Shown piece after piece: positions 1 through 64,000 of a DNA stretch of 64,000 bases (its first letter is position 1; each line of letters opens with the position of its first letter). The translations under genes were made by a program, and so were the position numbers. The stretch lies in NCBI GenBank assembly GCA_001544655.2, contig FCOD02000028.1, positions 1 through 64,000 on the forward strand, given 5' to 3'. The notes under the pieces were generated by a model. It worked only from the letters and a program-made list of their open reading frames with translations, was not told the origin of the DNA and did not search any database. The stretch comes from Caballeronia turbans. Lineage in GTDB: Bacteria; Pseudomonadota; Gammaproteobacteria; Burkholderiales; Burkholderiaceae.

Positions 1-531
1 CACGGTCTGACAAGCTAGTACTCAAAAGACGCTGGTTCAGCACCAAATAGCGCCGGCACAGCGCTACGCGCTGCCGCTGGGTTTGCAAGGGAAACCAACG
101 GTGTACAGGGGCAGTGCATTGAGGTGGAAGCGTCAGCAAAGAAGCGCACGCGGACCCGATTGACCCAACGGCCGCGAAGCGGGCTGGAGCTATTTGGTGC
201 TGAACCGCTCCGCTGTGCGACGCGCGGTGACAGACCGTGCGCGATCCAAGCCCGGTGTGGCCTATGAGGGCGACACTTAGGCAGCCCACGATGGGCTGGC
301 AAGCGTGGCCAAACTGCGTGTGACCGCGGGCGTGTGGAGCTGCTTTCTTTGGTTACTTTCTTTGGAGCAGCAAAGAAAGTGACTGCCGCCCCGCACAGGG
401 GCAGTGCTAATAAACCAAAAAGAAATCGGGATCCGGCGAAAGCCGTTCTTCGCAGCAGCAAAGAAAGCGACTGCCGCCCCGCAAAGGGGCAGTGCTAATA
501 GACCAACACCAAAACGGGTCCCGCCGAAAGC
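1..531. repeat. Palindromic intergenic repeat, copy A (left part outside the window)
   Basis: Same family as the copies near 5.4-6.0 kb and 52.8-53.4 kb. It shows the shared blocks: a 'ttcagcaccaaatag' core, 'gggcgacacttaggcagccc', the stretch holding ctttctttggttactttctttg, and the terminal block with gccgccccgca-aggggcagtgctaata. The terminal block occurs twice in a row here (about 367-443 and 452-531), so this copy carries a partial tandem duplication of its right end. The right end stops 10 bases before the stop codon of the minus-strand dehydratase gene. Open frames inside encode low-complexity FFAAKKVTKES-type peptides on several strands and are not credible genes. Confidence 0.85.
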
Positions 532-540
532 AAAAAAGCC

Positions 541-924
541 CTACGAAGCCTCGTCATACTTGATATAGCGAAACCGCTGATCATCGGAAGGTGTCCCATC
601 CAAAGGCCCATCTTCCTTCCCCGGCTGCCACTGAATAACTTCTTCGATCTTGGAGGCCAGAGCAAAGTCCTTATCAGTGATCCCTTTAGCGGAATGCGTC
701 TTGAGCTTGACGATAACGAACGCATAAGAAACGGTGAGGTCCGGATGATGCCACGCCGCTTCCGCGAGATGCCCCACGGTATTGACGACCATGAGCGTGC
801 CTTTCCAGCTTTCGGTCTTGAACTTGCGCCTGAGCCAGCCATCCTCCACGTACCAGTGCTTGAGCGCGCCAGTCAGACGTTGCTTGATTTCCTCGTCGGA
901 ATAGACCTTTTCGGCTTGAGCCAT
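541..924 (-). CDS. 4a-hydroxytetrahydrobiopterin dehydratase (pterin-4a-carbinolamine dehydratase family)
   Basis: A 127-residue protein of the PCD/DcoH family, which dehydrates 4a-hydroxy-tetrahydropterin formed by aromatic amino acid hydroxylases. The family signature is visible: H52, the HHP motif at 59-61 and THSAKGIT starting at T76. The start is the internal ATG because GGAGG lies 7 bases upstream; an upstream in-frame ATG would add 21 residues without a ribosome site. It is divergent from xoxF. No phenylalanine hydroxylase gene is near, so its role here is unclear; PCD-like proteins also occur beside one-carbon genes, and a link to methanol oxidation is only an inference from position. 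Confidence 0.85.
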   Translation of the reverse strand: MAQAEKVYSDEEIKQRLTGALKHWYVEDGWLRRKFKTESWKGTLMVVNTVGHLAEAAWHHPDLTVSYAFVIVKLKTHSAKGITDKDFALASKIEEVIQWQPGKEDGPLDGTPSDDQRFRYIKYDEAS

Positions 925-1278
925 GGCAAAGCCTCCATCAGAGAGCAGCGAACCACCCAAGTATGCGCCAAACAAAACATGCTGCATCGCGTCATGTCAC
1001 ACGATCCGCCGCCGCCGTTCAATTTTTCGCGTATTTGACACAGTATGTGTCGCCACCCGACAAGCACCCGTCCGCTTGCGACACCTTTCCCCGCCCAATT
1101 CCCGATTTGAAGCTGTGCAACTTAAACCGGCATGGAATATGCAATTGGCCTCTCTACGCAAGCGTCCGGCTATGTACCGGACCAAGCGCAGCTCGTTACC
1201 TGCATTTGAAGGCGCGCACGATGCAACCTGGTAGCGTGGTCATCCCTGGGTCGGAGGCATCACCATTCTGGAGGAGAC
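925..1278. other. Divergent intergenic region upstream of xoxF
   Basis: 354 bases between the dehydratase and xoxF starts, with no convincing gene. It should hold promoters for both. TTGACA occurs at 1035-1040, overlapping the first of two inverted repeats listed separately. The final 15 bases contain the xoxF ribosome site, GGAGGAG ahead of the ATG. Confidence 0.6.
1037..1078. promoter_or_regulatory. Two inverted repeats in the xoxF promoter region
   Basis: GACACA-gta-TGTGTC (1037-1051, 6-base arms) and CAAGC-n8-GCTTG (1061-1078, 5-base arms) begin 24 bases apart. The first overlaps a TTGACA hexamer. They are seen directly; binding by the LysR regulator of this cluster or another factor is only a guess. 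Confidence 0.35.
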
Positions 1279-3090
1279 ATGAACTTACGCACCCTGGTTC
1301 TTGGACTGGCGGTGGTCGCGACGGCTGGCCTGAATTCATATGTGGCCCAGGCCGACTCGCAGCTCGACAGCCTGATCAAGAATCCCTCGAACTGGGCGGC
1401 GCAAGCGGGCGATTATTCGAATCACCGCTATAGCACGCTCAAGCAAATCAACGAAAACAACGTCGGCAAGCTACAGGTTGCCTGGACCATGTCGACTGGT
1501 GTGCTGCGCGGCCATGAAGGCTCGCCGCTCGTCATCGGCGACACGATGTACATCCACTCGCCGTTTCCCAACAAGGTTATCGCCATCAACCTGAAGGATC
1601 AGACCTTCATCTGGCAATACCAGCCGAAGCAGGACAATCAGGTCATCTCGGTGATGTGCTGCGATACGGTCAACCGTGGCCTTGCATATGGCGACGGCAA
1701 GATCTTCCTCCAGCAAGCCGATACGAAGCTCGTCGCGCTCGACGCCAAAACCGGCGACGTGGTCTGGACCGCGCAGAACGGCGATCCGAAGAAGGGCGAA
1801 ACAAACACCAACGCGCCGCACGTTTTCGGCGACAAGGTGCTGACCGGCATCTCGGGCGGTGAGTTCGGCGTGCGCGGACGTCTCGTCGCATACAACATCA
1901 AGGACGGCAAGGAAGTCTGGAAGGCATACAGCGTCGGCCCCGACAACGAAATGCTGATCGACCCGCAGTCGACCATGACCTGGGCCGACGGCAAGATGGC
2001 GCCCGTCGGTGCGGACTCGTCGCTCAAGAGCTGGCAGGGCGATCAGTGGAAGTACGGCGGCGGAACGACGTGGGGCTGGTACGCCTGGGATCCGAAGCTC
2101 AACCTTGTGTACTACGGCTCGGGCAATCCGGGCACGTGGAACCCGACGCAGCGTCCGGGCGACAACAAGTGGTCGATGACGATCTTCGCGCGCGATCTCA
2201 ACACGGGCAAGGCGAAGTGGGTCTATCAGATGACGCCTCACGACGAGTGGGACTACGACGGCGTCAACGAGATGATCCTCTCCGATCTGAACATCGGCGG
2301 CAAGAAGGTGCCGGCGATCGTTCACTTCGACCGCAACGGCTTCGGCTACACGCTGAATCGCGAATCGGGCGAACTGCTCGTCGCGCAGAAGTACGACCCG
2401 GCGGTGAACTGGGCCGACAGCGTCGATCTGAAGAGCGGTCTGCCGATCCGCAATGCGAGCTATTCGACGCAGAAGGCCGGTCCCGATCACAACGTCAAGA
2501 ACATCTGCCCCGCGGCGCTCGGCTCGAAGGACCAGCAGCCGGCCGCATTCGATCCGAACTCCAGCTTGTTCCTCGTGCCGACGAATCACGTCTGCATGGA
2601 CTACGAGCCGTTCCAGGTCGATTACGTGTCGGGTCAGCCGTTCGTCGGCGCAACGCTCTCGATGTACCCGGGCCCGAACGAGAACGGCGCAATGGGTAAC
2701 TTCATCGCGTGGGATGCGGCGAAGGGCAAGATCGTGTGGTCCAAGCCGGAGAAGTTCTCGGTATGGTCCGGCGCGCTCGCGACCGCTGGCGGCATCGTGT
2801 TCTACGGCACGCTCGAAGGCTATATCAAGGCAGTGCGCATCAAGGACGGCAAGGAGCTGTGGAAGTTCAAGACGCCGTCGGGCGTCATCGGCAACGTGTT
2901 CACGTACCAGTACCAGGGCAAGCAATATGTCGGCGTGTACTCGGGCATCGGCGGCTGGGCCGGCATCGGCATGGCGGCGGGTCTCGAGAAGTCGACGGAA
3001 GGCCTGGGCGCGGTCGGCGGCTACAAGGAGCTCGCGAAGTACACGGCGCTCGGCGGCACGCTCTTCGTGTTCGCGATTCCCGGCGGTTGA
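1279..3090 (+). CDS. xoxF: Lanthanide-dependent PQQ methanol dehydrogenase XoxF
   Basis: A 603-residue periplasmic quinoprotein alcohol dehydrogenase with an N-terminal signal peptide ending near AQA|D. It oxidises methanol (possibly other alcohols) with PQQ and a lanthanide. Hallmarks: vicinal cysteines C127-C128, metal ligands E195 and N283, and the DEWDYDG segment with D325 plus D327. The second aspartate distinguishes XoxF from calcium-dependent MxaF, which has alanine there. The beta-propeller repeats and full length match the family. The start has GGAGGAG just upstream. It heads xoxF-xoxG-xoxJ-unknown; no mxa or pqq biosynthesis genes are in the window. Confidence 0.97.
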
Positions 3091-3194
3091 TCCGCGTAGT
3101 TGATGTGCGCCAGTCGATGGCGATGCGCGGCGGCTGCAACGGCCGCCGCGCCGAAGTACCCCTATATACAAGACATGTTCAAGGAGTCAGACGT

Positions 3195-3614
3195 ATGAAA
3201 GGCCGATCACTCTTGCTGCTGGCGATGACGCTCGTTGCGTCGTCCGCTTCGTTTGCCCAGACGCCTGCGGGCACGGGGCAAATGAAGCCGGTCGCGTACA
3301 AGGTCGTCGATGGCAACAAGGTCGACAACGACACGCTGCAAGGCTGGAAGACCTGGCGCGCGCTGGCGTGCGAACGTTGTCACGGGGCGAAGCAGGAAGG
3401 GATGGTCGGCCCGTCGCTGATCGATGCATTCAAGACGCTGGACAAGAACGAGTTCCATCGCACGGTATTCGGCGGGCGCGTGGACAAGGGCATGCCCGAT
3501 TTCAGTTCCAGTCAGATGATGCAGAAGAACTGGGAGAACCTCTTCGCCTATCTGAAGGGACGCTCCGATGGCAAGATCAACCCGGGCGACCTGCAGGCAA
3601 TCGATGCAAAATAA
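3195..3614 (+). CDS. xoxG: XoxG-type cytochrome c, electron acceptor for XoxF
   Basis: A 139-residue exported class I cytochrome c with a signal peptide ending near SFA|Q. The heme-binding CERCH motif is at C59-H63 and M100 in the KGMPDF segment is the likely sixth ligand. AAGGAG lies 8 bases before the ATG. The gene follows xoxF by 104 bases, as in many xox clusters, and should take electrons from XoxF and pass them to a terminal oxidase. A longer overlapping frame starting inside xoxF is a shadow. Confidence 0.92.
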   Translation: MKGRSLLLLAMTLVASSASFAQTPAGTGQMKPVAYKVVDGNKVDNDTLQGWKTWRALACERCHGAKQEGMVGPSLIDAFKTLDKNEFHRTVFGGRVDKGMPDFSSSQMMQKNWENLFAYLKGRSDGKINPGDLQAIDAK

Positions 3615-3676
3615 GGACGTTGCACGGCCGATGAACGGCTAACGTCCGATGATTGCTCTCATACCCGGAGGTGTCG

Positions 3677-4588
3677 ATGTCTGATCGTAATGCAAGCCGC
3701 GCCGCTTCGTTCCGATTCCTGGCCGCGCTGTGCGCGGCATTCGCGACGTTCTCGGCGCAACAGGTGCTCGCGCAAGGCGCGGGCGGACCACCCCCCGACT
3801 TGCCGAATAACGATGGCGCGGACGGCGTGCTGCGCGTGTGCGCCGATCCCAACAACATGCCGCTCTCGAACAAGAAGGGCGAGGGTTACGAGAACAAGAT
3901 CGCGAGCCAGATGGCCAGCGATTTCGGCTACAAGCTCGAATACACGTACTGGCCGCAACGCATGGGATTCGTGCGCAACACATTGCGTGAGAAGGTGCCG
4001 CAGACGGAGCGCTTCAAATGCGATCTGATCATCGGCGTGCCGAAGGGCTACGAGCTCACTGCGACCACGCGTCCCTATCTGCATTCCACCTACGCGATGG
4101 TGTTCCCGAACAAGCCCGAATACGCGAGCATCAAATCGCCGTCGGACCTGATGAATCTGCCGCCCGAGCAGTTGAAGAAGATGAAGCTCGGCATCTTCGT
4201 GAAGAGCCCCGCGACGGACTGGCTGCTCAGTCATGACCTGATCGGGCAGGCGGTGTCGTATCAGGGGCAAAGCGGCGATCCTGAGGCCTTTCCGGGCGAG
4301 ATGATCGAGCGTGATCTGGCGCAGGGCAACGTGGATGCGGCTTTCGTATGGGGGCCGATCGCGGGCTACTTCGTGAATCGCTCCGATAACAAGGTGCGCC
4401 TCGTGCCGTTCCCGCCGGGCCAGCCGATCCGTTTCGATTATGAGATTTCGATGGGCGTGCGATACGGCGAAAAGGCGTGGCGTGACAAGGTCGATAACTG
4501 GATCGCATCGAATCAGCCGAAGATCGATCAGATTCTGTCGAGCTATCAGGTTCCATTGCTGCCGTTGCAGCCGGTAAGCGCGCAATGA
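3677..4588 (+). CDS. xoxJ: XoxJ-like periplasmic substrate-binding-fold protein of the methanol dehydrogenase cluster
   Basis: A 303-residue exported protein with a signal peptide ending near LAQ. It has a bilobed solute-binding fold of the MoxJ/XoxJ type: 'LRVCADPNNMPLSNKKGEGY' near residues 53-72, 'GVPKGYE' and 'GKVDAAFVWGP'-like segments. XoxJ proteins are thought to help activate or mature XoxF rather than transport a solute, and no transporter subunits are adjacent. GGAGG sits about 5 bases before the chosen ATG at 3677; an in-frame ATG 24 bases upstream lacks one. The stop overlaps the next start (ATGA). Confidence 0.88.
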   Translation: MSDRNASRAASFRFLAALCAAFATFSAQQVLAQGAGGPPPDLPNNDGADGVLRVCADPNNMPLSNKKGEGYENKIASQMASDFGYKLEYTYWPQRMGFVRNTLREKVPQTERFKCDLIIGVPKGYELTATTRPYLHSTYAMVFPNKPEYASIKSPSDLMNLPPEQLKKMKLGIFVKSPATDWLLSHDLIGQAVSYQGQSGDPEAFPGEMIERDLAQGNVDAAFVWGPIAGYFVNRSDNKVRLVPFPPGQPIRFDYEISMGVRYGEKAWRDKVDNWIASNQPKIDQILSSYQVPLLPLQPVSAQ

Positions 4589-5352
4589 AGCGAACATACG
4601 GGCGTTCCCTTCGCGCGTGGGCCGTTGCGTGCGCTGCGCTGTCGATGTCGGCCGGTGTGGCCGCAGCCGATGCGCCGGCTGCGGGCGCGTCCGCGCCGGG
4701 CGTCGACATCAAGCCGGCCGAGCAGTTGATCTTCATGCAGCCGCACATGAACGGTGTCGAGCCGCAGACCGAGCTCGACTACGCGGTGGATTATTCCGGG
4801 CCGCCATCCCGGGTGAAAGATACGCTGCGCGTGCTCGTCGTGAGTCCGGGTAACAACAAGAACGACGCGCATGTGTCAGATCGGACCGGCGACGTGAATG
4901 TGCCGGGCGGGCTGCCGTGCAATCCGGCGATCATCTATTTTCTCGAGCACGACATCGCGGAGATGGAGCAGTTGACGGGCGGTCAGCGGCGCTATTTCCA
5001 GCAGCGCGTGCGCATGGCGCTTGCGGCGGGGCCGGCGATCACGCCAGTGTCGAGTGAGTCGCTTGGGCTCGGCAAGCATGAGAAGGCCCGGCAAATCGTC
5101 ATACAGCCTTATTTGAACGATCCCAATGCCGAGCGCTTTAGCAAGTACACGGGCAAGCGCTATACGTTCGTCATGGCCGACGATGTGCCCGGGCGGTTGC
5201 TCATGATTCGCACCGAAGTGCCGGGGGAAGGTAACGATTTTGCACATCCTTTGCAGAAGGACACGATTGCCTATCAGGGGATGTTCAGAAATATGAACCA
5301 GCCGGGGAGTGCACCGGTTAAGGCTTCGAATGCGCCGCGGGCTAGTCGGTGA
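4585..5352 (+). CDS. Exported protein of unknown function, fourth gene of the xox operon
   Basis: A 255-residue protein with a clear signal peptide (cleavage near AAA|DA). I do not recognise the family. The mature part has an alternating mixed alpha/beta look, one cysteine in GLPCNPAII and a charged helix-like stretch HDIAEMEQLTGGQRRYFQQR. It is translationally coupled to xoxJ through an ATGA overlap, so it is very likely made together with XoxF, XoxG and XoxJ in the periplasm. A maturation or electron-transfer accessory role is inference only. The palindromic repeat B begins 11 bases after its stop codon. Confidence 0.8.
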   Translation: MKRTYGRSLRAWAVACAALSMSAGVAAADAPAAGASAPGVDIKPAEQLIFMQPHMNGVEPQTELDYAVDYSGPPSRVKDTLRVLVVSPGNNKNDAHVSDRTGDVNVPGGLPCNPAIIYFLEHDIAEMEQLTGGQRRYFQQRVRMALAAGPAITPVSSESLGLGKHEKARQIVIQPYLNDPNAERFSKYTGKRYTFVMADDVPGRLLMIRTEVPGEGNDFAHPLQKDTIAYQGMFRNMNQPGSAPVKASNAPRASR

Positions 5353-5362
5353 ATCGGTTTTT

Positions 5363-6003
5363 TTTCGCCCGATCCCGTTTTGTCTGTGGTTTATTAGCGT
5401 TGCCCCTATGCGGGGCGGCAGTCACTTTCTTTGCTGCTGCAAAGAAAGTAACCAAAGAAAGCAGCTTGTTAGGCCCGCGGTCACACGCAGTTTGGCCACG
5501 CGTGCCAGCCGATCGTGGGCTGCCTAAGTGTCGCCCTCATAGGCCCAGTCGGGCTTGGCTCGCGCACGGTCTGTCGCCCCGCGTCGCATAGCCAATTGGT
5601 TCAGCACCAAATAGCTTCGGCACAGCGCTACGCGCTGCCGCCGGGTCCACAAGGGAAACCAGCGAAGCACCCACGCAGTGAGATGGAAGCATTAGCAAGA
5701 CATTACGGGCGGACCCGATTGACCCAACGGCCGCGAAGCGGGCCGGAGCCATTTGGTGCTGAACCGCTCCGCTGTGCGATGCGAGGCGACAGACCGTGCG
5801 CGAGCCAAGCCCGGTTAGTCCTTTGAGGGCGACACTTAGGCAGCCCACGGTCACCTGGCAAGCATGGCCAAAGTGCGTGTGACCGCGGGCGTGTGGAGCT
5901 GCTTTCTTTGGTTACTTTCTTTGCAGCAGCAAAGAAAGTGACCCCCGCCCCGGGGAGGGGCAGTGCTAATAGTCCGATACGAAATCAGGATTCCATAGAA
6001 GCC
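5363..6003. repeat. Palindromic intergenic repeat, copy B
   Basis: About 640 bases with two long imperfect inverted arms (roughly 5363-5590 and 5770-6003) around a core containing 'ttcagcaccaaatag'. Each outer arm holds ACTTTCTTTGC-tgct-GCAAAGAAAGT, an 11-base perfect stem with a tetraloop (5424-5449 region and its mirror near 5920-5940). Beside it is a gcccc/ggggc hairpin. Because the arms mirror each other, nearly identical spurious peptides can be read from both strands. It separates the xox operon from the LysR gene, and the regulator's 5' end lies just beyond its right border. Confidence 0.88.
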
Positions 6004-6036
6004 CAAGCGAACCCCAAGCTCCCCCAAAAACCCCTT

Positions 6037-7011
6037 GTGAATTTCATCCGTTCCCTAACCCTGCGCCAGCTACAAATCTTCGTGATAGCAAGCCGCTGTC
6101 CGAGCTTCGCACGCGCAGCCGAGGAACTGCACCTGACCCAGCCCGCAGTATCGATGCAAATCCGCCAATTGGAAGAAGCCATCGGTCTGCCGCTGTTCGA
6201 ACGCGTAGCCCGCCGTCTCGCGCTGACGGAAGCCGGCGAGCGGCTCTCGCATCACGCAAGCCGGATACTCGGCGAAATCAAAGACGCCGAAGACGCGATG
6301 ATGTCGCTCACGCAAGCCGACAGCGGCTCGATCGCGGTAAGCATCGTCAGCTCGGCGACATACTTCGCGCCCAAGCTGCTCGCGCTATATCGCCAGCAGT
6401 ATCCGAAAGTCGATGTGCATTTCTCCGTCGGCAATCGCGAGACGCTCCTGCGTTTGCTGCAAGACAATGCGACCGACCTCGCCATCATGGGCCGGCCGCC
6501 GCCCGAGCTCGGCACCACGGCCGAGCCGCTTGCCTATCATCCGCATGTGATCGTTGCGCCGCTTTCGCATCCGTTGCGTCATGCGAAGGCCTTCGATCTC
6601 CAGGAACTCGCGAACGACACGTTCCTCCTGCGCGAGCCGGGATCAGGCACGCGTGCGGTCGCCGAGCATGTATTCCGGCAGAACCTTTTCGTGCCCGCGC
6701 GCAGCGTCACGCTCGGCAGCAACGAAACAATCAAGCAGGCCGTGATGGCGGGAATGGGCGTGAGCCTCATCTCGCTCCACACGCTTTTGCTCGAATTGCG
6801 CACTGACGAAATCGCCGTGCTCGACGTGAACGGCACGCCTGTCGAACGGACCTGGCAGCTCGTGCACTCACGCTCGAAACAACTTTCGCCGACCTGTCTC
6901 GCATTTCGTCGCTTCCTCCTCGAAAACGCGGAGCCGTTCCTCGAGCGCGAATACGCGCAGTTCGGCTTGCGCAGACCCAGACGCCTCGCCGAATCAGGCG
7001 GCGTCCGATGA
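6037..7011 (+). CDS. LysR-family regulator (CbbR-like), probable regulator of the xox/relay genes
   Basis: About 324 residues with an N-terminal winged HTH (LRQLQIFVIASRCPSFARAA...LHLTQPAVSMQIRQLE) followed by a LysR substrate-binding domain. The architecture and sequence recall CbbR/CysB-like activators. The start is set at an in-frame GTG (VNFIRSLTLRQ) because earlier in-frame codons fall inside repeat B and the next ATG would cut the HTH; no good ribosome site is visible, so the start is uncertain. Its stop overlaps the metallohydrolase start (ATGA), placing it in one transcript with the relay genes. Control of xoxF is plausible but inferred. Confidence 0.85.
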   Translation: MNFIRSLTLRQLQIFVIASRCPSFARAAEELHLTQPAVSMQIRQLEEAIGLPLFERVARRLALTEAGERLSHHASRILGEIKDAEDAMMSLTQADSGSIAVSIVSSATYFAPKLLALYRQQYPKVDVHFSVGNRETLLRLLQDNATDLAIMGRPPPELGTTAEPLAYHPHVIVAPLSHPLRHAKAFDLQELANDTFLLREPGSGTRAVAEHVFRQNLFVPARSVTLGSNETIKQAVMAGMGVSLISLHTLLLELRTDEIAVLDVNGTPVERTWQLVHSRSKQLSPTCLAFRRFLLENAEPFLEREYAQFGLRRPRRLAESGGVR

Positions 7012-7940
7012 GCGTCGCCTTCGCCTGGCGTCATGGCGTCTTCGTCATACTAATTGCATGCGCAGCTATCGCGCATGGCGAGCCAGTGCTTTCGATCACC
7101 CAGATCGCGCCGGGCGATTACGCGCATCGCGGTCACGACGATATCGCGACGCCCGACAACGGCGGCGATATCGCGAACGTGGGCTTCATCGTCGGGACGC
7201 GCTGCGTCGCGGTGATCGACACGGGCGGCACGCTCGCCGAAGGCCGCGCGTTGCGCGCCGCGATACGCGCGGTCACGCCGCTGCCGGTTTGCTATGTCAT
7301 CAACACGCACATGCATCCGGATCACATTTTCGGCAATGCGGCATTCAAGGACGATCATCCGCAGTTCGTCGGCAGCGTGGCGCTCGCGCAGGCCGAAGCC
7401 TCGCGTGCGGACAACTACATGCGCGCGCTGAACCGCGAGCTCGGCAGCGCGGCGGCGGGCAGCGAGATCGTCGCGCCGACGATGACGATCGACGGCGTCG
7501 GCACGCTCGACCTCGGCGGACGCACGCTCACGCTGCGCACATGGAAAACCGCGCATACCAACAACGATTTGACGGTATACGATGAGAAGAGCGGCACCTT
7601 GTGGACGGGCGATCTTTTGTTCGTGCGCTGCCTTCCCGTCGTCGATGGCAGCGTGACCGGCTGGCTCGACGATATTGCGCGCATTCGCCAGATGAATCCG
7701 CGTCATGTCGTGCCGGGGCACGGTCCGCTCGACCCGCCGTGGCGGCAATCGCTCGATGCCGAAGAACGCTATCTCGCCGATCTGGCGCGCGATGTGCGTG
7801 CGGCCATCAAGAAGGGCGAAACGATCCGGCAGGCCGTCGATGGTATCGGCATCGACGGGAAGGATGCGTGGCTCCTCGCCGACATCTATCACCGTCGCAA
7901 TGTGACGGCCGCTTACGCGGAGCTCGAATGGGAGCAGTAG
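7008..7940 (+). CDS. Quinoprotein relay system zinc metallohydrolase (intact metallo-beta-lactamase fold)
   Basis: A 310-residue exported metallo-beta-lactamase-fold protein with a signal peptide ending near AHG|E. All metal ligands are present: H101, H103, D105, H106 in THMHPDH, H183, D202 and H238 in PGHG. Families of this kind are annotated as 'quinoprotein relay system zinc metallohydrolase' because they travel with PQQ dehydrogenases and a SoxYZ-like carrier; the reaction is unknown. It is coupled to the LysR gene upstream by ATGA and followed after 20 bases by the carrier gene. A generic SoxH-like hydrolase is the alternative name. Confidence 0.85.
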   Translation: MSVAFAWRHGVFVILIACAAIAHGEPVLSITQIAPGDYAHRGHDDIATPDNGGDIANVGFIVGTRCVAVIDTGGTLAEGRALRAAIRAVTPLPVCYVINTHMHPDHIFGNAAFKDDHPQFVGSVALAQAEASRADNYMRALNRELGSAAAGSEIVAPTMTIDGVGTLDLGGRTLTLRTWKTAHTNNDLTVYDEKSGTLWTGDLLFVRCLPVVDGSVTGWLDDIARIRQMNPRHVVPGHGPLDPPWRQSLDAEERYLADLARDVRAAIKKGETIRQAVDGIGIDGKDAWLLADIYHRRNVTAAYAELEWEQ

Positions 7941-7960
7941 TGCAGCATTGGAGGGACATC

Positions 7961-8827
7961 ATGAAGACAACATGGTCCGGCACTCGCGCGGTGACGGTCG
8001 CGACCCTCGCCGCCGCGCTCTTCGCGCCGTATGCCGCGCGAGCGGCGCAACCCGACGACGATCCTGAGAAAGTGGTGCGCTGGCTCGACTTCAAGGAAGG
8101 CACGTTCAAGGGCCGCGCGATCGACCCGCACGGCGATGCGGTCATCAAGCTCGATGCGCCCGCGCGCGCGGCGGATGCCGCCGTCGTGCCGATCGCGGTC
8201 AACGCGCAATTCCCCCAGACGCCCACGCATTACATCAGGAAGCTCTATCTTTTCATCGACGAGAATCCCGAGCCTTATGCGGGTTCGTTCGAGTTCACAC
8301 CGGAATCGGGACTCGCGACGATCGAAACGCGCGTGCGCGTGGAGGACTACACGTTCATGCGTGTGATCGCCGAGACCAACGACGGCAAGCTCTATAGCGC
8401 AATTCGCTTCGTGAAGGCATCCGGCGGCTGCTCCGCGCCCGCCGACAAGGACGAGGACGCCGCCGAACGCACCGCGGGACAAGTCAGGATTCAGGCCGAA
8501 GGTCAGGCCGTCGCGGGCAAGCCCGAACTCGCGCAATTGATGGTGCGCCATCCGAATCGCACCGGCATGGCGATGAATCAGGTCACGCGCAACTACGCAA
8601 CGGCGTATTTCATTCGCAAGGTCTCGGTCACGTATGCGGATAAACCCGTGATGATCGCGAATGTCAATTTCTCGATCAGCGAGAACCCGAATTTCCGCTT
8701 CTATTTCGTGCCGGGCGGCAGCGGCGAATTGAAAGCGCATATCGAGGATACGAAGAACAAGCAGTGGGACGGCGCCGTGGCGATCAGCGCGCAACCGGGC
8801 GGCGCGCAAACATCGGCGATGAAATGA
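7961..8827 (+). CDS. Quinoprotein dehydrogenase-associated SoxYZ-like carrier protein
   Basis: A 288-residue exported protein, signal peptide ending near ARA|A. The N-terminal half resembles SoxY and the C-terminal half SoxZ ('HPNRTGMAMNQ...', 'ANVNFSISENPNF'), joined in one chain. In sulfur oxidation SoxY carries intermediates on a C-terminal GGCGG cysteine; here a related GGCSAP keeps the cysteine (C157) at the junction between halves. This suggests a covalent carrier arm, but the cargo is unknown and there are no other sox genes. GGAGGG precedes the ATG. It ends with an ATGA overlap into the second metallohydrolase. Confidence 0.87.
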   Translation: MKTTWSGTRAVTVATLAAALFAPYAARAAQPDDDPEKVVRWLDFKEGTFKGRAIDPHGDAVIKLDAPARAADAAVVPIAVNAQFPQTPTHYIRKLYLFIDENPEPYAGSFEFTPESGLATIETRVRVEDYTFMRVIAETNDGKLYSAIRFVKASGGCSAPADKDEDAAERTAGQVRIQAEGQAVAGKPELAQLMVRHPNRTGMAMNQVTRNYATAYFIRKVSVTYADKPVMIANVNFSISENPNFRFYFVPGGSGELKAHIEDTKNKQWDGAVAISAQPGGAQTSAMK

Positions 8828-9756
8828 CGGCGAGCCGCTGGCGAGCGCTCGTTTGCATGCTGCTCTTCGCGTTGAGCACGCTCGCGCGCGCGGCGATGAG
8901 CGGCATGCCCGCGCCCGTCGCGATCGCGCCGGGCGTGTACGCGTTCCTTGGCGACAACGATGCGGTTGCGCCCGCGAATCACGGCATCGTCGCGAACAAT
9001 GGCTTCATCGTCGGGCCGGAGGGCGTGACCGTGATCGACACGGGGGCGTCGTATCGCTATGGCCGCGCGATGATCGAAGCGATCCGCAAGATCACGCCGT
9101 TGCCGGTGAAGCTCGTCATCATCACGCATCAGGCGCCCGAGTTCGTGTTCGGCGCGGCCGCGTTCCGTGACGACGGCGTGCCGATCCTCGCACACGCGCG
9201 CGCCGCGCAACTGATCCGCGAGCGCTGCTCGATCTGCCTCGCCAATCTGCGCAAGACGCTCGGCGAAGATGAAATGGCCGGCTCGCGTGTGACGGTGCCC
9301 GACAAGACGGTGAACGGCACGACGGAAATAGAGAGCGGCGGGCGCCAGCTGCAATTGCTGCACTTCGGGCCCGCGAGCACGCCCGGCGACCTCGCCGTGC
9401 TCGACACGCAAAGCGGCGTGCTCTTCGCGGGCGGGCTCGTCTCGAACGGACGCATCCCCGAATTGCGCAACGAGCAGATTCCCGGCTGGCTCGCCGCGCT
9501 GGAAAACCTGCATGCCCTCGACCTGAAGACGGTTATTCCGGGCTTCGGCGCGCCCTTGCGAGGCGACGGCATCATGCGCACGGGCGACTATCTCCGCGAA
9601 CTCGATGCAGCGGTGAAGCGAGCCTACAAGAACGGCGTCGGCCTCACCGAGGCGATGCATACCGTGCAAGTGCCCGCGTTCGAGCATGACAAGCTCTATG
9701 CGATCGCGCAGCCGCAGAACGTGCAGCGCATCTATCTTCAGCTCGAAAAGCAGTAA
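8824..9756 (+). CDS. Quinoprotein relay system metallohydrolase paralogue with degenerate metal site
   Basis: A 310-residue exported paralogue of the metallohydrolase two genes upstream, with the same fold and length. The zinc site is lost: THMHPDH is replaced by THQAPEF (only H102 remains; A104, E106 and F107 replace H, D, H), the bridging aspartate becomes G (AGGLV) and PGHG becomes PGFG. It carries a CSIC pair (C134, C137) absent from the intact paralogue. It is probably a non-hydrolytic partner or binding protein in the relay system. Translation is coupled to the SoxYZ-like gene. Confidence 0.85.
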   Translation: MTASRWRALVCMLLFALSTLARAAMSGMPAPVAIAPGVYAFLGDNDAVAPANHGIVANNGFIVGPEGVTVIDTGASYRYGRAMIEAIRKITPLPVKLVIITHQAPEFVFGAAAFRDDGVPILAHARAAQLIRERCSICLANLRKTLGEDEMAGSRVTVPDKTVNGTTEIESGGRQLQLLHFGPASTPGDLAVLDTQSGVLFAGGLVSNGRIPELRNEQIPGWLAALENLHALDLKTVIPGFGAPLRGDGIMRTGDYLRELDAAVKRAYKNGVGLTEAMHTVQVPAFEHDKLYAIAQPQNVQRIYLQLEKQ

Positions 9757-9809
9757 ACCGTTGCCGCATCTTTCTCTCTAACGCCGTACAACCACTAGGA
9801 GACACGACG

Positions 9810-10118
9810 ATGGCTCAGCTCGTAGCGCTATACAAGAACCCGTCCGACCCGAAAGCATTCGACGAATACTATGCTTCGACCCATGCGCCGCTTGCGAAGA
9901 CGCTGCCGGGCTTGCGGCGCTACGAGATCAGCACCGGGCCGGTCGTGGCCGCGTCGGGCGATTCGCCCTATCACCTCGTCGCGCTGTTGCAGTTCGATTC
10001 GCTCGAAGCGATCCAGACCGCGCTCGGCTCGCCCGAAGGCCAGAAGACCGCCGGCGATCTCGCCAACTTCGCTCAGGCTGGCGTCGAGCTATTGATGTTC
10101 GATTCGAAAGAGGCCTGA
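9810..10118 (+). CDS. EthD-domain small protein
   Basis: A 102-residue cytoplasmic protein of the EthD/dimeric alpha-beta barrel family: MAQLVALYKNPSDPKAFDEYY at the start and a conserved HAPLAKTLPGLRRYEIS segment. EthD-like proteins accompany diverse degradation clusters, and their catalytic role is often unproven. AGGAG lies upstream of the ATG. It starts 53 bases after the relay operon and may be its last gene; a strong hairpin follows it. Confidence 0.85.
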   Translation: MAQLVALYKNPSDPKAFDEYYASTHAPLAKTLPGLRRYEISTGPVVAASGDSPYHLVALLQFDSLEAIQTALGSPEGQKTAGDLANFAQAGVELLMFDSKEA

Positions 10119-10130
10119 TACCGCTCACGC

Positions 10131-10159
10131 CTTCGGAGACGCAAGTGCGTCTTCCGAAG
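10131..10159 (+). terminator. Strong hairpin downstream of the EthD gene
   Basis: CTTCGGA + GACGCA pairs with TGCGTC + TCCGAAG across a short loop and one bulged T, about 13 pairs in all. The following tract is cgcatcgtctttcctc, only moderately T-rich, so it is a terminator-like structure rather than a textbook intrinsic terminator. Confidence 0.5.
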
Positions 10160-10231
10160 CGCATCGTCTTTCCTCGGTTCATTTCCCCGCAACGCATGAC
10201 CCGCATCGCCGAATGGGGATGCTGCACGGTT

Positions 10232-10273
10232 TTGTATCCATCGATACAATACGTTCTGTATCAGCCGATATAA
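10232..10273. promoter_or_regulatory. Twin operators of the TetR-family regulator
   Basis: Two similar inverted repeats: TTGTATC-catc-GATACAA (10232-10249) and CTGTATC-agcc-GATATAA (10256-10273), same 7-4-7 design, 24 bases apart. They lie 36 bases upstream of the regulator start and are the kind of site a TetR dimer pair would bind for autorepression. The binding itself is inferred. Confidence 0.7.
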
Positions 10274-10308
10274 AACATCGGCCCCTTCGATTTCGATGGA
10301 GCAGCATC

Positions 10309-10923
10309 ATGGCGCGACCGCGCAATTTCGACGAGGACAGCGTGCTCGATGCCGTTGCCGAAGCGTTCTGGACGCACGGCTACGAAGGCACGTCCACGCG
10401 CGACCTCGTGCAGTACACGGGGCTCACACAACCGAGTCTCTATAACGCTTTCGGCGACAAGCGCGCGCTCTTTCTGCGTGCGCTCGATCACTATCTCGAG
10501 CACACCTTGCGCGAGCGCATCCAGCGGCTCGAATCGTCGATGCCGCCTGACCGGGCCATTACCGCCTTCTTTCGCGAGATCGTCGAGCGTTCCGTGTCGG
10601 ACGAACATCGGCGGGGCTGCATGCTGGTCAACGCGGCGCTCGGGATGTCGCCCGAAGACGAAGAATTTCGCGAACTCATCGCCGAAGAGATGTCGCTGAT
10701 GCGAGCGTTCTTCGAGCGCTGCATGAAGGCTGGCCTGAAGAGCGGCGCCATCGAGCGCGTGATGTCCGCCGACGCCGCCGCCACCAGCCTCCTCGCGGTG
10801 CTGCTCGGCGTGCGCGTGCTGGCACGCGTCGATCCGAAGCCTGCGTTGCTGAGCAATGCCGTCGGACCGACGCTGGCGATGCTCAAGCTGCCGCCTCTCG
10901 GCCTGAGCGCCGGAAAGCGCTAA
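10309..10923 (+). CDS. TetR/AcrR-family transcriptional regulator
   Basis: A 204-residue regulator: the HTH is near residues 8-50 (FDEDSVLDAVAEAFWTHGYE, then TSTRDLVQYTGLTQPSLYNAF) and a C-terminal ligand domain has a GCMLVNAALG stretch typical of the AcrR subgroup that controls small reductases or exporters. A ribosome site (GGAGC) precedes the ATG at 10309; an upstream ATG would run through the operators. The next gene, an MFS transporter 70 bases downstream, is the likely target. Confidence 0.9.
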   Translation: MARPRNFDEDSVLDAVAEAFWTHGYEGTSTRDLVQYTGLTQPSLYNAFGDKRALFLRALDHYLEHTLRERIQRLESSMPPDRAITAFFREIVERSVSDEHRRGCMLVNAALGMSPEDEEFRELIAEEMSLMRAFFERCMKAGLKSGAIERVMSADAAATSLLAVLLGVRVLARVDPKPALLSNAVGPTLAMLKLPPLGLSAGKR

Positions 10924-10993
10924 ACCTCTCGCACCTTTTTTACGTCACTTTGTCCGCCGCGTGCACGCGCACCTGGCCGCAGGAGTCGTCATC

Positions 10994-12217
10994 ATGTCGG
11001 ATCAAACGGTATCGCCTATTCGCAGCGGTCAGCACACTTCGCTCGATGCCCGCGCGCTTTTCGCGATGCTCGCGGGCTTTTGCGCGAGTCTCGTCGCGAT
11101 CGGGCTCGCGCGCTTCGCTTACACGCCGCTCATTCCGCCGCTCATCGAAGCGCACTGGTTCACGTCATCGCAAGCGGTGACGCTCGGTGCTGCGAATTTC
11201 GCGGGATATTTCGCAGGCGCGATTTTCGGCCGCGCGATTGCCCGGGCATTCACCAATCGACACGCGCTGCGCCTCTTGATGGCGATCGCAACGGCCGCGT
11301 TCTTTGCGTGCGCGTTTCCGCTATCGATCGCGTGGTTCTTCGCATGGCGCTTTCTGTCGGGCTTGTCCGGCGGCGCGATCATGGTGCTCGTCGCAACGAC
11401 GATCCTGCCGCATATCCCGCCCGCGCGTCGCGGCTTCGCAAGCGGAATGATCTTTATCGGGCTGGGCTTCGGTATCGCGGCATCGGGCACGCTGATTCCA
11501 AGGCTCCTGCATCACGGCCTGCACGATACGTGGATGGGTCTCGGCATGTTCTCGCTCGCGCTAACCGCAGTCGCGTGGTTCGGCTGGCCTGCGGCCAATG
11601 CGCCCGCCGTGGCTGCGCAAGCCGCCACGATGCAAGCCGATGCGCTCGGCGGCGCGCGTTTGCGGCTCCTGTACGCGCAATACGCGGCGAATGCACTCGG
11701 TCTCGTGCCCGTGATGATTCTGCTCGTCGATTGCATCGCGCGTGGCTATGGACGCGGCGCCGAAGTGGGCGCGAGCTATTGGGTGCTATATGGCGTCGCG
11801 GCGATCTTCGGGCCGCTCATCTGCGGGAATGCGGGCGATCGCATCGGCTTCGGCATGGCGTACCGGTTCGTGCTGGCGCTGCAGGCGGGCGCAGTGGCGT
11901 TGCTGGCGCTATGCGCGAATCCGTATGTGATCGGTGTCGCGACCGTCGCGCTCGGCGTCTCCACGACGGGCATCGTGCCGCTCGCGCTCGGCCGCGTGCA
12001 TGAGCTCCTGCCGCACGATCATGTCGAGCAGCGCGCGGCGTGGAGCCGGGCGACATCGGCATTCGCGCTGTGCCAGGCGCTCGCGGGATATGGCTATTCG
12101 TTCCTCTTCTCGCATACGCATAACGACTACGCGCTGATCTTCGCGTGCGGTGCCTTTGCACTGGCAGTCGCGTTCGTCGCGGACCTCATCGTGAACCGCA
12201 AGCGAGTCGAAGCCTAA
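10994..12217 (+). CDS. YbfB/YjiJ-family MFS transporter
   Basis: A 407-residue inner-membrane protein with about 12 predicted membrane segments, LARFAYTPLIPPL near residue 40 (a hallmark of the YbfB/YjiJ branch) and an FLSGLSGGAIMVLVA segment. The substrate is unknown. AGGAG precedes the chosen ATG; an earlier in-frame ATG 33 bases upstream has none. It is probably co-transcribed with the TetR gene. Its stop overlaps the convergent Pr6Pr gene by three bases. Confidence 0.85.
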   Translation: MSDQTVSPIRSGQHTSLDARALFAMLAGFCASLVAIGLARFAYTPLIPPLIEAHWFTSSQAVTLGAANFAGYFAGAIFGRAIARAFTNRHALRLLMAIATAAFFACAFPLSIAWFFAWRFLSGLSGGAIMVLVATTILPHIPPARRGFASGMIFIGLGFGIAASGTLIPRLLHHGLHDTWMGLGMFSLALTAVAWFGWPAANAPAVAAQAATMQADALGGARLRLLYAQYAANALGLVPVMILLVDCIARGYGRGAEVGASYWVLYGVAAIFGPLICGNAGDRIGFGMAYRFVLALQAGAVALLALCANPYVIGVATVALGVSTTGIVPLALGRVHELLPHDHVEQRAAWSRATSAFALCQALAGYGYSFLFSHTHNDYALIFACGAFALAVAFVADLIVNRKRVEA

Positions 12218-12957
12218 TCGATCCGGCCGGAGGACGAGTCGCCGGATTCGGTCTCCGGATCGGTCACGCTCAGGTCTTCGCGCCGATGATTGATCGCGAG
12301 AAATACGCTCATCAACACGAGAAACGCGACGACGAGCATCGCGGCATTAATGAGCACGCGCTCATAGCCGAGTTCCGTGACGTTGATGAATGGATAGGGA
12401 TAGAAATCGGAAAGTCTTCCGCGCCATAACGTGATGCAGAGATAAGACAGCGGATAGACGAGCCAGAGCGCACATCGTCGCAATGACAGATGAAAACGCG
12501 GCACGAATAAAAACCAGTACAACGCCGCGAGTGCGGGCACGATCGTATGCAGCGATTCATTGACGAGCGCGCGATAACCTGAAGGCGTCCAGAGATATCG
12601 CAGCAACGCGTTATAGGCTATCCCGACGAACACGATATACACGACGATCGCCGTAATCACTGTGGGCCTGCGAAAAAATCGCGCGATGGGGAAGTGCGCG
12701 CGTGTCGCGACGCATGTGAAGCAAAGTGCGGTCAGCAGTACGGTGACGTTCGTCAGATAGCTGCTCATGCGAGCGATGCCATCGAACACGGTGAAGCCGC
12801 GATGCACCACGCGCGCGATGGTGATATCCGTTTGCGCGGCGAACGCGAGCCACGCGATCATCGCGATGGCTGCGGCGAGCGCGAGCGACGCGGTGCTCGG
12901 CGTGTGAAGCGGCAACTCGGGCTCTTGCCGCGGCGGTGTGGGAGATGCATTCGGCAT
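12214..12957 (-). CDS. Pr6Pr-family integral membrane protein
   Basis: About 247 residues with six predicted membrane helices and conserved FTVFDGIARMSSYLTNVTV, 'NALLRYLWTPSGY', 'ESLHTIVPALAALYW' and FPYPFINVTELGY-like segments, matching the bacterial Pr6Pr / FAR-17a-like membrane family of unknown function. The start is ambiguous: ATG at 12957 or at 12966, neither with a clear ribosome site. The tail is hydrophilic and acidic (DPETESGDSSSGRID). Confidence 0.75.
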   Translation of the reverse strand: MPNASPTPPRQEPELPLHTPSTASLALAAAIAMIAWLAFAAQTDITIARVVHRGFTVFDGIARMSSYLTNVTVLLTALCFTCVATRAHFPIARFFRRPTVITAIVVYIVFVGIAYNALLRYLWTPSGYRALVNESLHTIVPALAALYWFLFVPRFHLSLRRCALWLVYPLSYLCITLWRGRLSDFYPYPFINVTELGYERVLINAAMLVVAFLVLMSVFLAINHRREDLSVTDPETESGDSSSGRID

Positions 12958-13254
12958 GAGGCCCATTTTACGTGTGCGGCAGTCGTGATCGGCAATGCGG
13001 CAGCATTCGGGGTGCATGCTGCGCAAGTTAGCGCCCGCGATAGCTCGTTTGCGCTCGCGCCGCTAGAGCGGGATCGAATCAGATCGGATTACTTTCATAT
13101 TACGAGATATTGAAAGGAGGAAGACTTTCGGGCGTCGCGGCGCCCGGGTCCGGTGCGCAGGTGAGGTCCGCGCAGCGCGTCAAACAACACGACGTAATTC
13201 CTCTTTACGCACTGCGTCCATGACCGGGCCACCAACGCCTTCCGAATCGAACCT

Positions 13255-14643
13255 TCAGCCAAGCTTGCCTACCGCATCCCGCAACGCCGTCCGCAGCCCC
13301 TCCTCAACCACCGGATGATAAAACGGCATCCGCAACATCTCATCGACGGTAAGCGTCATTTGCAAAGCCCACGCAAGCAGATGCGCAATATGCTCCGCAT
13401 CCGGCCCGATCCATTCCGCGCCGACGAAGCGGCGGCTCGCGCGATCGACATACACGTGCATCAGCCCGCGATTCCTGAGCATCACGCGGCTGCGCCCTTG
13501 ATCCTCGAAGCTCACTTCGCCCGTCACGAAAGTGCCTTGCTTTAGGTCCACGTAACGCGCACCGACCATCGCAATGCCCGGATCCGTGAACGCAATCGCG
13601 ATCGGCGCGCGCCGCTCGACCGCCACGACATGCGGATAACGCGCTGCATTCGTCCCTGCGGCGCGACCTTCGTCGGCGGCTTCGTGAAGCAGGGGCAGCA
13701 CGCCGTTCGCATCGCCCGCGATGAATACCGGATGCGTGCCCGCCTGCAAGGTCAGCGCATCATGGAGCGGCGATCCATCGTCATCGAGTGCGAGGGACGT
13801 GTCGTGCAGACCAAGCCCGCCGACATTCGGCTTGCGTCCCGCGGCCACGAGCACATAGTCGAACGTGTCCTCGATCAGCTCCCCGGCACCGGAGACATAA
13901 CGCAGGCGCACCTCATCGCCTTCGCGCAAAGCGGCTTCGACTTGCGCACGCGGCTCGAAATGAAGCGCTTCTGCGAATACACGTTCGGCATAGCCGCGCA
14001 CATCCGGATCGCTCAAGGGCCCGACGCGTCCGCGCGCACCCAATACCGATACCCGCACGCCGAGCCGCGCCAGCGCCTGACCCAGTTCCAGCCCGATGAC
14101 ACCCGCGCCGATCACCGCGACGCGCTTCGGCAGGTCGTCCCATGCGAACACGTCGTCGTTGATGACCGCGCGATCGCCGAGCGCGCGATACATCGCGGGC
14201 ATGACGGGGCTCGATCCGGTCGCGATCACGACGCTCTTCGCGTGCACTCGCGTGTGCTCGCCCACTTGCAGCAAGTTGTCGTCGATGAAACGCGCATAGC
14301 CGATGAGCTTGTCCGCATCGGGCATCGCATCGACACCCGCAACGACGAAGCCCACGAAGCGATCGCGCTCACGCTTCACGCGCGCCATCACCTCGCGCCC
14401 GTCGATAAGCACCGCGCCGTCGATATGCACGCCGAATGCATCGGCGTGAGTCGCGTGATACGCCGCGTCGGCCGCAGCGATGAGCAGCTTCGAAGGCATA
14501 CATCCGACGCGCGCACACGTCGTTCCGTGCGCGCCGCCTTCGATGAGAATCGCCGAGGCGCCCGCCGCCTTCGCCGCGCGATACGCGGAAAGTCCCGCGC
14601 TGCCCGCGCCGATGATGGCGACATCCGTATGGATCGTGTTCAT
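13255..14643 (-). CDS. Dihydrolipoyl dehydrogenase (flavoprotein disulfide reductase)
   Basis: A 462-residue FAD enzyme: GAGSAG dinucleotide motif near residue 12, the redox-active pair C43-x4-C48 in TCARVGCMPSK, a second NAD-binding GAGVIGLELG motif, a GDANG FAD segment and the C-terminal HPVVEE (H443, E448) that forms the catalytic dyad. There is no N-terminal lipoyl domain. It stands alone rather than in a 2-oxoacid dehydrogenase operon, so the partner complex is unknown; a mercuric reductase-like or soluble lipoamide reductase role is possible. Divergent from phnC. Confidence 0.88.
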   Translation of the reverse strand: MNTIHTDVAIIGAGSAGLSAYRAAKAAGASAILIEGGAHGTTCARVGCMPSKLLIAAADAAYHATHADAFGVHIDGAVLIDGREVMARVKRERDRFVGFVVAGVDAMPDADKLIGYARFIDDNLLQVGEHTRVHAKSVVIATGSSPVMPAMYRALGDRAVINDDVFAWDDLPKRVAVIGAGVIGLELGQALARLGVRVSVLGARGRVGPLSDPDVRGYAERVFAEALHFEPRAQVEAALREGDEVRLRYVSGAGELIEDTFDYVLVAAGRKPNVGGLGLHDTSLALDDDGSPLHDALTLQAGTHPVFIAGDANGVLPLLHEAADEGRAAGTNAARYPHVVAVERRAPIAIAFTDPGIAMVGARYVDLKQGTFVTGEVSFEDQGRSRVMLRNRGLMHVYVDRASRRFVGAEWIGPDAEHIAHLLAWALQMTLTVDEMLRMPFYHPVVEEGLRTALRDAVGKLG

Positions 14644-14771
14644 GATGAAGTCCCGAATGGTTGTTGCATTTGCAACCATCATGACGCGCGCCACACGAAA
14701 CGCGAATGCTCGTTCGGATCGATTTCCTGCTCGATCGTCTCAGACGACGGCGCGATGAAGTCATGTATTCA

Positions 14772-14780
14772 TCTAGACGT
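14772..14780. promoter_or_regulatory. Candidate PhnF operator upstream of phnC
   Basis: TCTAGACGT, the reverse complement of the ACGTCTAGA found at the phnG promoter, lies 90 bases before phnC. On the minus strand it reads GTCTAGAT, one base from the HutC/PhnF-type GTNTANAC pattern. The match to the second phn promoter is what supports it. Confidence 0.5.
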
Positions 14781-14870
14781 CTCATGCGCGTCACTGTCTC
14801 GTCATGTTCGCTTCCTAGAATCTCCCGAACGTTTCAGCGCGCCGTTTGAGCGCGCCCATCGAGGGAAGCT

Positions 14871-15707
14871 ATGGACGCAATTCGCATCGAGCGTCTCACC
14901 AAGACGTTCGGAAACGGCCGCAAGGCGCTCGATTCCGTCGATCTGCGCGTGGAGGAGGGCGAAATGGTCGCGCTCATCGGCGCATCGGGGTCCGGCAAAT
15001 CGACGCTCCTGCGGCACATCGCGGGCTTCACGGCATCCGACCCCGCGCCATCGCACGTCACGTTGCTCGGCCGGCCGATCCAGCAGAACGGCAGGATCGT
15101 GCGCGAAGTGCGCCCGATCCGCCGCGACGTCGCCTTCGTGTTTCAGCAATTCAATCTAGTCGGACGCCTTTCGGTGCTGACCAACGTGCTGATCGGCGCG
15201 TTGTCGCGCGTATCGCTGTGGCGGCGTCTCGCGGGCCGCTTCCCGCGCGGCGAGCGCTCGCTCGCGATGGAATCGCTCACCGCGATGGGCATCGGCGAGC
15301 ACGCATTCGAGCGCGCGAGCAATCTGTCCGGCGGCCAGCAGCAACGCGCCGCACTGGCCCGCGCGCTCGTGCAGCGCGCGCGCATCGTGCTCGCCGATGA
15401 GCCCATCGCATCGCTCGATCCCGAATCGGCGCGCCGCGTCATGGAGTTGATGCAGGCGCTCAATCGCGAGCACGGCCTGACGGTCGTCGTGTCGCTGCAT
15501 CAGATCGATGTGGCGATGAAGTACTGCCCGCGCACGATCGCGTTGCGCGATGGCCGCGTCGTGTTCGACGGCGCGAGCGAGCGCCTCACGTCCGCCGTGC
15601 TGCGCGAGCTGTACGGCTCGTCGGCGGACGAACTGCTCACGCATCGCAGCGCGCCGAGCGCGCACACGCAAGCTTCGCAGGCATTCGCCTCGGCCGCGGG
15701 CGTTTAA
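14871..15707 (+). CDS. phnC: Phosphonate ABC transporter ATP-binding protein PhnC
   Basis: A 278-residue ATPase: Walker [10 protein letters not shown] near residue 38, LSGGQQQR signature near 144, Walker [13 protein letters not shown] and the switch histidine in SLHQ. It powers phosphonate import with PhnD and PhnE. GAGGGA precedes the ATG. First gene of phnCDE, spaced 33 bases from phnD. Confidence 0.95.
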
Positions 15708-15740
15708 GTTTCGAACCGAACATCAACCCTGGATCGCATC

Positions 15741-16712
15741 ATGAAAACAGCCCGTCTCTTCCTGGCCGGCGCCGCGCTCGCGTCTTGCCTTCTGACGCAG
15801 ACCGTTCTTGCCGAGACGATCAACTTCGGCATCATCTCCACCGATTCGTCCGCCGCGCTCAAGCAGCGCTGGCAGCCGCTCATCGACGATCTGAACAAGC
15901 AGACCGGCCTCGACGTGAAGGCGTATTTCGCGACCGACTATGCGGGCATCATCGAGGCGATGCGCTTCAACAAGGTGCAGATCGGCTTCTTCGGGAATGC
16001 TTCGGCGATCGAAGCCGTCGATCGTTCGAATGGCGAAGTCTTCGCGAAAGTGAAGTACAAGAACGGCGAAGCGGGCTATTACTCGCTGCTCATCACGAAC
16101 GCGAACAGCAAGTGGAAGTCGCTCGATCAGGTGCTGAAGAACACGAAGGACATCAATCTCGGCTTCGGCGATCCGAACTCCACGTCGGGCACGCTCGTGC
16201 CTTCGTACTATCTGTTCGCGAAGAACGGTATCAATGCGAAGCGCGCGTTCAAGAGCGTGTTGCCGTCGAGTCATGAGGCGAACATGCTCGCGGTCGTGAA
16301 CGACAAGATCGACGTCGCGACCAACAACACCGACATGCTCGACACCATCAAGAAGCAGCATCCGGAGCTGTATCCGAAGGTGCGCGTGCTGTGGAAGTCG
16401 CCGCTGATCCCGTCCGACCCGCTCGTGTGGCGCCGCGATCTGCCGCAGGCGACGAAGGAAAAGCTGCGCAGCTTCTTCGATCACTACGCTGAAAAGGATC
16501 CGCGCGAGCAGGCGGTGATGGCTTCGATATCGGGTTATTCGGGCTTCGCGCATTCGTCGAACGCGCAGCTCGTGCCCATTCGTCAGATGTCACTCTTTCA
16601 GAAGAAGGAGCAGGTGCAGAACGATGCGCATCTCGACGCCGCCGACAAGGAAGCGCAGCTCGCAGCGCTCGATCAGAAGATCGCCGCGCTCGACAGCACG
16701 GCGGCGAAGTAA
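15741..16712 (+). CDS. phnD: Phosphonate-binding periplasmic protein PhnD
   Basis: A 323-residue solute-binding protein with a signal peptide ending near VLA|E. Family features are NFGIISTDSSAALKQRWQPL at the mature N-terminus, 'YAGIIEAMRFNKVQIGFFGN' and DPNSTSGTLVPSYY, which form the phosphonate pocket. The C-terminal stretch is rich in Q and K and coiled-coil-like, as in other PhnD proteins. The stop codon abuts the phnE start directly. Confidence 0.95.
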   Translation: MKTARLFLAGAALASCLLTQTVLAETINFGIISTDSSAALKQRWQPLIDDLNKQTGLDVKAYFATDYAGIIEAMRFNKVQIGFFGNASAIEAVDRSNGEVFAKVKYKNGEAGYYSLLITNANSKWKSLDQVLKNTKDINLGFGDPNSTSGTLVPSYYLFAKNGINAKRAFKSVLPSSHEANMLAVVNDKIDVATNNTDMLDTIKKQHPELYPKVRVLWKSPLIPSDPLVWRRDLPQATKEKLRSFFDHYAEKDPREQAVMASISGYSGFAHSSNAQLVPIRQMSLFQKKEQVQNDAHLDAADKEAQLAALDQKIAALDSTAAK

Positions 16713-17531
16713 ATGAAGCCGCTCGACGTAGCCACGTTCGAGGCCGGCGTCGTCCGGCCCATCACGACGAGCGCACCCAGGCGAAGCTGGACGTCGATGC
16801 TCGGCTGGATCGTCGTCATCGCCGTGCTCGGGCTGTCATGGAAAAGCGCGGACATGCGTCCGCTCGATCTGCTCGGCGCATCGGGCAACATGAGCGAGTT
16901 CGCACGCGACTTCTTTCCACCCGACTTCACGGAATGGCGCACGTATGCGCATGAAATGATCGTGACGCTCGCGGTCGCGGTGTGGGGCACGGCGCTCGCG
17001 CTGGTTTGCGCAGTGCCGTGCGGCTTGCTTTCGGCGCAGAACATCGCGCCCGCGTGGGTCTCGCAACCGGTGCGACGTTTGATGGACGCGTGCCGCGCGA
17101 TCAACGAAATGGTCTTCGCGATGCTCTTCATCGTCGCGGTCGGGCTCGGTCCGTTCGCCGGCGTGCTCGCGCTTTGGGTGCATACGACGGGCGTGCTCGC
17201 GAAGCTTTTCGCGGAAGCGGTCGAGGCCGTCGATTCGAGGCCCGCCGAAGGCGTGCGCGCCACCGGCGCGAGCAGTCTCGATGAAATCGTCTACGGCGTG
17301 CTGCCGCAGGTGTTGCCGTTGTGGATCTCGTTCGCGCTGTATCGCTTCGAGTCGAACGTGCGCTCCGCGATGGTCGTCGGCATGGTGGGCGCGGGCGGGA
17401 TCGGCGTCGTGCTCTATGAGGCGATCCGCTCGTTCAACTATGCGCAGACATGCGCGGTGATGCTGATCGTCATCGTGATCGTGTCGCTGATCGACCTCGT
17501 ATCCGGCTGGGTGCGCGAGCGCGTGATCTGA
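16713..17531 (+). CDS. phnE: Phosphonate ABC transporter permease PhnE
   Basis: A 272-residue inner-membrane permease with about six membrane helices and the EAA loop '[22 protein letters not shown]' near residue 170 that contacts PhnC. Its first base follows the phnD stop without a gap, so translation is probably coupled. One phnE gene only; some loci have two. Confidence 0.95.
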
Positions 17532-17635
17532 GCTGCGTCACGACATCAGGACGTGGCGGCATTTGCGTGTCTGCCTCAAAATTCCTCGGCCACCGTGAAT
17601 TGTCCCGTCGCGGAAGAGAGAAGGGCGCGGTGAGC

Positions 17636-18196
17636 CTAGACGCGGCCCGCGACCGCGAGCACGTCGAGGAATTGCGTGCCGGCGTCGGCGAGCATGCCGG
17701 AATTGTCGATGTTCACGACGCGCGCGTGCGACGGCAATTCGAACGCGGGGCGGCGCGCAAGCCGCGCTTCGATCTGCCGCGCATCCTCGCGTCCGCGGCG
17801 CGCGAGACGCGCGGCCAGGACCGAAGGCGTTGCATCGATATGCACGAAGCGCGCGTCGGGATAACGGTCGAGCGCGAGTCCCGCGTGCTGCCGCGAACCG
17901 TTCACGACGACGGGCATGCCGCGCGCAAGCCACGCATCCAGTTCGATGCCGATGCCGTAGCGCAGCCCGAGGCTCGTCCAATGCATCGCGAAGAGGCCAT
18001 ATGAAAGCCTCGAAGTGAACTCGTCATGCGACAGCGCGATATGGTTCTCCCCTTCCCCGACCGCGCGCGTGATGTAGCGATGCGCGAACATCACCTGCGC
18101 GCCGATGCGTTCGCGCGCGAAGCCGAGCAAAGAGTCCTTGCCCGCGCCCGATGGTCCCATCACGTAGATCAGTTTCGAGCTATCGACTTCGGTCAT
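17636..18196 (-). CDS. phnN: Ribose 1,5-bisphosphate phosphokinase PhnN
   Basis: A 186-residue guanylate-kinase-fold protein with a P-loop GPSGAGKDS near residue 14. It converts ribose 1,5-bisphosphate to PRPP, returning the ribosyl product of C-P lyase to nucleotide metabolism. The start ATG overlaps the end of the upstream DUF1045 gene by four bases, the last step of phnF-DUF1045-phnN. A longer in-frame extension lies in the neighbour and was ignored. It converges toward phnE. Confidence 0.92.
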   Translation of the reverse strand: MTEVDSSKLIYVMGPSGAGKDSLLGFARERIGAQVMFAHRYITRAVGEGENHIALSHDEFTSRLSYGLFAMHWTSLGLRYGIGIELDAWLARGMPVVVNGSRQHAGLALDRYPDARFVHIDATPSVLAARLARRGREDARQIEARLARRPAFELPSHARVVNIDNSGMLADAGTQFLDVLAVAGRV

Positions 18197-18885
18197 GCCA
18201 CATCCTGTGCGTTGTTGAACGGCAGGCGCTGCCACAGCGTGAAGGCCGCGCCCGGCTCGGGTTCGATGAAAAGCGCCGCGCCGTGCACCGGCAGCGGGCC
18301 GAGCGCATCGATGCGCCGCATCCATTCCGACACGATCGACGCGCGCGCGTTCGCGTCGTCGAGCGAATCTGAAAGCGTCATGTGAAAGCGATATTCGTCG
18401 AAGACATACGGATAGCCCCATGCGCGCAGAAGCTCGACCTGGCGCGCGCTCATGTCCTCGTGAATGCGCCGTTCGAGGCTTTCAGGCGAAGGCGTGGCGC
18501 GTAGCCCGGAAAGCGCCTGCAGGGCACTGGCGGCGAGCGTGCGAAGCGTCGCGTCGTCGCTGGCTTCGGCGGGCCGCAGCGCGACGAAGCGGCCCAGTTC
18601 GGCCGCCTTGACGCGCATCTCGAAGCGCGGCACTGCGCTTGCCCATGCGCGAGCGCACGCGAGCACGTCCGCGAGTTCGATGCCGGGGGCCATGTGGAAG
18701 GGCGCGACGAGCGTCGCGTGCCAGCCGTAACGGCGCGGCGCATGCGTGACGTCATGAACGGCCGTCGCGGTCTCGCGTCCGTTCTCGGGATCGCGCCCGA
18801 GCCACTCGCAACCGTCGCGCCACCATGCGGAGGAGGCGGGCGGGGCGTAATAGAGCGCCACGCGCGGATGGGCGGCAACGCTCAT
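18193..18885 (-). CDS. DUF1045 phosphonate-operon protein, 2H phosphoesterase-like
   Basis: A 230-residue protein of the phn-associated DUF1045 family. Two H-x-T motifs (H56-A-T58 in GWHATLVAPF and H168-M-T170 in FHMTLS) are spaced as in 2H phosphoesterases, which act on cyclic phosphates. C-P lyase makes a 5-phosphoribosyl 1,2-cyclic phosphate that PhnP normally opens; no PhnP is in the window. A cyclic phosphodiesterase role is inferred from the motifs and position. It is coupled on both sides by four-base overlaps. Confidence 0.88.
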   Translation of the reverse strand: MSVAAHPRVALYYAPPASSAWWRDGCEWLGRDPENGRETATAVHDVTHAPRRYGWHATLVAPFHMAPGIELADVLACARAWASAVPRFEMRVKAAELGRFVALRPAEASDDATLRTLAASALQALSGLRATPSPESLERRIHEDMSARQVELLRAWGYPYVFDEYRFHMTLSDSLDDANARASIVSEWMRRIDALGPLPVHGAALFIEPEPGAAFTLWQRLPFNNAQDVA

Positions 18886-19640
18886 AGATCGTGCTCGACC
18901 ATCAACTGCACGCGGTCCGCCGCGAAATGCGTGATGCCGTATTTGATCGGCACGCCGTTCTCGTCGACATCGACGTTCTCGACCCACAGCACCGGCTGCT
19001 GACGATTGATCTGCAAGCGCCGCGCCACGTCCGACGAAGGAAGCACGCTGCCGATGCGGCTCCATTTGCGCGTGTAGTCCTTCACGCCGAACTTCGCAAG
19101 CGCAGCGCTGATGCCGCCCGCCGCTTCGATCGACGCGGGCAGATCGTTGAAGCGCGTGGCCGGATACCAGTTACGCGCGTAAGTCATCGGGATGCCGTCG
19201 GAATCGTGGCGCGTTTCGATCTGATAGACGAGCGTGCCCGCGCGCACGCCGAGTGCCTTCGCGACGGCCGGATCGGCCTTCACGCGCTCCGAGCTCAACA
19301 CGACGCCCGCCGACGTGTGCTTCTGGCGGCGCAGGTTCTCCGTGAAGCGCGTGCGGCGTCCGATCTGATAGTCGATCGCGCCCGGCTGCACGAACGTGCC
19401 GCGCCCCTGCTCGACGCTGACGAGGCCCGTCGCGGCGAGCCGAAGCATCGCGCGGCGCACGGTATGACGGTTCACGTCGAAGCGCCTGGCGAGTTCGGCC
19501 TCGCTCGGCAGACGTCCTTCGTCGCCGAAGCTCTTTGCGGCGATCTCCGCGGCGAGGATCTGCTCGATCTGCCGCCAGACCGCAACCCCCGCGCCGCGCT
19601 CGACCGCATGGAGAGGCGCGGCATTTTCGCTGGATGTCAT
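18882..19640 (-). CDS. phnF: GntR/HutC-family regulator PhnF
   Basis: A 252-residue regulator: GntR winged HTH (RLPSEAELARRFDVNRHTVR near residues 43-62) plus a UTRA ligand domain. PhnF regulators repress phn genes. The start is the internal ATG (MTSSENAA); a longer frame adds 18 poorly supported residues. It is divergent from phnG, with a perfect CGTCTAGACG palindrome between them that fits a HutC-type operator. Confidence 0.92.
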   Translation of the reverse strand: MTSSENAAPLHAVERGAGVAVWRQIEQILAAEIAAKSFGDEGRLPSEAELARRFDVNRHTVRRAMLRLAATGLVSVEQGRGTFVQPGAIDYQIGRRTRFTENLRRQKHTSAGVVLSSERVKADPAVAKALGVRAGTLVYQIETRHDSDGIPMTYARNWYPATRFNDLPASIEAAGGISAALAKFGVKDYTRKWSRIGSVLPSSDVARRLQINRQQPVLWVENVDVDENGVPIKYGITHFAADRVQLMVEHDL

Positions 19641-19733
19641 GGCGCTGTCATTCCTGTCGGTTTGAATATCGTTCTTCCGGATTGTAGTGCGCAACTCGTG
19701 ATGGAAATGTGAAAAGCCTCACTACACGACCAA

Positions 19734-19744
19734 ACGTCTAGACG
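19734..19744. promoter_or_regulatory. Candidate PhnF operator between phnF and phnG
   Basis: A perfect ten-base palindrome CGTCTAGACG (19735-19744) matching the GTNTANAC pattern of HutC-subfamily regulators. It is centred about 65 bases before phnG and 100 before phnF, so it can serve both. The nine bases ACGTCTAGA recur on the opposite strand at the phnC promoter. Confidence 0.65.
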
Positions 19745-19803
19745 ACTAGATAAGGCGACGAGTAGCATAGGACGGCCGGATCCTTTCGAACATAGGGAAA
19801 GCG

Positions 19804-20286
19804 ATGAGTAATTCAATGGAGTCGCGGAACGCTTTCGGCCGCCGTGAATGGATGGCGGTGCTCGCGCGCACGCCGCGCGACGCGCTGAAACAGGCGCTCG
19901 ATGCGGCGCTCGAAGGCGCGAAGGTGCCCGCTTATGTGTGGCTGCGCGCGCCGGACATCGGGCTTGCGATGGTGCGCGGGCGCATCGGCGGCACGGGCGA
20001 TGCGTTCAATCTCGGCGAGACGACCGTCACGCGCGCCACGCTGCGTCTCGTGCTCGACGACGGCAGCGCGCCGGTCGGCGTCGCGGTACACATGGGCCGC
20101 GACAAGGAGCGCGCAACGCTCGCCGCGCTCGCCGACGCGCTCCTGCAGATGCCCCGCTATGCGGACAAGTTGCAGACGCAACTGGTTGCACCGCTGGCCG
20201 CACGCATCGCCGATGAGCGGCGTCGCAAGGAAGCCGAAGCGGCCGCGACCAAGGTCGAATTTTTCACGATGGTGAGAGGCGAATGA
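19804..20286 (+). CDS. phnG: C-P lyase subunit PhnG
   Basis: A 160-residue subunit of the PhnGHIJ core complex. FNLGETTVTRATLRL and 'YTWGRDK'-like segments are family features. Start supported by AGGGAAA. Overlaps phnH by four bases (ATGA). It begins the phnGHIJKLM operon, in which every junction is either an overlap or within about 10 bases. Confidence 0.93.
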   Translation: MSNSMESRNAFGRREWMAVLARTPRDALKQALDAALEGAKVPAYVWLRAPDIGLAMVRGRIGGTGDAFNLGETTVTRATLRLVLDDGSAPVGVAVHMGRDKERATLAALADALLQMPRYADKLQTQLVAPLAARIADERRRKEAEAAATKVEFFTMVRGE

Positions 20287-20906
20287 TGCAGATCGACATG
20301 ACCCGGCTCGTGCCCGGCTTCAACGACACGGTGCACGACGCGCAGCGCGTGTTCCGCGCGTTGCTCGATGCGCTGTCGCGCCCGGGCAGCATCGTCGCGA
20401 TCGATGCCGCGTTGCCGAACAATCACGCAATGCGCGATGCGCTCGCCGCACGCGTGCCGCTCGCGGCGTTCGCGTCGCTGCTCGCGCTGACGGATTATTC
20501 GACGCCGGTTTTCATCGAGCGCGAAGACGGCGTGCTGGGCGACGCCCTGCGTTTTCACGCGAGCGCGACCTTGACGCGCGATCGCCGCGCGGCCGCGTTC
20601 GCCTATATCGACGATGCGCGCGACATGCCTTCGCTCGATACGTTTTCGCACGGCGATCCCGAATCGCCCGAGGACTCCGCGACGTTGTTCATTCGCGTGC
20701 CCTCGTTGACCGAAGGCGAACCGCTTGCATGGCGCGGTCCCGGCATCGCGGCGTCGCGCACGGTGGGCATTGCGGGATTGTCGCGCGAGTTCTGGCGCGA
20801 GCGCGCGGCGCTCACCGCGCTCTTTCCTTGCGGCATCGATTGCTACTTCGTCGCGGGCGGCTCGCTCGTCGGCCTGCCGCGCACGACGCACGTGGAGGTG
20901 AGCTGA
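20283..20906 (+). CDS. phnH: C-P lyase subunit PhnH
   Basis: A 207-residue homologue of PhnH, which pairs with PhnG/PhnI in the C-P lyase core. 'LVPGFNDTVHDAQRVFRALLDALSRPG' occupies the conserved N-terminus. Two consecutive ATGs (20283 and 20286) are possible starts. It overlaps phnI by one base (TGATG). Confidence 0.93.
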   Translation: MMQIDMTRLVPGFNDTVHDAQRVFRALLDALSRPGSIVAIDAALPNNHAMRDALAARVPLAAFASLLALTDYSTPVFIEREDGVLGDALRFHASATLTRDRRAAAFAYIDDARDMPSLDTFSHGDPESPEDSATLFIRVPSLTEGEPLAWRGPGIAASRTVGIAGLSREFWRERAALTALFPCGIDCYFVAGGSLVGLPRTTHVEVS

Positions 20907-22006
20907 TGTACGTCGCGGTCAAGGGTGGTGAACGCGCCATCGAACGGTCATGGGACGTGCTCGCGAAAAAGCGTCGTGGCGATGTCGCCGTGCCCGAGCT
21001 TTCCGTCGCGCAGATTCGCGAGCAGATGCGTCTTGCCGTCGCGCGCGTGATGACTGAAGGCTCCGTCTACGACGAAGACCTCGCCGCGCTCGCCATCAAG
21101 CAGGCGGCGGGCGATCTCGTCGAAGCGATCTTCCTGCTGCGCGCCTATCGCACGACATTGCCGCGCTTCGGCTACACGCTGCCGATCGACACGGAAGCCA
21201 TGTGCGTCGAGCGCCGCATCTCGGCGGCGTTCAAGGACATTCCCGGCGGCCAGATGCTGGGCGGTACCTACGACTACACTCAGCGCCTGCTCGATTTCAC
21301 CTTGCTCGCCGAAGGCGAACAAGTTGGCGATGCAACTATCGCGGCGAAGGCTTCCGGCGAAAGCGCGATGCCGCGCGTGCTGTCCATGCTCGACAAGGAA
21401 GGCCTCATCGAGCAGGAACGTTCGCACGAGAACGCGCCGCCACCGGGCGATCTGTCGCGCGAGCCGCTGTCGTTTCCCGCCGATCGCTCGACGCGCCTGC
21501 AAAACCTCGCGCGCGGCGACGAAGGCTTTCTGCTCGCGGTCGGCTATGCGACGCAGCGCGGCTATGCGCACAGTCATCCGTTCGCGGGCGAGATCCGTCA
21601 CGGCGAAGTGGCGGTGGAGATGGTCGTCGATGAGCTGGGCTTCGCGGTCGAGATCGGCGATATCGAAGTGACCGAGTGTCAGATGATCAACCAGTTCGCG
21701 GGCAGCGGCGATGTGCCGCCGACGTTCACGCAAGGCTATGGCCTCGCCTTCGGTCATTCGGAGCGCAAGGCGATGGCGATGGCGCTCGTGGACCGCGCAT
21801 TGCGCGCGGAAGAACTGGGTGAGTCCGTTGCTTCGCCCACGCAGGATGCCGAGTTCGTGCTGTACCACAGCGATAACGTGGAAGCGTCCGGTTTCGTGCA
21901 ACACCTGAAATTGCCGCATTACGTCGATTTCCAGTCCGAGCTGGAGCTGCTTCGCCGCCTGCGTGCGGCGCATGGCGCGGATGACAACAAGGAGAATGCG
22001 GCATGA
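20906..22006 (+). CDS. phnI: C-P lyase subunit PhnI
   Basis: A 366-residue nucleosidase-type subunit that, with PhnGHL, transfers phosphonate onto the ribose of ATP. MYVAVKGGERAI begins the protein and is the family N-terminus; HSHPFAGEIRHGEV is a conserved central block. GGAGGTGA precedes the ATG. A longer frame running back into phnH was rejected. Overlaps phnJ by ATGA. Confidence 0.95.
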   Translation: MYVAVKGGERAIERSWDVLAKKRRGDVAVPELSVAQIREQMRLAVARVMTEGSVYDEDLAALAIKQAAGDLVEAIFLLRAYRTTLPRFGYTLPIDTEAMCVERRISAAFKDIPGGQMLGGTYDYTQRLLDFTLLAEGEQVGDATIAAKASGESAMPRVLSMLDKEGLIEQERSHENAPPPGDLSREPLSFPADRSTRLQNLARGDEGFLLAVGYATQRGYAHSHPFAGEIRHGEVAVEMVVDELGFAVEIGDIEVTECQMINQFAGSGDVPPTFTQGYGLAFGHSERKAMAMALVDRALRAEELGESVASPTQDAEFVLYHSDNVEASGFVQHLKLPHYVDFQSELELLRRLRAAHGADDNKENAA

Positions 22007-22857
22007 ACGCACTCACCGAAGGCTATAACTTCGCGTACCTCGACGAGCAGACCAAACGCATGATTCGCCGTGCGCTGCTCAAGGCGGTGGCGGTGCCGGG
22101 TTATCAGGTGCCGTTCGCGTCGCGCGAAATGCCGCTTCCGTATGGATGGGGCACGGGCGGCTTGCAGGTGACGTCGGCGATCATCGGCGAGAGCGATACG
22201 TTGAAAGTTATCGATCAAGGCTCCGACGAGACGACGAACGCGGTGAACATCCGCCGCTTCTTCGCGCGCACCGCGGGCGTGGCGACCACCACGCGCACGG
22301 CGGAGGCGACCATCGTGCAGACGCGCCACCGCATTCCGGAGACGCCGCTGACGGACAAGCAGATCATCGTCTATCAGGTGCCGATGCCCGAGCCGCTGTT
22401 CCGTCTCGAACCGCGCGTGACGGAGTGCAGAAAGCTCCACGCGCTCGCGGACTATGGCCTCATCAACGTGAAATATTATGAGGATATCGTGCAGCACGGC
22501 AGCATTGCGACGACTTACGATTATCCGGTGCTGGTGAACGACCGCTATCTCACATCGCCCTCGCCGATCCCGAAGTTCGACAACCCGAAGATGCACATGA
22601 ACCCTGCATTGCAACTCTTCGGCGCTGGCCGCGAACGGCGCATCTATGCGATACCGCCTTATACGAAAGTGAAGAGCCTGGATTTCGAGGATCATCCGTT
22701 CAGCGTGCAGAAGTGGGAGCACGCGTGCGCGCTGTGCGGTTCGCATGAAAGCTTTCTCGACGAGATGATCGTCGACGATCAGGGCACGCGCATGTTCGTC
22801 TGCTCCGACAGCGATTACTGCCATAGCCGTCGCGACGACGAAGAGGTCGCGCAATGA
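22003..22857 (+). CDS. phnJ: C-P lyase radical SAM subunit PhnJ
   Basis: A 284-residue radical enzyme that cleaves the carbon-phosphorus bond. The atypical iron-sulfur cysteines are all present: C242, C245, C267 and C273 (ACALCGSHE ... CSDSDYC), and the glycyl radical site G33 in VPGYQVPF is conserved; each is offset by one from the E. coli numbering I recall. The active-site set is therefore intact. Overlaps phnK by ATGA. Confidence 0.96.
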   Translation: MNALTEGYNFAYLDEQTKRMIRRALLKAVAVPGYQVPFASREMPLPYGWGTGGLQVTSAIIGESDTLKVIDQGSDETTNAVNIRRFFARTAGVATTTRTAEATIVQTRHRIPETPLTDKQIIVYQVPMPEPLFRLEPRVTECRKLHALADYGLINVKYYEDIVQHGSIATTYDYPVLVNDRYLTSPSPIPKFDNPKMHMNPALQLFGAGRERRIYAIPPYTKVKSLDFEDHPFSVQKWEHACALCGSHESFLDEMIVDDQGTRMFVCSDSDYCHSRRDDEEVAQ

Positions 22858-23624
22858 ACGCACTGCTGAAGGCGACGCGCCTCACGAAGCGTTATGACGG
22901 ACGCGGCGGTTGTGTCGATATCGATCTCGAGGTCTATCCGGGCGAGGTGCTGTGCATCGTCGGCGAATCGGGCTCGGGCAAATCGACCTTGCTGAATGCG
23001 CTCGCGTTGCGCAGCGAAATAGACGGCGGCGCGCTCACCTACACCACGCGCGAAGGGGAGGCGCTCGATCTATCGACGCTTGCCGAAGCACGCAAGCGTC
23101 TTCTGTCGCGCACCGAATGGGGCTTCGTGCACCAGAACGCACGCGACGGCCTGCGCCGCAACGTATCCGCGGGCGCGAACATCGGCGAGCCGTTGATGGC
23201 GATCGGCGCGCGTCACTACGGACGGTTGCGCGAAACTGCCGCCGACTGGATGAGCCGCGTCGAACTGGATGCGGCGCGCATCGACGAATTGCCTTCGGCG
23301 TTTTCGGGCGGCATGCAACAGCGCTTGCAGATCGCGCGTAATCTGGTGACGGGGCCGCGCCTCGTGTTCATGGACGAGCCGACCGCCGGCCTCGATGTAT
23401 CCGTGCAGGCGCGCCTGCTCGACCTGCTGCGCACGTTGACGAGCAAGCTGCATCTCGCCGCGGTGATCGTCACGCACGACATCGGCGTCGCGCGTCTGCT
23501 CGCGCATCGGCTGATGGTGATGAAGGACGGGCGCGTCGTCGAGAGCGGTCTTACGGACCAGGTGCTCGATGATCCGCAACATCCTTACACACAGACGCTC
23601 GTCGCGTCCGTGCTGCCCGTTTGA
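22854..23624 (+). CDS. phnK: C-P lyase ATPase PhnK
   Basis: A 256-residue ABC-type ATPase (Walker A GESGSGKST near residue 38, FSGGMQQR signature, Walker B LVFMDEPTAGLD) that docks on the C-P lyase core rather than importing a solute. No permease accompanies it. Coupled to phnJ by overlap; phnL begins 10 bases after it. Confidence 0.94.
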   Translation: MNALLKATRLTKRYDGRGGCVDIDLEVYPGEVLCIVGESGSGKSTLLNALALRSEIDGGALTYTTREGEALDLSTLAEARKRLLSRTEWGFVHQNARDGLRRNVSAGANIGEPLMAIGARHYGRLRETAADWMSRVELDAARIDELPSAFSGGMQQRLQIARNLVTGPRLVFMDEPTAGLDVSVQARLLDLLRTLTSKLHLAAVIVTHDIGVARLLAHRLMVMKDGRVVESGLTDQVLDDPQHPYTQTLVASVLPV

Positions 23625-23634
23625 GGTGCGACAG

Positions 23635-24402
23635 ATGACCATGAATGCCTTTGTCACGAACGACACGCTGATGCTGCAGGCACGCGGCATCGAAAAGACC
23701 TTTACGCTGCATCAGCAGGGGGGCGTCCGTATTGCTGCGCTGTCGGGCGTTTCGCTCGATGTCGAGCGCGGCGAATGTGTCGTGCTCGCGGGTGCATCGG
23801 GTGCGGGCAAGAGCACGTTCCTGCGCTGCATGTACGGCAACTATCTCGCGACGCGCGGCACCATCGCGATTCGTGACGACAGCCGTGCATCGCGCCACGT
23901 CGTGCTGACCGAAGCCGCGCCGCACGAGATCATCCGCTTGCGAAACACGACGATGGGCTATGTCAGCCAGTTCCTGCGCGCGATTCCGCGTGTGTCGTCG
24001 CTCGATCTCGTTGCGGAGCCGCTCGTGTCGCGCGGCGTGGACGAAGACGAAGCGCGCGCTCGCGCATGCGCGTTGCTCGAACGCCTCAACGTGCCGCGAC
24101 GCCTGTGGGCGCTCGCGCCCGCGACGTTCTCGGGCGGCGAACAGCAGCGCGTGAACATCGCGCGCGGGCTGATCGCGGCGCATCCTCTTCTTTTGCTCGA
24201 TGAACCCACCGCGTCGCTCGATGCCGAGAACCGCGACGTGGTCGCGGACCTCATCGTCGAGGCGCGCGAGCGAGGCGCGGCGATCGTCGGCATCTTTCAT
24301 GACGAGGACACGCGCGAGCGCGTCGCGACCCGCATCGTGCGGCTCGCGAGCGCCGGCGGCGCTTCCGTTCAAACCGATTCCGGAGTGTGGCAGACATGCT
24401 GA
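23635..24402 (+). CDS. phnL: C-P lyase ATPase PhnL
   Basis: A 255-residue ABC-type ATPase with GASGAGKST, FSGGEQQR and LLLLDEPTASLD. Along with PhnK it is needed by the C-P lyase complex. The start is MTMNAF at 23635 because GAGGTG lies six bases upstream; a frame reaching back 66 bases overlaps phnK. It overlaps phnM by seven bases. Confidence 0.93.
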   Translation: MTMNAFVTNDTLMLQARGIEKTFTLHQQGGVRIAALSGVSLDVERGECVVLAGASGAGKSTFLRCMYGNYLATRGTIAIRDDSRASRHVVLTEAAPHEIIRLRNTTMGYVSQFLRAIPRVSSLDLVAEPLVSRGVDEDEARARACALLERLNVPRRLWALAPATFSGGEQQRVNIARGLIAAHPLLLLDEPTASLDAENRDVVADLIVEARERGAAIVGIFHDEDTRERVATRIVRLASAGGASVQTDSGVWQTC

Positions 24403-25529
24403 TCAAGAATGCGCGCATCGTGACGCGCGACGAGGAGTTCGCGGGCACCGTGCGTGTCGAGGACGGACGCATCGCCGACATCGCGCCGGGCAATACATCG
24501 GCGCGCGATGCCGTCGACTGGGACGGCGACTATCTGCTGCCGGGCTTCGTCGAACTGCATACGGACAACATCGAAAAGCATCTCGCGCCGCGTCCGGGCG
24601 TGTTGTGGAATCACGAGGCCGCGATCATCGTCCATGACGCGCAAGTGGCATCCGCCGGCATCACGACGGTGTTCGATGCGCTCGGCGTGGGCTCGCGTCC
24701 CGAAGACGGCGTGCGCGGCCGCGAACTCCAGGTGCAATGCGCGAAGTCGATCGGCAAGTTCGTCGAGCGCGATCTCCTGCGCGCCGATCACTTTCTGCAT
24801 CTGCGTTGCGAAGTGGGCACGACGGATGTCGTCGAAGTGTTCGATTCGCTCTCGTCTCATCCGCTTTTCAGGCTCGCGTCGGTGATGGATCACACTCCGG
24901 GGCAACGGCAATGGCAGGACCACGAGAAGTGGCGCAAATATCAGGAGCGTCACGGCAAGTGGAGCGACGAGCACACGAAAAAGATCCTCGCCGAGCTGGC
25001 GGAACATCAGGCGCGCTATGCCGCGAAGCATCGCGCGGAAATCGTCGGGCGTTGCAAGTCCCTGAACATCTCGCTCGCGAGTCACGACGACACGCTCGTC
25101 GAGCACGTCGAGGAAGCGGCGCGCGACGGCATCGCGCTCGCCGAATTCCCGACGACGCTCGACGCCGCCCGCGCCGCGCGCCACCACGGCATCGCGACCA
25201 TCATGGGCGCGCCGAACGTCGTGCGCGGCGGCTCGCATTCGGGCAACGTGTCGGCGCTCGAACTGGCGCGCGAAGGGCTGCTGGATATCCTGTCCTCGGA
25301 CTACGTGCCGTCCAGTCTGCTGATCGCTGTATTCGATCTCGTGAGCAAAGCGGCCTGGTCGCTGCCGCGCGCGGTCGCGACGGTGTCGTGGGCGCCGGCG
25401 CATGCGGCCGGCCTGACCGATCGCGGCGCCATCGCGGCGGGCCTGCGCGCGGACTTCGTGCGCGTCGCGTCGGTGGACGGATTGCAGGTTCCACGCGAGA
25501 CGTATCGCGCGGGACGGCGCGTAGCCTGA
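24396..25529 (+). CDS. phnM: Alpha-D-ribose 1-methylphosphonate 5-triphosphate diphosphatase PhnM
   Basis: A 377-residue amidohydrolase that removes pyrophosphate from the ribosyl phosphonate triphosphate before PhnJ acts. The metal motif H55-T-D57 in FVELHTDNIEK and later histidines are conserved. The ATG at 24396 is preferred over the GTG nine bases earlier because CGGAG is well spaced only for the ATG. Last gene of the operon; a long hairpin follows. Confidence 0.94.
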   Translation: MLIKNARIVTRDEEFAGTVRVEDGRIADIAPGNTSARDAVDWDGDYLLPGFVELHTDNIEKHLAPRPGVLWNHEAAIIVHDAQVASAGITTVFDALGVGSRPEDGVRGRELQVQCAKSIGKFVERDLLRADHFLHLRCEVGTTDVVEVFDSLSSHPLFRLASVMDHTPGQRQWQDHEKWRKYQERHGKWSDEHTKKILAELAEHQARYAAKHRAEIVGRCKSLNISLASHDDTLVEHVEEAARDGIALAEFPTTLDAARAARHHGIATIMGAPNVVRGGSHSGNVSALELAREGLLDILSSDYVPSSLLIAVFDLVSKAAWSLPRAVATVSWAPAHAAGLTDRGAIAAGLRADFVRVASVDGLQVPRETYRAGRRVA

Positions 25530-25571
25530 CACGCCGCGCTTCATTCCCATCCCGCCGATAGCCACAGGTCA

Positions 25572-25612
25572 GCGCTTCGTCATACGCGGGTAAGCCCGCG
25601 TTGACGAAGCGC
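25572..25612. terminator. Long perfect-armed hairpin after phnM
   Basis: GCGCTTCGTCA-t-ACGCGGG-taag-CCCGCGT-TGACGAAGCGC: 18 paired bases broken by one bulged T, with a four-base loop. It lies 43 bases past phnM. No T-run follows in the plus direction, so it may block exonucleases or act as a processing or Rho-assisted end rather than an intrinsic terminator. Confidence 0.6.
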
Positions 25613-25805
25613 GAGCTTCTTCAGTACCCTCACACGCGTGTTCGCTATGTGAATCGGTGTTCGTCTAACGAACATTCGCGCCGATTTCCATGCAACGACC
25701 GGGTCTGCGGCTCGCACGACAACGACAAAAACGCCGGCGGGAAGCGGTTTCAGTTCCGGGATGCGGCCTTGCGAGGCGCGCGCCCATCATCGAAAAGGGA
25801 ATGAA

Positions 25806-27170
25806 GTGAGTAGAAGTCCTGCCGTGAACGTACAGACGTTCATCAACGAGCATCCGTTCTCGCCGTTTCAATGGCTCATCTTCGTGATGTGCTTCGTGAT
25901 CGTCCTTCTGGATGGTTTCGATACCGCCGCGATCGGCTTCATTGCGCCTTCGCTCGTCAACGAATGGCATATCAGCCGGCCGGCGCTCGCGCCCGTTCTG
26001 AGCGCGGCGCTCTTCGGGCTCGCCGCGGGCGCGCTGCTTTCCGGGCCGCTGTCCGACAAGCTCGGCCGCCGCGCGATGCTGCTCTCGTCGGTGCTGCTCT
26101 TCGGCGTGGCGTGTCTCGCGTCGTCGTTCGCCGCGGACCTCACGCAACTGACGACGCTGCGCTTCATCACCGGCGTCGGCCTCGGCGCGGCCATGCCGAA
26201 CGCCGTCACGATGATGAGCGAGTTCTGCCCCGACAACCGCCGCGCGACGCTCATCAATCTGATGTTCTGCGGCTTTCCGCTCGGCGCGGCGTTCGGCGGC
26301 TTTCTCGCGGCATGGATGATTCCGCATTTCGGCTGGCGCAGCGTGCTGATGCTGGGCGGCGTGGCGCCGCTCGTGCTGTCGGTGCTGCTCATCGTGAAGC
26401 TGCCGGAATCGGTGCGTTATATGGTGGCGAAGGCGAAGCCAGTCGAGAAGATTCGCGCGACGCTCGCGCGCATCTCCTCCGACGCCATGCAGGCGGGCTC
26501 GTTCTTCATGACGGAAGCCGCGCCCGCCGCGGCGGGGCAGAGCGGCATGAGCGTGGTGCTGTCGCGCTCGTACATCGTCGGCTCGGTCATGCTGTGGCTC
26601 GCCTACTTCATGGGCCTCGTGATCTTCTACGCATCGATCAACTGGATGCCGATCCTGCTGAAGGAATCCGGATTGACGCCGCAGAAAGCGACGCTCATTT
26701 CCGCGCTGTTCCCGCTCGGCGGCGTCGGCGCGGTGCTGTGCGGCGTGCTGATGGACAAGTTCAACGCCAACCGCATCATCGCGGCGTGTTATGCGCTCAC
26801 CGCCGTGAGCGTGTATCTGATCGGTCAGGCCGTGGGCAACGTCGGCATGCTCGTGCTCGTCGTGTTCCTCGCGGGCGTTCTGATGAACACCGCGCAATCG
26901 TCGATGCCCGCGCTGGCGGCGGCGTTCTATCCGACGCAGGGACGCGGCACGGGTGTCGCGTGGATGCTCGGCATCGGGCGCTTCGGCGGCATCGCGGGAT
27001 CGTTCCTCGTCGCCGAACTGACGCGCCTGCATTTCAGCTTCGGCGGCATTTTCGCGACGATCGCGGTGGCGGGAATCGTCTCGGCTGTCGCGCTCCTGAT
27101 CAAGCAGGCGGCGCATCCGGAGACGGCGATGGCGAGCGACCTCAAGGCGACGGAACCGGTCGGGCATTGA
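25806..27170 (+). CDS. Aromatic acid:H+ symporter-type MFS transporter
   Basis: A 454-residue, 12-helix transporter of the AAHS branch (PcaK/MhpT-like): LLDGFDTAAIGFIAPSL in helix 1 and GPLSDKLGRR between helices 2 and 3. It probably imports an aromatic or similar organic acid; no degradation genes are next to it. GTG at 25806 is chosen because AAGGGA lies five bases upstream; an earlier ATG has no site. A clear terminator follows. Confidence 0.86.
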   Translation: MSRSPAVNVQTFINEHPFSPFQWLIFVMCFVIVLLDGFDTAAIGFIAPSLVNEWHISRPALAPVLSAALFGLAAGALLSGPLSDKLGRRAMLLSSVLLFGVACLASSFAADLTQLTTLRFITGVGLGAAMPNAVTMMSEFCPDNRRATLINLMFCGFPLGAAFGGFLAAWMIPHFGWRSVLMLGGVAPLVLSVLLIVKLPESVRYMVAKAKPVEKIRATLARISSDAMQAGSFFMTEAAPAAAGQSGMSVVLSRSYIVGSVMLWLAYFMGLVIFYASINWMPILLKESGLTPQKATLISALFPLGGVGAVLCGVLMDKFNANRIIAACYALTAVSVYLIGQAVGNVGMLVLVVFLAGVLMNTAQSSMPALAAAFYPTQGRGTGVAWMLGIGRFGGIAGSFLVAELTRLHFSFGGIFATIAVAGIVSAVALLIKQAAHPETAMASDLKATEPVGH

Positions 27171-27196
27171 TTCGACGCAGTTTCGTGCAGGCATAG

Positions 27197-27235
27197 CGCC
27201 CCGCGTGGCTTCGGTCTCGCGGGGCGTTTTTCTTT
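27197..27235 (+). terminator. Intrinsic terminator after the AAHS transporter
   Basis: CGCCCCGCG (27197-27205) pairs with CGCGGGGCG (27218-27226) over a 12-base loop and is followed directly by TTTTTCTTT. A textbook Rho-independent terminator on the plus strand, 27 bases past the stop codon. Confidence 0.9.
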
Positions 27236-27419
27236 GCATGACCCGCGTCGCGCGAGGTCCAGCGCCTCAAGAACGGCATCTGTCTGCCGTTAATTCCCAT
27301 ACGGCTTTCGATCGCAGGGCCACGATGCGCCTTTTCACGCAAACGTAAAACGGCACACGATCGCAAGCCGCACAGCAAGCGCCTGCCCCGGCGCTTTCAT
27401 CGGCTCCTTCAACCAGATC

Positions 27420-28958
27420 GTGAAAAAAATATCCTTCAAGACCAAGCTCATGAGCACCGTGGGCTTCGTATGGCTCAGTCTGATTCTTCTGTGCGCGCTC
27501 AATGCGATCTCCACGAAACACTCGCTGATGCGCAACCGTGAAAACGTGCTCGCCGAACAGGTTCAATCGGCGACGAGCGTCGTCAGGTTCTATGTCAAGC
27601 AGGCGCAAAGCGGCGCGCTGCCCGCGGAAGACGCGAAGAAGCTCGCGATCGCCAGCGTGCGCGCGATCCGTTACGGCACGAACGGCTATCTCGCCATCCT
27701 CGATTCGAAGATGTTTCAGGTGCTGAACTCGGTGCGCCCGGACACGGAAAACAAGATCAATGATTTCGTCGACAGCACCGGCAAGCACTTCACCGGCGAA
27801 ATCGTCAAGCACGGTCTCGACGGCTCGCATATCACGACCTATCTCTATCCGAAGCCCGGCGAGACCGAGCCGCTGCCAAAGATCACATACGGCGACTACG
27901 TGCGCGAATGGGACTGGCATATCTACACGGGCGCGTATATCGACGATATCGACACGGCCTTTCATGCGATCGTGCTCAAGTCGCTGCTGCTCATCGGCGT
28001 GATCGGCGCGGCGTTGACGCTCGCGATGGCGCTCATCATCCGCGGCGTGCTGAAGAGCATCGGCGGCGATCCGCAGGATGTGTCGATCGTCTGCCAGCGC
28101 ATCGCGGCGGGCGATCTCGCGCAGGCCGTGCAGGTGAAGCCGGGCGACGATTCGAGTCTCATGCATTCGATGCACACGATGCAGTCGCGTCTCACGCAGA
28201 CGATCGCGCAGATCAAGCTCGTCGCGGATGGCATCACGGCGGCGTCGCGGGAAATTGCAGACGGTCATCACGATCTGTCTTCGCGTACCGAAGAGCAGGC
28301 GGCTTCGCTCGCGGAAACCGCATCGAGCATGGAAGAGCTCACCTCGACCGTGCGCCTCAATTCGGATAACGCCGGCCAGGCGAGCCAGCTCGCGGCGAGC
28401 GCGTCGTCGACGGTCGAAAGCGGCAGCGGCGTCGTGCTCGGCGTCGTGGCGACGATGGACAAGATCGCGGGCAGCTCGGAGAAGATCGTCGACATCATCG
28501 GCGTGATCGAAGGCATCGCGTTTCAGACCAACATTCTCGCGTTGAACGCGGCCGTCGAGGCGGCGCGCGCGGGTGAGCACGGGCGCGGATTCGCGGTGGT
28601 CGCATCGGAAGTGCGCGCGCTCGCGCAGCGTTGCGCGGCCGCGGCGAAGGACGTGAAGACGCTCATCGACGAATCGGTGACGAACGTCACGGCGGGGCAG
28701 GATCTCGCGCAGCAATCCGGCGACACGATGAAGCAGATTCTCACGTCCGTCACGCGCGTGAACGACATCATGAACGAGATCTCGTCGGCCTCGTCGCAGC
28801 AAACGCAGGGCATCGAACAGGTCGGCGTCGCGATCACGCAGATGGACGCCGTCACGCAACAGAACGCGGCGCTCGTCGAGCAGGCGACGGCCGCCGCTGC
28901 CGCGCTCGCCGTTCAGGCCGAAGAGCTGAAGCGCGCGGTCTCCGTGTTCAGAACCTGA
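27420..28958 (+). CDS. Methyl-accepting chemotaxis protein with single Cache sensor domain
   Basis: A 512-residue chemoreceptor: membrane helix near residues 10-30, periplasmic single-Cache domain ([15 protein letters not shown], '[19 protein letters not shown]'), second membrane helix near 185-210, HAMP, and a signalling domain with the conserved hairpin [20 protein letters not shown]. It lacks the C-terminal NWETF-type CheR tether. GTG start, no good ribosome site visible. The ligand is unknown; single-Cache receptors often bind small carboxylates. Confidence 0.88.
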
Positions 28959-29120
28959 ACGCCTTTCATTCGACGACACTCCGTTTGCGAATCGTCAGAC
29001 CGTGGCATGTCGCGTGCTGATTCGTATCGTGCGAACCGGCCGCGGCTCAAGCGTCGCGGCCAGCAGGCAGAACAAGCCGCAAGCATCGCATTTCGCAAAC
29101 CGCAAACAGGAGTGTCCGAT

Positions 29121-29399
29121 ATGAAACGTTTCGCCCTTTCCGCCGCTGCCGGCGCCTTCGCTCTCGTCTGTGCATCCGCTTTCGCGCAGGACAATCCGCC
29201 GAGCTCGAGCACGGGCCTGCAGGCCGGCGACAACGCGCAAACGACCACGCAGCACGCGCAGTCGAAATCCCACAAATCCACGCATTCGAAGAAGATGCAG
29301 AAGAGCCCGATGAACGCGGGCCCGTCCACCGCGCCGGGCGGCACGGCGGCGCCGAGCGGACCGGGCGCGCCGGTCAGCGCGAGCGGCTCGGGTCAGTAA
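29121..29399 (+). CDS. Small exported protein of unknown function
   Basis: A 92-residue protein with a signal peptide ending near AFA|Q. The mature part is rich in S, T, K, G and P (THSKKMQKSP, GTAAPSGPGAP) and likely unstructured. A ribosome site (AGGAG) is present, and a strong terminator follows, so it is an expressed unit rather than noise. No family recognised. Confidence 0.72.
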   Translation: MKRFALSAAAGAFALVCASAFAQDNPPSSSTGLQAGDNAQTTTQHAQSKSHKSTHSKKMQKSPMNAGPSTAPGGTAAPSGPGAPVSASGSGQ

Positions 29400-29423
29400 C
29401 GGGAAACGCGCGATGAAATGACG

Positions 29424-29455
29424 AACGGGACGCCGCTGGCGTCCCGTTTGCTTTT
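29424..29455. terminator. Intrinsic terminator between the small exported gene and the VOC gene
   Basis: AACGGGACGCC and GGCGTCCCGTT form an 11-base perfect stem with a three-base loop, followed by tgctttt on the plus strand. It terminates the small gene and may also stop the convergent VOC gene. Confidence 0.88.
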
Positions 29456-29473
29456 GGGCTTTTGATCGACGTC

Positions 29474-29908
29474 TTACTTCGCGAACAGCGACGACATATC
29501 CGCGAACGCCTTGATCTCCACGGCATTGCCCGACGGATCGAGGAAGAACATCGTCGCCTGCTCGCCGACTTCGCCCCTGAAGCGCACATGCGGCTCGATG
29601 ATGAAGCGCGTGCCCGCGGCGCGCAGTCTGCCGGCCAGTTCTTCCCATTGCGGAACAGACAGCACGACGCCGAAGTGGCGCACCGGCACCGCGTCGCCGT
29701 CGACCGCGCTCGTCGAACGATGCCCGGCTTCCTCGGGCGCGAGATGCGCGACGATCTGATGCCCATAGAAATTGAAATCGACCCAGGCGTCGGAGCTGCG
29801 GCCTTCCGGGCAGCCGAGCAATTCGCCGTAAAACTCGCGCGCAGCGGCGAGGCTGTGAACGGGGAACGCGAGATGGAAGGGCGGCATGGCGTGCTGGGTC
29901 GTGCTCAT
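29474..29908 (-). CDS. VOC-family (glyoxalase/dioxygenase-fold) protein
   Basis: A 144-residue protein with one VOC domain: metal-ligand candidates H12 in PFHLAFPV, H75-region VRHFGVVL and the C-terminal glutamate in [12 protein letters not shown]. It resembles a metal-dependent glyoxalase-like or dioxygenase enzyme; substrate unknown. Divergent from a LysR gene that probably controls it. Confidence 0.82.
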
Positions 29909-29982
29909 GGCGTGAATCCTTTAATCGACATGTGGGGAACGAAACCCCAGTGTATTGATAAATAAATCTGTTGAAAAACGAT

Positions 29983-30007
29983 ATATTGCGTGAGTCACCT
30001 CCAATAT
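29983..30007. promoter_or_regulatory. Candidate operator between the VOC gene and LysR gene
   Basis: ATATTG and CAATAT arms separated by 13 bases, in an AT-rich 114-base divergent intergenic region. The site is 16 bases before the LysR ATG, a position suited to autoregulation; the match to a T-N11-A type LysR box is loose. Confidence 0.4.
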
Positions 30008-30022
30008 TTTCGATGAATCGAC

Positions 30023-30961
30023 ATGCTGCGCGAACTTCAGACCTTCATCGCGGTGGCGCGCCACGGTACGTTTGCGGGCGCGGGCGCGCATATCGGCCTC
30101 ACGCAGTCGGCGGTGAGCGCGCAGATGCAGCGCCTCGAAGCGCATCTCGGCGTCACGCTCTTCGACCGCACCGGCCGCTCCGCGACGCTCAACAAGGCGG
30201 GCAGACGCACGCTCGAACTCGCCGACGAACTGATCGCACTGTACGCGCGTCTGGCCGAACCGGAAGGCGAGGACGGGCGCGGCGGCTTGCTTTCGGTGGG
30301 CGCGATCGCCTCGGCCCATGCGGTGCTTTTGCCCGAAGCGATCGGCGCATTCCGGCGCGTGCTGCCCGCCTGGCGCATCCGGCTCGTGCCGGGCGTTTCG
30401 CTCAATCTGCTGGCGAGCGTCGATGCGGGCGAGATGGACATGGCCGTCATCATCCGTCCGCCGTTCGCGCTGCAGATAGAGCTGCGATGGCGCACGCTCG
30501 TCGCGGAGCCGTTCGTGCTGCTCGCGCCCGCCGCCAGGAAAGGCGCTGACTGGCGCGAACTGATCGAAACGGAGCCGTTCATCCGTTATGACCGGCGCTC
30601 GTTCGGCGGGCGGCAAGTCGATATGTTTCTGACCAAGCGCCGCATCGCGGTGCGCGACTCGATCGAAGTCGACGAGCTGCCGGGCATCGCGCAACTGGTG
30701 GCGCGGGGCCTGGGCGTGGCGCTTCTGCCGGTGTCAGACGGCATCGGTGCGTGGCCGCGCGGTGCGGTCGCGCTCGAACTCGGCGATGCCACGTTCCATC
30801 GCGAGATCGGTCTCGTCGAGCGCGCGCGGCGCCTGCGTGCGGACGAGCCGGATGCGGCGACGCGGCTCGCGGGCTGCATCGTCGAGGCGGCGGGGCGTGG
30901 CGCGGCGAAAACGCCTGTCGGACGCGCACGCAGGCGGAACCCGGGGCGCGGCATCGCCTAG
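30023..30961 (+). CDS. LysR-family transcriptional regulator
   Basis: A 312-residue regulator with N-terminal HTH (LRELQTFIAVARHGTFAGAG, TQSAVSAQMQRLE) and a substrate-binding domain. The C-terminus is basic and low in complexity (GRARRRNPGRGIA). It is divergent from the VOC gene, its probable target. Confidence 0.88.
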   Translation: MLRELQTFIAVARHGTFAGAGAHIGLTQSAVSAQMQRLEAHLGVTLFDRTGRSATLNKAGRRTLELADELIALYARLAEPEGEDGRGGLLSVGAIASAHAVLLPEAIGAFRRVLPAWRIRLVPGVSLNLLASVDAGEMDMAVIIRPPFALQIELRWRTLVAEPFVLLAPAARKGADWRELIETEPFIRYDRRSFGGRQVDMFLTKRRIAVRDSIEVDELPGIAQLVARGLGVALLPVSDGIGAWPRGAVALELGDATFHREIGLVERARRLRADEPDAATRLAGCIVEAAGRGAAKTPVGRARRRNPGRGIA

Positions 30962-30997
30962 AATGCGTTGCAGACGCGTTCCCTTCGGTGGATGCCC

Positions 30998-32128
30998 ATG
31001 GATGACGAGGAAGATATCGGCGACGCGAGATCCGGCCTCGCGGACACGGCGCTGACGCTCGCGCGATCGGGCGCACGTCGCGCCGAGGCGGCGCTCGCGT
31101 GGCTCGATCGCGTCGATCCCGGCACGCATCGGCGTATCAAGGGATTGCGGCTCGTCACCGCGTACGGCCTCGCGGCGGCGCTCGGCGCGTTGCAGGACGT
31201 GACGCAGAGCGTGCCGCCGGGCGTGTCCGTCGGCGGGCTCGCGGGCGGGTTCGCGCTCTGGGCGAGCGTGTCGGAGGCGCGCGCGACGCGTTTCGAATCG
31301 AGCCGCGATCTCGTCGTGCTGTGCATCGCGGCGGCGTTCGGTGCGCTGACCTTTGCTCTGTTCGGCCCGTCGCTGCGCGAGCTCGGGCGCGGCGGCGCCG
31401 AGCTGATTCTCGTGACGGGCGCCTTTCTGGCGGGCTACCTGAAGCGGTTCGGAGTGACCGGCGCGGGTATCGGCTCGCAGCTCTACATCGGACAGCTTCT
31501 CGCCTATGGGATGGACCTCAGGCCCGGCGATTCACGGGCGATTCTGATCGCCTTGCTGATCGGGATGCTTGCTGCCATCGTGCCGCGCATGTTGAGCGGG
31601 CCGGCCGAGCATCCGGCCGTGCTGCCGGCGTTGGCGTCCGAGCCTGCGTATGGACGTCACGCGATATCGCCGGCGTTCGCGATGGGCCTGCAGGCGGCGT
31701 GCGGCGCGCTCGTCGTCGTAGTGCTGAACCGCGCGTTCGGGCTGGCGGAATCGGCGTGGGCGATCACGGCTTGCGTGTATGTCGTCGCGACGTCGGCGGT
31801 CGGGACGGCGGAGCGCGTGCGGCGACGCATCTACGGGACGCTCGTCGGGGTGCCGATCGGCATCGTTTGCCTGCCGCTTGCGGAGCATTGGCCGCTCGTC
31901 GTCTGGATCTTGTCCGCGTTCGCGATGATCGCTTATGCGATGGCGTTGCCGGAGCGGTATGACGTCGCGTGTGGGGCCTTTGCGTTCGTGCTCATCGTGA
32001 CGATGGCGGCGAGCGGGGTGCATTCCGTGGAACTGCTGACGGCGCGGGCCTGGGAGACGCTTTTGGGTGGGGCGTTGGGGTTGCTTGCGTCGAGGGTTAT
32101 TTTTCCGTTGCGGGTGGTGAGGGGGTAG
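30998..32128 (+). CDS. FUSC-family inner-membrane protein
   Basis: About 376 residues with many hydrophobic helices; 'LRLVTAYGLAAALGAL', VGGLAGGFALWASVSEARA and the second-half RVRRRIYGTLVGVPIG place it in the FUSC / aromatic acid exporter-like superfamily (related to YccS and AaeB). Substrate unknown; likely efflux of organic acids. The start is uncertain: ATG at 30998 (GGTGG upstream) or at 30992, or a TTG at 30968. It follows the LysR gene by about 36 bases and may share its transcript. Confidence 0.8.
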   Translation: MDDEEDIGDARSGLADTALTLARSGARRAEAALAWLDRVDPGTHRRIKGLRLVTAYGLAAALGALQDVTQSVPPGVSVGGLAGGFALWASVSEARATRFESSRDLVVLCIAAAFGALTFALFGPSLRELGRGGAELILVTGAFLAGYLKRFGVTGAGIGSQLYIGQLLAYGMDLRPGDSRAILIALLIGMLAAIVPRMLSGPAEHPAVLPALASEPAYGRHAISPAFAMGLQAACGALVVVVLNRAFGLAESAWAITACVYVVATSAVGTAERVRRRIYGTLVGVPIGIVCLPLAEHWPLVVWILSAFAMIAYAMALPERYDVACGAFAFVLIVTMAASGVHSVELLTARAWETLLGGALGLLASRVIFPLRVVRG

Positions 32129-32270
32129 GGTGGTGGTTTTTGGCGCCGCGGTGCTCCCTCTTCTTTTGGATAGCAAAGTTATCGGATTTGAAGTCAGAAC
32201 GAAACAGGCAGGCGAAATGTTGTGTCGATGAAGCTGCGCAAAGCTGACGCTTCTTGAATTCGAGCGTTAT

Positions 32271-32345
32271 GCGAGTAAGCGCCGCCCCGCACGGCGCAAC
32301 GCTGATAAACCAACGCGAACACGCAACTGCCGAAAGCGCAAAAGC
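32271..32345. repeat. Degenerate terminal fragment of the palindromic repeat, copy D
   Basis: This 75-base stretch aligns with the right end of copies A and C: gtaagcgccgccccgca, gctgataaaccaa and ccgaaagcgcaaaagc match actgccgccccgca, gctaataaaccaa and cgaaagcaaaaaagc, with several substitutions. The GC hairpin is partly eroded. It ends 20 bases before the stop codon of the minus-strand hybrid kinase, the same relation seen for copies A and C. Confidence 0.7.
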
Positions 32346-32364
32346 ACCAGCTAACCCAACCAGC

Positions 32365-34314
32365 TCAACGCCCCGCCACCTTCTCCAGCAACCTGTCCAG
32401 CACGTCGAAATCGACCGGCTTCACGAGATGCATATCGAAGCCCGCCTGCGCGGAGCGTTCCTTGTCGCTCTCCTGCCCGAACCCCGTCATCGCGACCACT
32501 TTGGCGGGTCCAAGGAGCCGTTGCGAGCGCAGCGTCCGCAGCACCGCGTACCCATCCATATCGGGCAACGCCAGATCGAGCAGAACCAGATCCGGAGGAA
32601 AATGCCGAATGACTTCGAGCCCTTCCTTGCCGTGATACGCGGTGCGCACGTCATGCCCCTTCATCTGCAGCAGCATGGCGAGGCTGTCGGCTGAATCCTG
32701 GTTGTCGTCGATCAGCACGACGCGCAGACCATCGCCCGCGGCCTGCGTCGCGTTCTGCGCGAGCACGCGATGCGGCCGCGGCGCATCGTCGTCGGACGCA
32801 TAGGGCAGGCGCACCGTAAACGTGCTGCCCTGATTCGGCCCGGCGCTCACCGCGCTGATCGAGCCGCCATGCATCTCGACGATCGACCGGCACAGCGTGA
32901 GTCCGATGCCGAGCCCCGCTTCGCCGGGATTGAGATAGTGATCCTCCTGCACGAAGAGATCGAAGATGGACGCGAGGCCCTTTTGCGAAATGCCGCGCCC
33001 GGTGTCGATCACTTTCAGCAGCAGGGCGGTCGGCTCAGGCTCGACGACAACGCTGATCGTGCTCCCCCGCGGCGAGAACTTCGACGCGTTGTTCAACAGG
33101 TTCTGCACGACCTGCACGAGCCGTGTGCTGTCCCCCACCACATGAACCGGCTCCTGCGGCAGCTTCGTGACGACGCGCTGCATGCGCTCATCGGTGAAAG
33201 GATGCACGAGCTCGGTGCTGCGCGCGACGATATCGCTCACGTCCACGCGCGCCATGCGCAGATCGATCTTGCCCGTGGTGATGCGGCCCATGTCCAGCAG
33301 ATCGTCGACGAGCCGGCCGAGATGCGACGTCTGCCTGTCGATGATGTCGCGGCACGCGGCGACGCGCTGCGGCATGTCCGTTTCCATCTGCATCACGCCG
33401 ATGGCATTGCGCACCGGCGCGAGCGGATTGCGCAGCTCGTGCGCGAGCGTAGCGAGAAACTCGCTGATGCGCCGCGACGATACCTCGAGCTGCTCGAGGC
33501 GCTTGCGCTCGCTCATGTCGCGCGTGACCTTCGCGAAGCCGCGCAGCACGCGATGCTCGTCGTACACCGCCGTGATGATCACGTTCGCCCAGAAGAGCGA
33601 GCCGTCCTTGCGCACGCGCCAGCCTTCGTTTTCCACGCGGCCAGTGCGAATCGCGGTCTGTAGTTCGATCTCGGGAAGGTTCGCGGCCAGATCCTCGGGG
33701 CAATAAAACGTCGAAAAGTGCTTCCCGAGAATCTCCGATGGCTGATAGCCCTTGATGCGCATCGCGCCCGTATTCCAGCTCGCGATATGGCCGCCCGTAT
33801 CGAGCATGAAGATCGCGTAGTCGCTCACGCTTTCCACGAGCAAACGGAAGCGCTCTTCGGACAGACGCAGCTTTTCCTCCTCGGCGCGCTTGGCGGTGAG
33901 ATCGTGCGTGCATTTCGCGTAGCCGATGATCTCGCCCTTCGTATTGCGCGCCGCGGTAATGACGACGTTCGCCCAGAACAGCGAGCCGTCCTTGCGCACG
34001 CGCCAGCCTTCATCCTCGAAGCGGCCGGTCGCGTACGCCTGCTTCAGTTCGTATTCGGGCCAGCCGCGCGCCACCGACTCCGCCGTGTAGAAGCGCGACA
34101 GATGCTGGCCGATGATCTCGTGCGCCTCATAACCTTTGATCTTGCGTGCGCCGCTGTTCCAGCTCGTGATGCGGCCGTTGAGGTCGAGCATGAAAATCGC
34201 GCAGTCTTCGATCGCATCGACGAGCGCGTGATACTGCGCGTCGGTCATTGCGCGCCCGCTCGAAGCCGGGCCTGCGACGCCGAGTTGGGGAACGGCGGAT
34301 CTCGATCTGGTCAT
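32365..34314 (-). CDS. Hybrid sensor histidine kinase with two PAS domains and a receiver
   Basis: About 649 residues: PAS at roughly 25-150, PAS at roughly 155-275, HisKA with phospho-acceptor H292 in LAHELRNPL, HATPase (GRGISQKG, EAGLGIGLTL), and a C-terminal receiver with VVLIDDNQDS and the phospho-acceptor in LVLLDLALPDMDG. No membrane helices, so it is a cytoplasmic sensor. The two PAS domains are unusually alike, including a run of 46 identical bases out of 47. Start chosen at 34314 (MTRSRSAVPQ); an ATG 72 bases upstream is possible. No cognate regulator is adjacent. Confidence 0.87.
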   Translation of the reverse strand: MTRSRSAVPQLGVAGPASSGRAMTDAQYHALVDAIEDCAIFMLDLNGRITSWNSGARKIKGYEAHEIIGQHLSRFYTAESVARGWPEYELKQAYATGRFEDEGWRVRKDGSLFWANVVITAARNTKGEIIGYAKCTHDLTAKRAEEEKLRLSEERFRLLVESVSDYAIFMLDTGGHIASWNTGAMRIKGYQPSEILGKHFSTFYCPEDLAANLPEIELQTAIRTGRVENEGWRVRKDGSLFWANVIITAVYDEHRVLRGFAKVTRDMSERKRLEQLEVSSRRISEFLATLAHELRNPLAPVRNAIGVMQMETDMPQRVAACRDIIDRQTSHLGRLVDDLLDMGRITTGKIDLRMARVDVSDIVARSTELVHPFTDERMQRVVTKLPQEPVHVVGDSTRLVQVVQNLLNNASKFSPRGSTISVVVEPEPTALLLKVIDTGRGISQKGLASIFDLFVQEDHYLNPGEAGLGIGLTLCRSIVEMHGGSISAVSAGPNQGSTFTVRLPYASDDDAPRPHRVLAQNATQAAGDGLRVVLIDDNQDSADSLAMLLQMKGHDVRTAYHGKEGLEVIRHFPPDLVLLDLALPDMDGYAVLRTLRSQRLLGPAKVVAMTGFGQESDKERSAQAGFDMHLVKPVDFDVLDRLLEKVAGR

Positions 34315-34633
34315 GGGTCTGTAGTCAGCGCAGCGGTGATGTGGTGTATCGCATTTCCGTGTAGCCGGTGCGTGGCCGGTGGACATCGCCTGGACAAAAG
34401 TCGCTTACGACAGTTTACCCGCTGGCGGCGCCTCGCACCGAAGCCTTTGTAACAAGCGGTAGGCGGCGGCTGGCCGTCCCGTAAACGTCCCTTGACAGCG
34501 CGCGGTGTGATTTATAGCTTTTAATCATTTCAATCCCGAAAAGAGCCTCGCTCATCCGTCGGATCGGCCGCTCGACGCATCCAGCGAACTCGTCTGTTGC
34601 GCACCGCCCTGACGTTTGCAAACGGAGGCTCTC
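34315..34633. other. Divergent intergenic region, hybrid kinase and phosphatase
   Basis: 319 bases without a credible gene. A sigma-70-like TTGACA (34492-34497) is followed 15 bases later by TATAGC (34513-34518) in an AT-rich stretch and points toward the phosphatase. The spacing is a little short, so the promoter call is tentative. GGAGG for the phosphatase lies just before its ATG. Confidence 0.5.
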
Positions 34634-36442
34634 ATGGACCGTCGTCGCTTCCTCTCGCTGTCCGCGTTCTATACCGTCGCGGCCGCCACCGGCACGCTTG
34701 CCGCCTGCCATTCGGGCGATCACGACGACAACGGCAACGCCGGGGGCGGCGGTTCGACGCCGCCGCCCGCGGGCGCATTTGCGTTCCCGCAAGGCGTCGC
34801 GAGCGGCGATCCGCGCGACGTCTCCGCGGTATTCTGGACCCGCTGCGTCGCGAACGGCAGCAATGCGGCGGCGTCGCCGTCGCCCGTCGCGGTGACGTTG
34901 CAGGTGTCAGCGCAGCAGAACTTCGCGCAGCTCGTCGCCAGCGTGCCGTTGAGTGCCGTCGCAGATTACGACTTCACCGTGCGGACCAAGGTCACCGGTC
35001 TCGCCGCGAAGACGACGTACTACTACCGTTTCGTCGCGGGCAGCGACATCAGCGCGACGGGCACGACGCGCACCGCGGCCGCGGCGAACGAAGCCATCCC
35101 GCAACTGCGCTTCGCTTGGTTCGTGTGCCAGAACTGGAGCGCGAATCACTGGCAGGCAATGTCGCTGCTGGCCGCTGAAACCGATCTCGACTTCGTCGTG
35201 CATCTGGGCGATTACATCTACGAGGCGGGCTTCGCCGCGCAACCCGGCACCGTGGAGCCGGCGCATCCGGCGATCACGCTGCCGAGCGGCGGCGCCTATG
35301 CCAGCACGCTCGATGACTACCGCACGCTATATCGCACATATCGCGGCGACGCGCGCCTGCAGAACGTGCATGCGCGCTTCCCGGTCATCGCGATCTGGGA
35401 CGATCACGAATTCTCCGACGATTGCTGGCAGGATCATCAGACCTATACGAACGCCAATCTTCAGCAGACCGCGCGACGCCGCAATGCGAATCAGGCGTGG
35501 GCCGAGTACTTGCCGGTCGACTGGGGCGACGTGTCGTTCGATCTCAACAACACGGCCTACGACAACATCCGCATCTATCGCGACTTCCACTTCGGCTCGC
35601 TCATGCATCTCGTGATGACCGACGAGCGGCTCTATCGCGACGATCACGTCGTGAGCGAAGCGGCCATCGCGCAGGCGCTCGGGCACGATCCGGTCAACGG
35701 CAACGATCTCGTCGGCTCGCGTTATTTCGTGGCCCAGCAAGTGCTCGCGCGATTCGAAGCAGCCGATACGCAACGGCTCGGGCGCGTACCCTCTATCTTC
35801 GGTCCCGCGCAGACGCAATGGTGGAAGGACACGCTGAAGGCTTCCACCTCGATATGGAAGGTATGGGGCAACGAAGTGATGATGAACCGACTGTGGCTCG
35901 ATCTCACGTCGATCGCGCCCGCGCCCGATAACGTCGTGTTCGTGCTCGATTGCGACGCGTGGGATGGCTATCCGTCGCACAAGGCGGATCTGCTGTCGTT
36001 CGTGAAGGCGCAGAACATCACGAATCTCGTCGCGATCACGGGCGATCTGCATGCGTTCCAGGCGGGCATCGTGCGCGACGTGCCCAATCCCGCGACGGGC
36101 ACGCCGGTGATGATCGATCTGATGTCGGCGGGCATCAGCAGCCAGCCTTTCTTCGAAGACGTGAAGACGTATGCGGCGGGCATGCCCCTCGCCTCGCTGA
36201 TCGGTTCATCGGCGCTATTGGACAGCTTCATCCGCCAGAACAATCCGGACATGCTGTATGCCGATCACGACGGCATCGGCTACGCATCGGCGACTCTCAC
36301 GCCCACGCAATTCGTCGCGATCTTCAACAAGATGAAGTTCCTCAATGCCGACGGCACTGCGCCGCAAAGCCCGCTGCAAAAGCGCACGCGACTGACGATC
36401 AATGCGGGCGCGGTATCCGTCGCTGTCGAGGACAACGTATGA
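34634..36442 (+). CDS. phoD: PhoD-type alkaline phosphatase, Tat-exported lipoprotein
   Basis: A 602-residue phosphodiesterase/phosphomonoesterase of the PhoD family. The N-terminus has twin arginines (DRRRFLSLS) followed by a hydrophobic stretch and a LAAC lipobox, so it is probably a Tat substrate anchored as a lipoprotein. After a PhoD N-terminal beta domain, metal-site motifs follow: VHLGDYIYE, WDDHEFSDDCWQDH and GDLHAFQ. GGAGG supports the ATG at 34634. Together with the phn locus it adds phosphorus scavenging; no Pho box could be confirmed. Confidence 0.9.
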   Translation: MDRRRFLSLSAFYTVAAATGTLAACHSGDHDDNGNAGGGGSTPPPAGAFAFPQGVASGDPRDVSAVFWTRCVANGSNAAASPSPVAVTLQVSAQQNFAQLVASVPLSAVADYDFTVRTKVTGLAAKTTYYYRFVAGSDISATGTTRTAAAANEAIPQLRFAWFVCQNWSANHWQAMSLLAAETDLDFVVHLGDYIYEAGFAAQPGTVEPAHPAITLPSGGAYASTLDDYRTLYRTYRGDARLQNVHARFPVIAIWDDHEFSDDCWQDHQTYTNANLQQTARRRNANQAWAEYLPVDWGDVSFDLNNTAYDNIRIYRDFHFGSLMHLVMTDERLYRDDHVVSEAAIAQALGHDPVNGNDLVGSRYFVAQQVLARFEAADTQRLGRVPSIFGPAQTQWWKDTLKASTSIWKVWGNEVMMNRLWLDLTSIAPAPDNVVFVLDCDAWDGYPSHKADLLSFVKAQNITNLVAITGDLHAFQAGIVRDVPNPATGTPVMIDLMSAGISSQPFFEDVKTYAAGMPLASLIGSSALLDSFIRQNNPDMLYADHDGIGYASATLTPTQFVAIFNKMKFLNADGTAPQSPLQKRTRLTINAGAVSVAVEDNV

Positions 36443-36501
36443 ATGCACAACGCGCTTCATACACAAGCGATCGATCCATCCATTCCTATCCGTGCTTTTG
36501 A

Positions 36502-36622
36502 GGGGATTTCAACGCCGATCCGCGCACGTAGACTGCGTGCACATTTCATGAGGTCGGTTGCTGGCAGGCAGTGCAATGAGGCCGATTTGAAGTGGCTATG
36601 TGAAACCCTCAGGAGCACTATC
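36502..36622 (+). promoter_or_regulatory. Promoter and leader of the first small exported gene
   Basis: This 121-base stretch is homologous to 36952-37071 in front of the next paralogue. Shared -35-like TTTCAA (36507-36512) and -10-like TAGACT (36529-36534), 16 bases apart in both, then shared blocks GGCAGGCAGTGC, TTGAAGTG and TCAGGAGCAC. The ATG follows the AGGAG by about 9 bases. Confidence 0.6.
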
Positions 36623-36850
36623 ATGACCGGCAAACTCAAAGGCATCTTCCTCGTCGCGGCGCTCGCGGGCGCTTCCCATGCAATGGCGAGCGGCTATGGC
36701 CCTGCACCGTATTACTCGCCGATGGACGGCGCGCCCATGTCGCAGCAAGGCATGAACATGCAGACCATCGCACAGGATGCACAGCAAACCAACGACGCGA
36801 GCGTCGACAAGTCGAAGCAGGACAGCCCGCTCATGCAGGCGCAGGACTGA
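36623..36850 (+). CDS. Small exported protein, paralogue 1
   Basis: A 75-residue protein with a signal peptide ending near AMA|S. The mature part has PYYSPMDGAPM, a methionine-rich segment (MSQQGMNMQ) and the C-terminal motif KQDSPLMQAQD shared with the next gene. No family recognised. It begins with the same MTGKL/MTGRL start as its neighbour, supporting tandem duplication; function unknown, and methionine content might suggest metal binding only weakly. Confidence 0.78.
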   Translation: MTGKLKGIFLVAALAGASHAMASGYGPAPYYSPMDGAPMSQQGMNMQTIAQDAQQTNDASVDKSKQDSPLMQAQD

Positions 36851-36869
36851 GCACGTCTGCGATGACTTC

Positions 36870-36898
36870 GCGTCCTGCCGGTCATGCCGGCGGGACGC
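36870..36898. terminator. Strong hairpin after the first small exported gene
   Basis: GCGTCCTGCCGG pairs with CCGGCGGGACGC over a five-base loop TCATG, with one G-T type mismatch. It is 19 bases past the stop codon and lacks a T-run, so it resembles a terminator or stabilising hairpin. Confidence 0.5.
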
Positions 36899-36951
36899 GC
36901 TCGTCCTGAATCCGCCGATGCGGTGACACCCATGGTGAGCCGTTCTTCCGG

Positions 36952-37071
36952 GGGGATTTCAAGTCGAGCGCACGCAATTACACTGCGGGCACATTTCGGA
37001 GGGTCGAGCCTGTGGCAGGCAGTGCGAAGAGGCCCTTGAAGTGAACCTTCGAAACCTTCAGGAGCACGACC
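36952..37071 (+). promoter_or_regulatory. Promoter and leader of the second small exported gene
   Basis: Homologous over its 120 bases to the leader of paralogue 1. TTTCAA (36957-36962) and TACACT (36979-36984) are 16 bases apart, the same spacing as in the first copy. The leader blocks GGCAGGCAGTGC, TTGAAGTG and TCAGGAGCAC are retained. Confidence 0.6.
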
Positions 37072-37293
37072 ATGACAGGAAGACTCATCGGCATTGTCCT
37101 CATCGCGGCGCTGGTCGCCGGATGCTATGCGCTCGCACGCGGCCATGGTCCCATGACGTACTACATGGACGACAACGCGCTGCTGTCGCGCTATCTCGCC
37201 GATGCACAGACGCTCGCAAGCGACAGTCAGCCCGCGAGCGCGAGTGTCGCGACCGTGAAGCACGACAGCCCGCTGCTTCAGTCGCAGGACTGA
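37072..37293 (+). CDS. Small lipoprotein-like exported protein, paralogue 2
   Basis: A 73-residue protein with a hydrophobic N-terminus and a plausible lipobox (LVAGC), so it may be lipid-anchored, unlike paralogue 1. The C-terminus KHDSPLLQSQD matches KQDSPLMQAQD of paralogue 1. Middle region diverged. Convergent with the DHA2 exporter gene. Confidence 0.76.
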   Translation: MTGRLIGIVLIAALVAGCYALARGHGPMTYYMDDNALLSRYLADAQTLASDSQPASASVATVKHDSPLLQSQD

Positions 37294-37346
37294 CGACGCT
37301 CGGCGAAATGCGGCTGATGTACTGGGTCGAGATCATCGCCGACGAT

Positions 37347-38876
37347 TCAATGGAACGCCTGATTCGCCGCGTTTTTCGCGGCGTTCGATGCGCCGTCCGC
37401 GCCGACGTTCCCGACGGTTTCCTTCGCGCGCCCGATCTCGATCTTCGGCATGAACAGCATCGCGACGACGGTGCCGAGCGCGATCACGAACATTGCCGCG
37501 AACGTCAGATGCAGCGAGTGATGCAGCACGAGTCGGATCTCGTTGTTCGTCGCGAAGTCGCCGGGCACGGACGAGAGCAGTTGCTTCAACTGGTCCGCGT
37601 GCACGGGCGGCAGGCCGTCCGTATGCGTGAGGCCGTAGTTCTGCACCGCGCCGAACACGGCGGCGCCGAGCGTGTTGCCGAGATTGCGCGAGAAGAGGTT
37701 CGATGCGGTCGCGCTGCCTCGCTCGTGCGGCTGCACGATTTCCTGGATCAGGATGAGACACGACACGCTCGTGATGCCCATGCCTAAGCCGAGCACCGCC
37801 GAGCCGACGCCCGCCCAGATCGCGCTCGATTGCGGACCGAGCAGCACGAAGGGCAACGCGCCGAGCGGAATGAACACCGGGCCGATCATCAACAGGCGCC
37901 TCAGACCGATGCGGCTGAACGAGCGCGAAGTAAAGGTCGCGCCGCTCGGCCAGCCGATCATCATCATCGTGAGCGCGAGGCCCGCTTCGACCGGCGTGCG
38001 ATGCATCACGCCCTGCACGTACATCGGCAGGAAGGTGGTGAGGCCCATCATCGCCATGCCGGCGAGCAGGGTCGCGACGTTGCTCGCCGCGATCGGCCGA
38101 TGCGACCACAGGCCGAACGAGATCATCGGATCGGCGGCGCGGCGCTCCTGAACCACGAAGCACACGCTGGCGATGACCAGCACCGCGATCTCGATGCCGA
38201 CGCGCGCATTGCTCGCGTGGCCGGCGTCGGTGAGCGTCATCATCAGCGCGGCGACGGCGGCGGTGAAGAAGAACGCGCCCGCGAAATCGATCGCCGGACG
38301 GCCGTGACGCTTTTCCTCGTGCAGGAAGAGGATGAAAAGCAGCGCGGCCAGAATGCCGATCGGCACGTTGATCCAGAAGATCCACGCCCACGAGAACTGG
38401 CGGATCAGCAGGCCGCCGACCATCGGCCCGAGCACGGCGGACACCGCCCAGACGCTCGCGAGATAGCCCTGCACCTTGCCGCGCTCGCGCGCCGGATAGA
38501 GATCGCCGACCACCGTCAGCGCGACCGGCAGGATCGCCCCCGCGCCGACACCCTGGATCAGCCGGAACACGATCATCGCGGGCATCGACCACGCGAAGCC
38601 CGCGAGCACCGAGCCGATCAGAAAGATGGCGATGCCCGCAAGGATGGCCGGCTTGCGGCCGTACAGGTCCGCGAGCTTGCCGAACACCACCGTGAGCGCC
38701 GTCTGCGTGAGCAGGAAGGAAGAAAACACCCAGCTGTAGAGATTGAGCCCGCCGAGTTGCGTCGCGATTTGCGGCATCGCGGTCGAGACGATGGTGGCTT
38801 CGATCGCGACCATGGCCATCGAGGCCATGACCGCTGCAATGACGAGGGGACGGGCGGTTTGTCTGTTCTGTGACAT
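37347..38876 (-). CDS. DHA2-family (14-helix) MFS exporter
   Basis: A 509-residue transporter with about 14 membrane helices. Family motifs include AIEATIVSTAMPQIA in helix 1, FGKLADLYGRKPAI in the loop after helix 2 and GAGAILPVALTVVGDL. Members export drugs or other toxic compounds with protons (EmrB/QacA-like). The start MSQNRQTARP follows from the helix-1 position; a 68-residue extension in the same frame was rejected as unsupported. Confidence 0.85.
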   Translation of the reverse strand: MSQNRQTARPLVIAAVMASMAMVAIEATIVSTAMPQIATQLGGLNLYSWVFSSFLLTQTALTVVFGKLADLYGRKPAILAGIAIFLIGSVLAGFAWSMPAMIVFRLIQGVGAGAILPVALTVVGDLYPARERGKVQGYLASVWAVSAVLGPMVGGLLIRQFSWAWIFWINVPIGILAALLFILFLHEEKRHGRPAIDFAGAFFFTAAVAALMMTLTDAGHASNARVGIEIAVLVIASVCFVVQERRAADPMISFGLWSHRPIAASNVATLLAGMAMMGLTTFLPMYVQGVMHRTPVEAGLALTMMMIGWPSGATFTSRSFSRIGLRRLLMIGPVFIPLGALPFVLLGPQSSAIWAGVGSAVLGLGMGITSVSCLILIQEIVQPHERGSATASNLFSRNLGNTLGAAVFGAVQNYGLTHTDGLPPVHADQLKQLLSSVPGDFATNNEIRLVLHHSLHLTFAAMFVIALGTVVAMLFMPKIEIGRAKETVGNVGADGASNAAKNAANQAFH

Positions 38877-39340
38877 GCGGTGATGAATGGCAGATCGCGC
38901 GCCGCGCGAACCGGATGCGATGCGCGCGAAGCGGTCATGCTCGAAAGATGGAATTGCGGCGGCGACGCCCAGGCTTGCGAATTCCTTGCAGCCGAAGCAA
39001 TGTCGCCGATGAAGAAGCGCCGGATGCAATGTTATCCCGCCGCGGGAAACGCTGCTCGGCGACGCCTGACGCGCCCTCATTCAACGCTAATTCTTCGCGC
39101 CTACGCTTCTTCATGTGGACGGGCGGCGCTTGCCCCAGCACTTTGCGGCTCGTTTCACGTTTTTCGTAACTCCTCAGCCCTTGGGCGTCGGCCGTCATCG
39201 GACCGACGCCCTTTTTCTTCCGGCGCTCACGCGCAGCTGTCACGCACATGTCGTCTTTCAGACCGAAATCTCCGGGAATGTCGCCTAAAATCGAACGGGC
39301 AGCTGAATCGCCCCGTTCCTTTCCGAAGCGGCGCACCCGG
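38877..39340. other. Intergenic region with an orphan terminator
   Basis: 464 bases between divergent genes. Overlapping frames here are low in quality and have no ribosome sites. The clear element is the intrinsic terminator at 39183-39219, which has no protein gene upstream on the same strand. A small RNA or a leader attenuator for the kinase gene is possible. Confidence 0.55.
39183..39219 (+). terminator. Intrinsic terminator without an upstream gene
   Basis: GGGCGTCGG (39183-39191) pairs with CCGACGCCC (39203-39211) over an 11-base loop, followed by TTTTTCTT. It reads toward the kinase gene and lies 122 bases before its ATG. Confidence 0.85.
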
Positions 39341-40690
39341 ATGATCAAATCACTGAAGAATCAACTCGTCGTCGCGCTGGGGCTGCTCGTGAGCGTGATC
39401 GGCGTCGTGCAGGGCGTGAGTTCGTATCAGTTGAGCAAGACCGGCATGAGCGCGCTCCTCGACATGCGGCTCGAACAAGTGGCGGCGCGCATGCGCGACG
39501 GCTTCGCCGAGGGCATACCGCAGAATCCCGCGCGCGGCTCGCAGGACGATCGCGATGTCGTCGTCGTCGTGTGGAAGCCCGATGCCACTTTCCCGTTCCG
39601 CACGACCGATCCGTCACTGCATTTTCCGCGCGACGCGCAAGCGGGTTTCTCCGGCGTCGAGGTCAACGACGAACATTGGCGCGTCTTCACCCGTCAGGAG
39701 CCGACGATGACCATTCAGGTCGCGCAACGTTCGTCCGTGCGCCGCGAGATCACGCAGGAAGCCGCGACGCAAACGCTCTGGCCGATCGCCGTACTGCTGC
39801 CGCTCATATGGATCGCGGTCGCGCTCGTCGTGCGGCGCTCGCTGCGTCAGTTGAACGAGCTGGGCGCGCAGGTGCGGGCCATCGACATGGGTCATCTGCA
39901 GCCGCTGCCGACCGTCGGCGTGCCGACGGAAATCACGCCCTTCATCGAGTCGATCAACACGATGATCGAGCGCCTGGCCACCTCGATCGAAAAGGAACGC
40001 AAGTTCATCGCCGACGCCGCGCACGAACTCCGCACGCCGCTCACCGCGCTTCAGCTTCAGGCCGACAATCTCGCGCCGCATATCGTCGCCGGCAATCAGG
40101 AGCGCTTTCAGGAATTGCGCAAGGGCATCGCGCGCAGCGGCAAGCTCATCGCGCAACTCTTGCGGCTCGCGCGCGCCGATGCACCGGTGAACGGCGCACC
40201 GCTCGCGCGCGTAGACCTCTCGGAAGTGGTGACGGGCGCCGTCGCCGACGTGCTGCCGATCGCGATCTCGCGCGGCATGGACATCGGCGCGGAGGAAATG
40301 GTGAACGCGCACGTGCGCGCGGTCGAGACGGACATCGGGATGGCGGTGAAGAATCTCGTGTCGAACGCGGTGCGCTATACGCCGGATGGCGGCACCATCG
40401 ACCTGCGCATGCGGCGTGACGGCGACATGGTCTGGATCGACGTGATCGACAACGGCCCGGGCATCGACGAAGCACTGCTGCCGCGCGTGTTCGATCGCTT
40501 TTTCCGGGCGAATCCGGACGTGGAGGGCAGCGGGCTAGGCTTGTCCATCGTGAAGGCTATCGCCGCGCGCTACGGCGGCGACGTCACGCTGAGAAACCGC
40601 AGCGACGGCCAATCGGGCATCGTCGCTTCAATCAGCTTTCCGGTCGAAGAAGTCAGCGAAAACGTGCCTGCGCCTGTATTCAACACGTAG
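39341..40690 (+). CDS. QseC-like sensor histidine kinase
   Basis: A 449-residue membrane kinase: membrane helix at about 9-28, periplasmic region of about 115 residues, second helix at about 147-166, HAMP, HisKA with H228 in AAHELRTPL, and HATPase (DNGPGIDE, GSGLGLSIV). It resembles the QseC/PmrB group of OmpR-linked kinases. The start is the ATG at 39341 (no strong ribosome site); a longer frame starts at 39248. The response regulator follows 167 bases downstream. Confidence 0.86.
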   Translation: MIKSLKNQLVVALGLLVSVIGVVQGVSSYQLSKTGMSALLDMRLEQVAARMRDGFAEGIPQNPARGSQDDRDVVVVVWKPDATFPFRTTDPSLHFPRDAQAGFSGVEVNDEHWRVFTRQEPTMTIQVAQRSSVRREITQEAATQTLWPIAVLLPLIWIAVALVVRRSLRQLNELGAQVRAIDMGHLQPLPTVGVPTEITPFIESINTMIERLATSIEKERKFIADAAHELRTPLTALQLQADNLAPHIVAGNQERFQELRKGIARSGKLIAQLLRLARADAPVNGAPLARVDLSEVVTGAVADVLPIAISRGMDIGAEEMVNAHVRAVETDIGMAVKNLVSNAVRYTPDGGTIDLRMRRDGDMVWIDVIDNGPGIDEALLPRVFDRFFRANPDVEGSGLGLSIVKAIAARYGGDVTLRNRSDGQSGIVASISFPVEEVSENVPAPVFNT

Positions 40691-40752
40691 GGATTTGCGC
40701 GCGCTTTTACGACGATTACAATGCATTCGCTGCGCGGCACAAAGCGATCTTC

Positions 40753-40784
40753 ACCGGTCAGTAGAAGAATTAAATAGACCGGTC
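40753..40784. promoter_or_regulatory. Direct repeats of ACCGGTC between kinase and regulator genes
   Basis: ACCGGTC at 40753-40759 and at 40778-40784, 25 bases apart in an AT-rich stretch, about 75-105 bases before the regulator ATG. The core ACCGGT is itself palindromic. It could be an operator for a promoter inside the two-gene unit; no binding evidence is visible. Confidence 0.35.
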
Positions 40785-40857
40785 GTGCGTTTGGATTTTT
40801 CGGGCCGCATTCCTAGGCGCGTGGCGCGCGCCATTCTCGCGAGGCGCGGGGTGGAAC

Positions 40858-41541
40858 ATGCGAATTCTCCTGATCGAAGACGACGTGCAGATCGGCACGA
40901 GCCTCATGCGTGCGCTCAAGGATGCCGACTATGCCGTGGACTGGGTCCGCGACGGCAACGCGGGCCGCGAGGCGATCAACGCCGCCGAATACACCGTCGT
41001 GCTGCTCGATCTCGGCTTGCCGGGCGTGACGGGCATCGAGCTGTTGCGACAGGCGCGCACGGGCGGAAACGCGACGCCGGTGCTGATCCTCACCGCGCGC
41101 GATGATGTCGACACACGCGTTCAGGGCCTCGATCTCGGCGCCGACGACTATCTGCTCAAGCCCTTCAATATGCCCGAACTCCTTGCGCGCATCCGCGCGG
41201 TGCTGCGGCGCAAGGCGGGCTACGCGGTCTCGCGTCTCGGCGACGATTCGATCTGCCTCAATCTCGACCAGCGCACGCTCACCTGCGGCGAGAATTCGGG
41301 CGTGCTGTCCGCACGTGAATTCGCGCTGATGCACGCGCTGCTCGAACGTCCCGGCACGATCTTCTCGCGCGACCAACTGGAAGACCGGCTCTATGGCTGG
41401 GGCAAGGAAGTGGAGAGCAACGCCGTGGACGTGCTGATCCATTCGGTGCGCAAGAAATTCGGCGCGGGCGTGATCCGCAACGTGCGCGGGCTCGGCTGGA
41501 CCGTGATGCTCGGGCAGGCGGGCCGCGAGGAAACGAAGTAG
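40858..41541 (+). CDS. OmpR-family response regulator (QseB-like)
   Basis: A 227-residue regulator: receiver with D51 in VVLLDLGLPG and K101-region LLKPFN, plus a winged-helix DNA-binding domain (DVLIHSVRKKFG and VRGLGWTVM). Follows its kinase, opposite to the usual regulator-first order. A GGGGTGG stretch is upstream of the ATG. Confidence 0.9.
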   Translation: MRILLIEDDVQIGTSLMRALKDADYAVDWVRDGNAGREAINAAEYTVVLLDLGLPGVTGIELLRQARTGGNATPVLILTARDDVDTRVQGLDLGADDYLLKPFNMPELLARIRAVLRRKAGYAVSRLGDDSICLNLDQRTLTCGENSGVLSAREFALMHALLERPGTIFSRDQLEDRLYGWGKEVESNAVDVLIHSVRKKFGAGVIRNVRGLGWTVMLGQAGREETK

Positions 41542-41567
41542 CGCGCGTTGCATCGGCGGCGCGGCGC

Positions 41568-41762
41568 TCAGGGCCGATCGTGATGCCGCCCGAGGGCGCC
41601 GCAGAAATACATGCTGTAGTCGTGATCCTGCGTTTCGACCTGACGCATGCGGCGTTCGAGATCGGCGAGATCGCTCGATGATGCGAGATAGGCGTCGCGG
41701 GCCTCGTCCGGCGTGTGAATCGAGAAGAGATGGTCGATGGACTGCGAAAGACGTGCAAACAT
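41568..41762 (-). CDS. DUF3563-family small protein
   Basis: A 64-residue protein with 'DEARDAYLASSSDLADLERRMR', the core of the DUF3563 family common in Burkholderia-type genomes. GGGAG lies upstream of its ATG. Function unknown; the acidic/basic helical stretch suggests a small helical protein. Convergent with the response regulator gene. Confidence 0.82.
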   Translation of the reverse strand: MFARLSQSIDHLFSIHTPDEARDAYLASSSDLADLERRMRQVETQDHDYSMYFCGALGRHHDRP

Positions 41763-42054
41763 GATGTGCTCCCGTCGTTGAAAAAAGGCCGATATGAGTG
41801 GGGCCGACGAAAGCAGGTTATGCCCGGCGAATTAGAAAGGAATGAGAGCGCAATCGCATGCCTTCGATGCGCGATTGCGCCCTTCGCATGACGAAGCGTT
41901 CGCCAACGCACCGTGAATCCGATCGCACTGCGGGCAGGCACTGCCGCGCCGCACCATCCCGTGCTATCGTGCTTTTATACGGGTTACATGCGGGTTTCGA
42001 TACGAAACGCCGTGCGTCATCCGCGTTCGTCGATCGTCTCTCGTGAAGGCCGCC

Positions 42055-42420
42055 ATGAACGATGTGTCTCGTATCCTCAGTGCCCGCGACCGCGTCGAGT
42101 TGCTCTGCTGGCTCACGTGCGGCAGTCTCGGCGCGTATTACCTGAATGGCGACTGGCCTGCCGCCTCGTTTCACGTGCAGGCCGCGCATAAATGGCTCGA
42201 CCGGCATCAGCGCCTCGCGGACTGGCTCACGGTCGCCAAGCTCGCCGCCATTGCACGCGAGATCGCCACGCAGCATTGCGCGCTGCTCGAAGCGGACTGG
42301 GCGCGCGACGCCGTCGAGGAAATCCTCGACAGTGAAGACCTCAACTATCAATCGGATGTCGTCCGGCAGGTCTTCGACGATTGCCGCCGCGCACTCGCCG
42401 AAAAGCGCACGCCGGAATGA
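42055..42420 (+). CDS. Conserved-looking small cytoplasmic protein, unknown function
   Basis: A 121-residue helical protein with tryptophan-rich ERVELLCWLTCGSLGAYYLNGDW-like composition and no signal peptide. No family recognised. The ATG at 42055 has a weak AAGG site; a GTG 12 bases upstream is an alternative. It stands alone between DUF3563 and dinB. Confidence 0.6.
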   Translation: MNDVSRILSARDRVELLCWLTCGSLGAYYLNGDWPAASFHVQAAHKWLDRHQRLADWLTVAKLAAIAREIATQHCALLEADWARDAVEEILDSEDLNYQSDVVRQVFDDCRRALAEKRTPE

Positions 42421-42457
42421 CGTGCTCGCGCGCACGGGCAGGCTCTAGCGCGAATTA

Positions 42458-42473
42458 CTGTATGGATGTACAG
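42458..42473. promoter_or_regulatory. LexA (SOS) box upstream of dinB
   Basis: CTGTATGGATGTACAG matches the CTGT-N8-ACAG consensus exactly and is 111 bases before the dinB ATG. It fits DNA-damage induction of polymerase IV. Confidence 0.85.
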
Positions 42474-42583
42474 TAAGCCATTTTTATTGCCTGGCGGCAC
42501 TGCCTTAGCATGTTCGGTGCGTTCTCCTCTGTCGATTTCGCCTTGAGCGCGTCTCGTTGCGCAGCGACGTTCTGATCGCCGCA

Positions 42584-43762
42584 ATGGACACGCCGTCTCC
42601 GACACCCGCGCCGCGCCGCATCGCGCATCTCGACATGGATGCGTTCTTCGCGTCGGTCGAACTCCTGCGTTATCCCGAACTGCGCGGCATGCCCGTCGTG
42701 GTCGGCGGCGGCCGCAGCGCCACGCCCGAGACGCTCCCCGACGGCTCGCGCCGCTTCAGGCGCCTGCGCGATTACGCGGGCCGCGGCGTCGTGACCACAT
42801 CCACTTACGAGGCGCGCAAGTTCGGCGTCTTTTCCGCAATGGGCATGATGAAGGCCGCGCAGCTCGCGCCCGACGCGATCCTTCTGCCGACCGACTTCGA
42901 GTCCTATCGCCACTACTCGCGCCTCTTCAAGGCCGCGATCGCGACGTTTACGACGCAGATCGAGAATCGCGGCATCGACGAGATTTATATCGACGTCAGC
43001 GATCTGCCTGGCGAGCCGGCCGATATCGGTCAGCGGATGAAGGACGCCGTGCGCGAGGCGACCGGGCTCACGTGCTCGATCTGCATCGCGCCGAACAAGC
43101 TGCTCGCAAAGATCGGCTCCGAGCTCGACAAGCCCGACGGCCTCACCATCCTCACGATGGCCGACCTGCCGACGCGCATCTGGCCGCTCGCCGCGCGCAA
43201 GGTGAACGGCATCGGCCCGAAGGCGAGCGAAAAACTCGCGGCGCTCGGCATCGTCACTGTGGGCGATATCGCCGCCGCCGATCCCGGGTTCCTGCAGACG
43301 CACTTCGGCGGCACGTATGCCGCATGGCTCGCGCGCATCGCGCAGGGACAGGACGAGCGGCCTGTCGTCGTGAGTTCGACACCCAAGTCGATGAGCCGCG
43401 AGACCACGTTCGAGCGCGACTTTCATCCGAAGCAGGATCGCGCGACGCTCTCCGCGGAGTTCACGGGCCTGTGCACGCGTGTCGCCGAGGACTTGCAGCG
43501 CAAAGGCTATGTCGGGCGCACGGTGGGCATCAAGCTGCGCTTCGACGACTTTCGCACCGTGACGCGCGATCTCACCGTGCCTGTTGCGACCGCTGATCCG
43601 GTCGAGATCCGCCGCGCCGCGACCGAATGCCTGAAGCGAATCGTGCTCGATCGCCGCATCCGGTTGCTTGGCGTGCGCGTCAGCGCGCTCGCGGGGCGCG
43701 ATGAGAGTGGTTTCGCCGAGCCGGTGCAGGTCGAATTACCGTTCGACGCCGCCGGCGACTAA
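42584..43762 (+). CDS. dinB: DNA polymerase IV DinB
   Basis: A 392-residue Y-family translesion polymerase. Catalytic residues include D17 and D19 in AHLDMDAFF and the IDEIYIDVS block; little-finger features and a C-terminal beta-clamp binding motif (QVELPF) near the end are present. Start at ATG 42584; a 9-residue extension is possible. A perfect SOS box is upstream. Confidence 0.93.
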   Translation: MDTPSPTPAPRRIAHLDMDAFFASVELLRYPELRGMPVVVGGGRSATPETLPDGSRRFRRLRDYAGRGVVTTSTYEARKFGVFSAMGMMKAAQLAPDAILLPTDFESYRHYSRLFKAAIATFTTQIENRGIDEIYIDVSDLPGEPADIGQRMKDAVREATGLTCSICIAPNKLLAKIGSELDKPDGLTILTMADLPTRIWPLAARKVNGIGPKASEKLAALGIVTVGDIAAADPGFLQTHFGGTYAAWLARIAQGQDERPVVVSSTPKSMSRETTFERDFHPKQDRATLSAEFTGLCTRVAEDLQRKGYVGRTVGIKLRFDDFRTVTRDLTVPVATADPVEIRRAATECLKRIVLDRRIRLLGVRVSALAGRDESGFAEPVQVELPFDAAGD

Positions 43763-43941
43763 GCGTTTCCCCGTACGGCGCACTCGTCACCCAATGCCTA
43801 TTAGGCTGATCAATACAGAAGTCTTTCATTGGTTCACCGCTCTGAGCGGGCTTTATCGCAGCGGCGCATAACGAAAGCTCGGATCCTTCGTTGCCGGCTC
43901 AATCGACGCGCGTTAGATTGTTCGCTTCCCCGAAGTTATCG

Positions 43942-44877
43942 ATGGTTATCGATTCGACCGTGACGATTCAGACCGCTTTCAATCCCGCTCTCGCTTCCCT
44001 TGCCACATCCCGCGAAGCCGCCGATCAACCCATCGAGATTCGCCAGTTCGACGCGCCGCTCGGCGCCGAAGTGATCGGGCTCGATCTGTCGAAGCCGATA
44101 TCGAAAGCCGATTTCGCGCGCATTCACCGCGCGCACCTGGATCATCACGTGCTCGTGTTTCGCGATCAGCGGATCACGCCCGATGAGCAGGTCGCGTTCA
44201 GCAAGCGTTTCGGCCCGTTGCAGATTCACGTGCTGCATCAGTTCGCGCTCGCGGGACATCCGGAAGTGCTGATCGTGTCGAACATCGTCGAGAACGGCAA
44301 GCCGATCGGCCTCGGCGATGCAGGCCATTTCTGGCACTCGGATCTCTCGTACAAGGACAAGCCGAGTCTCGGGTCACTTTTGCATGCGCAGGAATTGCCC
44401 ACGGTCGGCGGCGACACGCTCTTTGCGAACCAGCATCTCGCGTGGGACACGCTGCCCGTGCATCTGCGCGATGCGGTCGAAGGCCGTGCGGCCGAGCACA
44501 CGTATCTCGCCAAATACGCCGAGCTGCAACAGCGCAGCCCATGGCGGCCCAATCTTTCGGCGGAGCAGATCGCGCAGGTCAAGCCGGTCACGCATCCGAT
44601 CGTGCGCACGCATCCGGAAACCGGGCGCCGCGCGCTCTTCGTCAGCGAGCATTTCACGACGCGCGTGATCGGCTTGCCCGAAGACGAAAGCCGCGCCTTG
44701 CTCGCGGAACTGTTCGCGCACAGCACGCGGCCAGAGTTCATCTATCGCCATCAATGGCGCGAGAGCGACATGGTGTTCTGGGACAACCGCTCGGTCATGC
44801 ATCTCGCGGCGGGCACGCCCGACGATCAGCGCCGCAAGCTGTATCGCACGACCATCGAAGGCGACGCGCCTTTCTAA
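43942..44877 (+). CDS. TauD/TfdA-family iron(II)/2-oxoglutarate dioxygenase
   Basis: A 311-residue dioxygenase with iron ligands H132 and D134 (FWHSD), the distal histidine near 287 (SVMHLA) and the 2-oxoglutarate arginine near 302 (LYRTT). Members release sulfite from taurine, alkylsulfonates or sulfate esters, or degrade aryl-oxy acids. The ATG at 43942 gives the usual length; a TTG 51 bases upstream is possible. Neighbours (binding protein, ATPase, permease) support an organosulfur substrate; which one is not decided by sequence. Confidence 0.87.
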   Translation: MVIDSTVTIQTAFNPALASLATSREAADQPIEIRQFDAPLGAEVIGLDLSKPISKADFARIHRAHLDHHVLVFRDQRITPDEQVAFSKRFGPLQIHVLHQFALAGHPEVLIVSNIVENGKPIGLGDAGHFWHSDLSYKDKPSLGSLLHAQELPTVGGDTLFANQHLAWDTLPVHLRDAVEGRAAEHTYLAKYAELQQRSPWRPNLSAEQIAQVKPVTHPIVRTHPETGRRALFVSEHFTTRVIGLPEDESRALLAELFAHSTRPEFIYRHQWRESDMVFWDNRSVMHLAAGTPDDQRRKLYRTTIEGDAPF

Positions 44878-44910
44878 ATACGAATATCGCTTCATTCACG
44901 GGGTTTTTCG

Positions 44911-45933
44911 ATGCATTCTCGATCAGGGAAGGGCGCGCCGCGCGCCTTCATGGCCGCGCTCGCGGTCTCGCTCGGCATCACGTCGGCGAGCGCGCATGCG
45001 GAAGGCACATTGCGTATCGCCGAGCAGTTCGGTGTCGTCTATCTGTTGCTCAATGTGGCGCGCGATCAGAAGTTCATCGAGCAGGAAGGCAAGAAAGAAG
45101 GCCTTGATATCAAGGTCGATTGGGCGAAGCTGTCGGGCGGTTCGAGCGTGAACGACGCGCTGCTGTCCGGCTCGGTCGATATCGCGGCGGCGGGCGTCGG
45201 CCCCTTGCTGACGATCTGGGACCGTACGCACGGACGGCAGAACGTGAAGGGCGTCGCGTCGCTGGGCAATTTTCCGTATTACCTCGTATCGAACGATCCG
45301 CGCGTGAAGACCATCGCCGATTTCAGCGAAAAGGACCGCATCGCGGTGCCGGCGGTCGGCGTGTCCGTACAGTCGCGCATCCTGCAATATGCGGCGGCCA
45401 AGCAATGGGGCGACAAGCAATATGATCGCCTGGACAAGCTCACGCAGGCCGTGCCGCATCCCGATGCGACCGCGGCGATCATCGCGGGCGGCACGGAGAT
45501 CAATGCGCACTTCGGCAATCCGCCGTTTCAGCAGCAGGAACTCGCGGGCAATCCGAAAGCGCATATCGTGCTCAATTCATACGATGTCCTCGGCGGCCCG
45601 AGTTCCGCGACCGTGCTCTACGCGACCGAGAAGTTCCGCAACGAGAATCCGAAGACATATCGCGCGTTCGTCGCCGGTCTCGCCGATGCCGCGCGCTACA
45701 TCACGCAGCATCCCGATCAGGCCGCCGATATCTATCTGCGCGTGAACAACGCGAAAATCGATCGTGATCTGCTCATCAAGGTGATCAAGGATCCGTCGGT
45801 GCAATTCAAGGTCGCGCCGCAAAACACGTTCGCGCTTGCGCAGTTCATGCATCGCGTCGGCGCGATCAAGAACGAGCCGAAGTCGTGGCAGGACTACTTC
45901 TTCTCCGATCCCGCGACGAAGGACGGAAGCTGA
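44911..45933 (+). CDS. Aliphatic sulfonate/nitrate-type ABC transporter binding protein
   Basis: A 340-residue exported SsuA/TauA-like solute-binding protein (signal peptide ending near AHA|E). FGVVYLLLNVARDQKFIEQEG and 'GGSSVNDALLSGSVDIAAAGVGP' are typical. It starts 33 bases after the dioxygenase gene. Likely delivers the dioxygenase substrate to the permease. Confidence 0.87.
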   Translation: MHSRSGKGAPRAFMAALAVSLGITSASAHAEGTLRIAEQFGVVYLLLNVARDQKFIEQEGKKEGLDIKVDWAKLSGGSSVNDALLSGSVDIAAAGVGPLLTIWDRTHGRQNVKGVASLGNFPYYLVSNDPRVKTIADFSEKDRIAVPAVGVSVQSRILQYAAAKQWGDKQYDRLDKLTQAVPHPDATAAIIAGGTEINAHFGNPPFQQQELAGNPKAHIVLNSYDVLGGPSSATVLYATEKFRNENPKTYRAFVAGLADAARYITQHPDQAADIYLRVNNAKIDRDLLIKVIKDPSVQFKVAPQNTFALAQFMHRVGAIKNEPKSWQDYFFSDPATKDGS

Positions 45934-46037
45934 ACAGGCGCGCTTATCGGCGAGCGCGAATTGGATATGCGCATTGATTGGTTCGCTCGAGACGAGCGCG
46001 CCGGTATCGTGTTCGTTTGCCATCCAGCAGACAGATC

Positions 46038-46859
46038 ATGGCCGCCAATCCCCAAGCGCTTTATTCACAGGAAGCCGATCGTCACACTTCCATGAGCGGC
46101 AAGCTTCTGAGCGCGAAGAACGTCACGCTCGAATACCGCACGCCCGAGCGTCTCGTGCGCGCGACGCACGATGTCAGTTTCGATGTGTACGGCGCCGACC
46201 GCTTCGTGCTGCTCGGGCCGTCGGGCTGCGGTAAGTCCACCTTGCTCAAGGCCGTCGCCGGTTTCATCGAGCCTGTCGCGGGCAGCATCGAAATCGGCGG
46301 CGAGCGCGTGCGCGGGCCGGGCGCGGATCGCATCGTCGTGTTTCAGGAATTCGACCAGTTGCCGCCGTGGAAGACGGTTCTCCAAAACGTCGCCTTCCCG
46401 TTGCGCGTCGCGCGCAAGCTCGGCCGCGCCGAAGCGCGTGAGCGCGCGCTGCATTATCTCGACAAGGTCGGCCTCGCCAAATTCGCCGACGCTTATCCGC
46501 ACACGCTATCGGGCGGCATGAAGCAGCGCGTCGCCATTGCGCGCGCGCTCGCGATGCAGCCGCGCGTGCTCCTGATGGACGAGCCCTTCGCCGCGCTCGA
46601 TGCGCTCACGCGCCGCCGCATGCAGGAAGAGCTGTTGCGCCTGTGGAGCGACGAGCGCTTCACGTTGCTGTTCGTCACGCATTCGATCGAGGAAGCGCTC
46701 ATCATCGGCAATCGCATTCTGCTGCTGACGCCGCATCCGGGGCGCGTGCGCGCTGAACTGAACAGTCATCAATACACGCAGGAAAGCATGGGTCGCGGAG
46801 AGTTTCAGCAAAGCGTTGCGCGCATTCATCGTCTGCTGTTCGAAGAGGAGGCGCAATGA
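46038..46859 (+). CDS. SsuB/TauB-type ABC transporter ATP-binding protein
   Basis: A 273-residue ATPase: Walker A GPSGCGKST, signature LSGGMKQR, Walker B LLMDEPFAALD and the switch region FVTHSIEEA. The start is placed at ATG 46038; another ATG 54 bases downstream is possible. Overlaps the permease gene by ATGA. Confidence 0.9.
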   Translation: MAANPQALYSQEADRHTSMSGKLLSAKNVTLEYRTPERLVRATHDVSFDVYGADRFVLLGPSGCGKSTLLKAVAGFIEPVAGSIEIGGERVRGPGADRIVVFQEFDQLPPWKTVLQNVAFPLRVARKLGRAEARERALHYLDKVGLAKFADAYPHTLSGGMKQRVAIARALAMQPRVLLMDEPFAALDALTRRRMQEELLRLWSDERFTLLFVTHSIEEALIIGNRILLLTPHPGRVRAELNSHQYTQESMGRGEFQQSVARIHRLLFEEEAQ

Positions 46860-47734
46860 GCACGCCGCATCTGATCGTGCCGCCCGTGCGGCCCGAATAC
46901 GAAGTCACGCCCGCCGCGCTTGCCGGGGTCGAACACGAAGCGCCGCTGCCGCTTGCGAAGCGGCTTGCGGATCGCGCGTGGCTGCGCAAGTCCATCATCG
47001 CGATCGTGTTGATCGCGATCTGGGAAATCGCCGCGCGCGCCGTCGATAACGATCTCCTGCTGCCGACTTTCAGCGCGACTTTCGTCGCGTTCGTGCAGGG
47101 CATTGCGTCGGGCGAGCTGATCGCGAAGGTCGGCATTTCGATGTCGGTATTGCTGCGCGGCTATGCGCTCGGCGCAGCGCTCGCGTTCGTGCTGACGTCG
47201 CTTGCGGTATCGACGCGCATCGGCCGCGACATCCTTTCTATGCTCACGGCGATGTTCAATCCGCTGCCGTCCATCGCACTGTTGCCGCTCGCGTTGCTGT
47301 GGTTCGGCCTCGGGACGGGAAGCCTGCTCTTCGTGCTCGTGCATTCGGTGTTGTGGCCGCTCGCGCTCAATACGTATTCCGGATTCCAGGCGGTGCCTTC
47401 GACCTTGCGCATGACCGGCCGCAACTACGGTCTCACCGGCATGCGTCATGTGATGCTGATCCTCGTGCCCGCCGCGATGCCGTCGATTCTCGCGGGGCTG
47501 CGCGTCGGCTGGGCATTCGCGTGGCGCACGCTGATCGCGGCGGAGCTCGTGTTCGGCGCGAGCTCGGGCAAGGGCGGCCTCGGCTGGTACATCTTCCAGA
47601 ATCGCAACGAGCTTTACACGGATCGCGTGTTCGCCGGGCTCGCCGCGGTCATCGTGATCGGCCTCGCCGTCGAGCATCTCGTGTTCGATACCGTCGAGCG
47701 CGTCACGGTGCGTCGCTGGGGCGTGCAGCAATAA
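46856..47734 (+). CDS. SsuC/TauC-type ABC transporter permease
   Basis: A 292-residue inner-membrane permease with about six helices and the EAA-like loop 'RMTGRNYGLTGMRHVMLILVPAAMPSI'. Start overlaps the ATPase stop. Completes the tauD-ssuABC-like cluster. Confidence 0.9.
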   Translation: MSTPHLIVPPVRPEYEVTPAALAGVEHEAPLPLAKRLADRAWLRKSIIAIVLIAIWEIAARAVDNDLLLPTFSATFVAFVQGIASGELIAKVGISMSVLLRGYALGAALAFVLTSLAVSTRIGRDILSMLTAMFNPLPSIALLPLALLWFGLGTGSLLFVLVHSVLWPLALNTYSGFQAVPSTLRMTGRNYGLTGMRHVMLILVPAAMPSILAGLRVGWAFAWRTLIAAELVFGASSGKGGLGWYIFQNRNELYTDRVFAGLAAVIVIGLAVEHLVFDTVERVTVRRWGVQQ

Positions 47735-47740
47735 CCGCGA

Positions 47741-48634
47741 TCAATTTCCGTCGCGAATGAAGTCGATGAATGCGCGCAGCGGCCCCGGCATGTGCGCGCG
47801 GCTCGGATAGTAGAGCCGCGGGCCGGTGAAACTCTGCCACCACGGCTTGAGCACCGGCACGAGCGCGCCGGCGTCGATCGCCTCGCGCACGAATTCGTCG
47901 AACGTATAGACGAGACCCAGCCCGGCGATCGCCGCGCTTCTGCTTATTTCGATCGACGACGTGACGAGCGGACCCTGCGGTGCGATGCGCATCACTTCCT
48001 TGCCGCGCATGAATTCCCACACCGCCAGCACGCCGCTGTCGAAGCGATGCCCGATGCACGCGTGGTTCACGAGATCGCGCGGATGTTTCGGCTCGCCGTG
48101 CGCGGCGAGATAGGACGGCGCCGCAACCGCGACGAAGCGCTGCGTGCGCGGCCCGATCGGCACCGCGATCATGTCGCGCTCGATGCGCTCGTCGTAGCGA
48201 ATGCCCGCATCGAAACCGGCGGCGAGCACGTCGATGAACGTATCGGTTGCGCTGATTTCCAGCTTGATGCCCGGATGCGCCGTCAAAAAGCGCGCGACGA
48301 TGGGCGGCAGTATTTCGCGCGAGACGATCCTCGGCACGTTTAGCCGCAGCGTGCCGGTCGGGCTGTCGCGAAAGTGGTTGACGGTATCGAGCGCGCCCGC
48401 GATTTCCGCGAAGGCGGGCGCAAGGCGTTCGATCAGCCGCTCGCCCGCTTCGGTCGGCGTGACGCTACGCGTCGTGCGATTGAGAAGGCGCACGCCCAGC
48501 CGTGTTTCGAGCCTGCGGATCGCCTCGCTCAGCGACGACGCCGACACGCCGCGCAACAGCGCCGCCTGCCTGAAGCCGCGCGAGCGCGCGACGGCCAGAA
48601 ACGCGTGAAGGTCCGACAAATCCGGCTCGTCCAT
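47741..48634 (-). CDS. LysR-family regulator
   Basis: A 297-residue regulator: HTH ([34 protein letters not shown]) and a substrate-binding domain ending in FIDFIRDGN. Convergent with the permease gene and divergent from an aldo/keto reductase gene, its likely target. Start at ATG 48634; an upstream in-frame extension was not used. Confidence 0.88.
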
Positions 48635-48743
48635 GGTTTGCTCATTGTTCGCATGGGCGCACAGCCCATTCGCATTGAGGCGGATTATCGCACGTGTCAA
48701 TTGCTCCCATAATCCTCTCCACGTCCTTCAGGAGAGAACCATC

Positions 48744-49748
48744 ATGGAACAACGCAGACTCGGGAAGACCGGACCGCAATCGTCGGCCATCGGGCTCGGA
48801 TGTATGGGCATGTCGGGCATGTACGGGCCATCGGATCGCGCGGAGAGCATCGCGACGATTCACGCGGCGCTCGAAGTGGGCATCACGCTGCTCGACACCG
48901 GCGACTTCTACGGCATGGGCCACAACGAAATGCTGATCGGCGAGGCGCTGAAAAGCGCGCCGCCTTCACGGCGCGATTCGGCGATTGTGAGCGTCAAGTT
49001 CGGCGGCATGCGCGACCCGGCCGGCAATTTCATCGGGTTCGACGGACGTCCCGTTGCCGTGAAGAACGCGCTCGCGTACACGTTGCAGCGGCTCGGCGTC
49101 GACCATATCGACATCTTCCGCCCCGCGCGGCTCGATGCGAACGTGCCGGTCGAAGATACCGTCAGCGCCATCGCCGACATGATCGAGGCGGGCTATGTGC
49201 GTCATGTCGGGCTGTCGGAAGTGGGCGCGGAAACGATCCGCAAGGCGGCGGCCGTGCATCCGGTGTGCGATCTGCAAATCGAGTATTCGCTGATCTCGCG
49301 CGGCATCGAGGACGCGATCCTTGCGGCATGCAGGGAACTCGGCATCGGCATCACGGCGTATGGCGTGCTGTCGCGGGGGCTCATCAGCGGACACTGGAGG
49401 AAGGACGCCGCGCAAGCGGGCGACTGGCGCGCGAACAGTCCGCGCTTTCAGCAAGGCAATGTCGAACGCAATCTCGCGCTCGTCGATGCGCTGCGCAAGA
49501 TCGCGGATGCGAAAAGCGTGAGCGTCGCGCAGATCGCCATTGCATGGGTGCTGGCGCAGGGCGATGACATCGTTCCCGTGATCGGCGCACGCCGCCGCGA
49601 TCGCCTGACGGAATCGCTCGGCGCGCTCGACGTGACGCTCACGAAGGATGACTTCGCCGCGATCGAAGCGGCGGTGCCGAGGGGCGCGGCGGCGGGCGAT
49701 CGCTATGAGGCCGTGCAGATGGCGCACCTCGACAGCGAGAAAAACTAA
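48744..49748 (+). CDS. Aldo/keto reductase with altered catalytic tetrad
   Basis: A 334-residue aldo/keto reductase of the [13 protein letters not shown] type. The catalytic Asp51, Tyr56 and Lys85 are present ([14 protein letters not shown]), but the His expected in the usual Y-x-Q-H-R-x-D stretch is replaced: [10 protein letters not shown] has A128 at that place. C-terminal NADP contact block ([11 protein letters not shown]) is intact. AGGAG precedes the ATG. It may use a different proton donor or be weakly active. Confidence 0.87.
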
Positions 49749-49752
49749 GCGC

Positions 49753-50946
49753 TCATCGTGCGCGCAGAAACACCCACGCATTGAACGCGGCGCCGGCGAA
49801 CATCAGCACGCTCGTCATCGCGAAGACGGAGTGCATGCCCGAATGCGCGGCGATGAAGCCGCCCGCGAGCGGTCCCGTCACCTGCCCGATGTATTGCGCC
49901 GATGTCGCGTAGCCGAGGATGTATCCGGCTGCGTGATCGGGCACGTTGTGACGCACGACGCTCGTGATCGCGGGCAGCAGGCCGCCCAAAGCGAGGCCCA
50001 TCAGAAAGCGCAGCACGACGAGCTGCGTGCCGTTGGTGACGAACATCTGCGGAATCAGCAGCACGCCGCAGACGGCAAGACACGCGACGATCACCTTCGG
50101 TGCGCCGATGCGATCCGCAAGCCGTCCGACGCGCGGCGCCGCGAGCACGCTGCCGAGCGCGGCGGCCGACATCACGAAGCCCGCGACGAGCGTGACCTGC
50201 TTCGCGTCCTTCACGAGTTGCGCCACGTACACCGTGATGATCGGCTCGATCGACATGTTCGCGAACATGAGGAGCATCGCGCTCACGAGCATCGCGATGA
50301 CGGGCGTAAGCAGCGGCACGTCGCGCCAGCCGCCGCGAGGCCTTGTCTTCGCGTGATCGGGCGCGCGGCGCGCTTCCTTGACGAGCAGCGTCGTCATGAT
50401 GAACGAGCAGAAGATGAGGCCGCCCGCGAGAAAGAACGTCGCGCGTATGCCGATCAGTCCCGGCAGGAGTCCGCCGACGAGCGGTCCGACGAGATTGCCG
50501 GCCATCATGCCGGCCGCGTGCGTGCCGAGCGCCCATGCGGTGCGGTGCTTCGGCGTCTGCGTTGCAATCATCACGATGGCGCCGCTCGCATAGCCGCCGA
50601 CGAGCCCCGCGAGAAAGCGCATCGCCACGAGTTGCCAGACGGTCTGTACGACGCCGAGCAGGGACATCGTGATCGCCATGCCGAGGCTCGCGCGGATCAG
50701 GATCGGCTTGCGGCCGTAGCGGTCGGCGAGACGCCCCCATAGCGGCGCGACGAGCCCCGCCGCGAGAAACGTCGCGCCGAAAGCGACGCCGGACCATTGC
50801 ACCGCCGCATCCACCGACGAGGCCCCGAGCTGCTGCACATAGAGCGGCAGGAAGGGCAGGAGCAGCGTCATCGCCATGATGGTGGTGAACGAGCCGAATA
50901 CGCAGACGTAGAGATTGCGCTGCCAGTGAGCGGAGCCTTCGGACAT
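49753..50946 (-). CDS. MFS multidrug exporter
   Basis: A 397-residue 12-helix transporter with GRLADRYGRKPIL after helix 2 and a second-half RVGRLADRIGAPKVI, resembling MdtG/bicyclomycin-type exporters. Convergent with the aldo/keto reductase (gap 4 bases). No good ribosome site; the in-frame extension of 37 residues reaching into xthA's promoter was not used. Confidence 0.82.
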   Translation of the reverse strand: MSEGSAHWQRNLYVCVFGSFTTIMAMTLLLPFLPLYVQQLGASSVDAAVQWSGVAFGATFLAAGLVAPLWGRLADRYGRKPILIRASLGMAITMSLLGVVQTVWQLVAMRFLAGLVGGYASGAIVMIATQTPKHRTAWALGTHAAGMMAGNLVGPLVGGLLPGLIGIRATFFLAGGLIFCSFIMTTLLVKEARRAPDHAKTRPRGGWRDVPLLTPVIAMLVSAMLLMFANMSIEPIITVYVAQLVKDAKQVTLVAGFVMSAAALGSVLAAPRVGRLADRIGAPKVIVACLAVCGVLLIPQMFVTNGTQLVVLRFLMGLALGGLLPAITSVVRHNVPDHAAGYILGYATSAQYIGQVTGPLAGGFIAAHSGMHSVFAMTSVLMFAGAAFNAWVFLRAR

Positions 50947-51074
50947 GGATGCAAGGAGGTCGCGGAGTTCGCGTGACTTTCGCAGATTTTGCGCCGATGC
51001 GCTCGCGCACGTTGCGGCACGCAAACTGCGACGCGTGTACGATCGATCCCGATCCACCGATGGAGAGACGCCGA

Positions 51075-51878
51075 GTGAAAATCGCGACCTTCAACATCAA
51101 CGGCATTCGTCCGCGTCTCGACGCCTTGTTGAAATGGCTCGAACGCGAGTCGCCCGATATCGTCTGTCTGCAGGAATTGAAAGCGACGGATGCGCAGTTT
51201 CCCGCCGATGCGATCGCGAGCGCGGGCTATGGCGCGCTATGGCACGGACAGCAGTCGTGGAACGGCGTGGCGATTCTCGCGAAGGATGCCGAGCCGGTGC
51301 TGGTCCGGCGCGGGCTGCCCGGCTACGAGGACGACACGCATAGCCGTTATATCGAAGCGGCCGTGGGCGGATTGCTGATCGGTTGTCTGTATCTTCCGAA
51401 CGGCAATCCGCAGCCGGGCCCGAAGTTCGACTACAAGCTCGCGTGGTTCGAGCGTTTCAATGCGCACGCGAAAGCGTTGTTCGACAGCGGTCATCCCGTC
51501 GTGCTCGCGGGCGATTACAACGTCGTGCCCACCGACGAGGATATCTACAACACGCGCTCGTGGCTGAAGGACGCGCTCCTGCAGCCCGAAAGCCGCGCGG
51601 CATATGCGGATCTCCTTGCGCAAGGCTGGACGGATGCGTTGCGCAAGACGTTTCCCGACGAGCGCATCTATACGTTCTGGGATTACTTCCGCAATCACTG
51701 GCAGACCAACTCGGGCCTGCGCATCGATCATATTTTGCTCAGCAAGGATCTGGCGAAGAAGCTCGAGAGCGCGGGCGTGGATACATGGGTGCGCGGCGAG
51801 CCGCATGCGAGCGATCATGCGCCGACATGGGTCACGCTCAAGCTCGGGCGCACGCGCAGGAAAGCGGCGGGCGCTTAG
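51075..51878 (+). CDS. xthA: Exodeoxyribonuclease III (XthA)
   Basis: A 267-residue AP endonuclease/3' exonuclease. The usual start sequence (KIATFNINGIRPR) follows a GTG at 51075, which has GGAGAG seven bases upstream; an ATG five codons earlier and long upstream frames are not needed. Metal and catalytic residues: E34-region CLQELKA, GDYNVVP, DHAPTWV. Acts in base-excision repair. Stop overlaps the convergent hydrolase by four bases. Confidence 0.9.
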   Translation: MKIATFNINGIRPRLDALLKWLERESPDIVCLQELKATDAQFPADAIASAGYGALWHGQQSWNGVAILAKDAEPVLVRRGLPGYEDDTHSRYIEAAVGGLLIGCLYLPNGNPQPGPKFDYKLAWFERFNAHAKALFDSGHPVVLAGDYNVVPTDEDIYNTRSWLKDALLQPESRAAYADLLAQGWTDALRKTFPDERIYTFWDYFRNHWQTNSGLRIDHILLSKDLAKKLESAGVDTWVRGEPHASDHAPTWVTLKLGRTRRKAAGA

Positions 51879-52699
51879 GCTTGCAGCGTGTCCCGCGCCG
51901 GTTGCAGCGAGGAGAGGAATTGCATGACGTGCTCGCGGCCGCCCATCGTCCAGACGTCGAGATGATCGGCGTCTTCGATGAGCGCGAGGCGCTTGTCGCC
52001 GCGTGCGGCGTCGAAGAGGCGCTGGAAGTGCGCGGGCGGGATCACCCCGTCTTTGGTGCCGCCGTAGATCAGAAGCGGCGCGCGCACCGATGCGATCTTC
52101 GAAAGGCTATCGTAGCGATCGCGTGCGAGCAGCCGCACCGGGAAGAGCCGGAATCGCATCGCCGCCACATCGACGATGCTCGTGAACGGGGCTTCGAGCA
52201 TCAACGCGTTGATTTTTGCTTCGCTCGCGAGCTGCACGGCGACGCCCGAGCCGAGCGAATAGCCGTGCAGCACGATGTTCGATGAACGCGCCGATGCATA
52301 GGCGTAGGCGGCGCGTGCATCGGCATAGAGGCCGGCTTCGTGCGGCCTGCCGGGGTTGCCGCCGTAGCCGCGGTATTCGGCGAGGAGCACGCCGTAGCCT
52401 GCTTCGATCAGCTCGAGCGCGATGTGGCCGCGTTGGGCGAGGTCTTCGCCATTGCCGTGGAAGAGGATGATTGTCGAGGCGGTTTTTTGTTTGGGTGCTT
52501 TGTAGCGGACGGTCAGGGTGAGTTCGTCTTCGGTTTTTATGCGGACCGCTTCGGTTTGCTCCTCCAGTTCCGCGTTCTTGAAAGCTTCGATCTTTTCCAA
52601 TGGATAGACCAGGCGGCCTTGTAGCCAATAGAGTCCCGCCAAGGCAATGGCGTAGAGCAGCGCGATCGCTGTCAGAAGAATCCAGAGGGTTTCTGGCAT
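51875..52699 (-). CDS. Alpha/beta hydrolase with membrane anchor
   Basis: A 274-residue protein with an N-terminal hydrophobic helix (residues 5-24) that probably anchors it, then an alpha/beta hydrolase fold: nucleophile S148 in HGYSLGSG, acid D217 and H246 in DADHLD. It resembles the BEM46/Bem46-like family of unknown substrate. Repeat C begins about 94 bases before its start. Confidence 0.85.
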   Translation of the reverse strand: MPETLWILLTAIALLYAIALAGLYWLQGRLVYPLEKIEAFKNAELEEQTEAVRIKTEDELTLTVRYKAPKQKTASTIILFHGNGEDLAQRGHIALELIEAGYGVLLAEYRGYGGNPGRPHEAGLYADARAAYAYASARSSNIVLHGYSLGSGVAVQLASEAKINALMLEAPFTSIVDVAAMRFRLFPVRLLARDRYDSLSKIASVRAPLLIYGGTKDGVIPPAHFQRLFDAARGDKRLALIEDADHLDVWTMGGREHVMQFLSSLQPARDTLQA

Positions 52700-52792
52700 T
52701 TGTTTTTGAGGGCGAGGGCGGAGGTGGGGGCTTTCCTATGGTAGTGGGTTTGCTTTTTGTGCGTTTGTACGGTGGATTGCTTTTGGGTTTCG

Positions 52793-53431
52793 TTTTTCGC
52801 CGGATCCCGTTTTGTTTGTGGTTTATTAGCGTTGCCCCTATGCGGGGCGGCAGTCACTTTCTTTGCTGCTGCAAAGAAAGTAACCAAAGAAAGCAGCTCG
52901 ATAAGCCCGCGGTCACACGCAGTTTGGCCATGCTTGCCATGTGATCGTGGGCTGCCTAAGTGTCGCCCTCACAAGACTAATCGGGCTTGGCTCGCGCACG
53001 GTCTGTCACCTCGCGCCGCACAGCGGAGCGGTTCAGCACCAAATGGCTCCGGCCCGCTTCGCGGCCGATGGGTTCATCGGGTTTGCGCGCGCTTCGTCGT
53101 AACGCTTCCATCTCATTGCATGTGCGATAGGTTGGTTTCCTTTGTAGACCCGTCGGCAGCGCGTAGCGCTGTGCCGGTGCTATTTGGTGCTGAACCAGCA
53201 AGTGGAGTGGTGCGATGATACAGACCGTGCGCGAGCCAAGCGCGGTTGGGCCTATGAGGGCGACACTTAGGCAGCCCACGATCACATGGCACGCGTGGCC
53301 AAACTGCGTGTGACCGCGGGCGTGTGGAGCTGCTTTCTTTGGTTACTTTCTTTGCAGCAGCAAAGAAAGTGACTGCCGCCCCGCATAGGGGCAGTGCTAA
53401 TAAACCAATACGAAAACGGGATCCGGCGACA
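52793..53431. repeat. Palindromic intergenic repeat, copy C
   Basis: About 640 bases with near-perfect outer arms: the left end (52793 on) CGCCGGATCCCGTTTTG mirrors the right end CAATACGAAAACGGGATCCGGCG. Arms hold the ACTTTCTTTGC-tgct-GCAAAGAAAGT stem, gcccc/ggggc hairpins and 'tgggctgcctaagtgtcgccctca' in both orientations. It ends 13 bases before the stop codon of the minus-strand NCS2 permease. Confidence 0.9.
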
Positions 53432-53443
53432 AACAAACAACCC

Positions 53444-54808
53444 TCACTCCCTCACATCCCCATCCCGTAAGCTCAGAGGCATCTCCGCAGCGATCTCCCT
53501 CTCGATATCCTCCGAATCGCGCTCCCGATTAAGAAGCGCATTGAGCAGAATCGCAAACACGGCAGCGAGCGTGATCCCGCTATGCGTAAGGGGCCCTGCC
53601 CACCCCGGCATATGGGCAAAAAACGTCGGCGCTGCAAGCGGAATCACCCCCACGCCCAAACTGATCGCGATGATGAGCAAATTGTTCTTGCTGTCGAAAT
53701 CGACCTTGCTCAGGATCTTCACGCCGGTCGCCGCGACCATCCCGAACATGGCGATGCCCGCCCCGCCGAGCACGACAACCGGTATCGAAGCAATCAGATT
53801 GGAAAGCTTCGGCAACAGCCCCAGCAAAATCAAAATCACTCCCGACACCGCGACGACCCACCGGCTTTTCACACCGGTAATTCCCACGAGCCCGATGTTC
53901 TGCGAGAACGACGAATGCGCAAACGTATTGAAGATCCCGCCGATCACCGTGCCGAGACCATCGGTGCGCAACCCGCGCGTCGCATCGATGCGCGAAACGG
54001 GCCGCATCGTGAGATCACCAAGCGCGAGAAACATGCCGAGCGATTCCACCATGATGACGACCATCACGAGGCATAGCGACGCAATGGCAGCGATATCGAA
54101 AGTCGGCATGCCGAACGCGAACGGTCGCACCGGCGCGAACCACGCGGCCTGACCCACGCCCGCGAAGTCGACGAAGCCGAGCGGCAGCGCGATCACAAAG
54201 CCGATCGCCATGCCGAGCAACACGGAAATATTCGCGATGAAGCCCTTCAGATACTTGTTGATGAGCAGAATCGCGAGCAGCACGGTCGCCGCGATCATCA
54301 GGTTCCTCGGCTCGCCGAAATTCGCCGCGCCGCGCCCGCCGCCCGCCCAGTTGATCGCCACCGGAAAGAGCGTCATGCCGATCGTGAGAATGATCGTGCC
54401 CGTGACGAGCGGCGGAAAGAAGCGCATCAGCCGGCCGAAGAAAGGCGCGATCAGTATCGCGAAAACACCCGCCGCGATCGTCGCGCCGAAGATCGTCGTC
54501 AGGCCGGCGCCGGATGACGCCATCGCGACCATCGGCCCGACAGGGGCGAAGCTCACGCCCATGATCACCGGCAAGCGGATGCCGAACTTCCATACGCCGA
54601 TGCACTGCACCAGCGTGACGAGCCCGCACGCAAAGAGGTCCGAGCTGATCAGAAACGCGACCTGATCCTTGGGCAGCTTCAACGCCGCGCCGATGATGAG
54701 CGGCACCGCGATCGCTCCCGCATACATGACGAGCACGTGCTGAATGCCGACCGCGAGCATCTGACCGATAGGCAGCACTTCGTCGACGGGATGAATCGTT
54801 TGGGCCAT
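53444..54808 (-). CDS. NCS2-family nucleobase:cation symporter
   Basis: A 454-residue, about 14-helix permease with the NCS2 signature QNIGLVGITGVKSR and QHVLVMYAGAIAVPLI in helix 1. Members import xanthine, uric acid or uracil; the substrate is not clear. GGAG upstream of ATG 54808. Divergent from the rsb operon. Confidence 0.87.
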   Translation of the reverse strand: MAQTIHPVDEVLPIGQMLAVGIQHVLVMYAGAIAVPLIIGAALKLPKDQVAFLISSDLFACGLVTLVQCIGVWKFGIRLPVIMGVSFAPVGPMVAMASSGAGLTTIFGATIAAGVFAILIAPFFGRLMRFFPPLVTGTIILTIGMTLFPVAINWAGGGRGAANFGEPRNLMIAATVLLAILLINKYLKGFIANISVLLGMAIGFVIALPLGFVDFAGVGQAAWFAPVRPFAFGMPTFDIAAIASLCLVMVVIMVESLGMFLALGDLTMRPVSRIDATRGLRTDGLGTVIGGIFNTFAHSSFSQNIGLVGITGVKSRWVVAVSGVILILLGLLPKLSNLIASIPVVVLGGAGIAMFGMVAATGVKILSKVDFDSKNNLLIIAISLGVGVIPLAAPTFFAHMPGWAGPLTHSGITLAAVFAILLNALLNRERDSEDIEREIAAEMPLSLRDGDVRE

Positions 54809-55203
54809 GTGCGCTCCGGCGGGTCGAATGACGTTCTTGTCTATCGCCCGAGTATTGCATCGGGCAATACCCAAAAAAATATTCCCGCCGCTATACACGG
54901 CATCGCACGGCGCGCCAGCGGGCGGCTGTACACGCACGCATGACACAGGATATTTGACCGGACTTCGGTGCCCGCGAGCGAAAGACCGGAAGCAATTGCC
55001 GATTCACCGACGTGCGACAGACGGCCAACGACATATTCACGGAATCCCTTGCGCTACAAGACTTCCCGGACTGTCGATTTTTGGGATGGCGTGCTACATT
55101 CCGAGCGCCTTGCGTCGCGTTTATTTCGATACTCGTAGCGGCGACGCAACAACCAACGTCCGGGGCTTGGCGCCCGATAACATCATTTGCACAGGATCTC
55201 GGC
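54809..55203. other. Divergent intergenic region between NCS2 permease and rsbR-like gene
   Basis: 395 bases. A frame running through it continues into the rsbR-like gene from an upstream ATG at 55012, but that 64-residue stretch lacks domain homology and a ribosome site. AT-rich pieces such as aaaaaaatattc could hold promoters; none is clear enough to call. Confidence 0.5.
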
Positions 55204-56121
55204 ATGGAAATGGTCGGCGGAATGCGGCTTGCCCAATTGTTCACTAACAATCAGGAACAACTGCTCGCGGAGTGGTTCGCGCAGCAGCACGCCATCGCTT
55301 CGCGGCGCGGACTCGTCGGTGAAGCGGAGTTGCGCAATCAGTTCGCGCAATTCGTCTCGCTGCTGATGGCGGCGCTCGGCTCATCCGAGCGCGTCGATTT
55401 CAAATCGCCCGCGTGGCAGGATGTGCGCGCGTTTCTCGCGGAAATGTCCACGCAGCGCGCGCGTCAGGGCTTCACGCCGGTCGAGACCGCCATGTTCGTG
55501 TTCTCGCTGAAGCAGCCGCTCTTCATGCGTCTGCGCGAGGCGCTCGGCAACGATGCCGCGACGCTCGCCGATCTCACCTTGACGGTCAGCACGCTCTTCG
55601 ACGACCTCGGCCTCTTCACGACCGAAGTCTTTCAGACGAGCCGCGAGCAGGTCATCGTGCGCCAGCAGCAGGAACTGCTCGAACTGTCGACGCCCGTCGT
55701 GCAGTTGTGGGACGGCATTCTCGCGCTGCCGCTCATCGGCACGCTCGATTCCGCGCGCACGCAGGTCGTGATGGAGAACCTGCTGCAGAAGATCGTCGAG
55801 ACGGGCGCCGCGATCGCGATCATCGACATCACCGGCGTGCCGACCGTCGATACGCTCGTCGCCCAGCACTTGCTCAAGACCGTCGCGGCGGCGCGTCTGA
55901 TGGGCGCGGACTGCATCATCAGCGGCATTCGTCCGCAAATCGCGCAGACCATCGTGCACCTCGGCGTCAACCTGTCGAACGTCACGACCAAGGCGACGCT
56001 CGCGGCGGCCTTCGTCATCGCGCTGCAGCGCACCGGCAAGTCGGTGACGGCAGGGTCCGCGCAGGACGCATTGCGCGCAGGCCGTTCGAGCGACGGCTTC
56101 GATTCGCTGCAACCGGAATGA
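55204..56121 (+). CDS. RsbR-like stressosome sensor (N-terminal globular domain + STAS)
   Basis: A 305-residue protein: helical RsbR N-terminal domain at about 10-150 and a STAS domain at about 165-285 (PVVQLWDGILALPLIG, DITGVPTVDT) that carries likely phosphorylated threonines T180 and T217 by analogy with RsbRA. Such proteins build the stressosome with RsbS. AGGA precedes ATG 55204. First gene of a six-gene unit. Confidence 0.87.
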   Translation: MEMVGGMRLAQLFTNNQEQLLAEWFAQQHAIASRRGLVGEAELRNQFAQFVSLLMAALGSSERVDFKSPAWQDVRAFLAEMSTQRARQGFTPVETAMFVFSLKQPLFMRLREALGNDAATLADLTLTVSTLFDDLGLFTTEVFQTSREQVIVRQQQELLELSTPVVQLWDGILALPLIGTLDSARTQVVMENLLQKIVETGAAIAIIDITGVPTVDTLVAQHLLKTVAAARLMGADCIISGIRPQIAQTIVHLGVNLSNVTTKATLAAAFVIALQRTGKSVTAGSAQDALRAGRSSDGFDSLQPE

Positions 56122-56184
56122 CGCCGCATCTCGCCATTCGAAGCACGCATCGAACGCAACGCGACTGAACGGGGCCCTCAAGCA

Positions 56185-56544
56185 ATGGAACGCATTCCGA
56201 TTCTCAGGATGGGCAAGCTGCTGCTCGTCACCATTCAGGTCGACATGCACGACCGGCTCGCGCTCGCGCTGCAGGACGACCTGACGAGCCGCATCGTGAA
56301 GGACGGCGCGCGCGGCGTGCTGATCGACATTTCTTCTCTCGATGTGGTCGATTCGTTCATCGGACGCATGATCGGCAATACGGCCGCGATGGCGCGCGTG
56401 CTCGACGCGGAGACGGTCGTCGTCGGCATGCAGCCGTCGGTGGCGATCACGCTGGTCGAACTCGGGCTCACGCTCTCGGGCGTGCGCACCGCGCTCAACG
56501 TGGAGAAGGGCATGGCGCTCCTCGCGACGAACGGCACGGTCTGA
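56185..56544 (+). CDS. RsbS-like STAS protein
   Basis: A 119-residue stand-alone STAS domain with the phosphorylation-site motif DVVDSF (S57). In Bacillus RsbS is the scaffold partner that is phosphorylated by RsbT. Sixty-three bases after rsbR; rsbT follows 21 bases later. Confidence 0.9.
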   Translation: MERIPILRMGKLLLVTIQVDMHDRLALALQDDLTSRIVKDGARGVLIDISSLDVVDSFIGRMIGNTAAMARVLDAETVVVGMQPSVAITLVELGLTLSGVRTALNVEKGMALLATNGTV

Positions 56545-56565
56545 CGGCCGCATGCGAACGACGCC

Positions 56566-57006
56566 ATGACGACCTTCAACTCCACAGCCGCACCGACGTC
56601 CAGCACGCCGCCCGACACGCTGCCGATCCGCTCCGACGAACAGATCGTGCGGCTGCGCCAGTTCGTGCGCGAGCGCGCCGTCGCACAGGGCCTCTCGCTC
56701 ATCGATCAGACCAAGTTCGTGACGGCGGCGAGCGAACTGGCACGCAACACGCTCATCTACGGCGGCGGCGGCGACGTGCACTGCTATCTCGTCGAGCGCA
56801 ACGGCCGCCGCGGCCTTAGACTCGAATTCGTCGACAATGGCCCGGGCATTCCGGATATCCAGCGCGCGCTGTCCGACGGCTTCACATCGGGCAGCGGCCT
56901 CGGCCTCGGCCTTGGCGGCGCGAAACGTCTGTGCGACGAATTCGACATTCGTTCGGCGCCTGGCGTTGGTACGCAGGTCTCGATCACGAAATGGAAACCG
57001 TTCTGA
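56566..57006 (+). CDS. RsbT-like serine/threonine kinase
   Basis: A 146-residue GHKL-type kinase: ASELARNTLIYGGGG, DNGPGIPD and GSGLGLGLGG loops are intact. Its N-terminal 20 residues are a polar extension. In stressosomes RsbT phosphorylates RsbR/RsbS and is then freed to activate a partner. The next gene starts 8 bases later. Confidence 0.9.
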   Translation: MTTFNSTAAPTSSTPPDTLPIRSDEQIVRLRQFVRERAVAQGLSLIDQTKFVTAASELARNTLIYGGGGDVHCYLVERNGRRGLRLEFVDNGPGIPDIQRALSDGFTSGSGLGLGLGGAKRLCDEFDIRSAPGVGTQVSITKWKPF

Positions 57007-57014
57007 AGGAATCG

Positions 57015-58055
57015 ATGGCCGCGCAGCAGCGCTTCGAAATCGCGGAGGCGAGTCAGATCGCCTATGCGCGGCGCTCGATCGGCGAACTCGCGCGCGGGCT
57101 CGGTTTCAACGAGACCGCCGCGGGCGCGCTCGCGATCGTCGTCACCGAATGCGGCACGAATCTGCTGAAGCACGCACAGCGCGGCGAGTTGCTCGTGCGG
57201 CCGCTCGTCGATGCAGGCGAGGGCGGCGTTCAGCGTTACGGCATCGAAGTGGTGTGCATCGATAGCGGGCCGGGCATTTACGACCTGCATCGCTGTTTCG
57301 AGGACGGCTACACGACCGCGGGCAGCGCCGGCAACGGCATGGGCGCGATCGAGCGCCTGTCCCACGCGCTCGATATCTGGAGCGCGCCGGGACGCGGCAC
57401 CGTGCTGCGCGTCGTGTTCTGGAACGCGGCGGGCGCGGCGCACGCGCCTGACACGCAACTGACCTATGGCGTCGTGAATCTGCCGCTGCACACGGAAACC
57501 GTTTGCGGCGATGCATGGGCATGCTGCGCGAATCACGGCGAATTCACCGTGCTCGTCGCCGATGGCCTCGGTCACGGTCCGCTCGCGAATGTCGCGGCGG
57601 TCGAGGCGGCGAAGGCGCTGGCCGCACATGGCGATCTGCCGCTCGAGCGCATCATGGAAGCCGCCAACGACGCCCTGCGCCCGACGCGCGGCGCCGCGGT
57701 CGGCATCGCGCGCATGCCGGCGTTCGCGTCCATGGCGGGCACGCCGGTTTCATTCGCGGGCATCGGCAATATTTCGGCGAGCGTGTGGGCGGAAAGCTCG
57801 CACAGGCATCTCGTGTCGCACAGCGGCATCGTCGGGCATGCGGCGCGGCGCGCGCAGGTGTTCGACGTGCCGTACCCGCCGAACGCGCTCGTCGTGCTGC
57901 ATTCGGACGGGCTCGCGTCGCGCTGGGATCTCGCGCGCTATCCGGGTCTCGCGATGCGGCATCCGGCGCTCGTCGCGGCGGTGCTGTACCGCGACTTCTC
58001 GCGCGGCCGCGACGATGTCACCGTGTTCGTCGCCCGCGTGACCGGAGGCGCATGA
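57015..58055 (+). CDS. RsbX-like protein: GHKL ATPase fused to PP2C phosphatase
   Basis: About 346 residues: an N-terminal RsbT/RsbW-like ATPase (VVTECGTNLLKHA, DSGPGIYD, GNGMGAIERL) followed by an RsbX/SpoIIE-type phosphatase (VADGLGHGPL, LHSDGLASRW, DDVTVFVAR). It could dephosphorylate RsbR/RsbS and reset the module. AAGGA precedes ATG 57015; another in-frame ATG at 56991 overlaps RsbT. Its end overlaps the next start. Confidence 0.86.
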   Translation: MAAQQRFEIAEASQIAYARRSIGELARGLGFNETAAGALAIVVTECGTNLLKHAQRGELLVRPLVDAGEGGVQRYGIEVVCIDSGPGIYDLHRCFEDGYTTAGSAGNGMGAIERLSHALDIWSAPGRGTVLRVVFWNAAGAAHAPDTQLTYGVVNLPLHTETVCGDAWACCANHGEFTVLVADGLGHGPLANVAAVEAAKALAAHGDLPLERIMEAANDALRPTRGAAVGIARMPAFASMAGTPVSFAGIGNISASVWAESSHRHLVSHSGIVGHAARRAQVFDVPYPPNALVVLHSDGLASRWDLARYPGLAMRHPALVAAVLYRDFSRGRDDVTVFVARVTGGA

Positions 58056-59776
58056 TGACGCAGCCGCTCTACGCGATGCATATCGAAAACGAGCGCGACA
58101 TGGTCGCGGCCCGCGTGAAGGCGCGCGATGCGAGCGCGGCGCTCGGTTTCTCGCCGCAGGATCAGACGCGCATTTCGACCTCCGTCCTCGAAGCGGCGCG
58201 CACGGTGCTGACTGCGGGGCAGCCGGCGCGCGCCGAATTCCTCGTCGAAGCCGCCACGCGTCCGCGACGCTTCGTCGTGCGTTTTCTGGCGGCCGCGGGC
58301 GCAGGCGAGCGTTTGCGCGCGATGCGCAACGACGACGCGCAAGCCGCGCTCGGCCTGCTCGCGGCCCAGCGTCTGATGGATCAATGCGCGATCGCCGATG
58401 AAGCGGACGGCGTCACGTCGATCTCGCTCGCGAAGGCGCTGCCCGATGGCGTGCCGTGCGACCTGCAGGCGGTCGGCGACGCGCTTTCGCGTCAGCCGCG
58501 CGAGGACACGGCGGCGGAATTGCAGCGCCAGAATCGCGAGCTGATCGCCGCGTTGGCCGATCTGCGCGAGCGTCAGGAAGAATTGACGCGTCTCACGCGC
58601 GAGCTCGAAGACACCAATCGCGGCGTCGTCGCGCTCTATGCGGAACTCGATGCGCGCGCCGATCATCTGCGTCGCGCGGATGAATCGAAGTCGCGCTTCC
58701 TGTCGAACATGAGCCACGAGTTCCGCACGCCGCTCTCGTCGATCCGTGCGTTGTCGAAGCTCTTGCTCGATCGTATCGACGGCGATCTGACGGAAGAGCA
58801 GGAGAAGCAGGTGCGCTTCATCCGCAAGGCGGCCGAGGATCTGTCGGAGACGGTCGACGACCTGCTCGATCTCGCGAAGATCGAGGCGGGCAAGATCGAA
58901 GTGCGCCCGGCCCAGTTCGAAGTCGATACCTTGTTTTCGGCGCTGCGCGGCATGTTGCGGCCGCTGTCGCCGGGCGGCGCGGTCGAGCTGATTTTCGATT
59001 CGTGTGAAGGCCTGCCGCCCATCCGCACCGATGAAGCCAAGGTCGCGCAAGTGCTGCGCAACTTCGTGTCGAACGCGCTCAAGTTCACCGAGCGCGGCGA
59101 AGTGCGCGTCGCCGCGAACTATGACGATGTGCGCCGGCTCATTACGTTTTCCGTCAGCGATACGGGCATCGGCATCGCGCCGGAACATCAGCAAGTGGTG
59201 TTCGAGGAGTTCGGGCAAGTCGAGAACCGGCTTCAGCAATACGTGAAAGGCACGGGACTCGGCTTGCCGCTATGCCGCAAGCTCTGCAAGCTGCTCGGCG
59301 GCGACGTTTCGCTCACGAGCGAAGTCGGGCGCGGCTCGACTTTCAGTGCCACGATTCCCGCGCATTACGGCGCGGACGTCGACGCGGCGCATCATGCGGC
59401 AGGCGATACGCGGCCCGCCGTGCTCATCGTCGCGAGCAATCCGATCGAACGGCTCGATTGCGAAGCCGCGCTGCGCGATTCTTCGTATCGTGCAATGAGC
59501 GCCGCGACGCTCGACGAAGCCGGCCGCGTGCTCGCGCGCACGCAGCCCGTCGCGCTCCTGCTCGCGGTGCGCCCCGCGCCTTCGGAAGCATGGATCTGGC
59601 TCGCCGCGCTGCGGGCGCAGGCCGCGACGCGCAGCATTCCGATCGTCGTGCTCGGCGATGTCGAGGATCGCAATGAAGCGCAGGCGCTCGGCGCGGCCGC
59701 GTTCATCGGCAAGCCGGTCGGCGGCGGCGCGCTGCCGGGTGCGCTCGACGCGGTGACGGGCAAGGGGCCATCATGA
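58055..59776 (+). CDS. Hybrid kinase with degenerate RsbT-like N-terminus and dead receiver
   Basis: About 573 residues. Residues 8-130 resemble an RsbT-like ATPase (ENERDMVAARVKARD, STSVLEAARTVLTAG) with the usual ARN turned into ART. Then a coiled coil (150-212), HisKA with H221 (NMSHEFRTPL), HATPase (DTGIGIAP, GTGLGLPLCR) and a C-terminal receiver fold in which the aspartates are gone (LIVASN, LLLAVRP) though the lysine (GKPV) stays. Kinase core looks active. Start ATG 58055 chosen from GGAGG spacing; 58052 is an alternative. Confidence 0.85.
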   Translation: MTQPLYAMHIENERDMVAARVKARDASAALGFSPQDQTRISTSVLEAARTVLTAGQPARAEFLVEAATRPRRFVVRFLAAAGAGERLRAMRNDDAQAALGLLAAQRLMDQCAIADEADGVTSISLAKALPDGVPCDLQAVGDALSRQPREDTAAELQRQNRELIAALADLRERQEELTRLTRELEDTNRGVVALYAELDARADHLRRADESKSRFLSNMSHEFRTPLSSIRALSKLLLDRIDGDLTEEQEKQVRFIRKAAEDLSETVDDLLDLAKIEAGKIEVRPAQFEVDTLFSALRGMLRPLSPGGAVELIFDSCEGLPPIRTDEAKVAQVLRNFVSNALKFTERGEVRVAANYDDVRRLITFSVSDTGIGIAPEHQQVVFEEFGQVENRLQQYVKGTGLGLPLCRKLCKLLGGDVSLTSEVGRGSTFSATIPAHYGADVDAAHHAAGDTRPAVLIVASNPIERLDCEAALRDSSYRAMSAATLDEAGRVLARTQPVALLLAVRPAPSEAWIWLAALRAQAATRSIPIVVLGDVEDRNEAQALGAAAFIGKPVGGGALPGALDAVTGKGPS

Positions 59777-61692
59777 GAAGCGACTGGAACGAGGTGCTGA
59801 TCCTCAACGTCGACGACAACGACGGCGCGCGCTATGCGAAAACGCGCATCCTGTCGCGCGCGGGCTTCAATGTGATCGAAGCGGCGACGGGCACCGCCGC
59901 GCTCGAACGCGTGCGCGTGGACGCGCCCGATCTCGTGCTGCTCGACGTGAAGCTGCCCGACATCAACGGGCTCGAAGTGTGCCGGCAGATCAAGGCGTCG
60001 CCGGAAACCGCGAGCGCGCTCGTGCTGCAGACATCGGCGGCGGCGGTGCATAGCCTCGATCGCATTCGCGGTCTCGAAGGCGGCGCGGACAGCTATCTGA
60101 CCGAACCCGTGGAACCCGCCGAGCTGATCGCGCATGTGCGTGCCTTGTTGCGCGTGCGGCTCGCGGAAAACGCGTTGCGCGAGAGCGAAGAGCGCTTTCG
60201 CCAGCTTGCCGAAAATATCGACGACGTGTTCTGGATGCTCGATCCCGCATCCGGCGAACTGCTTTACGTCAGCCCCGCCTACGCGCATCTCTTCGATCCG
60301 GGCGACGGCGCGCCCGCGCCCGTGCCGGGACCGGATCACTGGTCCGGCGATATCCTTCCGCTCGATCGTCATCATGTCGCCGATGCGTATCGGCAACTGC
60401 TCGCGAACGGCACGCCGTATCAGGTCGAATATCGCATCGTGCGGGCGAGCGGCGGGCCGCGCTGGGTGGCGGAGCGCGCGTTTCCGGTGCGCGGCGCGGC
60501 GGGGCATCCGGCGCGGCCGTATCGCATCGCGGGCATCGTCAACGATATCTCCGAGCGCAAGGCCGCCGAACTGCTGTTGCGCGAAGCGGACCGTCGCAAG
60601 GACGAGTTTCTCGCGATGCTCGCGCACGAGTTGCGCAATCCGCTCGCGCCCATCCGCAACGCCGTGGATTTGCTCGACCCCGACCGCGAGCCTTCCGTGC
60701 AGCACTTCGCGACGGTGCGCGCGATCATCGACAGGCAGGTGCGGCATCTGAGTCATCTTGTCGACGATCTGCTCGATGTCGCGCGCATCACGCAAGGCAA
60801 GATCACGCTGCGTCAGGAAACGGTCGATCTCGCGGCGGCGATCGCCGCGGCCATCGAGACCGTGCAGCCCGCGCTCGAACGAAAGCGCCATACGTTGACG
60901 GTGAAGCTGCCGGATGCGCCGCTTTACATCGTCGGCGATATCGTGCGGCTTGCGCAGGTGTTCGGCAATCTGCTTTCGAATGCGTCGAAGTACAGCCTCG
61001 AAGAGGGCGAGATCGCGATCGAGGCCGAACAGTTCGGCGACGAAGTGCGCATCGTCGTGCGCGACAAGGGCATCGGCATCGCGCCCGACATGCTGCCGCA
61101 TATCTTCGATCTGTTCGTGCAGTCGGAGACGTCGCTGGAACGATCGGAGGGCGGGCTCGGCATCGGCCTGCCATTGGCGAAGACGCTCGTCGAGCTGCAG
61201 GGCGGGCGCGTCGAGGCATTCTCGGCGGGACCGCAGACGGGCAGCGAGTTCGTCGTGCGGCTGCCGCTCGCGCTGGATGCCCAGGTGGCCGCGCAGGGCG
61301 CGGGAGAAGCGCCGGTGGGCGTGGCGGCCGGCAAGCGCGTGCTGGTCGTCGACGACAGCGTGGACGCGGCCACCGCGATGGCGCTGCTGCTCGAAGCGGA
61401 CGGCTTCGACGTGCGCATGGCGCACGACGCGGCTGAAGCGCTCGCGCTCTCCGATGTCTTCGCGCCGCAAATCGTGCTGCTCGACATCGGCTTGCCGGGG
61501 ATGGACGGCTATAGCCTCGCGGGCGAAATGCGCGCGCGCCCCGCAACCGCCGACGCCTTGCTGATCGCGGTGACGGGATACGGGCAGGCGCATGATCGCC
61601 AGCGCTCGAAGGAAGCGGGCTTCGATCATCATCTCGTGAAGCCGGTCGCGTTCGCGGAGATTCAGCGGGCGGTCTCCGGGAAGTTCGCGTAA
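59773..61692 (+). CDS. Hybrid histidine kinase with receiver-PAS-kinase-receiver order
   Basis: A 639-residue protein: N-terminal receiver with D58 (LVLLDVK) but E111 where the conserved lysine should be (SYLTEPVEP), PAS at about 140-265, HisKA with H285 (MLAHELRNPL), HATPase (DKGIGIAP, GGLGIGLPL) and a C-terminal receiver with intact residues (VVDDS, LLDIGLPG, VKPV). Coupled to the previous gene by ATGA, so the stressosome probably feeds this phosphorelay. Confidence 0.88.
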   Translation: MRSDWNEVLILNVDDNDGARYAKTRILSRAGFNVIEAATGTAALERVRVDAPDLVLLDVKLPDINGLEVCRQIKASPETASALVLQTSAAAVHSLDRIRGLEGGADSYLTEPVEPAELIAHVRALLRVRLAENALRESEERFRQLAENIDDVFWMLDPASGELLYVSPAYAHLFDPGDGAPAPVPGPDHWSGDILPLDRHHVADAYRQLLANGTPYQVEYRIVRASGGPRWVAERAFPVRGAAGHPARPYRIAGIVNDISERKAAELLLREADRRKDEFLAMLAHELRNPLAPIRNAVDLLDPDREPSVQHFATVRAIIDRQVRHLSHLVDDLLDVARITQGKITLRQETVDLAAAIAAAIETVQPALERKRHTLTVKLPDAPLYIVGDIVRLAQVFGNLLSNASKYSLEEGEIAIEAEQFGDEVRIVVRDKGIGIAPDMLPHIFDLFVQSETSLERSEGGLGIGLPLAKTLVELQGGRVEAFSAGPQTGSEFVVRLPLALDAQVAAQGAGEAPVGVAAGKRVLVVDDSVDAATAMALLLEADGFDVRMAHDAAEALALSDVFAPQIVLLDIGLPGMDGYSLAGEMRARPATADALLIAVTGYGQAHDRQRSKEAGFDHHLVKPVAFAEIQRAVSGKFA

Positions 61693-62080
61693 TCAGGGTT
61701 TCGCGAGTTCGGGGCCAGATCTCACGGCATCGAGCATCGGCTTCCTCGCGGCCGTGCGAGCGGTCGACAGACTCGTCGTCGCCAATGTCATGGACTATGG
61801 ACAAAATACATCCATCGTTCACGGTATCGTCCTTGAACGTCTGGCCGTGGTGCCACGCTGGCCGATGCTTCGTCTCACCGGCCGGGGAACCGTGCTCGAC
61901 CGGCTACTTTGACTGATGCGTTACGACGCGGCGCGCATACCCGGAGTCGGCGTTTTCACCTAGCAATTCGAGGTTGACTCGGGCGGGCGCACGTCCGAAA
62001 CTTTAGTCACTCGATGTGTGATCACAGGTCACACGATACGCAGACATTGCAGCAGCCGAACGAAAGTACGGAGGCAGATT
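61693..62080. other. Intergenic region between the kinase and GntR genes
   Basis: 388 bases with no credible gene. It contains the palindrome TGTGATCACA (62017-62026), within 55-65 bases of the GntR start, which might be an operator. Otherwise nothing clear. Confidence 0.5.
62017..62026. promoter_or_regulatory. Palindrome upstream of the GntR gene
   Basis: TGTGATCACA is a perfect ten-base palindrome. It could be a GntR or CRP-like site, but neither consensus is fully met. Confidence 0.35.
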
Positions 62081-62791
62081 GTGGCGACACGCTCGACGAC
62101 GGACTTACCCGCGCTCGAATTGGTTGCACGCGAAACGATGGCCGGCCGCGTCTATGCGCAACTGAGGCAAGCGATCATGACGGGCCGCTTCGCGCCCGGA
62201 CAGTTGCTGAGCCTGCGCAGCGTCGCGGAAGCAGTCGGCTCTTCGACGATGCCGGTGCGCGCCGCGCTCACGCGTCTGCAGGCGGAAGGCGCATTGATCG
62301 ACGGCCCCGGCCGCGCGCTGATGGTCCCGCCGATGACGCTCGAGTTGCTCGACGAACTGCGCGACGTGCGCATCGCGCTCGAGGGCGCGGTCGCGAAGCG
62401 CGCGGCGTCGCGCATGACGCGCGCCCATCTCGAAGCATTGCAGGCGATTTTCGACACGATGGACGCCCATGTGGAAGCGGGCGACGTGCCCGCTTATCTG
62501 CGCAGCAATTTCGAGTTCCACATCGCCATCTACGCGCACGGCGCGAGCGACCTCACGCTCGCGACGATCCAGAACCTCTGGATGCGTATCGGCCCGTTCC
62601 TGAATCTCGTCGCACCCGACATTCCCCATATGCGCCGTTCGATGGCCGCGCATCGCCATATCGTCGAGGCCCTCTGGCGAGGCGACGGCGAAGGCGCGCG
62701 CGCGGGCATCGAAGAAGACATCGGCGATGCCGCCGCCGACTTGCAGGAGCGCCTGCAAAGCGGCGACATGTCGAAGGAAGCGAGCGCCTGA
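62081..62791 (+). CDS. GntR/FadR-family regulator (FCD domain)
   Basis: A 236-residue regulator: winged HTH (VYAQLRQAIMTGRFAPGQLL, SLRSVAEAVGSSTMPVR) and an FCD effector domain with metal/ligand residues (HIAIYAHG, HRHIVEAL). GTG start at 62081, as GGAGG sits six bases upstream. Probably controls the SDR and BKACE genes that follow. Confidence 0.88.
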   Translation: MATRSTTDLPALELVARETMAGRVYAQLRQAIMTGRFAPGQLLSLRSVAEAVGSSTMPVRAALTRLQAEGALIDGPGRALMVPPMTLELLDELRDVRIALEGAVAKRAASRMTRAHLEALQAIFDTMDAHVEAGDVPAYLRSNFEFHIAIYAHGASDLTLATIQNLWMRIGPFLNLVAPDIPHMRRSMAAHRHIVEALWRGDGEGARAGIEEDIGDAAADLQERLQSGDMSKEASA

Positions 62792-62826
62792 GCTGTACCG
62801 CAACGACAACAAAAAAGGAGACATGC

Positions 62827-63633
62827 ATGACGGTTCTTCAGATGCTGAAACCGCAGGCGGGCCTGCGCGTACTCATCACGGGCGGCGCATCGGGCATCGG
62901 GCTCGTGATCGCGCGCGCGTTCATCGATGCAGGCGCGCGCGTGCACGTCTGCGATGCGAGTCCCGAGGCGATCGATGCACTGACGAAAGCCGAAGCGAGC
63001 GCGGAGTGCAACGCGATCACGTCGACGCTCGCGGACGTATCGGACAAGGATGCGGTCGAGCGCGTGTTCGCCGATGTGCAGAGCGAACTCGGCGGACTCG
63101 ATGTGCTCGTGAACAACGCGGGCATCGCGGGGCCGACGGGCGGCATCGACGAACTCGACGTGAAGGAGTGGGAGCAAACCGTCGATGTCAATCTGAACGC
63201 GCAGTTCTACTTCGCCCGCCGCGCAGTGCCGCTGCTGCGCGACGCGCACGGCGGCGGGACGATCATCGCGTTGTCATCGGTGGCGGGCCGGCTCGGCTAT
63301 GCATTCCGCACGCCTTATGCCGCGACGAAGTGGGCGGTCGTCGGCATGACCAAGAGTCTTGCGATCGAACTGGGGCCGTCCAATATCCGCGTCAATGCGA
63401 TACAGCCGGGCATCGTGAAAGGACCGCGCATCGAGCGCGTGATCGCCGCACGCGCGAAGCAACTGAACCTGCCGTATGAAGAGATGGAGAAGCAATATGT
63501 CGAGAAGATCTCGCTGCGCCGCATGACCACGCCCGAGGAAGTCGCGGCCACCGCGCTCTTTCTGTGCTCGCCCGCGGGCAGCGGCATCTCGGGACAGGCG
63601 ATCTCGGTGTGCGGCAACGTGGAAGTCCTGTAA
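62827..63633 (+). CDS. Short-chain dehydrogenase/reductase
   Basis: A 268-residue SDR: TGGASGIG cofactor loop at residues 18-25, NNAG, catalytic serine in LSSVAG and the YAATK pair. NAD(P) oxidoreductase of a hydroxy acid or alcohol, substrate unknown. AAGGAG is six bases upstream of the ATG. It lies 35 bases after the GntR gene. Confidence 0.9.
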   Translation: MTVLQMLKPQAGLRVLITGGASGIGLVIARAFIDAGARVHVCDASPEAIDALTKAEASAECNAITSTLADVSDKDAVERVFADVQSELGGLDVLVNNAGIAGPTGGIDELDVKEWEQTVDVNLNAQFYFARRAVPLLRDAHGGGTIIALSSVAGRLGYAFRTPYAATKWAVVGMTKSLAIELGPSNIRVNAIQPGIVKGPRIERVIAARAKQLNLPYEEMEKQYVEKISLRRMTTPEEVAATALFLCSPAGSGISGQAISVCGNVEVL

Positions 63634-63648
63634 AACAACGAGGATCAC

Positions 63649-64000
63649 ATGGCAACGAAACGCAAGGTCATCATCACATGCGCGCCGACCGGCGCGATCC
63701 ATACGCCTTCGATGTCGCCGTATCTTCCGCTGACGCCGCAACAGATCGGTGATGCAGCGCTCGCAGCCGCACAGGAAGGCGCGGCGATTCTGCATCTTCA
63801 CGCACGCGATCCGAACGACGGCCATCCGACGCAGGATCCCGCCGTGTTTCAGGAGTTCCTGCCGCGCATCAAGGCGAATACCGATGCCGTCATCAACATC
63901 ACGACGGGCGGCAGTCCGCACATGACCGTCGCGGAGAGATTGAAGCCGGCGCATCACTTCAAACCGGAAGTCGCGTCGCTCAACATGGGCTCGATGAACT
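63649..64000 (+). CDS. Beta-keto acid cleavage enzyme (BKACE family), cut by the window end
   Basis: The first 117 residues of a BKACE (DUF849) protein: ITCAPTGAIHTPSMSPYLP and the zinc-ligand pattern LHLHARDP are diagnostic. These enzymes cleave beta-keto acids with acetyl-CoA to give acetoacetate and an acyl-CoA. With the preceding SDR (which could make the beta-keto acid) it suggests a small catabolic pathway, as in carnitine or similar degradation; substrate not determined. The ORF is open at the right edge. Confidence 0.85.
   Translation, partial: MATKRKVIITCAPTGAIHTPSMSPYLPLTPQQIGDAALAAAQEGAAILHLHARDPNDGHPTQDPAVFQEFLPRIKANTDAVINITTGGSPHMTVAERLKPAHHFKPEVASLNMGSMN

Follow-up and report, generated by a model that had tools for sequence, protein, structure and literature searches.

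The module described here is already known by name, though little studied: NCBIfam names its fused SoxYZ-like carrier (TIGR04557) and its metallohydrolase MBL1 (TIGR04559, 'quinoprotein relay'). In Caballeronia turbans, both the carrier (257.8 bits against a cut-off of 140, with the Pfam SoxY and SoxZ domains within one protein) and MBL1 (390 against 280 bits) score above the curated cut-offs, and named examples also adjoin XoxF, in Azoarcus and Phyllobacterium. Unlike them, a second MBL-fold protein of the C. turbans locus, MBL2, reaches neither metallohydrolase cut-off (209 against 300 bits for TIGR04558 and 220.9 against 280 bits for TIGR04559). The aligned relay metallohydrolases, two of type 1 (L204 and L205) and two of type 2 (L206 and L208), as well as the Azoarcus type 2 metallohydrolase, have 7/7 zinc ligands and no CxxC motif, in which they differ from MBL2.

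SoxYZ relatives are known from sulfur compounds, and SoxY carries the terminal motif GGCGG, which also appears in the name of TIGR04488. The module resembles the Sox thiosulfate system in its carrier folds and cysteine arm, and the nearest solved chains of the carrier are SoxY proteins; however, the C. turbans arm (GGCSAP) lies inside a fused protein, whereas the arm of SoxY is terminal. SoxB scored above cut-off in 0/58 Caballeronia genomes (6/58 gave weak matches of 29–52 bits against a cut-off of 550), and we therefore rejected the module as a part of thiosulfate oxidation. Neither is the module a member of the glutathione-dependent formaldehyde pathway (FlhA/FrmA and FghA). If the reading favoured below is true, the two would share a sequence of thiol adduct, oxidation and hydrolysis. 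Genes of the glutathione route adjoin the module at locus L157 (S-(hydroxymethyl)glutathione dehydrogenase directly after MBL2, as also at L154, and S-formylglutathione hydrolase) and in Sinorhizobium medicae, where both genes adjoin the carrier and metallohydrolase. However, the module would rely on a protein thiol and an MBL hydrolase in the periplasm, whereas the glutathione route is cytoplasmic and uses an esterase-fold hydrolase.

The module is mentioned in recent papers, and its tie to PQQ alcohol dehydrogenases is published in passages of PMC12997753 and PMC11237559. As outlined in part of PMC12997753, the ped cluster of Pseudomonas putida contains a carrier (PP_2677), a metallohydrolase (PP_2678) and a rhodanese (PP_2666). 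Its carrier and metallohydrolase adjoin a lanthanide-type quinoprotein, as in C. turbans, but for the ped cluster one metallohydrolase and a rhodanese are named, where the C. turbans locus has two MBL proteins. A preliminary description had presented the relay as a small thiol-carrier pathway of undefined chemistry. The chemistry is indeed undefined in the literature searched; the carrier and MBL1, however, already have family names, and their association with PQQ alcohol dehydrogenases has been published.

Layout and conservation of the locus

The window, the whole stretch of C. turbans DNA that was analysed (64,000 nucleotides), contains at positions 1279–9756 eight genes, all on the + strand, in the order xoxF-xoxG-xoxJ-ORF4-LysR-MBL1-SoxYZ carrier-MBL2. 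Coordinates and family searches bore out the previously claimed eight-gene locus with a LysR regulator, two MBL-fold proteins and a fused carrier:

1279..3090, + strand: xoxF, PQQ alcohol dehydrogenase (TIGR03075, 723.7 bits, above its cut-off)
3195..3614, + strand: xoxG, small cytochrome c (PF13442; kept in the loci of the genus)
3677..4588, + strand: xoxJ, periplasmic binding protein (TIGR03871, 299 bits; cut-off 212)
4585..5352, + strand: ORF4, conserved and predicted to be exported; family unnamed
5354..6005, no strand: imperfect-palindrome repeat between ORF4 and LysR, outside the module
6037..7011, + strand: CbbR-like LysR regulator (frame open back to 5893, start codon uncertain)
7008..7940, + strand: MBL1, predicted exported zinc metallohydrolase with a complete site (TIGR04559, 390 bits)
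7961..8827, + strand: fused SoxYZ-like carrier with a single cysteine, Cys157 (TIGR04557, 258 bits)
8824..9756, + strand: MBL2, MBL-fold paralogue without the zinc site, CxxC at C135/C138

On sequence grounds XoxF would qualify as a lanthanide-dependent methanol dehydrogenase: it belongs to the PQQ alcohol dehydrogenase family and has, within WDYD at 324–327, the additional metal-ligand Asp (D327) typical of lanthanide-dependent enzymes. This Asp is present in 71/72 aligned XoxF-type sequences, the C. turbans protein among them, and at locus L088 a PQQ alcohol dehydrogenase without it lies beside the carrier. XoxF also carries a vicinal Cys pair. The cytochrome c encoded by xoxG scored below every curated family cut-off. 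ORF4 had no match in the NCBIfam search, and two chance-level matches only (E of 0.3 and 0.42) among solved structures; relatives were present at 29/48 carrier loci with wide flanks, and 0/28 relatives had a Pfam match. The comparison of ORF4 sequences omits L133 and some other loci. In line with the signal peptides previously described for all proteins except LysR, a simple in-house check detected a hydrophobic stretch with an AXA-like end, as fits Sec export, in all seven, ORF4 being the weakest.

In the C. turbans strain a repeat of ~650 bp, with further copies in the window at 33–536 (partial) and 52786–53436, separates ORF4 from LysR, and a single transcript across the locus is thus not assured; at loci L100 and L108 the corresponding gap is 22–24 bp. 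The cross-taxon survey of loci and its zinc-ligand scoring covered the top 80 stretches out of at least 593. The gene order recurs in relatives, and so goes beyond chance, and the linkage recurs across distant taxa, including Azoarcus sp. KH32C, where the gene order is tight; the grouping of these genes with each other and with XoxF was upheld. Among viral contigs, 12 pattern matches yielded no confirmed relative. MBL2 stood beside the carrier without MBL1 at 10/80 loci. XoxF, which lies 5 kb upstream of the carrier in C. turbans, was not found inside the stretch at 16/48 of the wide-flanked carrier loci. Across 299 sampled genomes, a PQQ alcohol dehydrogenase scored above cut-off in 33/33 genomes with an uninterrupted fused carrier, compared to 67/299 overall (Fisher p ~1.6e-25, with genomes treated as independent of kinship).

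Linkage supports the proposed tie between relay and XoxF, but the tie is an accessory one, since seven Caballeronia genomes, in which XoxF is 89–90% identical, keep xoxFGJ-ORF4-LysR without MBL1, carrier and MBL2. Grouping LysR with the relay genes did not hold. LysR, whose nearest family is CbbR (289.5 bits, below the cut-off of 450), is retained without the module at L092–L098 and missing from the module-bearing loci L101 and L102. Because it persists at loci without the module and is absent from some that carry it, we rejected it as a module member and conclude that it partners xox.

The carrier cysteine and two MBL-fold paralogues

The only cysteine of the carrier is C157, on a KASGGCSAP arm at the SoxY/SoxZ junction, where the preliminary description had placed it, and the arm Cys is aligned in every carrier of both carrier alignments. 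The same description paired this cysteine with one active and one inactive hydrolase. The zinc sites agree with that pairing: MBL1 has 7/7 ligands (H101, H103, D105, H106, H183, D202 and H238), in addition to a Cys pair (C66/C95), and MBL2 retains 1/7. However, MBL2 has gained an invariant CxxC, to which that description did not refer, and 'dead' would be true of it only as regards zinc hydrolysis. Among non-redundant sequences, the zinc site was broken and CxxC present in 68/68 MBL2 sequences, whereas the site was complete and CxxC absent in 82/82 MBL1 sequences. Across the whole MBL2 clade, CxxC has taken the place of the zinc site. The MBL tree and the motif comparison left out sequences shorter than 230 residues, one of them the MBL1 of L191, a decaying symbiont, in which H101 is lost.

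MBL2 forms one clade (SH-aLRT 97), has the MBL rather than the thioredoxin fold according to Pfam, and is fused in frame to MBL1, ahead of the carrier, in two marine betaproteobacteria (L162 and L170). Median dN/dS was 0.150 for MBL2 and 0.171 for MBL1, indicating purifying selection on both, in a set that left out the MBL1 of L047 and L059 and the stop-containing MBL2 of L059. The single clade, the retained CxxC, the dN/dS value and the fusion with MBL1 led us to reject MBL2 as a decaying pseudogene. When 29 MBL2 members were compared with NCBIfam, none matched at E <= 1e-82, approximately the level of the TIGR04558 and TIGR04559 cut-offs, and in the literature searched we found neither a description of MBL2 as a separate paralogue nor a family name for it. 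Judged by its sequence, MBL2 is a separate, unnamed paralogue of MBL1.

Candidate roles of the module

We consider it probable that the module is a carrier cassette in which MBL1 is hydrolytic and MBL2 thiol-redox. MBL1, carrier and MBL2 would work in the periplasm as an accessory of XoxF, built around the carrier thiol. MBL1 and MBL2, as sister folds, would serve one arm of the carrier and might pair as a heterodimer; MBL1 would free the thiol of an acyl group by hydrolysis, and the MBL2 dithiol would keep the thiol in, or return it to, the free state. More tentatively, the source of the adduct might be formaldehyde from XoxF, which could react with the carrier to S-hydroxymethyl-carrier; a quinoprotein might oxidise this to S-formyl-carrier, from which MBL1 hydrolysis might release formate. 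Such a sequence would mirror, on a protein thiol, what the glutathione route does in the cytoplasm. That the cassette as a whole processes formaldehyde in this way is possible, and we put it forward tentatively as the leading reading. The fuller proposition, that MBL2 is a new MBL-fold family with CxxC in exchange for zinc, acting as redox partner of MBL1 on the shared carrier and so forming a XoxF-linked periplasmic formaldehyde route, is rather doubtful.

We counted in favour of the formaldehyde reading the invariant carrier Cys, the 82/82 versus 68/68 split, the clade and selection of MBL2, the MBL2-MBL1 fusions, the 33/33 co-occurrence, the gene order of Azoarcus sp. KH32C, the absence of SoxB above cut-off from 58 Caballeronia genomes, and the C1 context: H4MPT-type genes adjoin xoxF in Caballeronia, and the glutathione-route genes are found as described above. 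A neighbourhood census (148 proteins from 26 chosen loci, genes called by an in-house script) named C1 and PQQ-type genes among the 25 commonest of 190 Pfam families. Against it we counted the seven module-less XoxF genomes, the loci without XoxF (16/48) or with MBL2 but no MBL1 (10/80), the presence of FlhA-like and FghA-like genes at only 7/103 loci each, and the H4MPT-type genes of Caballeronia, which give the genus a formaldehyde route independent of the module. XoxF1 of M. extorquens, counted in favour, produces formaldehyde according to passages of PMC6414531, and module phenotyping quoted in part of the review PMC12997753 gave minimal effects, in lanthanide-poor conditions.

A role in sulfur protection is somewhat unlikely: the carrier would trap sulfite, thiosulfate or sulfane sulfur that otherwise poisons PQQ or XoxF, a SoxH-like MBL1 would release the oxidised sulfur, and MBL2, or elsewhere rhodanese and thioredoxin proteins, would reset the thiol. 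The kinship of the module proteins with SoxYZ and SoxH speaks for it, and the sulfur link of the SoxYZ relatives favours it over the formaldehyde reading, but 58 Caballeronia genomes have no SoxB above cut-off and no sulfur-oxidation family is among the 25 commonest (of 190) in the census. Sulfur protection is also suited by genes of the CXXCW rhodanese type and thioredoxin-like genes that lie close to other carriers. We considered, and set aside, the idea that MBL2 takes the place of a CXXCW rhodanese. Among 50 genomes, MBL2 is present in 33 (a separate gene in 31, a fused domain in two), and a CXXCW rhodanese scores above cut-off in two, those of L180 and L189, in which no MBL2 was detected, compared to 0/48 others; the two proteins never co-occur, and 15/17 MBL2-less genomes have neither. 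In the 31 separate-MBL2 genomes searched, a set to which the C. turbans genome does not belong, PQQ_CXXCW was above cut-off in none. Protection of methanol dehydrogenase or PQQ is proposed in parts of PMC11237559 and PMC12997753, and a XoxF-type thiol dehydrotransferase of Advenella kashmirensis is cited in passages of PMC6548844, PMC9774590 and PMC10301885.

Maturation, in which the module would build or repair the vicinal disulfide or cofactor site of XoxF, is put forward in part of the review PMC12997753 and is suited by the CxxC of MBL2 and the Cys pair of MBL1; we judge it distinctly unlikely, as the seven module-less congeners keep a XoxF that is 89–90% identical and a zinc hydrolase has no obvious role in disulfide formation. 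It is improbable that XoxF of these bacteria, which live in soil and with plants, acts on an alcohol other than methanol, the carrier handling the acyl product: the carrier family does occur beside other quinoproteins, as in the Pseudomonas ped cluster (PMC12997753, in part) and next to the dehydrogenase without Asp at L088, but the lanthanide Asp in 71/72 neighbouring XoxF-type sequences and the nearby C1 genes argue against it. That the module merely adjoins xoxF without a functional tie is very improbable, for although the repeat splits the two halves in the C. turbans strain and seven XoxF genomes lack the block, the 33/33 co-occurrence (kinship uncorrected), the repeated linkage in distant taxa and dN/dS of 0.14–0.17 all oppose it.

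Lanthanide-dependent alcohol oxidation is widespread, and the module bears on how the product of alcohol oxidation may be handled in the periplasm. At loci of this kind, a protein annotated as 'MBL fold metallo-hydrolase' is not necessarily a hydrolase. Overall, the exchange of zinc site for CxxC, together with the natural fusions, provides a concrete and testable hypothesis as to which residue, which protein and which thiol would be involved.

Two MBL-fold proteins beside one carrier

In the window, the genes for two MBL-fold proteins, MBL1 (a TIGR04559 zinc metallohydrolase) and its paralogue MBL2, lie on either side of that for the fused SoxYZ-like carrier:

1279-9756, + strand: xoxF, xoxG, xoxJ, ORF4 (exported), LysR regulator, MBL1, fused SoxYZ-like carrier, MBL2

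A scan of genome contigs with the carrier alignment gave at least 593 matching stretches, of which 584 are relatives. The 80 best were kept and come mostly from Burkholderiales and relatives, Rhodocyclales and Methylococcales. Among these 80, MBL1 lies upstream of the carrier at 64 loci and MBL2 downstream at 46 (both at 36, MBL1 alone at 28, MBL2 alone at 10, neither at 6), presence counts that are affected by contigs ending near the carrier and that, like the CXXCW-rhodanese comparison, enter L162 and L170 as lacking MBL2, having been made before the fusion at these two loci was recognised. Removal of identical cores left 82 MBL1 and 68 MBL2 sequences, to which Caballeronia genomes supplied 19 and 20 and other, named loci 62 and 46, respectively; they were grouped by position beside the carrier, the Caballeronia loci by best match, and L104 (a Burkholderiales locus) and two L141 rows by tree or position. 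All seven zinc ligands are present in 82/82 MBL1 sequences and CxxC in 0/82, whereas the seven ligands are complete in 0/68 MBL2 sequences (0 to 4 retained) and a CxxC at C135/C138 is present in all 68, supplying the sole cysteines of the mature part in 61. This contrast in ligands and cysteines is our main result. Searches of open-licence PMC papers, at the level of passages, found no MBL protein described from such loci that lacks the zinc site and bears a CxxC, and MBL2 is without an NCBIfam family: 0/29 members match anything at E <= 1e-82, approximately the level of the curated relay metallohydrolase cut-offs.

Single MBL proteins of other taxa (n = 18) comprise 16 that are intact and two that are degenerate otherwise, with CxxC in none, and the cysteine pair C66/C95 occurs in 79/81 MBL1 sequences compared to 0/18 singles. 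The two degenerate singles (L087:6974-7708 and L105:8627-9445) are the only MBL proteins beside the carrier there and have NxHxDY, 4/7 ligands and no CxxC. On the tree, which was built by a quick method without bootstrap and with a midpoint root and has some long branches, MBL2 forms one clade (48 rows, SH-aLRT 97) and the degeneration in L087 and L105 is a separate loss. Median dN/dS within the genus is 0.150 for MBL2 (n = 29), 0.171 for MBL1 (n = 28) and 0.140 for the carrier (n = 30).

In L162 (Betaproteobacteria bacterium TMED100) and L170 (Betaproteobacteria bacterium AH-736-P17), a single frame of ~650-670 residues directly precedes the carrier. Its N-terminal half scores 126.6 bits with the MBL2 profile vs 61.6 bits with that of MBL1 in one locus and 83.8 vs 53.0 bits in the other, retains 0/7 ligands and carries its CxxC at the position of that in MBL2; the C-terminal half is intact and scores 344 and 335 bits as MBL1. 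XoxF was not found within the stretch of either locus. Such natural fusion in one chain is good evidence for joint action of the two MBL proteins.

Linkage to XoxF and probable loss as a block

Of 299 genomes sampled across the phylum, 33 contain an uninterrupted full-length fused carrier over the cut-off and a further 21 exceed it only via in-frame stops or joined pieces, matches that look like separate soxY and soxZ genes. A PQQ alcohol dehydrogenase (PQQ-ADH) over the cut-off is present in 33/33 fused-carrier genomes compared to 67/299 of the whole sample (Fisher p ~1.6e-25, kinship uncorrected). In the host genome, two PQQ-ADHs exceed the family cut-off, a single fused carrier is present and one relay metallohydrolase scores over its cut-off; the carrier lies near XoxF, whereas the other PQQ-ADH has no carrier beside it. 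This second PQQ-ADH (G000:C54:363003-364526, L002) is 37% identical to XoxF and also has the WDYD motif.

Within Caballeronia, 38/58 genomes have the carrier and all fall within the 47/58 that have XoxF at >= 89% identity (45 full-length, one with two stops, and 2 fragmented). The nine with XoxF and no carrier comprise seven genomes of one clade and two small genomes that are probably decaying. The seven retain xoxF-xoxG-xoxJ-ORF4-LysR with MBL1, carrier and MBL2 all missing after LysR, and the module is therefore a unit and can be dispensed with while XoxF is kept. When 50 XoxFGJ rows were placed on a tree by a quick method, the seven formed one clade (SH-aLRT 100) inside module bearers that include Paraburkholderia, and the two forks above it have SH-aLRT 93; because the module-less genomes are nested in this way, a single loss of the block is the simplest reading. 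By XoxFGJ, the window is closest among named relatives to Caballeronia novacaledonica, at 97% identity, in line with its assignment to Caballeronia. Decaying copies occur in a leaf-symbiont-like Caballeronia genome (L191 and L059), with MBL1 interrupted, H101 lost and xoxF in pieces.

In congeners, between -22 and 80 bp separate LysR from MBL1, MBL1 from the carrier and the carrier from MBL2, and two of these congeners have 22-24 bp between ORF4 and LysR. In Azoarcus sp. KH32C, xoxF is followed by genes for cytochrome c, XoxJ and two hypothetical proteins, which by similarity are ORF4 and a small protein rich in Cys; then come those for metallohydrolase 2, the carrier and an 'MBL fold metallo-hydrolase', and no gap in this run exceeds ~91 bp. 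An imperfect palindromic repeat of ~600-650 bp occupies three intergenic places in the window, one of which is an inverted pair:

33-536: repeat, partial
5354-6005: repeat, separating ORF4 from LysR
52786-53436: repeat

The copy between ORF4 and LysR may split the transcript in the window's strain. Elsewhere in the window, a gene run at 14871-25529 resembles a putative phosphonate-utilisation cluster, as judged by the first residues of its proteins.

Beyond Caballeronia, many loci encode, next to ORF4 or the carrier, a small exported protein that has a CxC and further cysteines (L104:9452-9805, L083:8146-8532 and L202:6801-7151); the two members scanned had no NCBIfam or Pfam match. A second carrier copy, ~40% identical, follows MBL2 in L104 (13288-13980) and similar Burkholderiales loci and often adjoins a thioredoxin-like gene.

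Substrate context and proposed route

The carrier arm, (V/I)(K/D...)(A/T)(S/A)GGC, has one cysteine aligned in every carrier of both alignments, with extra cysteines elsewhere in a few open frames translated stop to stop, and the closest solved chains are SoxY proteins. SoxB over the cut-off was found in 0/58 Caballeronia genomes. Upstream of xoxF, genus loci that reach that far contain pterin-4a-carbinolamine dehydratase, beta-RFAP synthase-like, dehydrogenase (presumably methylene-H4MPT-type) and ATP-grasp genes, which we take as H4MPT-type C1 genes. An S-(hydroxymethyl)glutathione dehydrogenase gene follows the module in L154 and L157, as does an S-formylglutathione hydrolase gene (by family in L157, by similarity in L154), and in S. 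medicae both glutathione formaldehyde-pathway genes adjoin the carrier and metallohydrolase 2. Overall, FlhA-like genes occur in 7/103 loci, FghA-like in 7/103 and H4MPT-type in 12/103. The surroundings of 26 chosen loci supplied 148 proteins; among the 25 most frequent of their 190 Pfam families are beta-propellers, ABC transporters and C1-type enzymes, with formate-dehydrogenase-like domains in 3. The lanthanide Asp is present in 71/72 XoxF-type rows. Taken together, these results favour a C1 substrate over sulfur as the likelier one.

Published reports describe a fused SoxYZ, with soxH in the vicinity, beside xoxF and formate dehydrogenase genes or beside a PQQ alcohol dehydrogenase (PMC11237559), a Hyphomicrobium PQQ enzyme accompanied by SoxH and a SoxYZ fusion (PMC11582611), and an Advenella tetrathionate route via an XoxF-type or thiol dehydrotransferase (PMC6548844, PMC9774590, PMC10301885). 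For the P. putida ped cluster, which includes a carrier and a metallohydrolase, a review reports minimal effects in transposon data when rare earths are scarce; the roles it suggests are disulfide formation, stabilisation of the cofactor or shielding of PQQ from sulfur nucleophiles (PMC12997753).

The anatomy, linkage, selection and fusion of the module are direct observations; we infer that the carrier arm is the site of action of both MBL proteins. Our leading reading is a periplasmic protein-thiol formaldehyde route, in which MBL1 would hydrolyse the S-formyl-carrier and MBL2 would be the thiol keeper; protection of PQQ or XoxF from sulfur follows close behind as the role of the module. The fusion makes a partnership of MBL1 and MBL2 more likely and leaves the standing of the readings otherwise unchanged.
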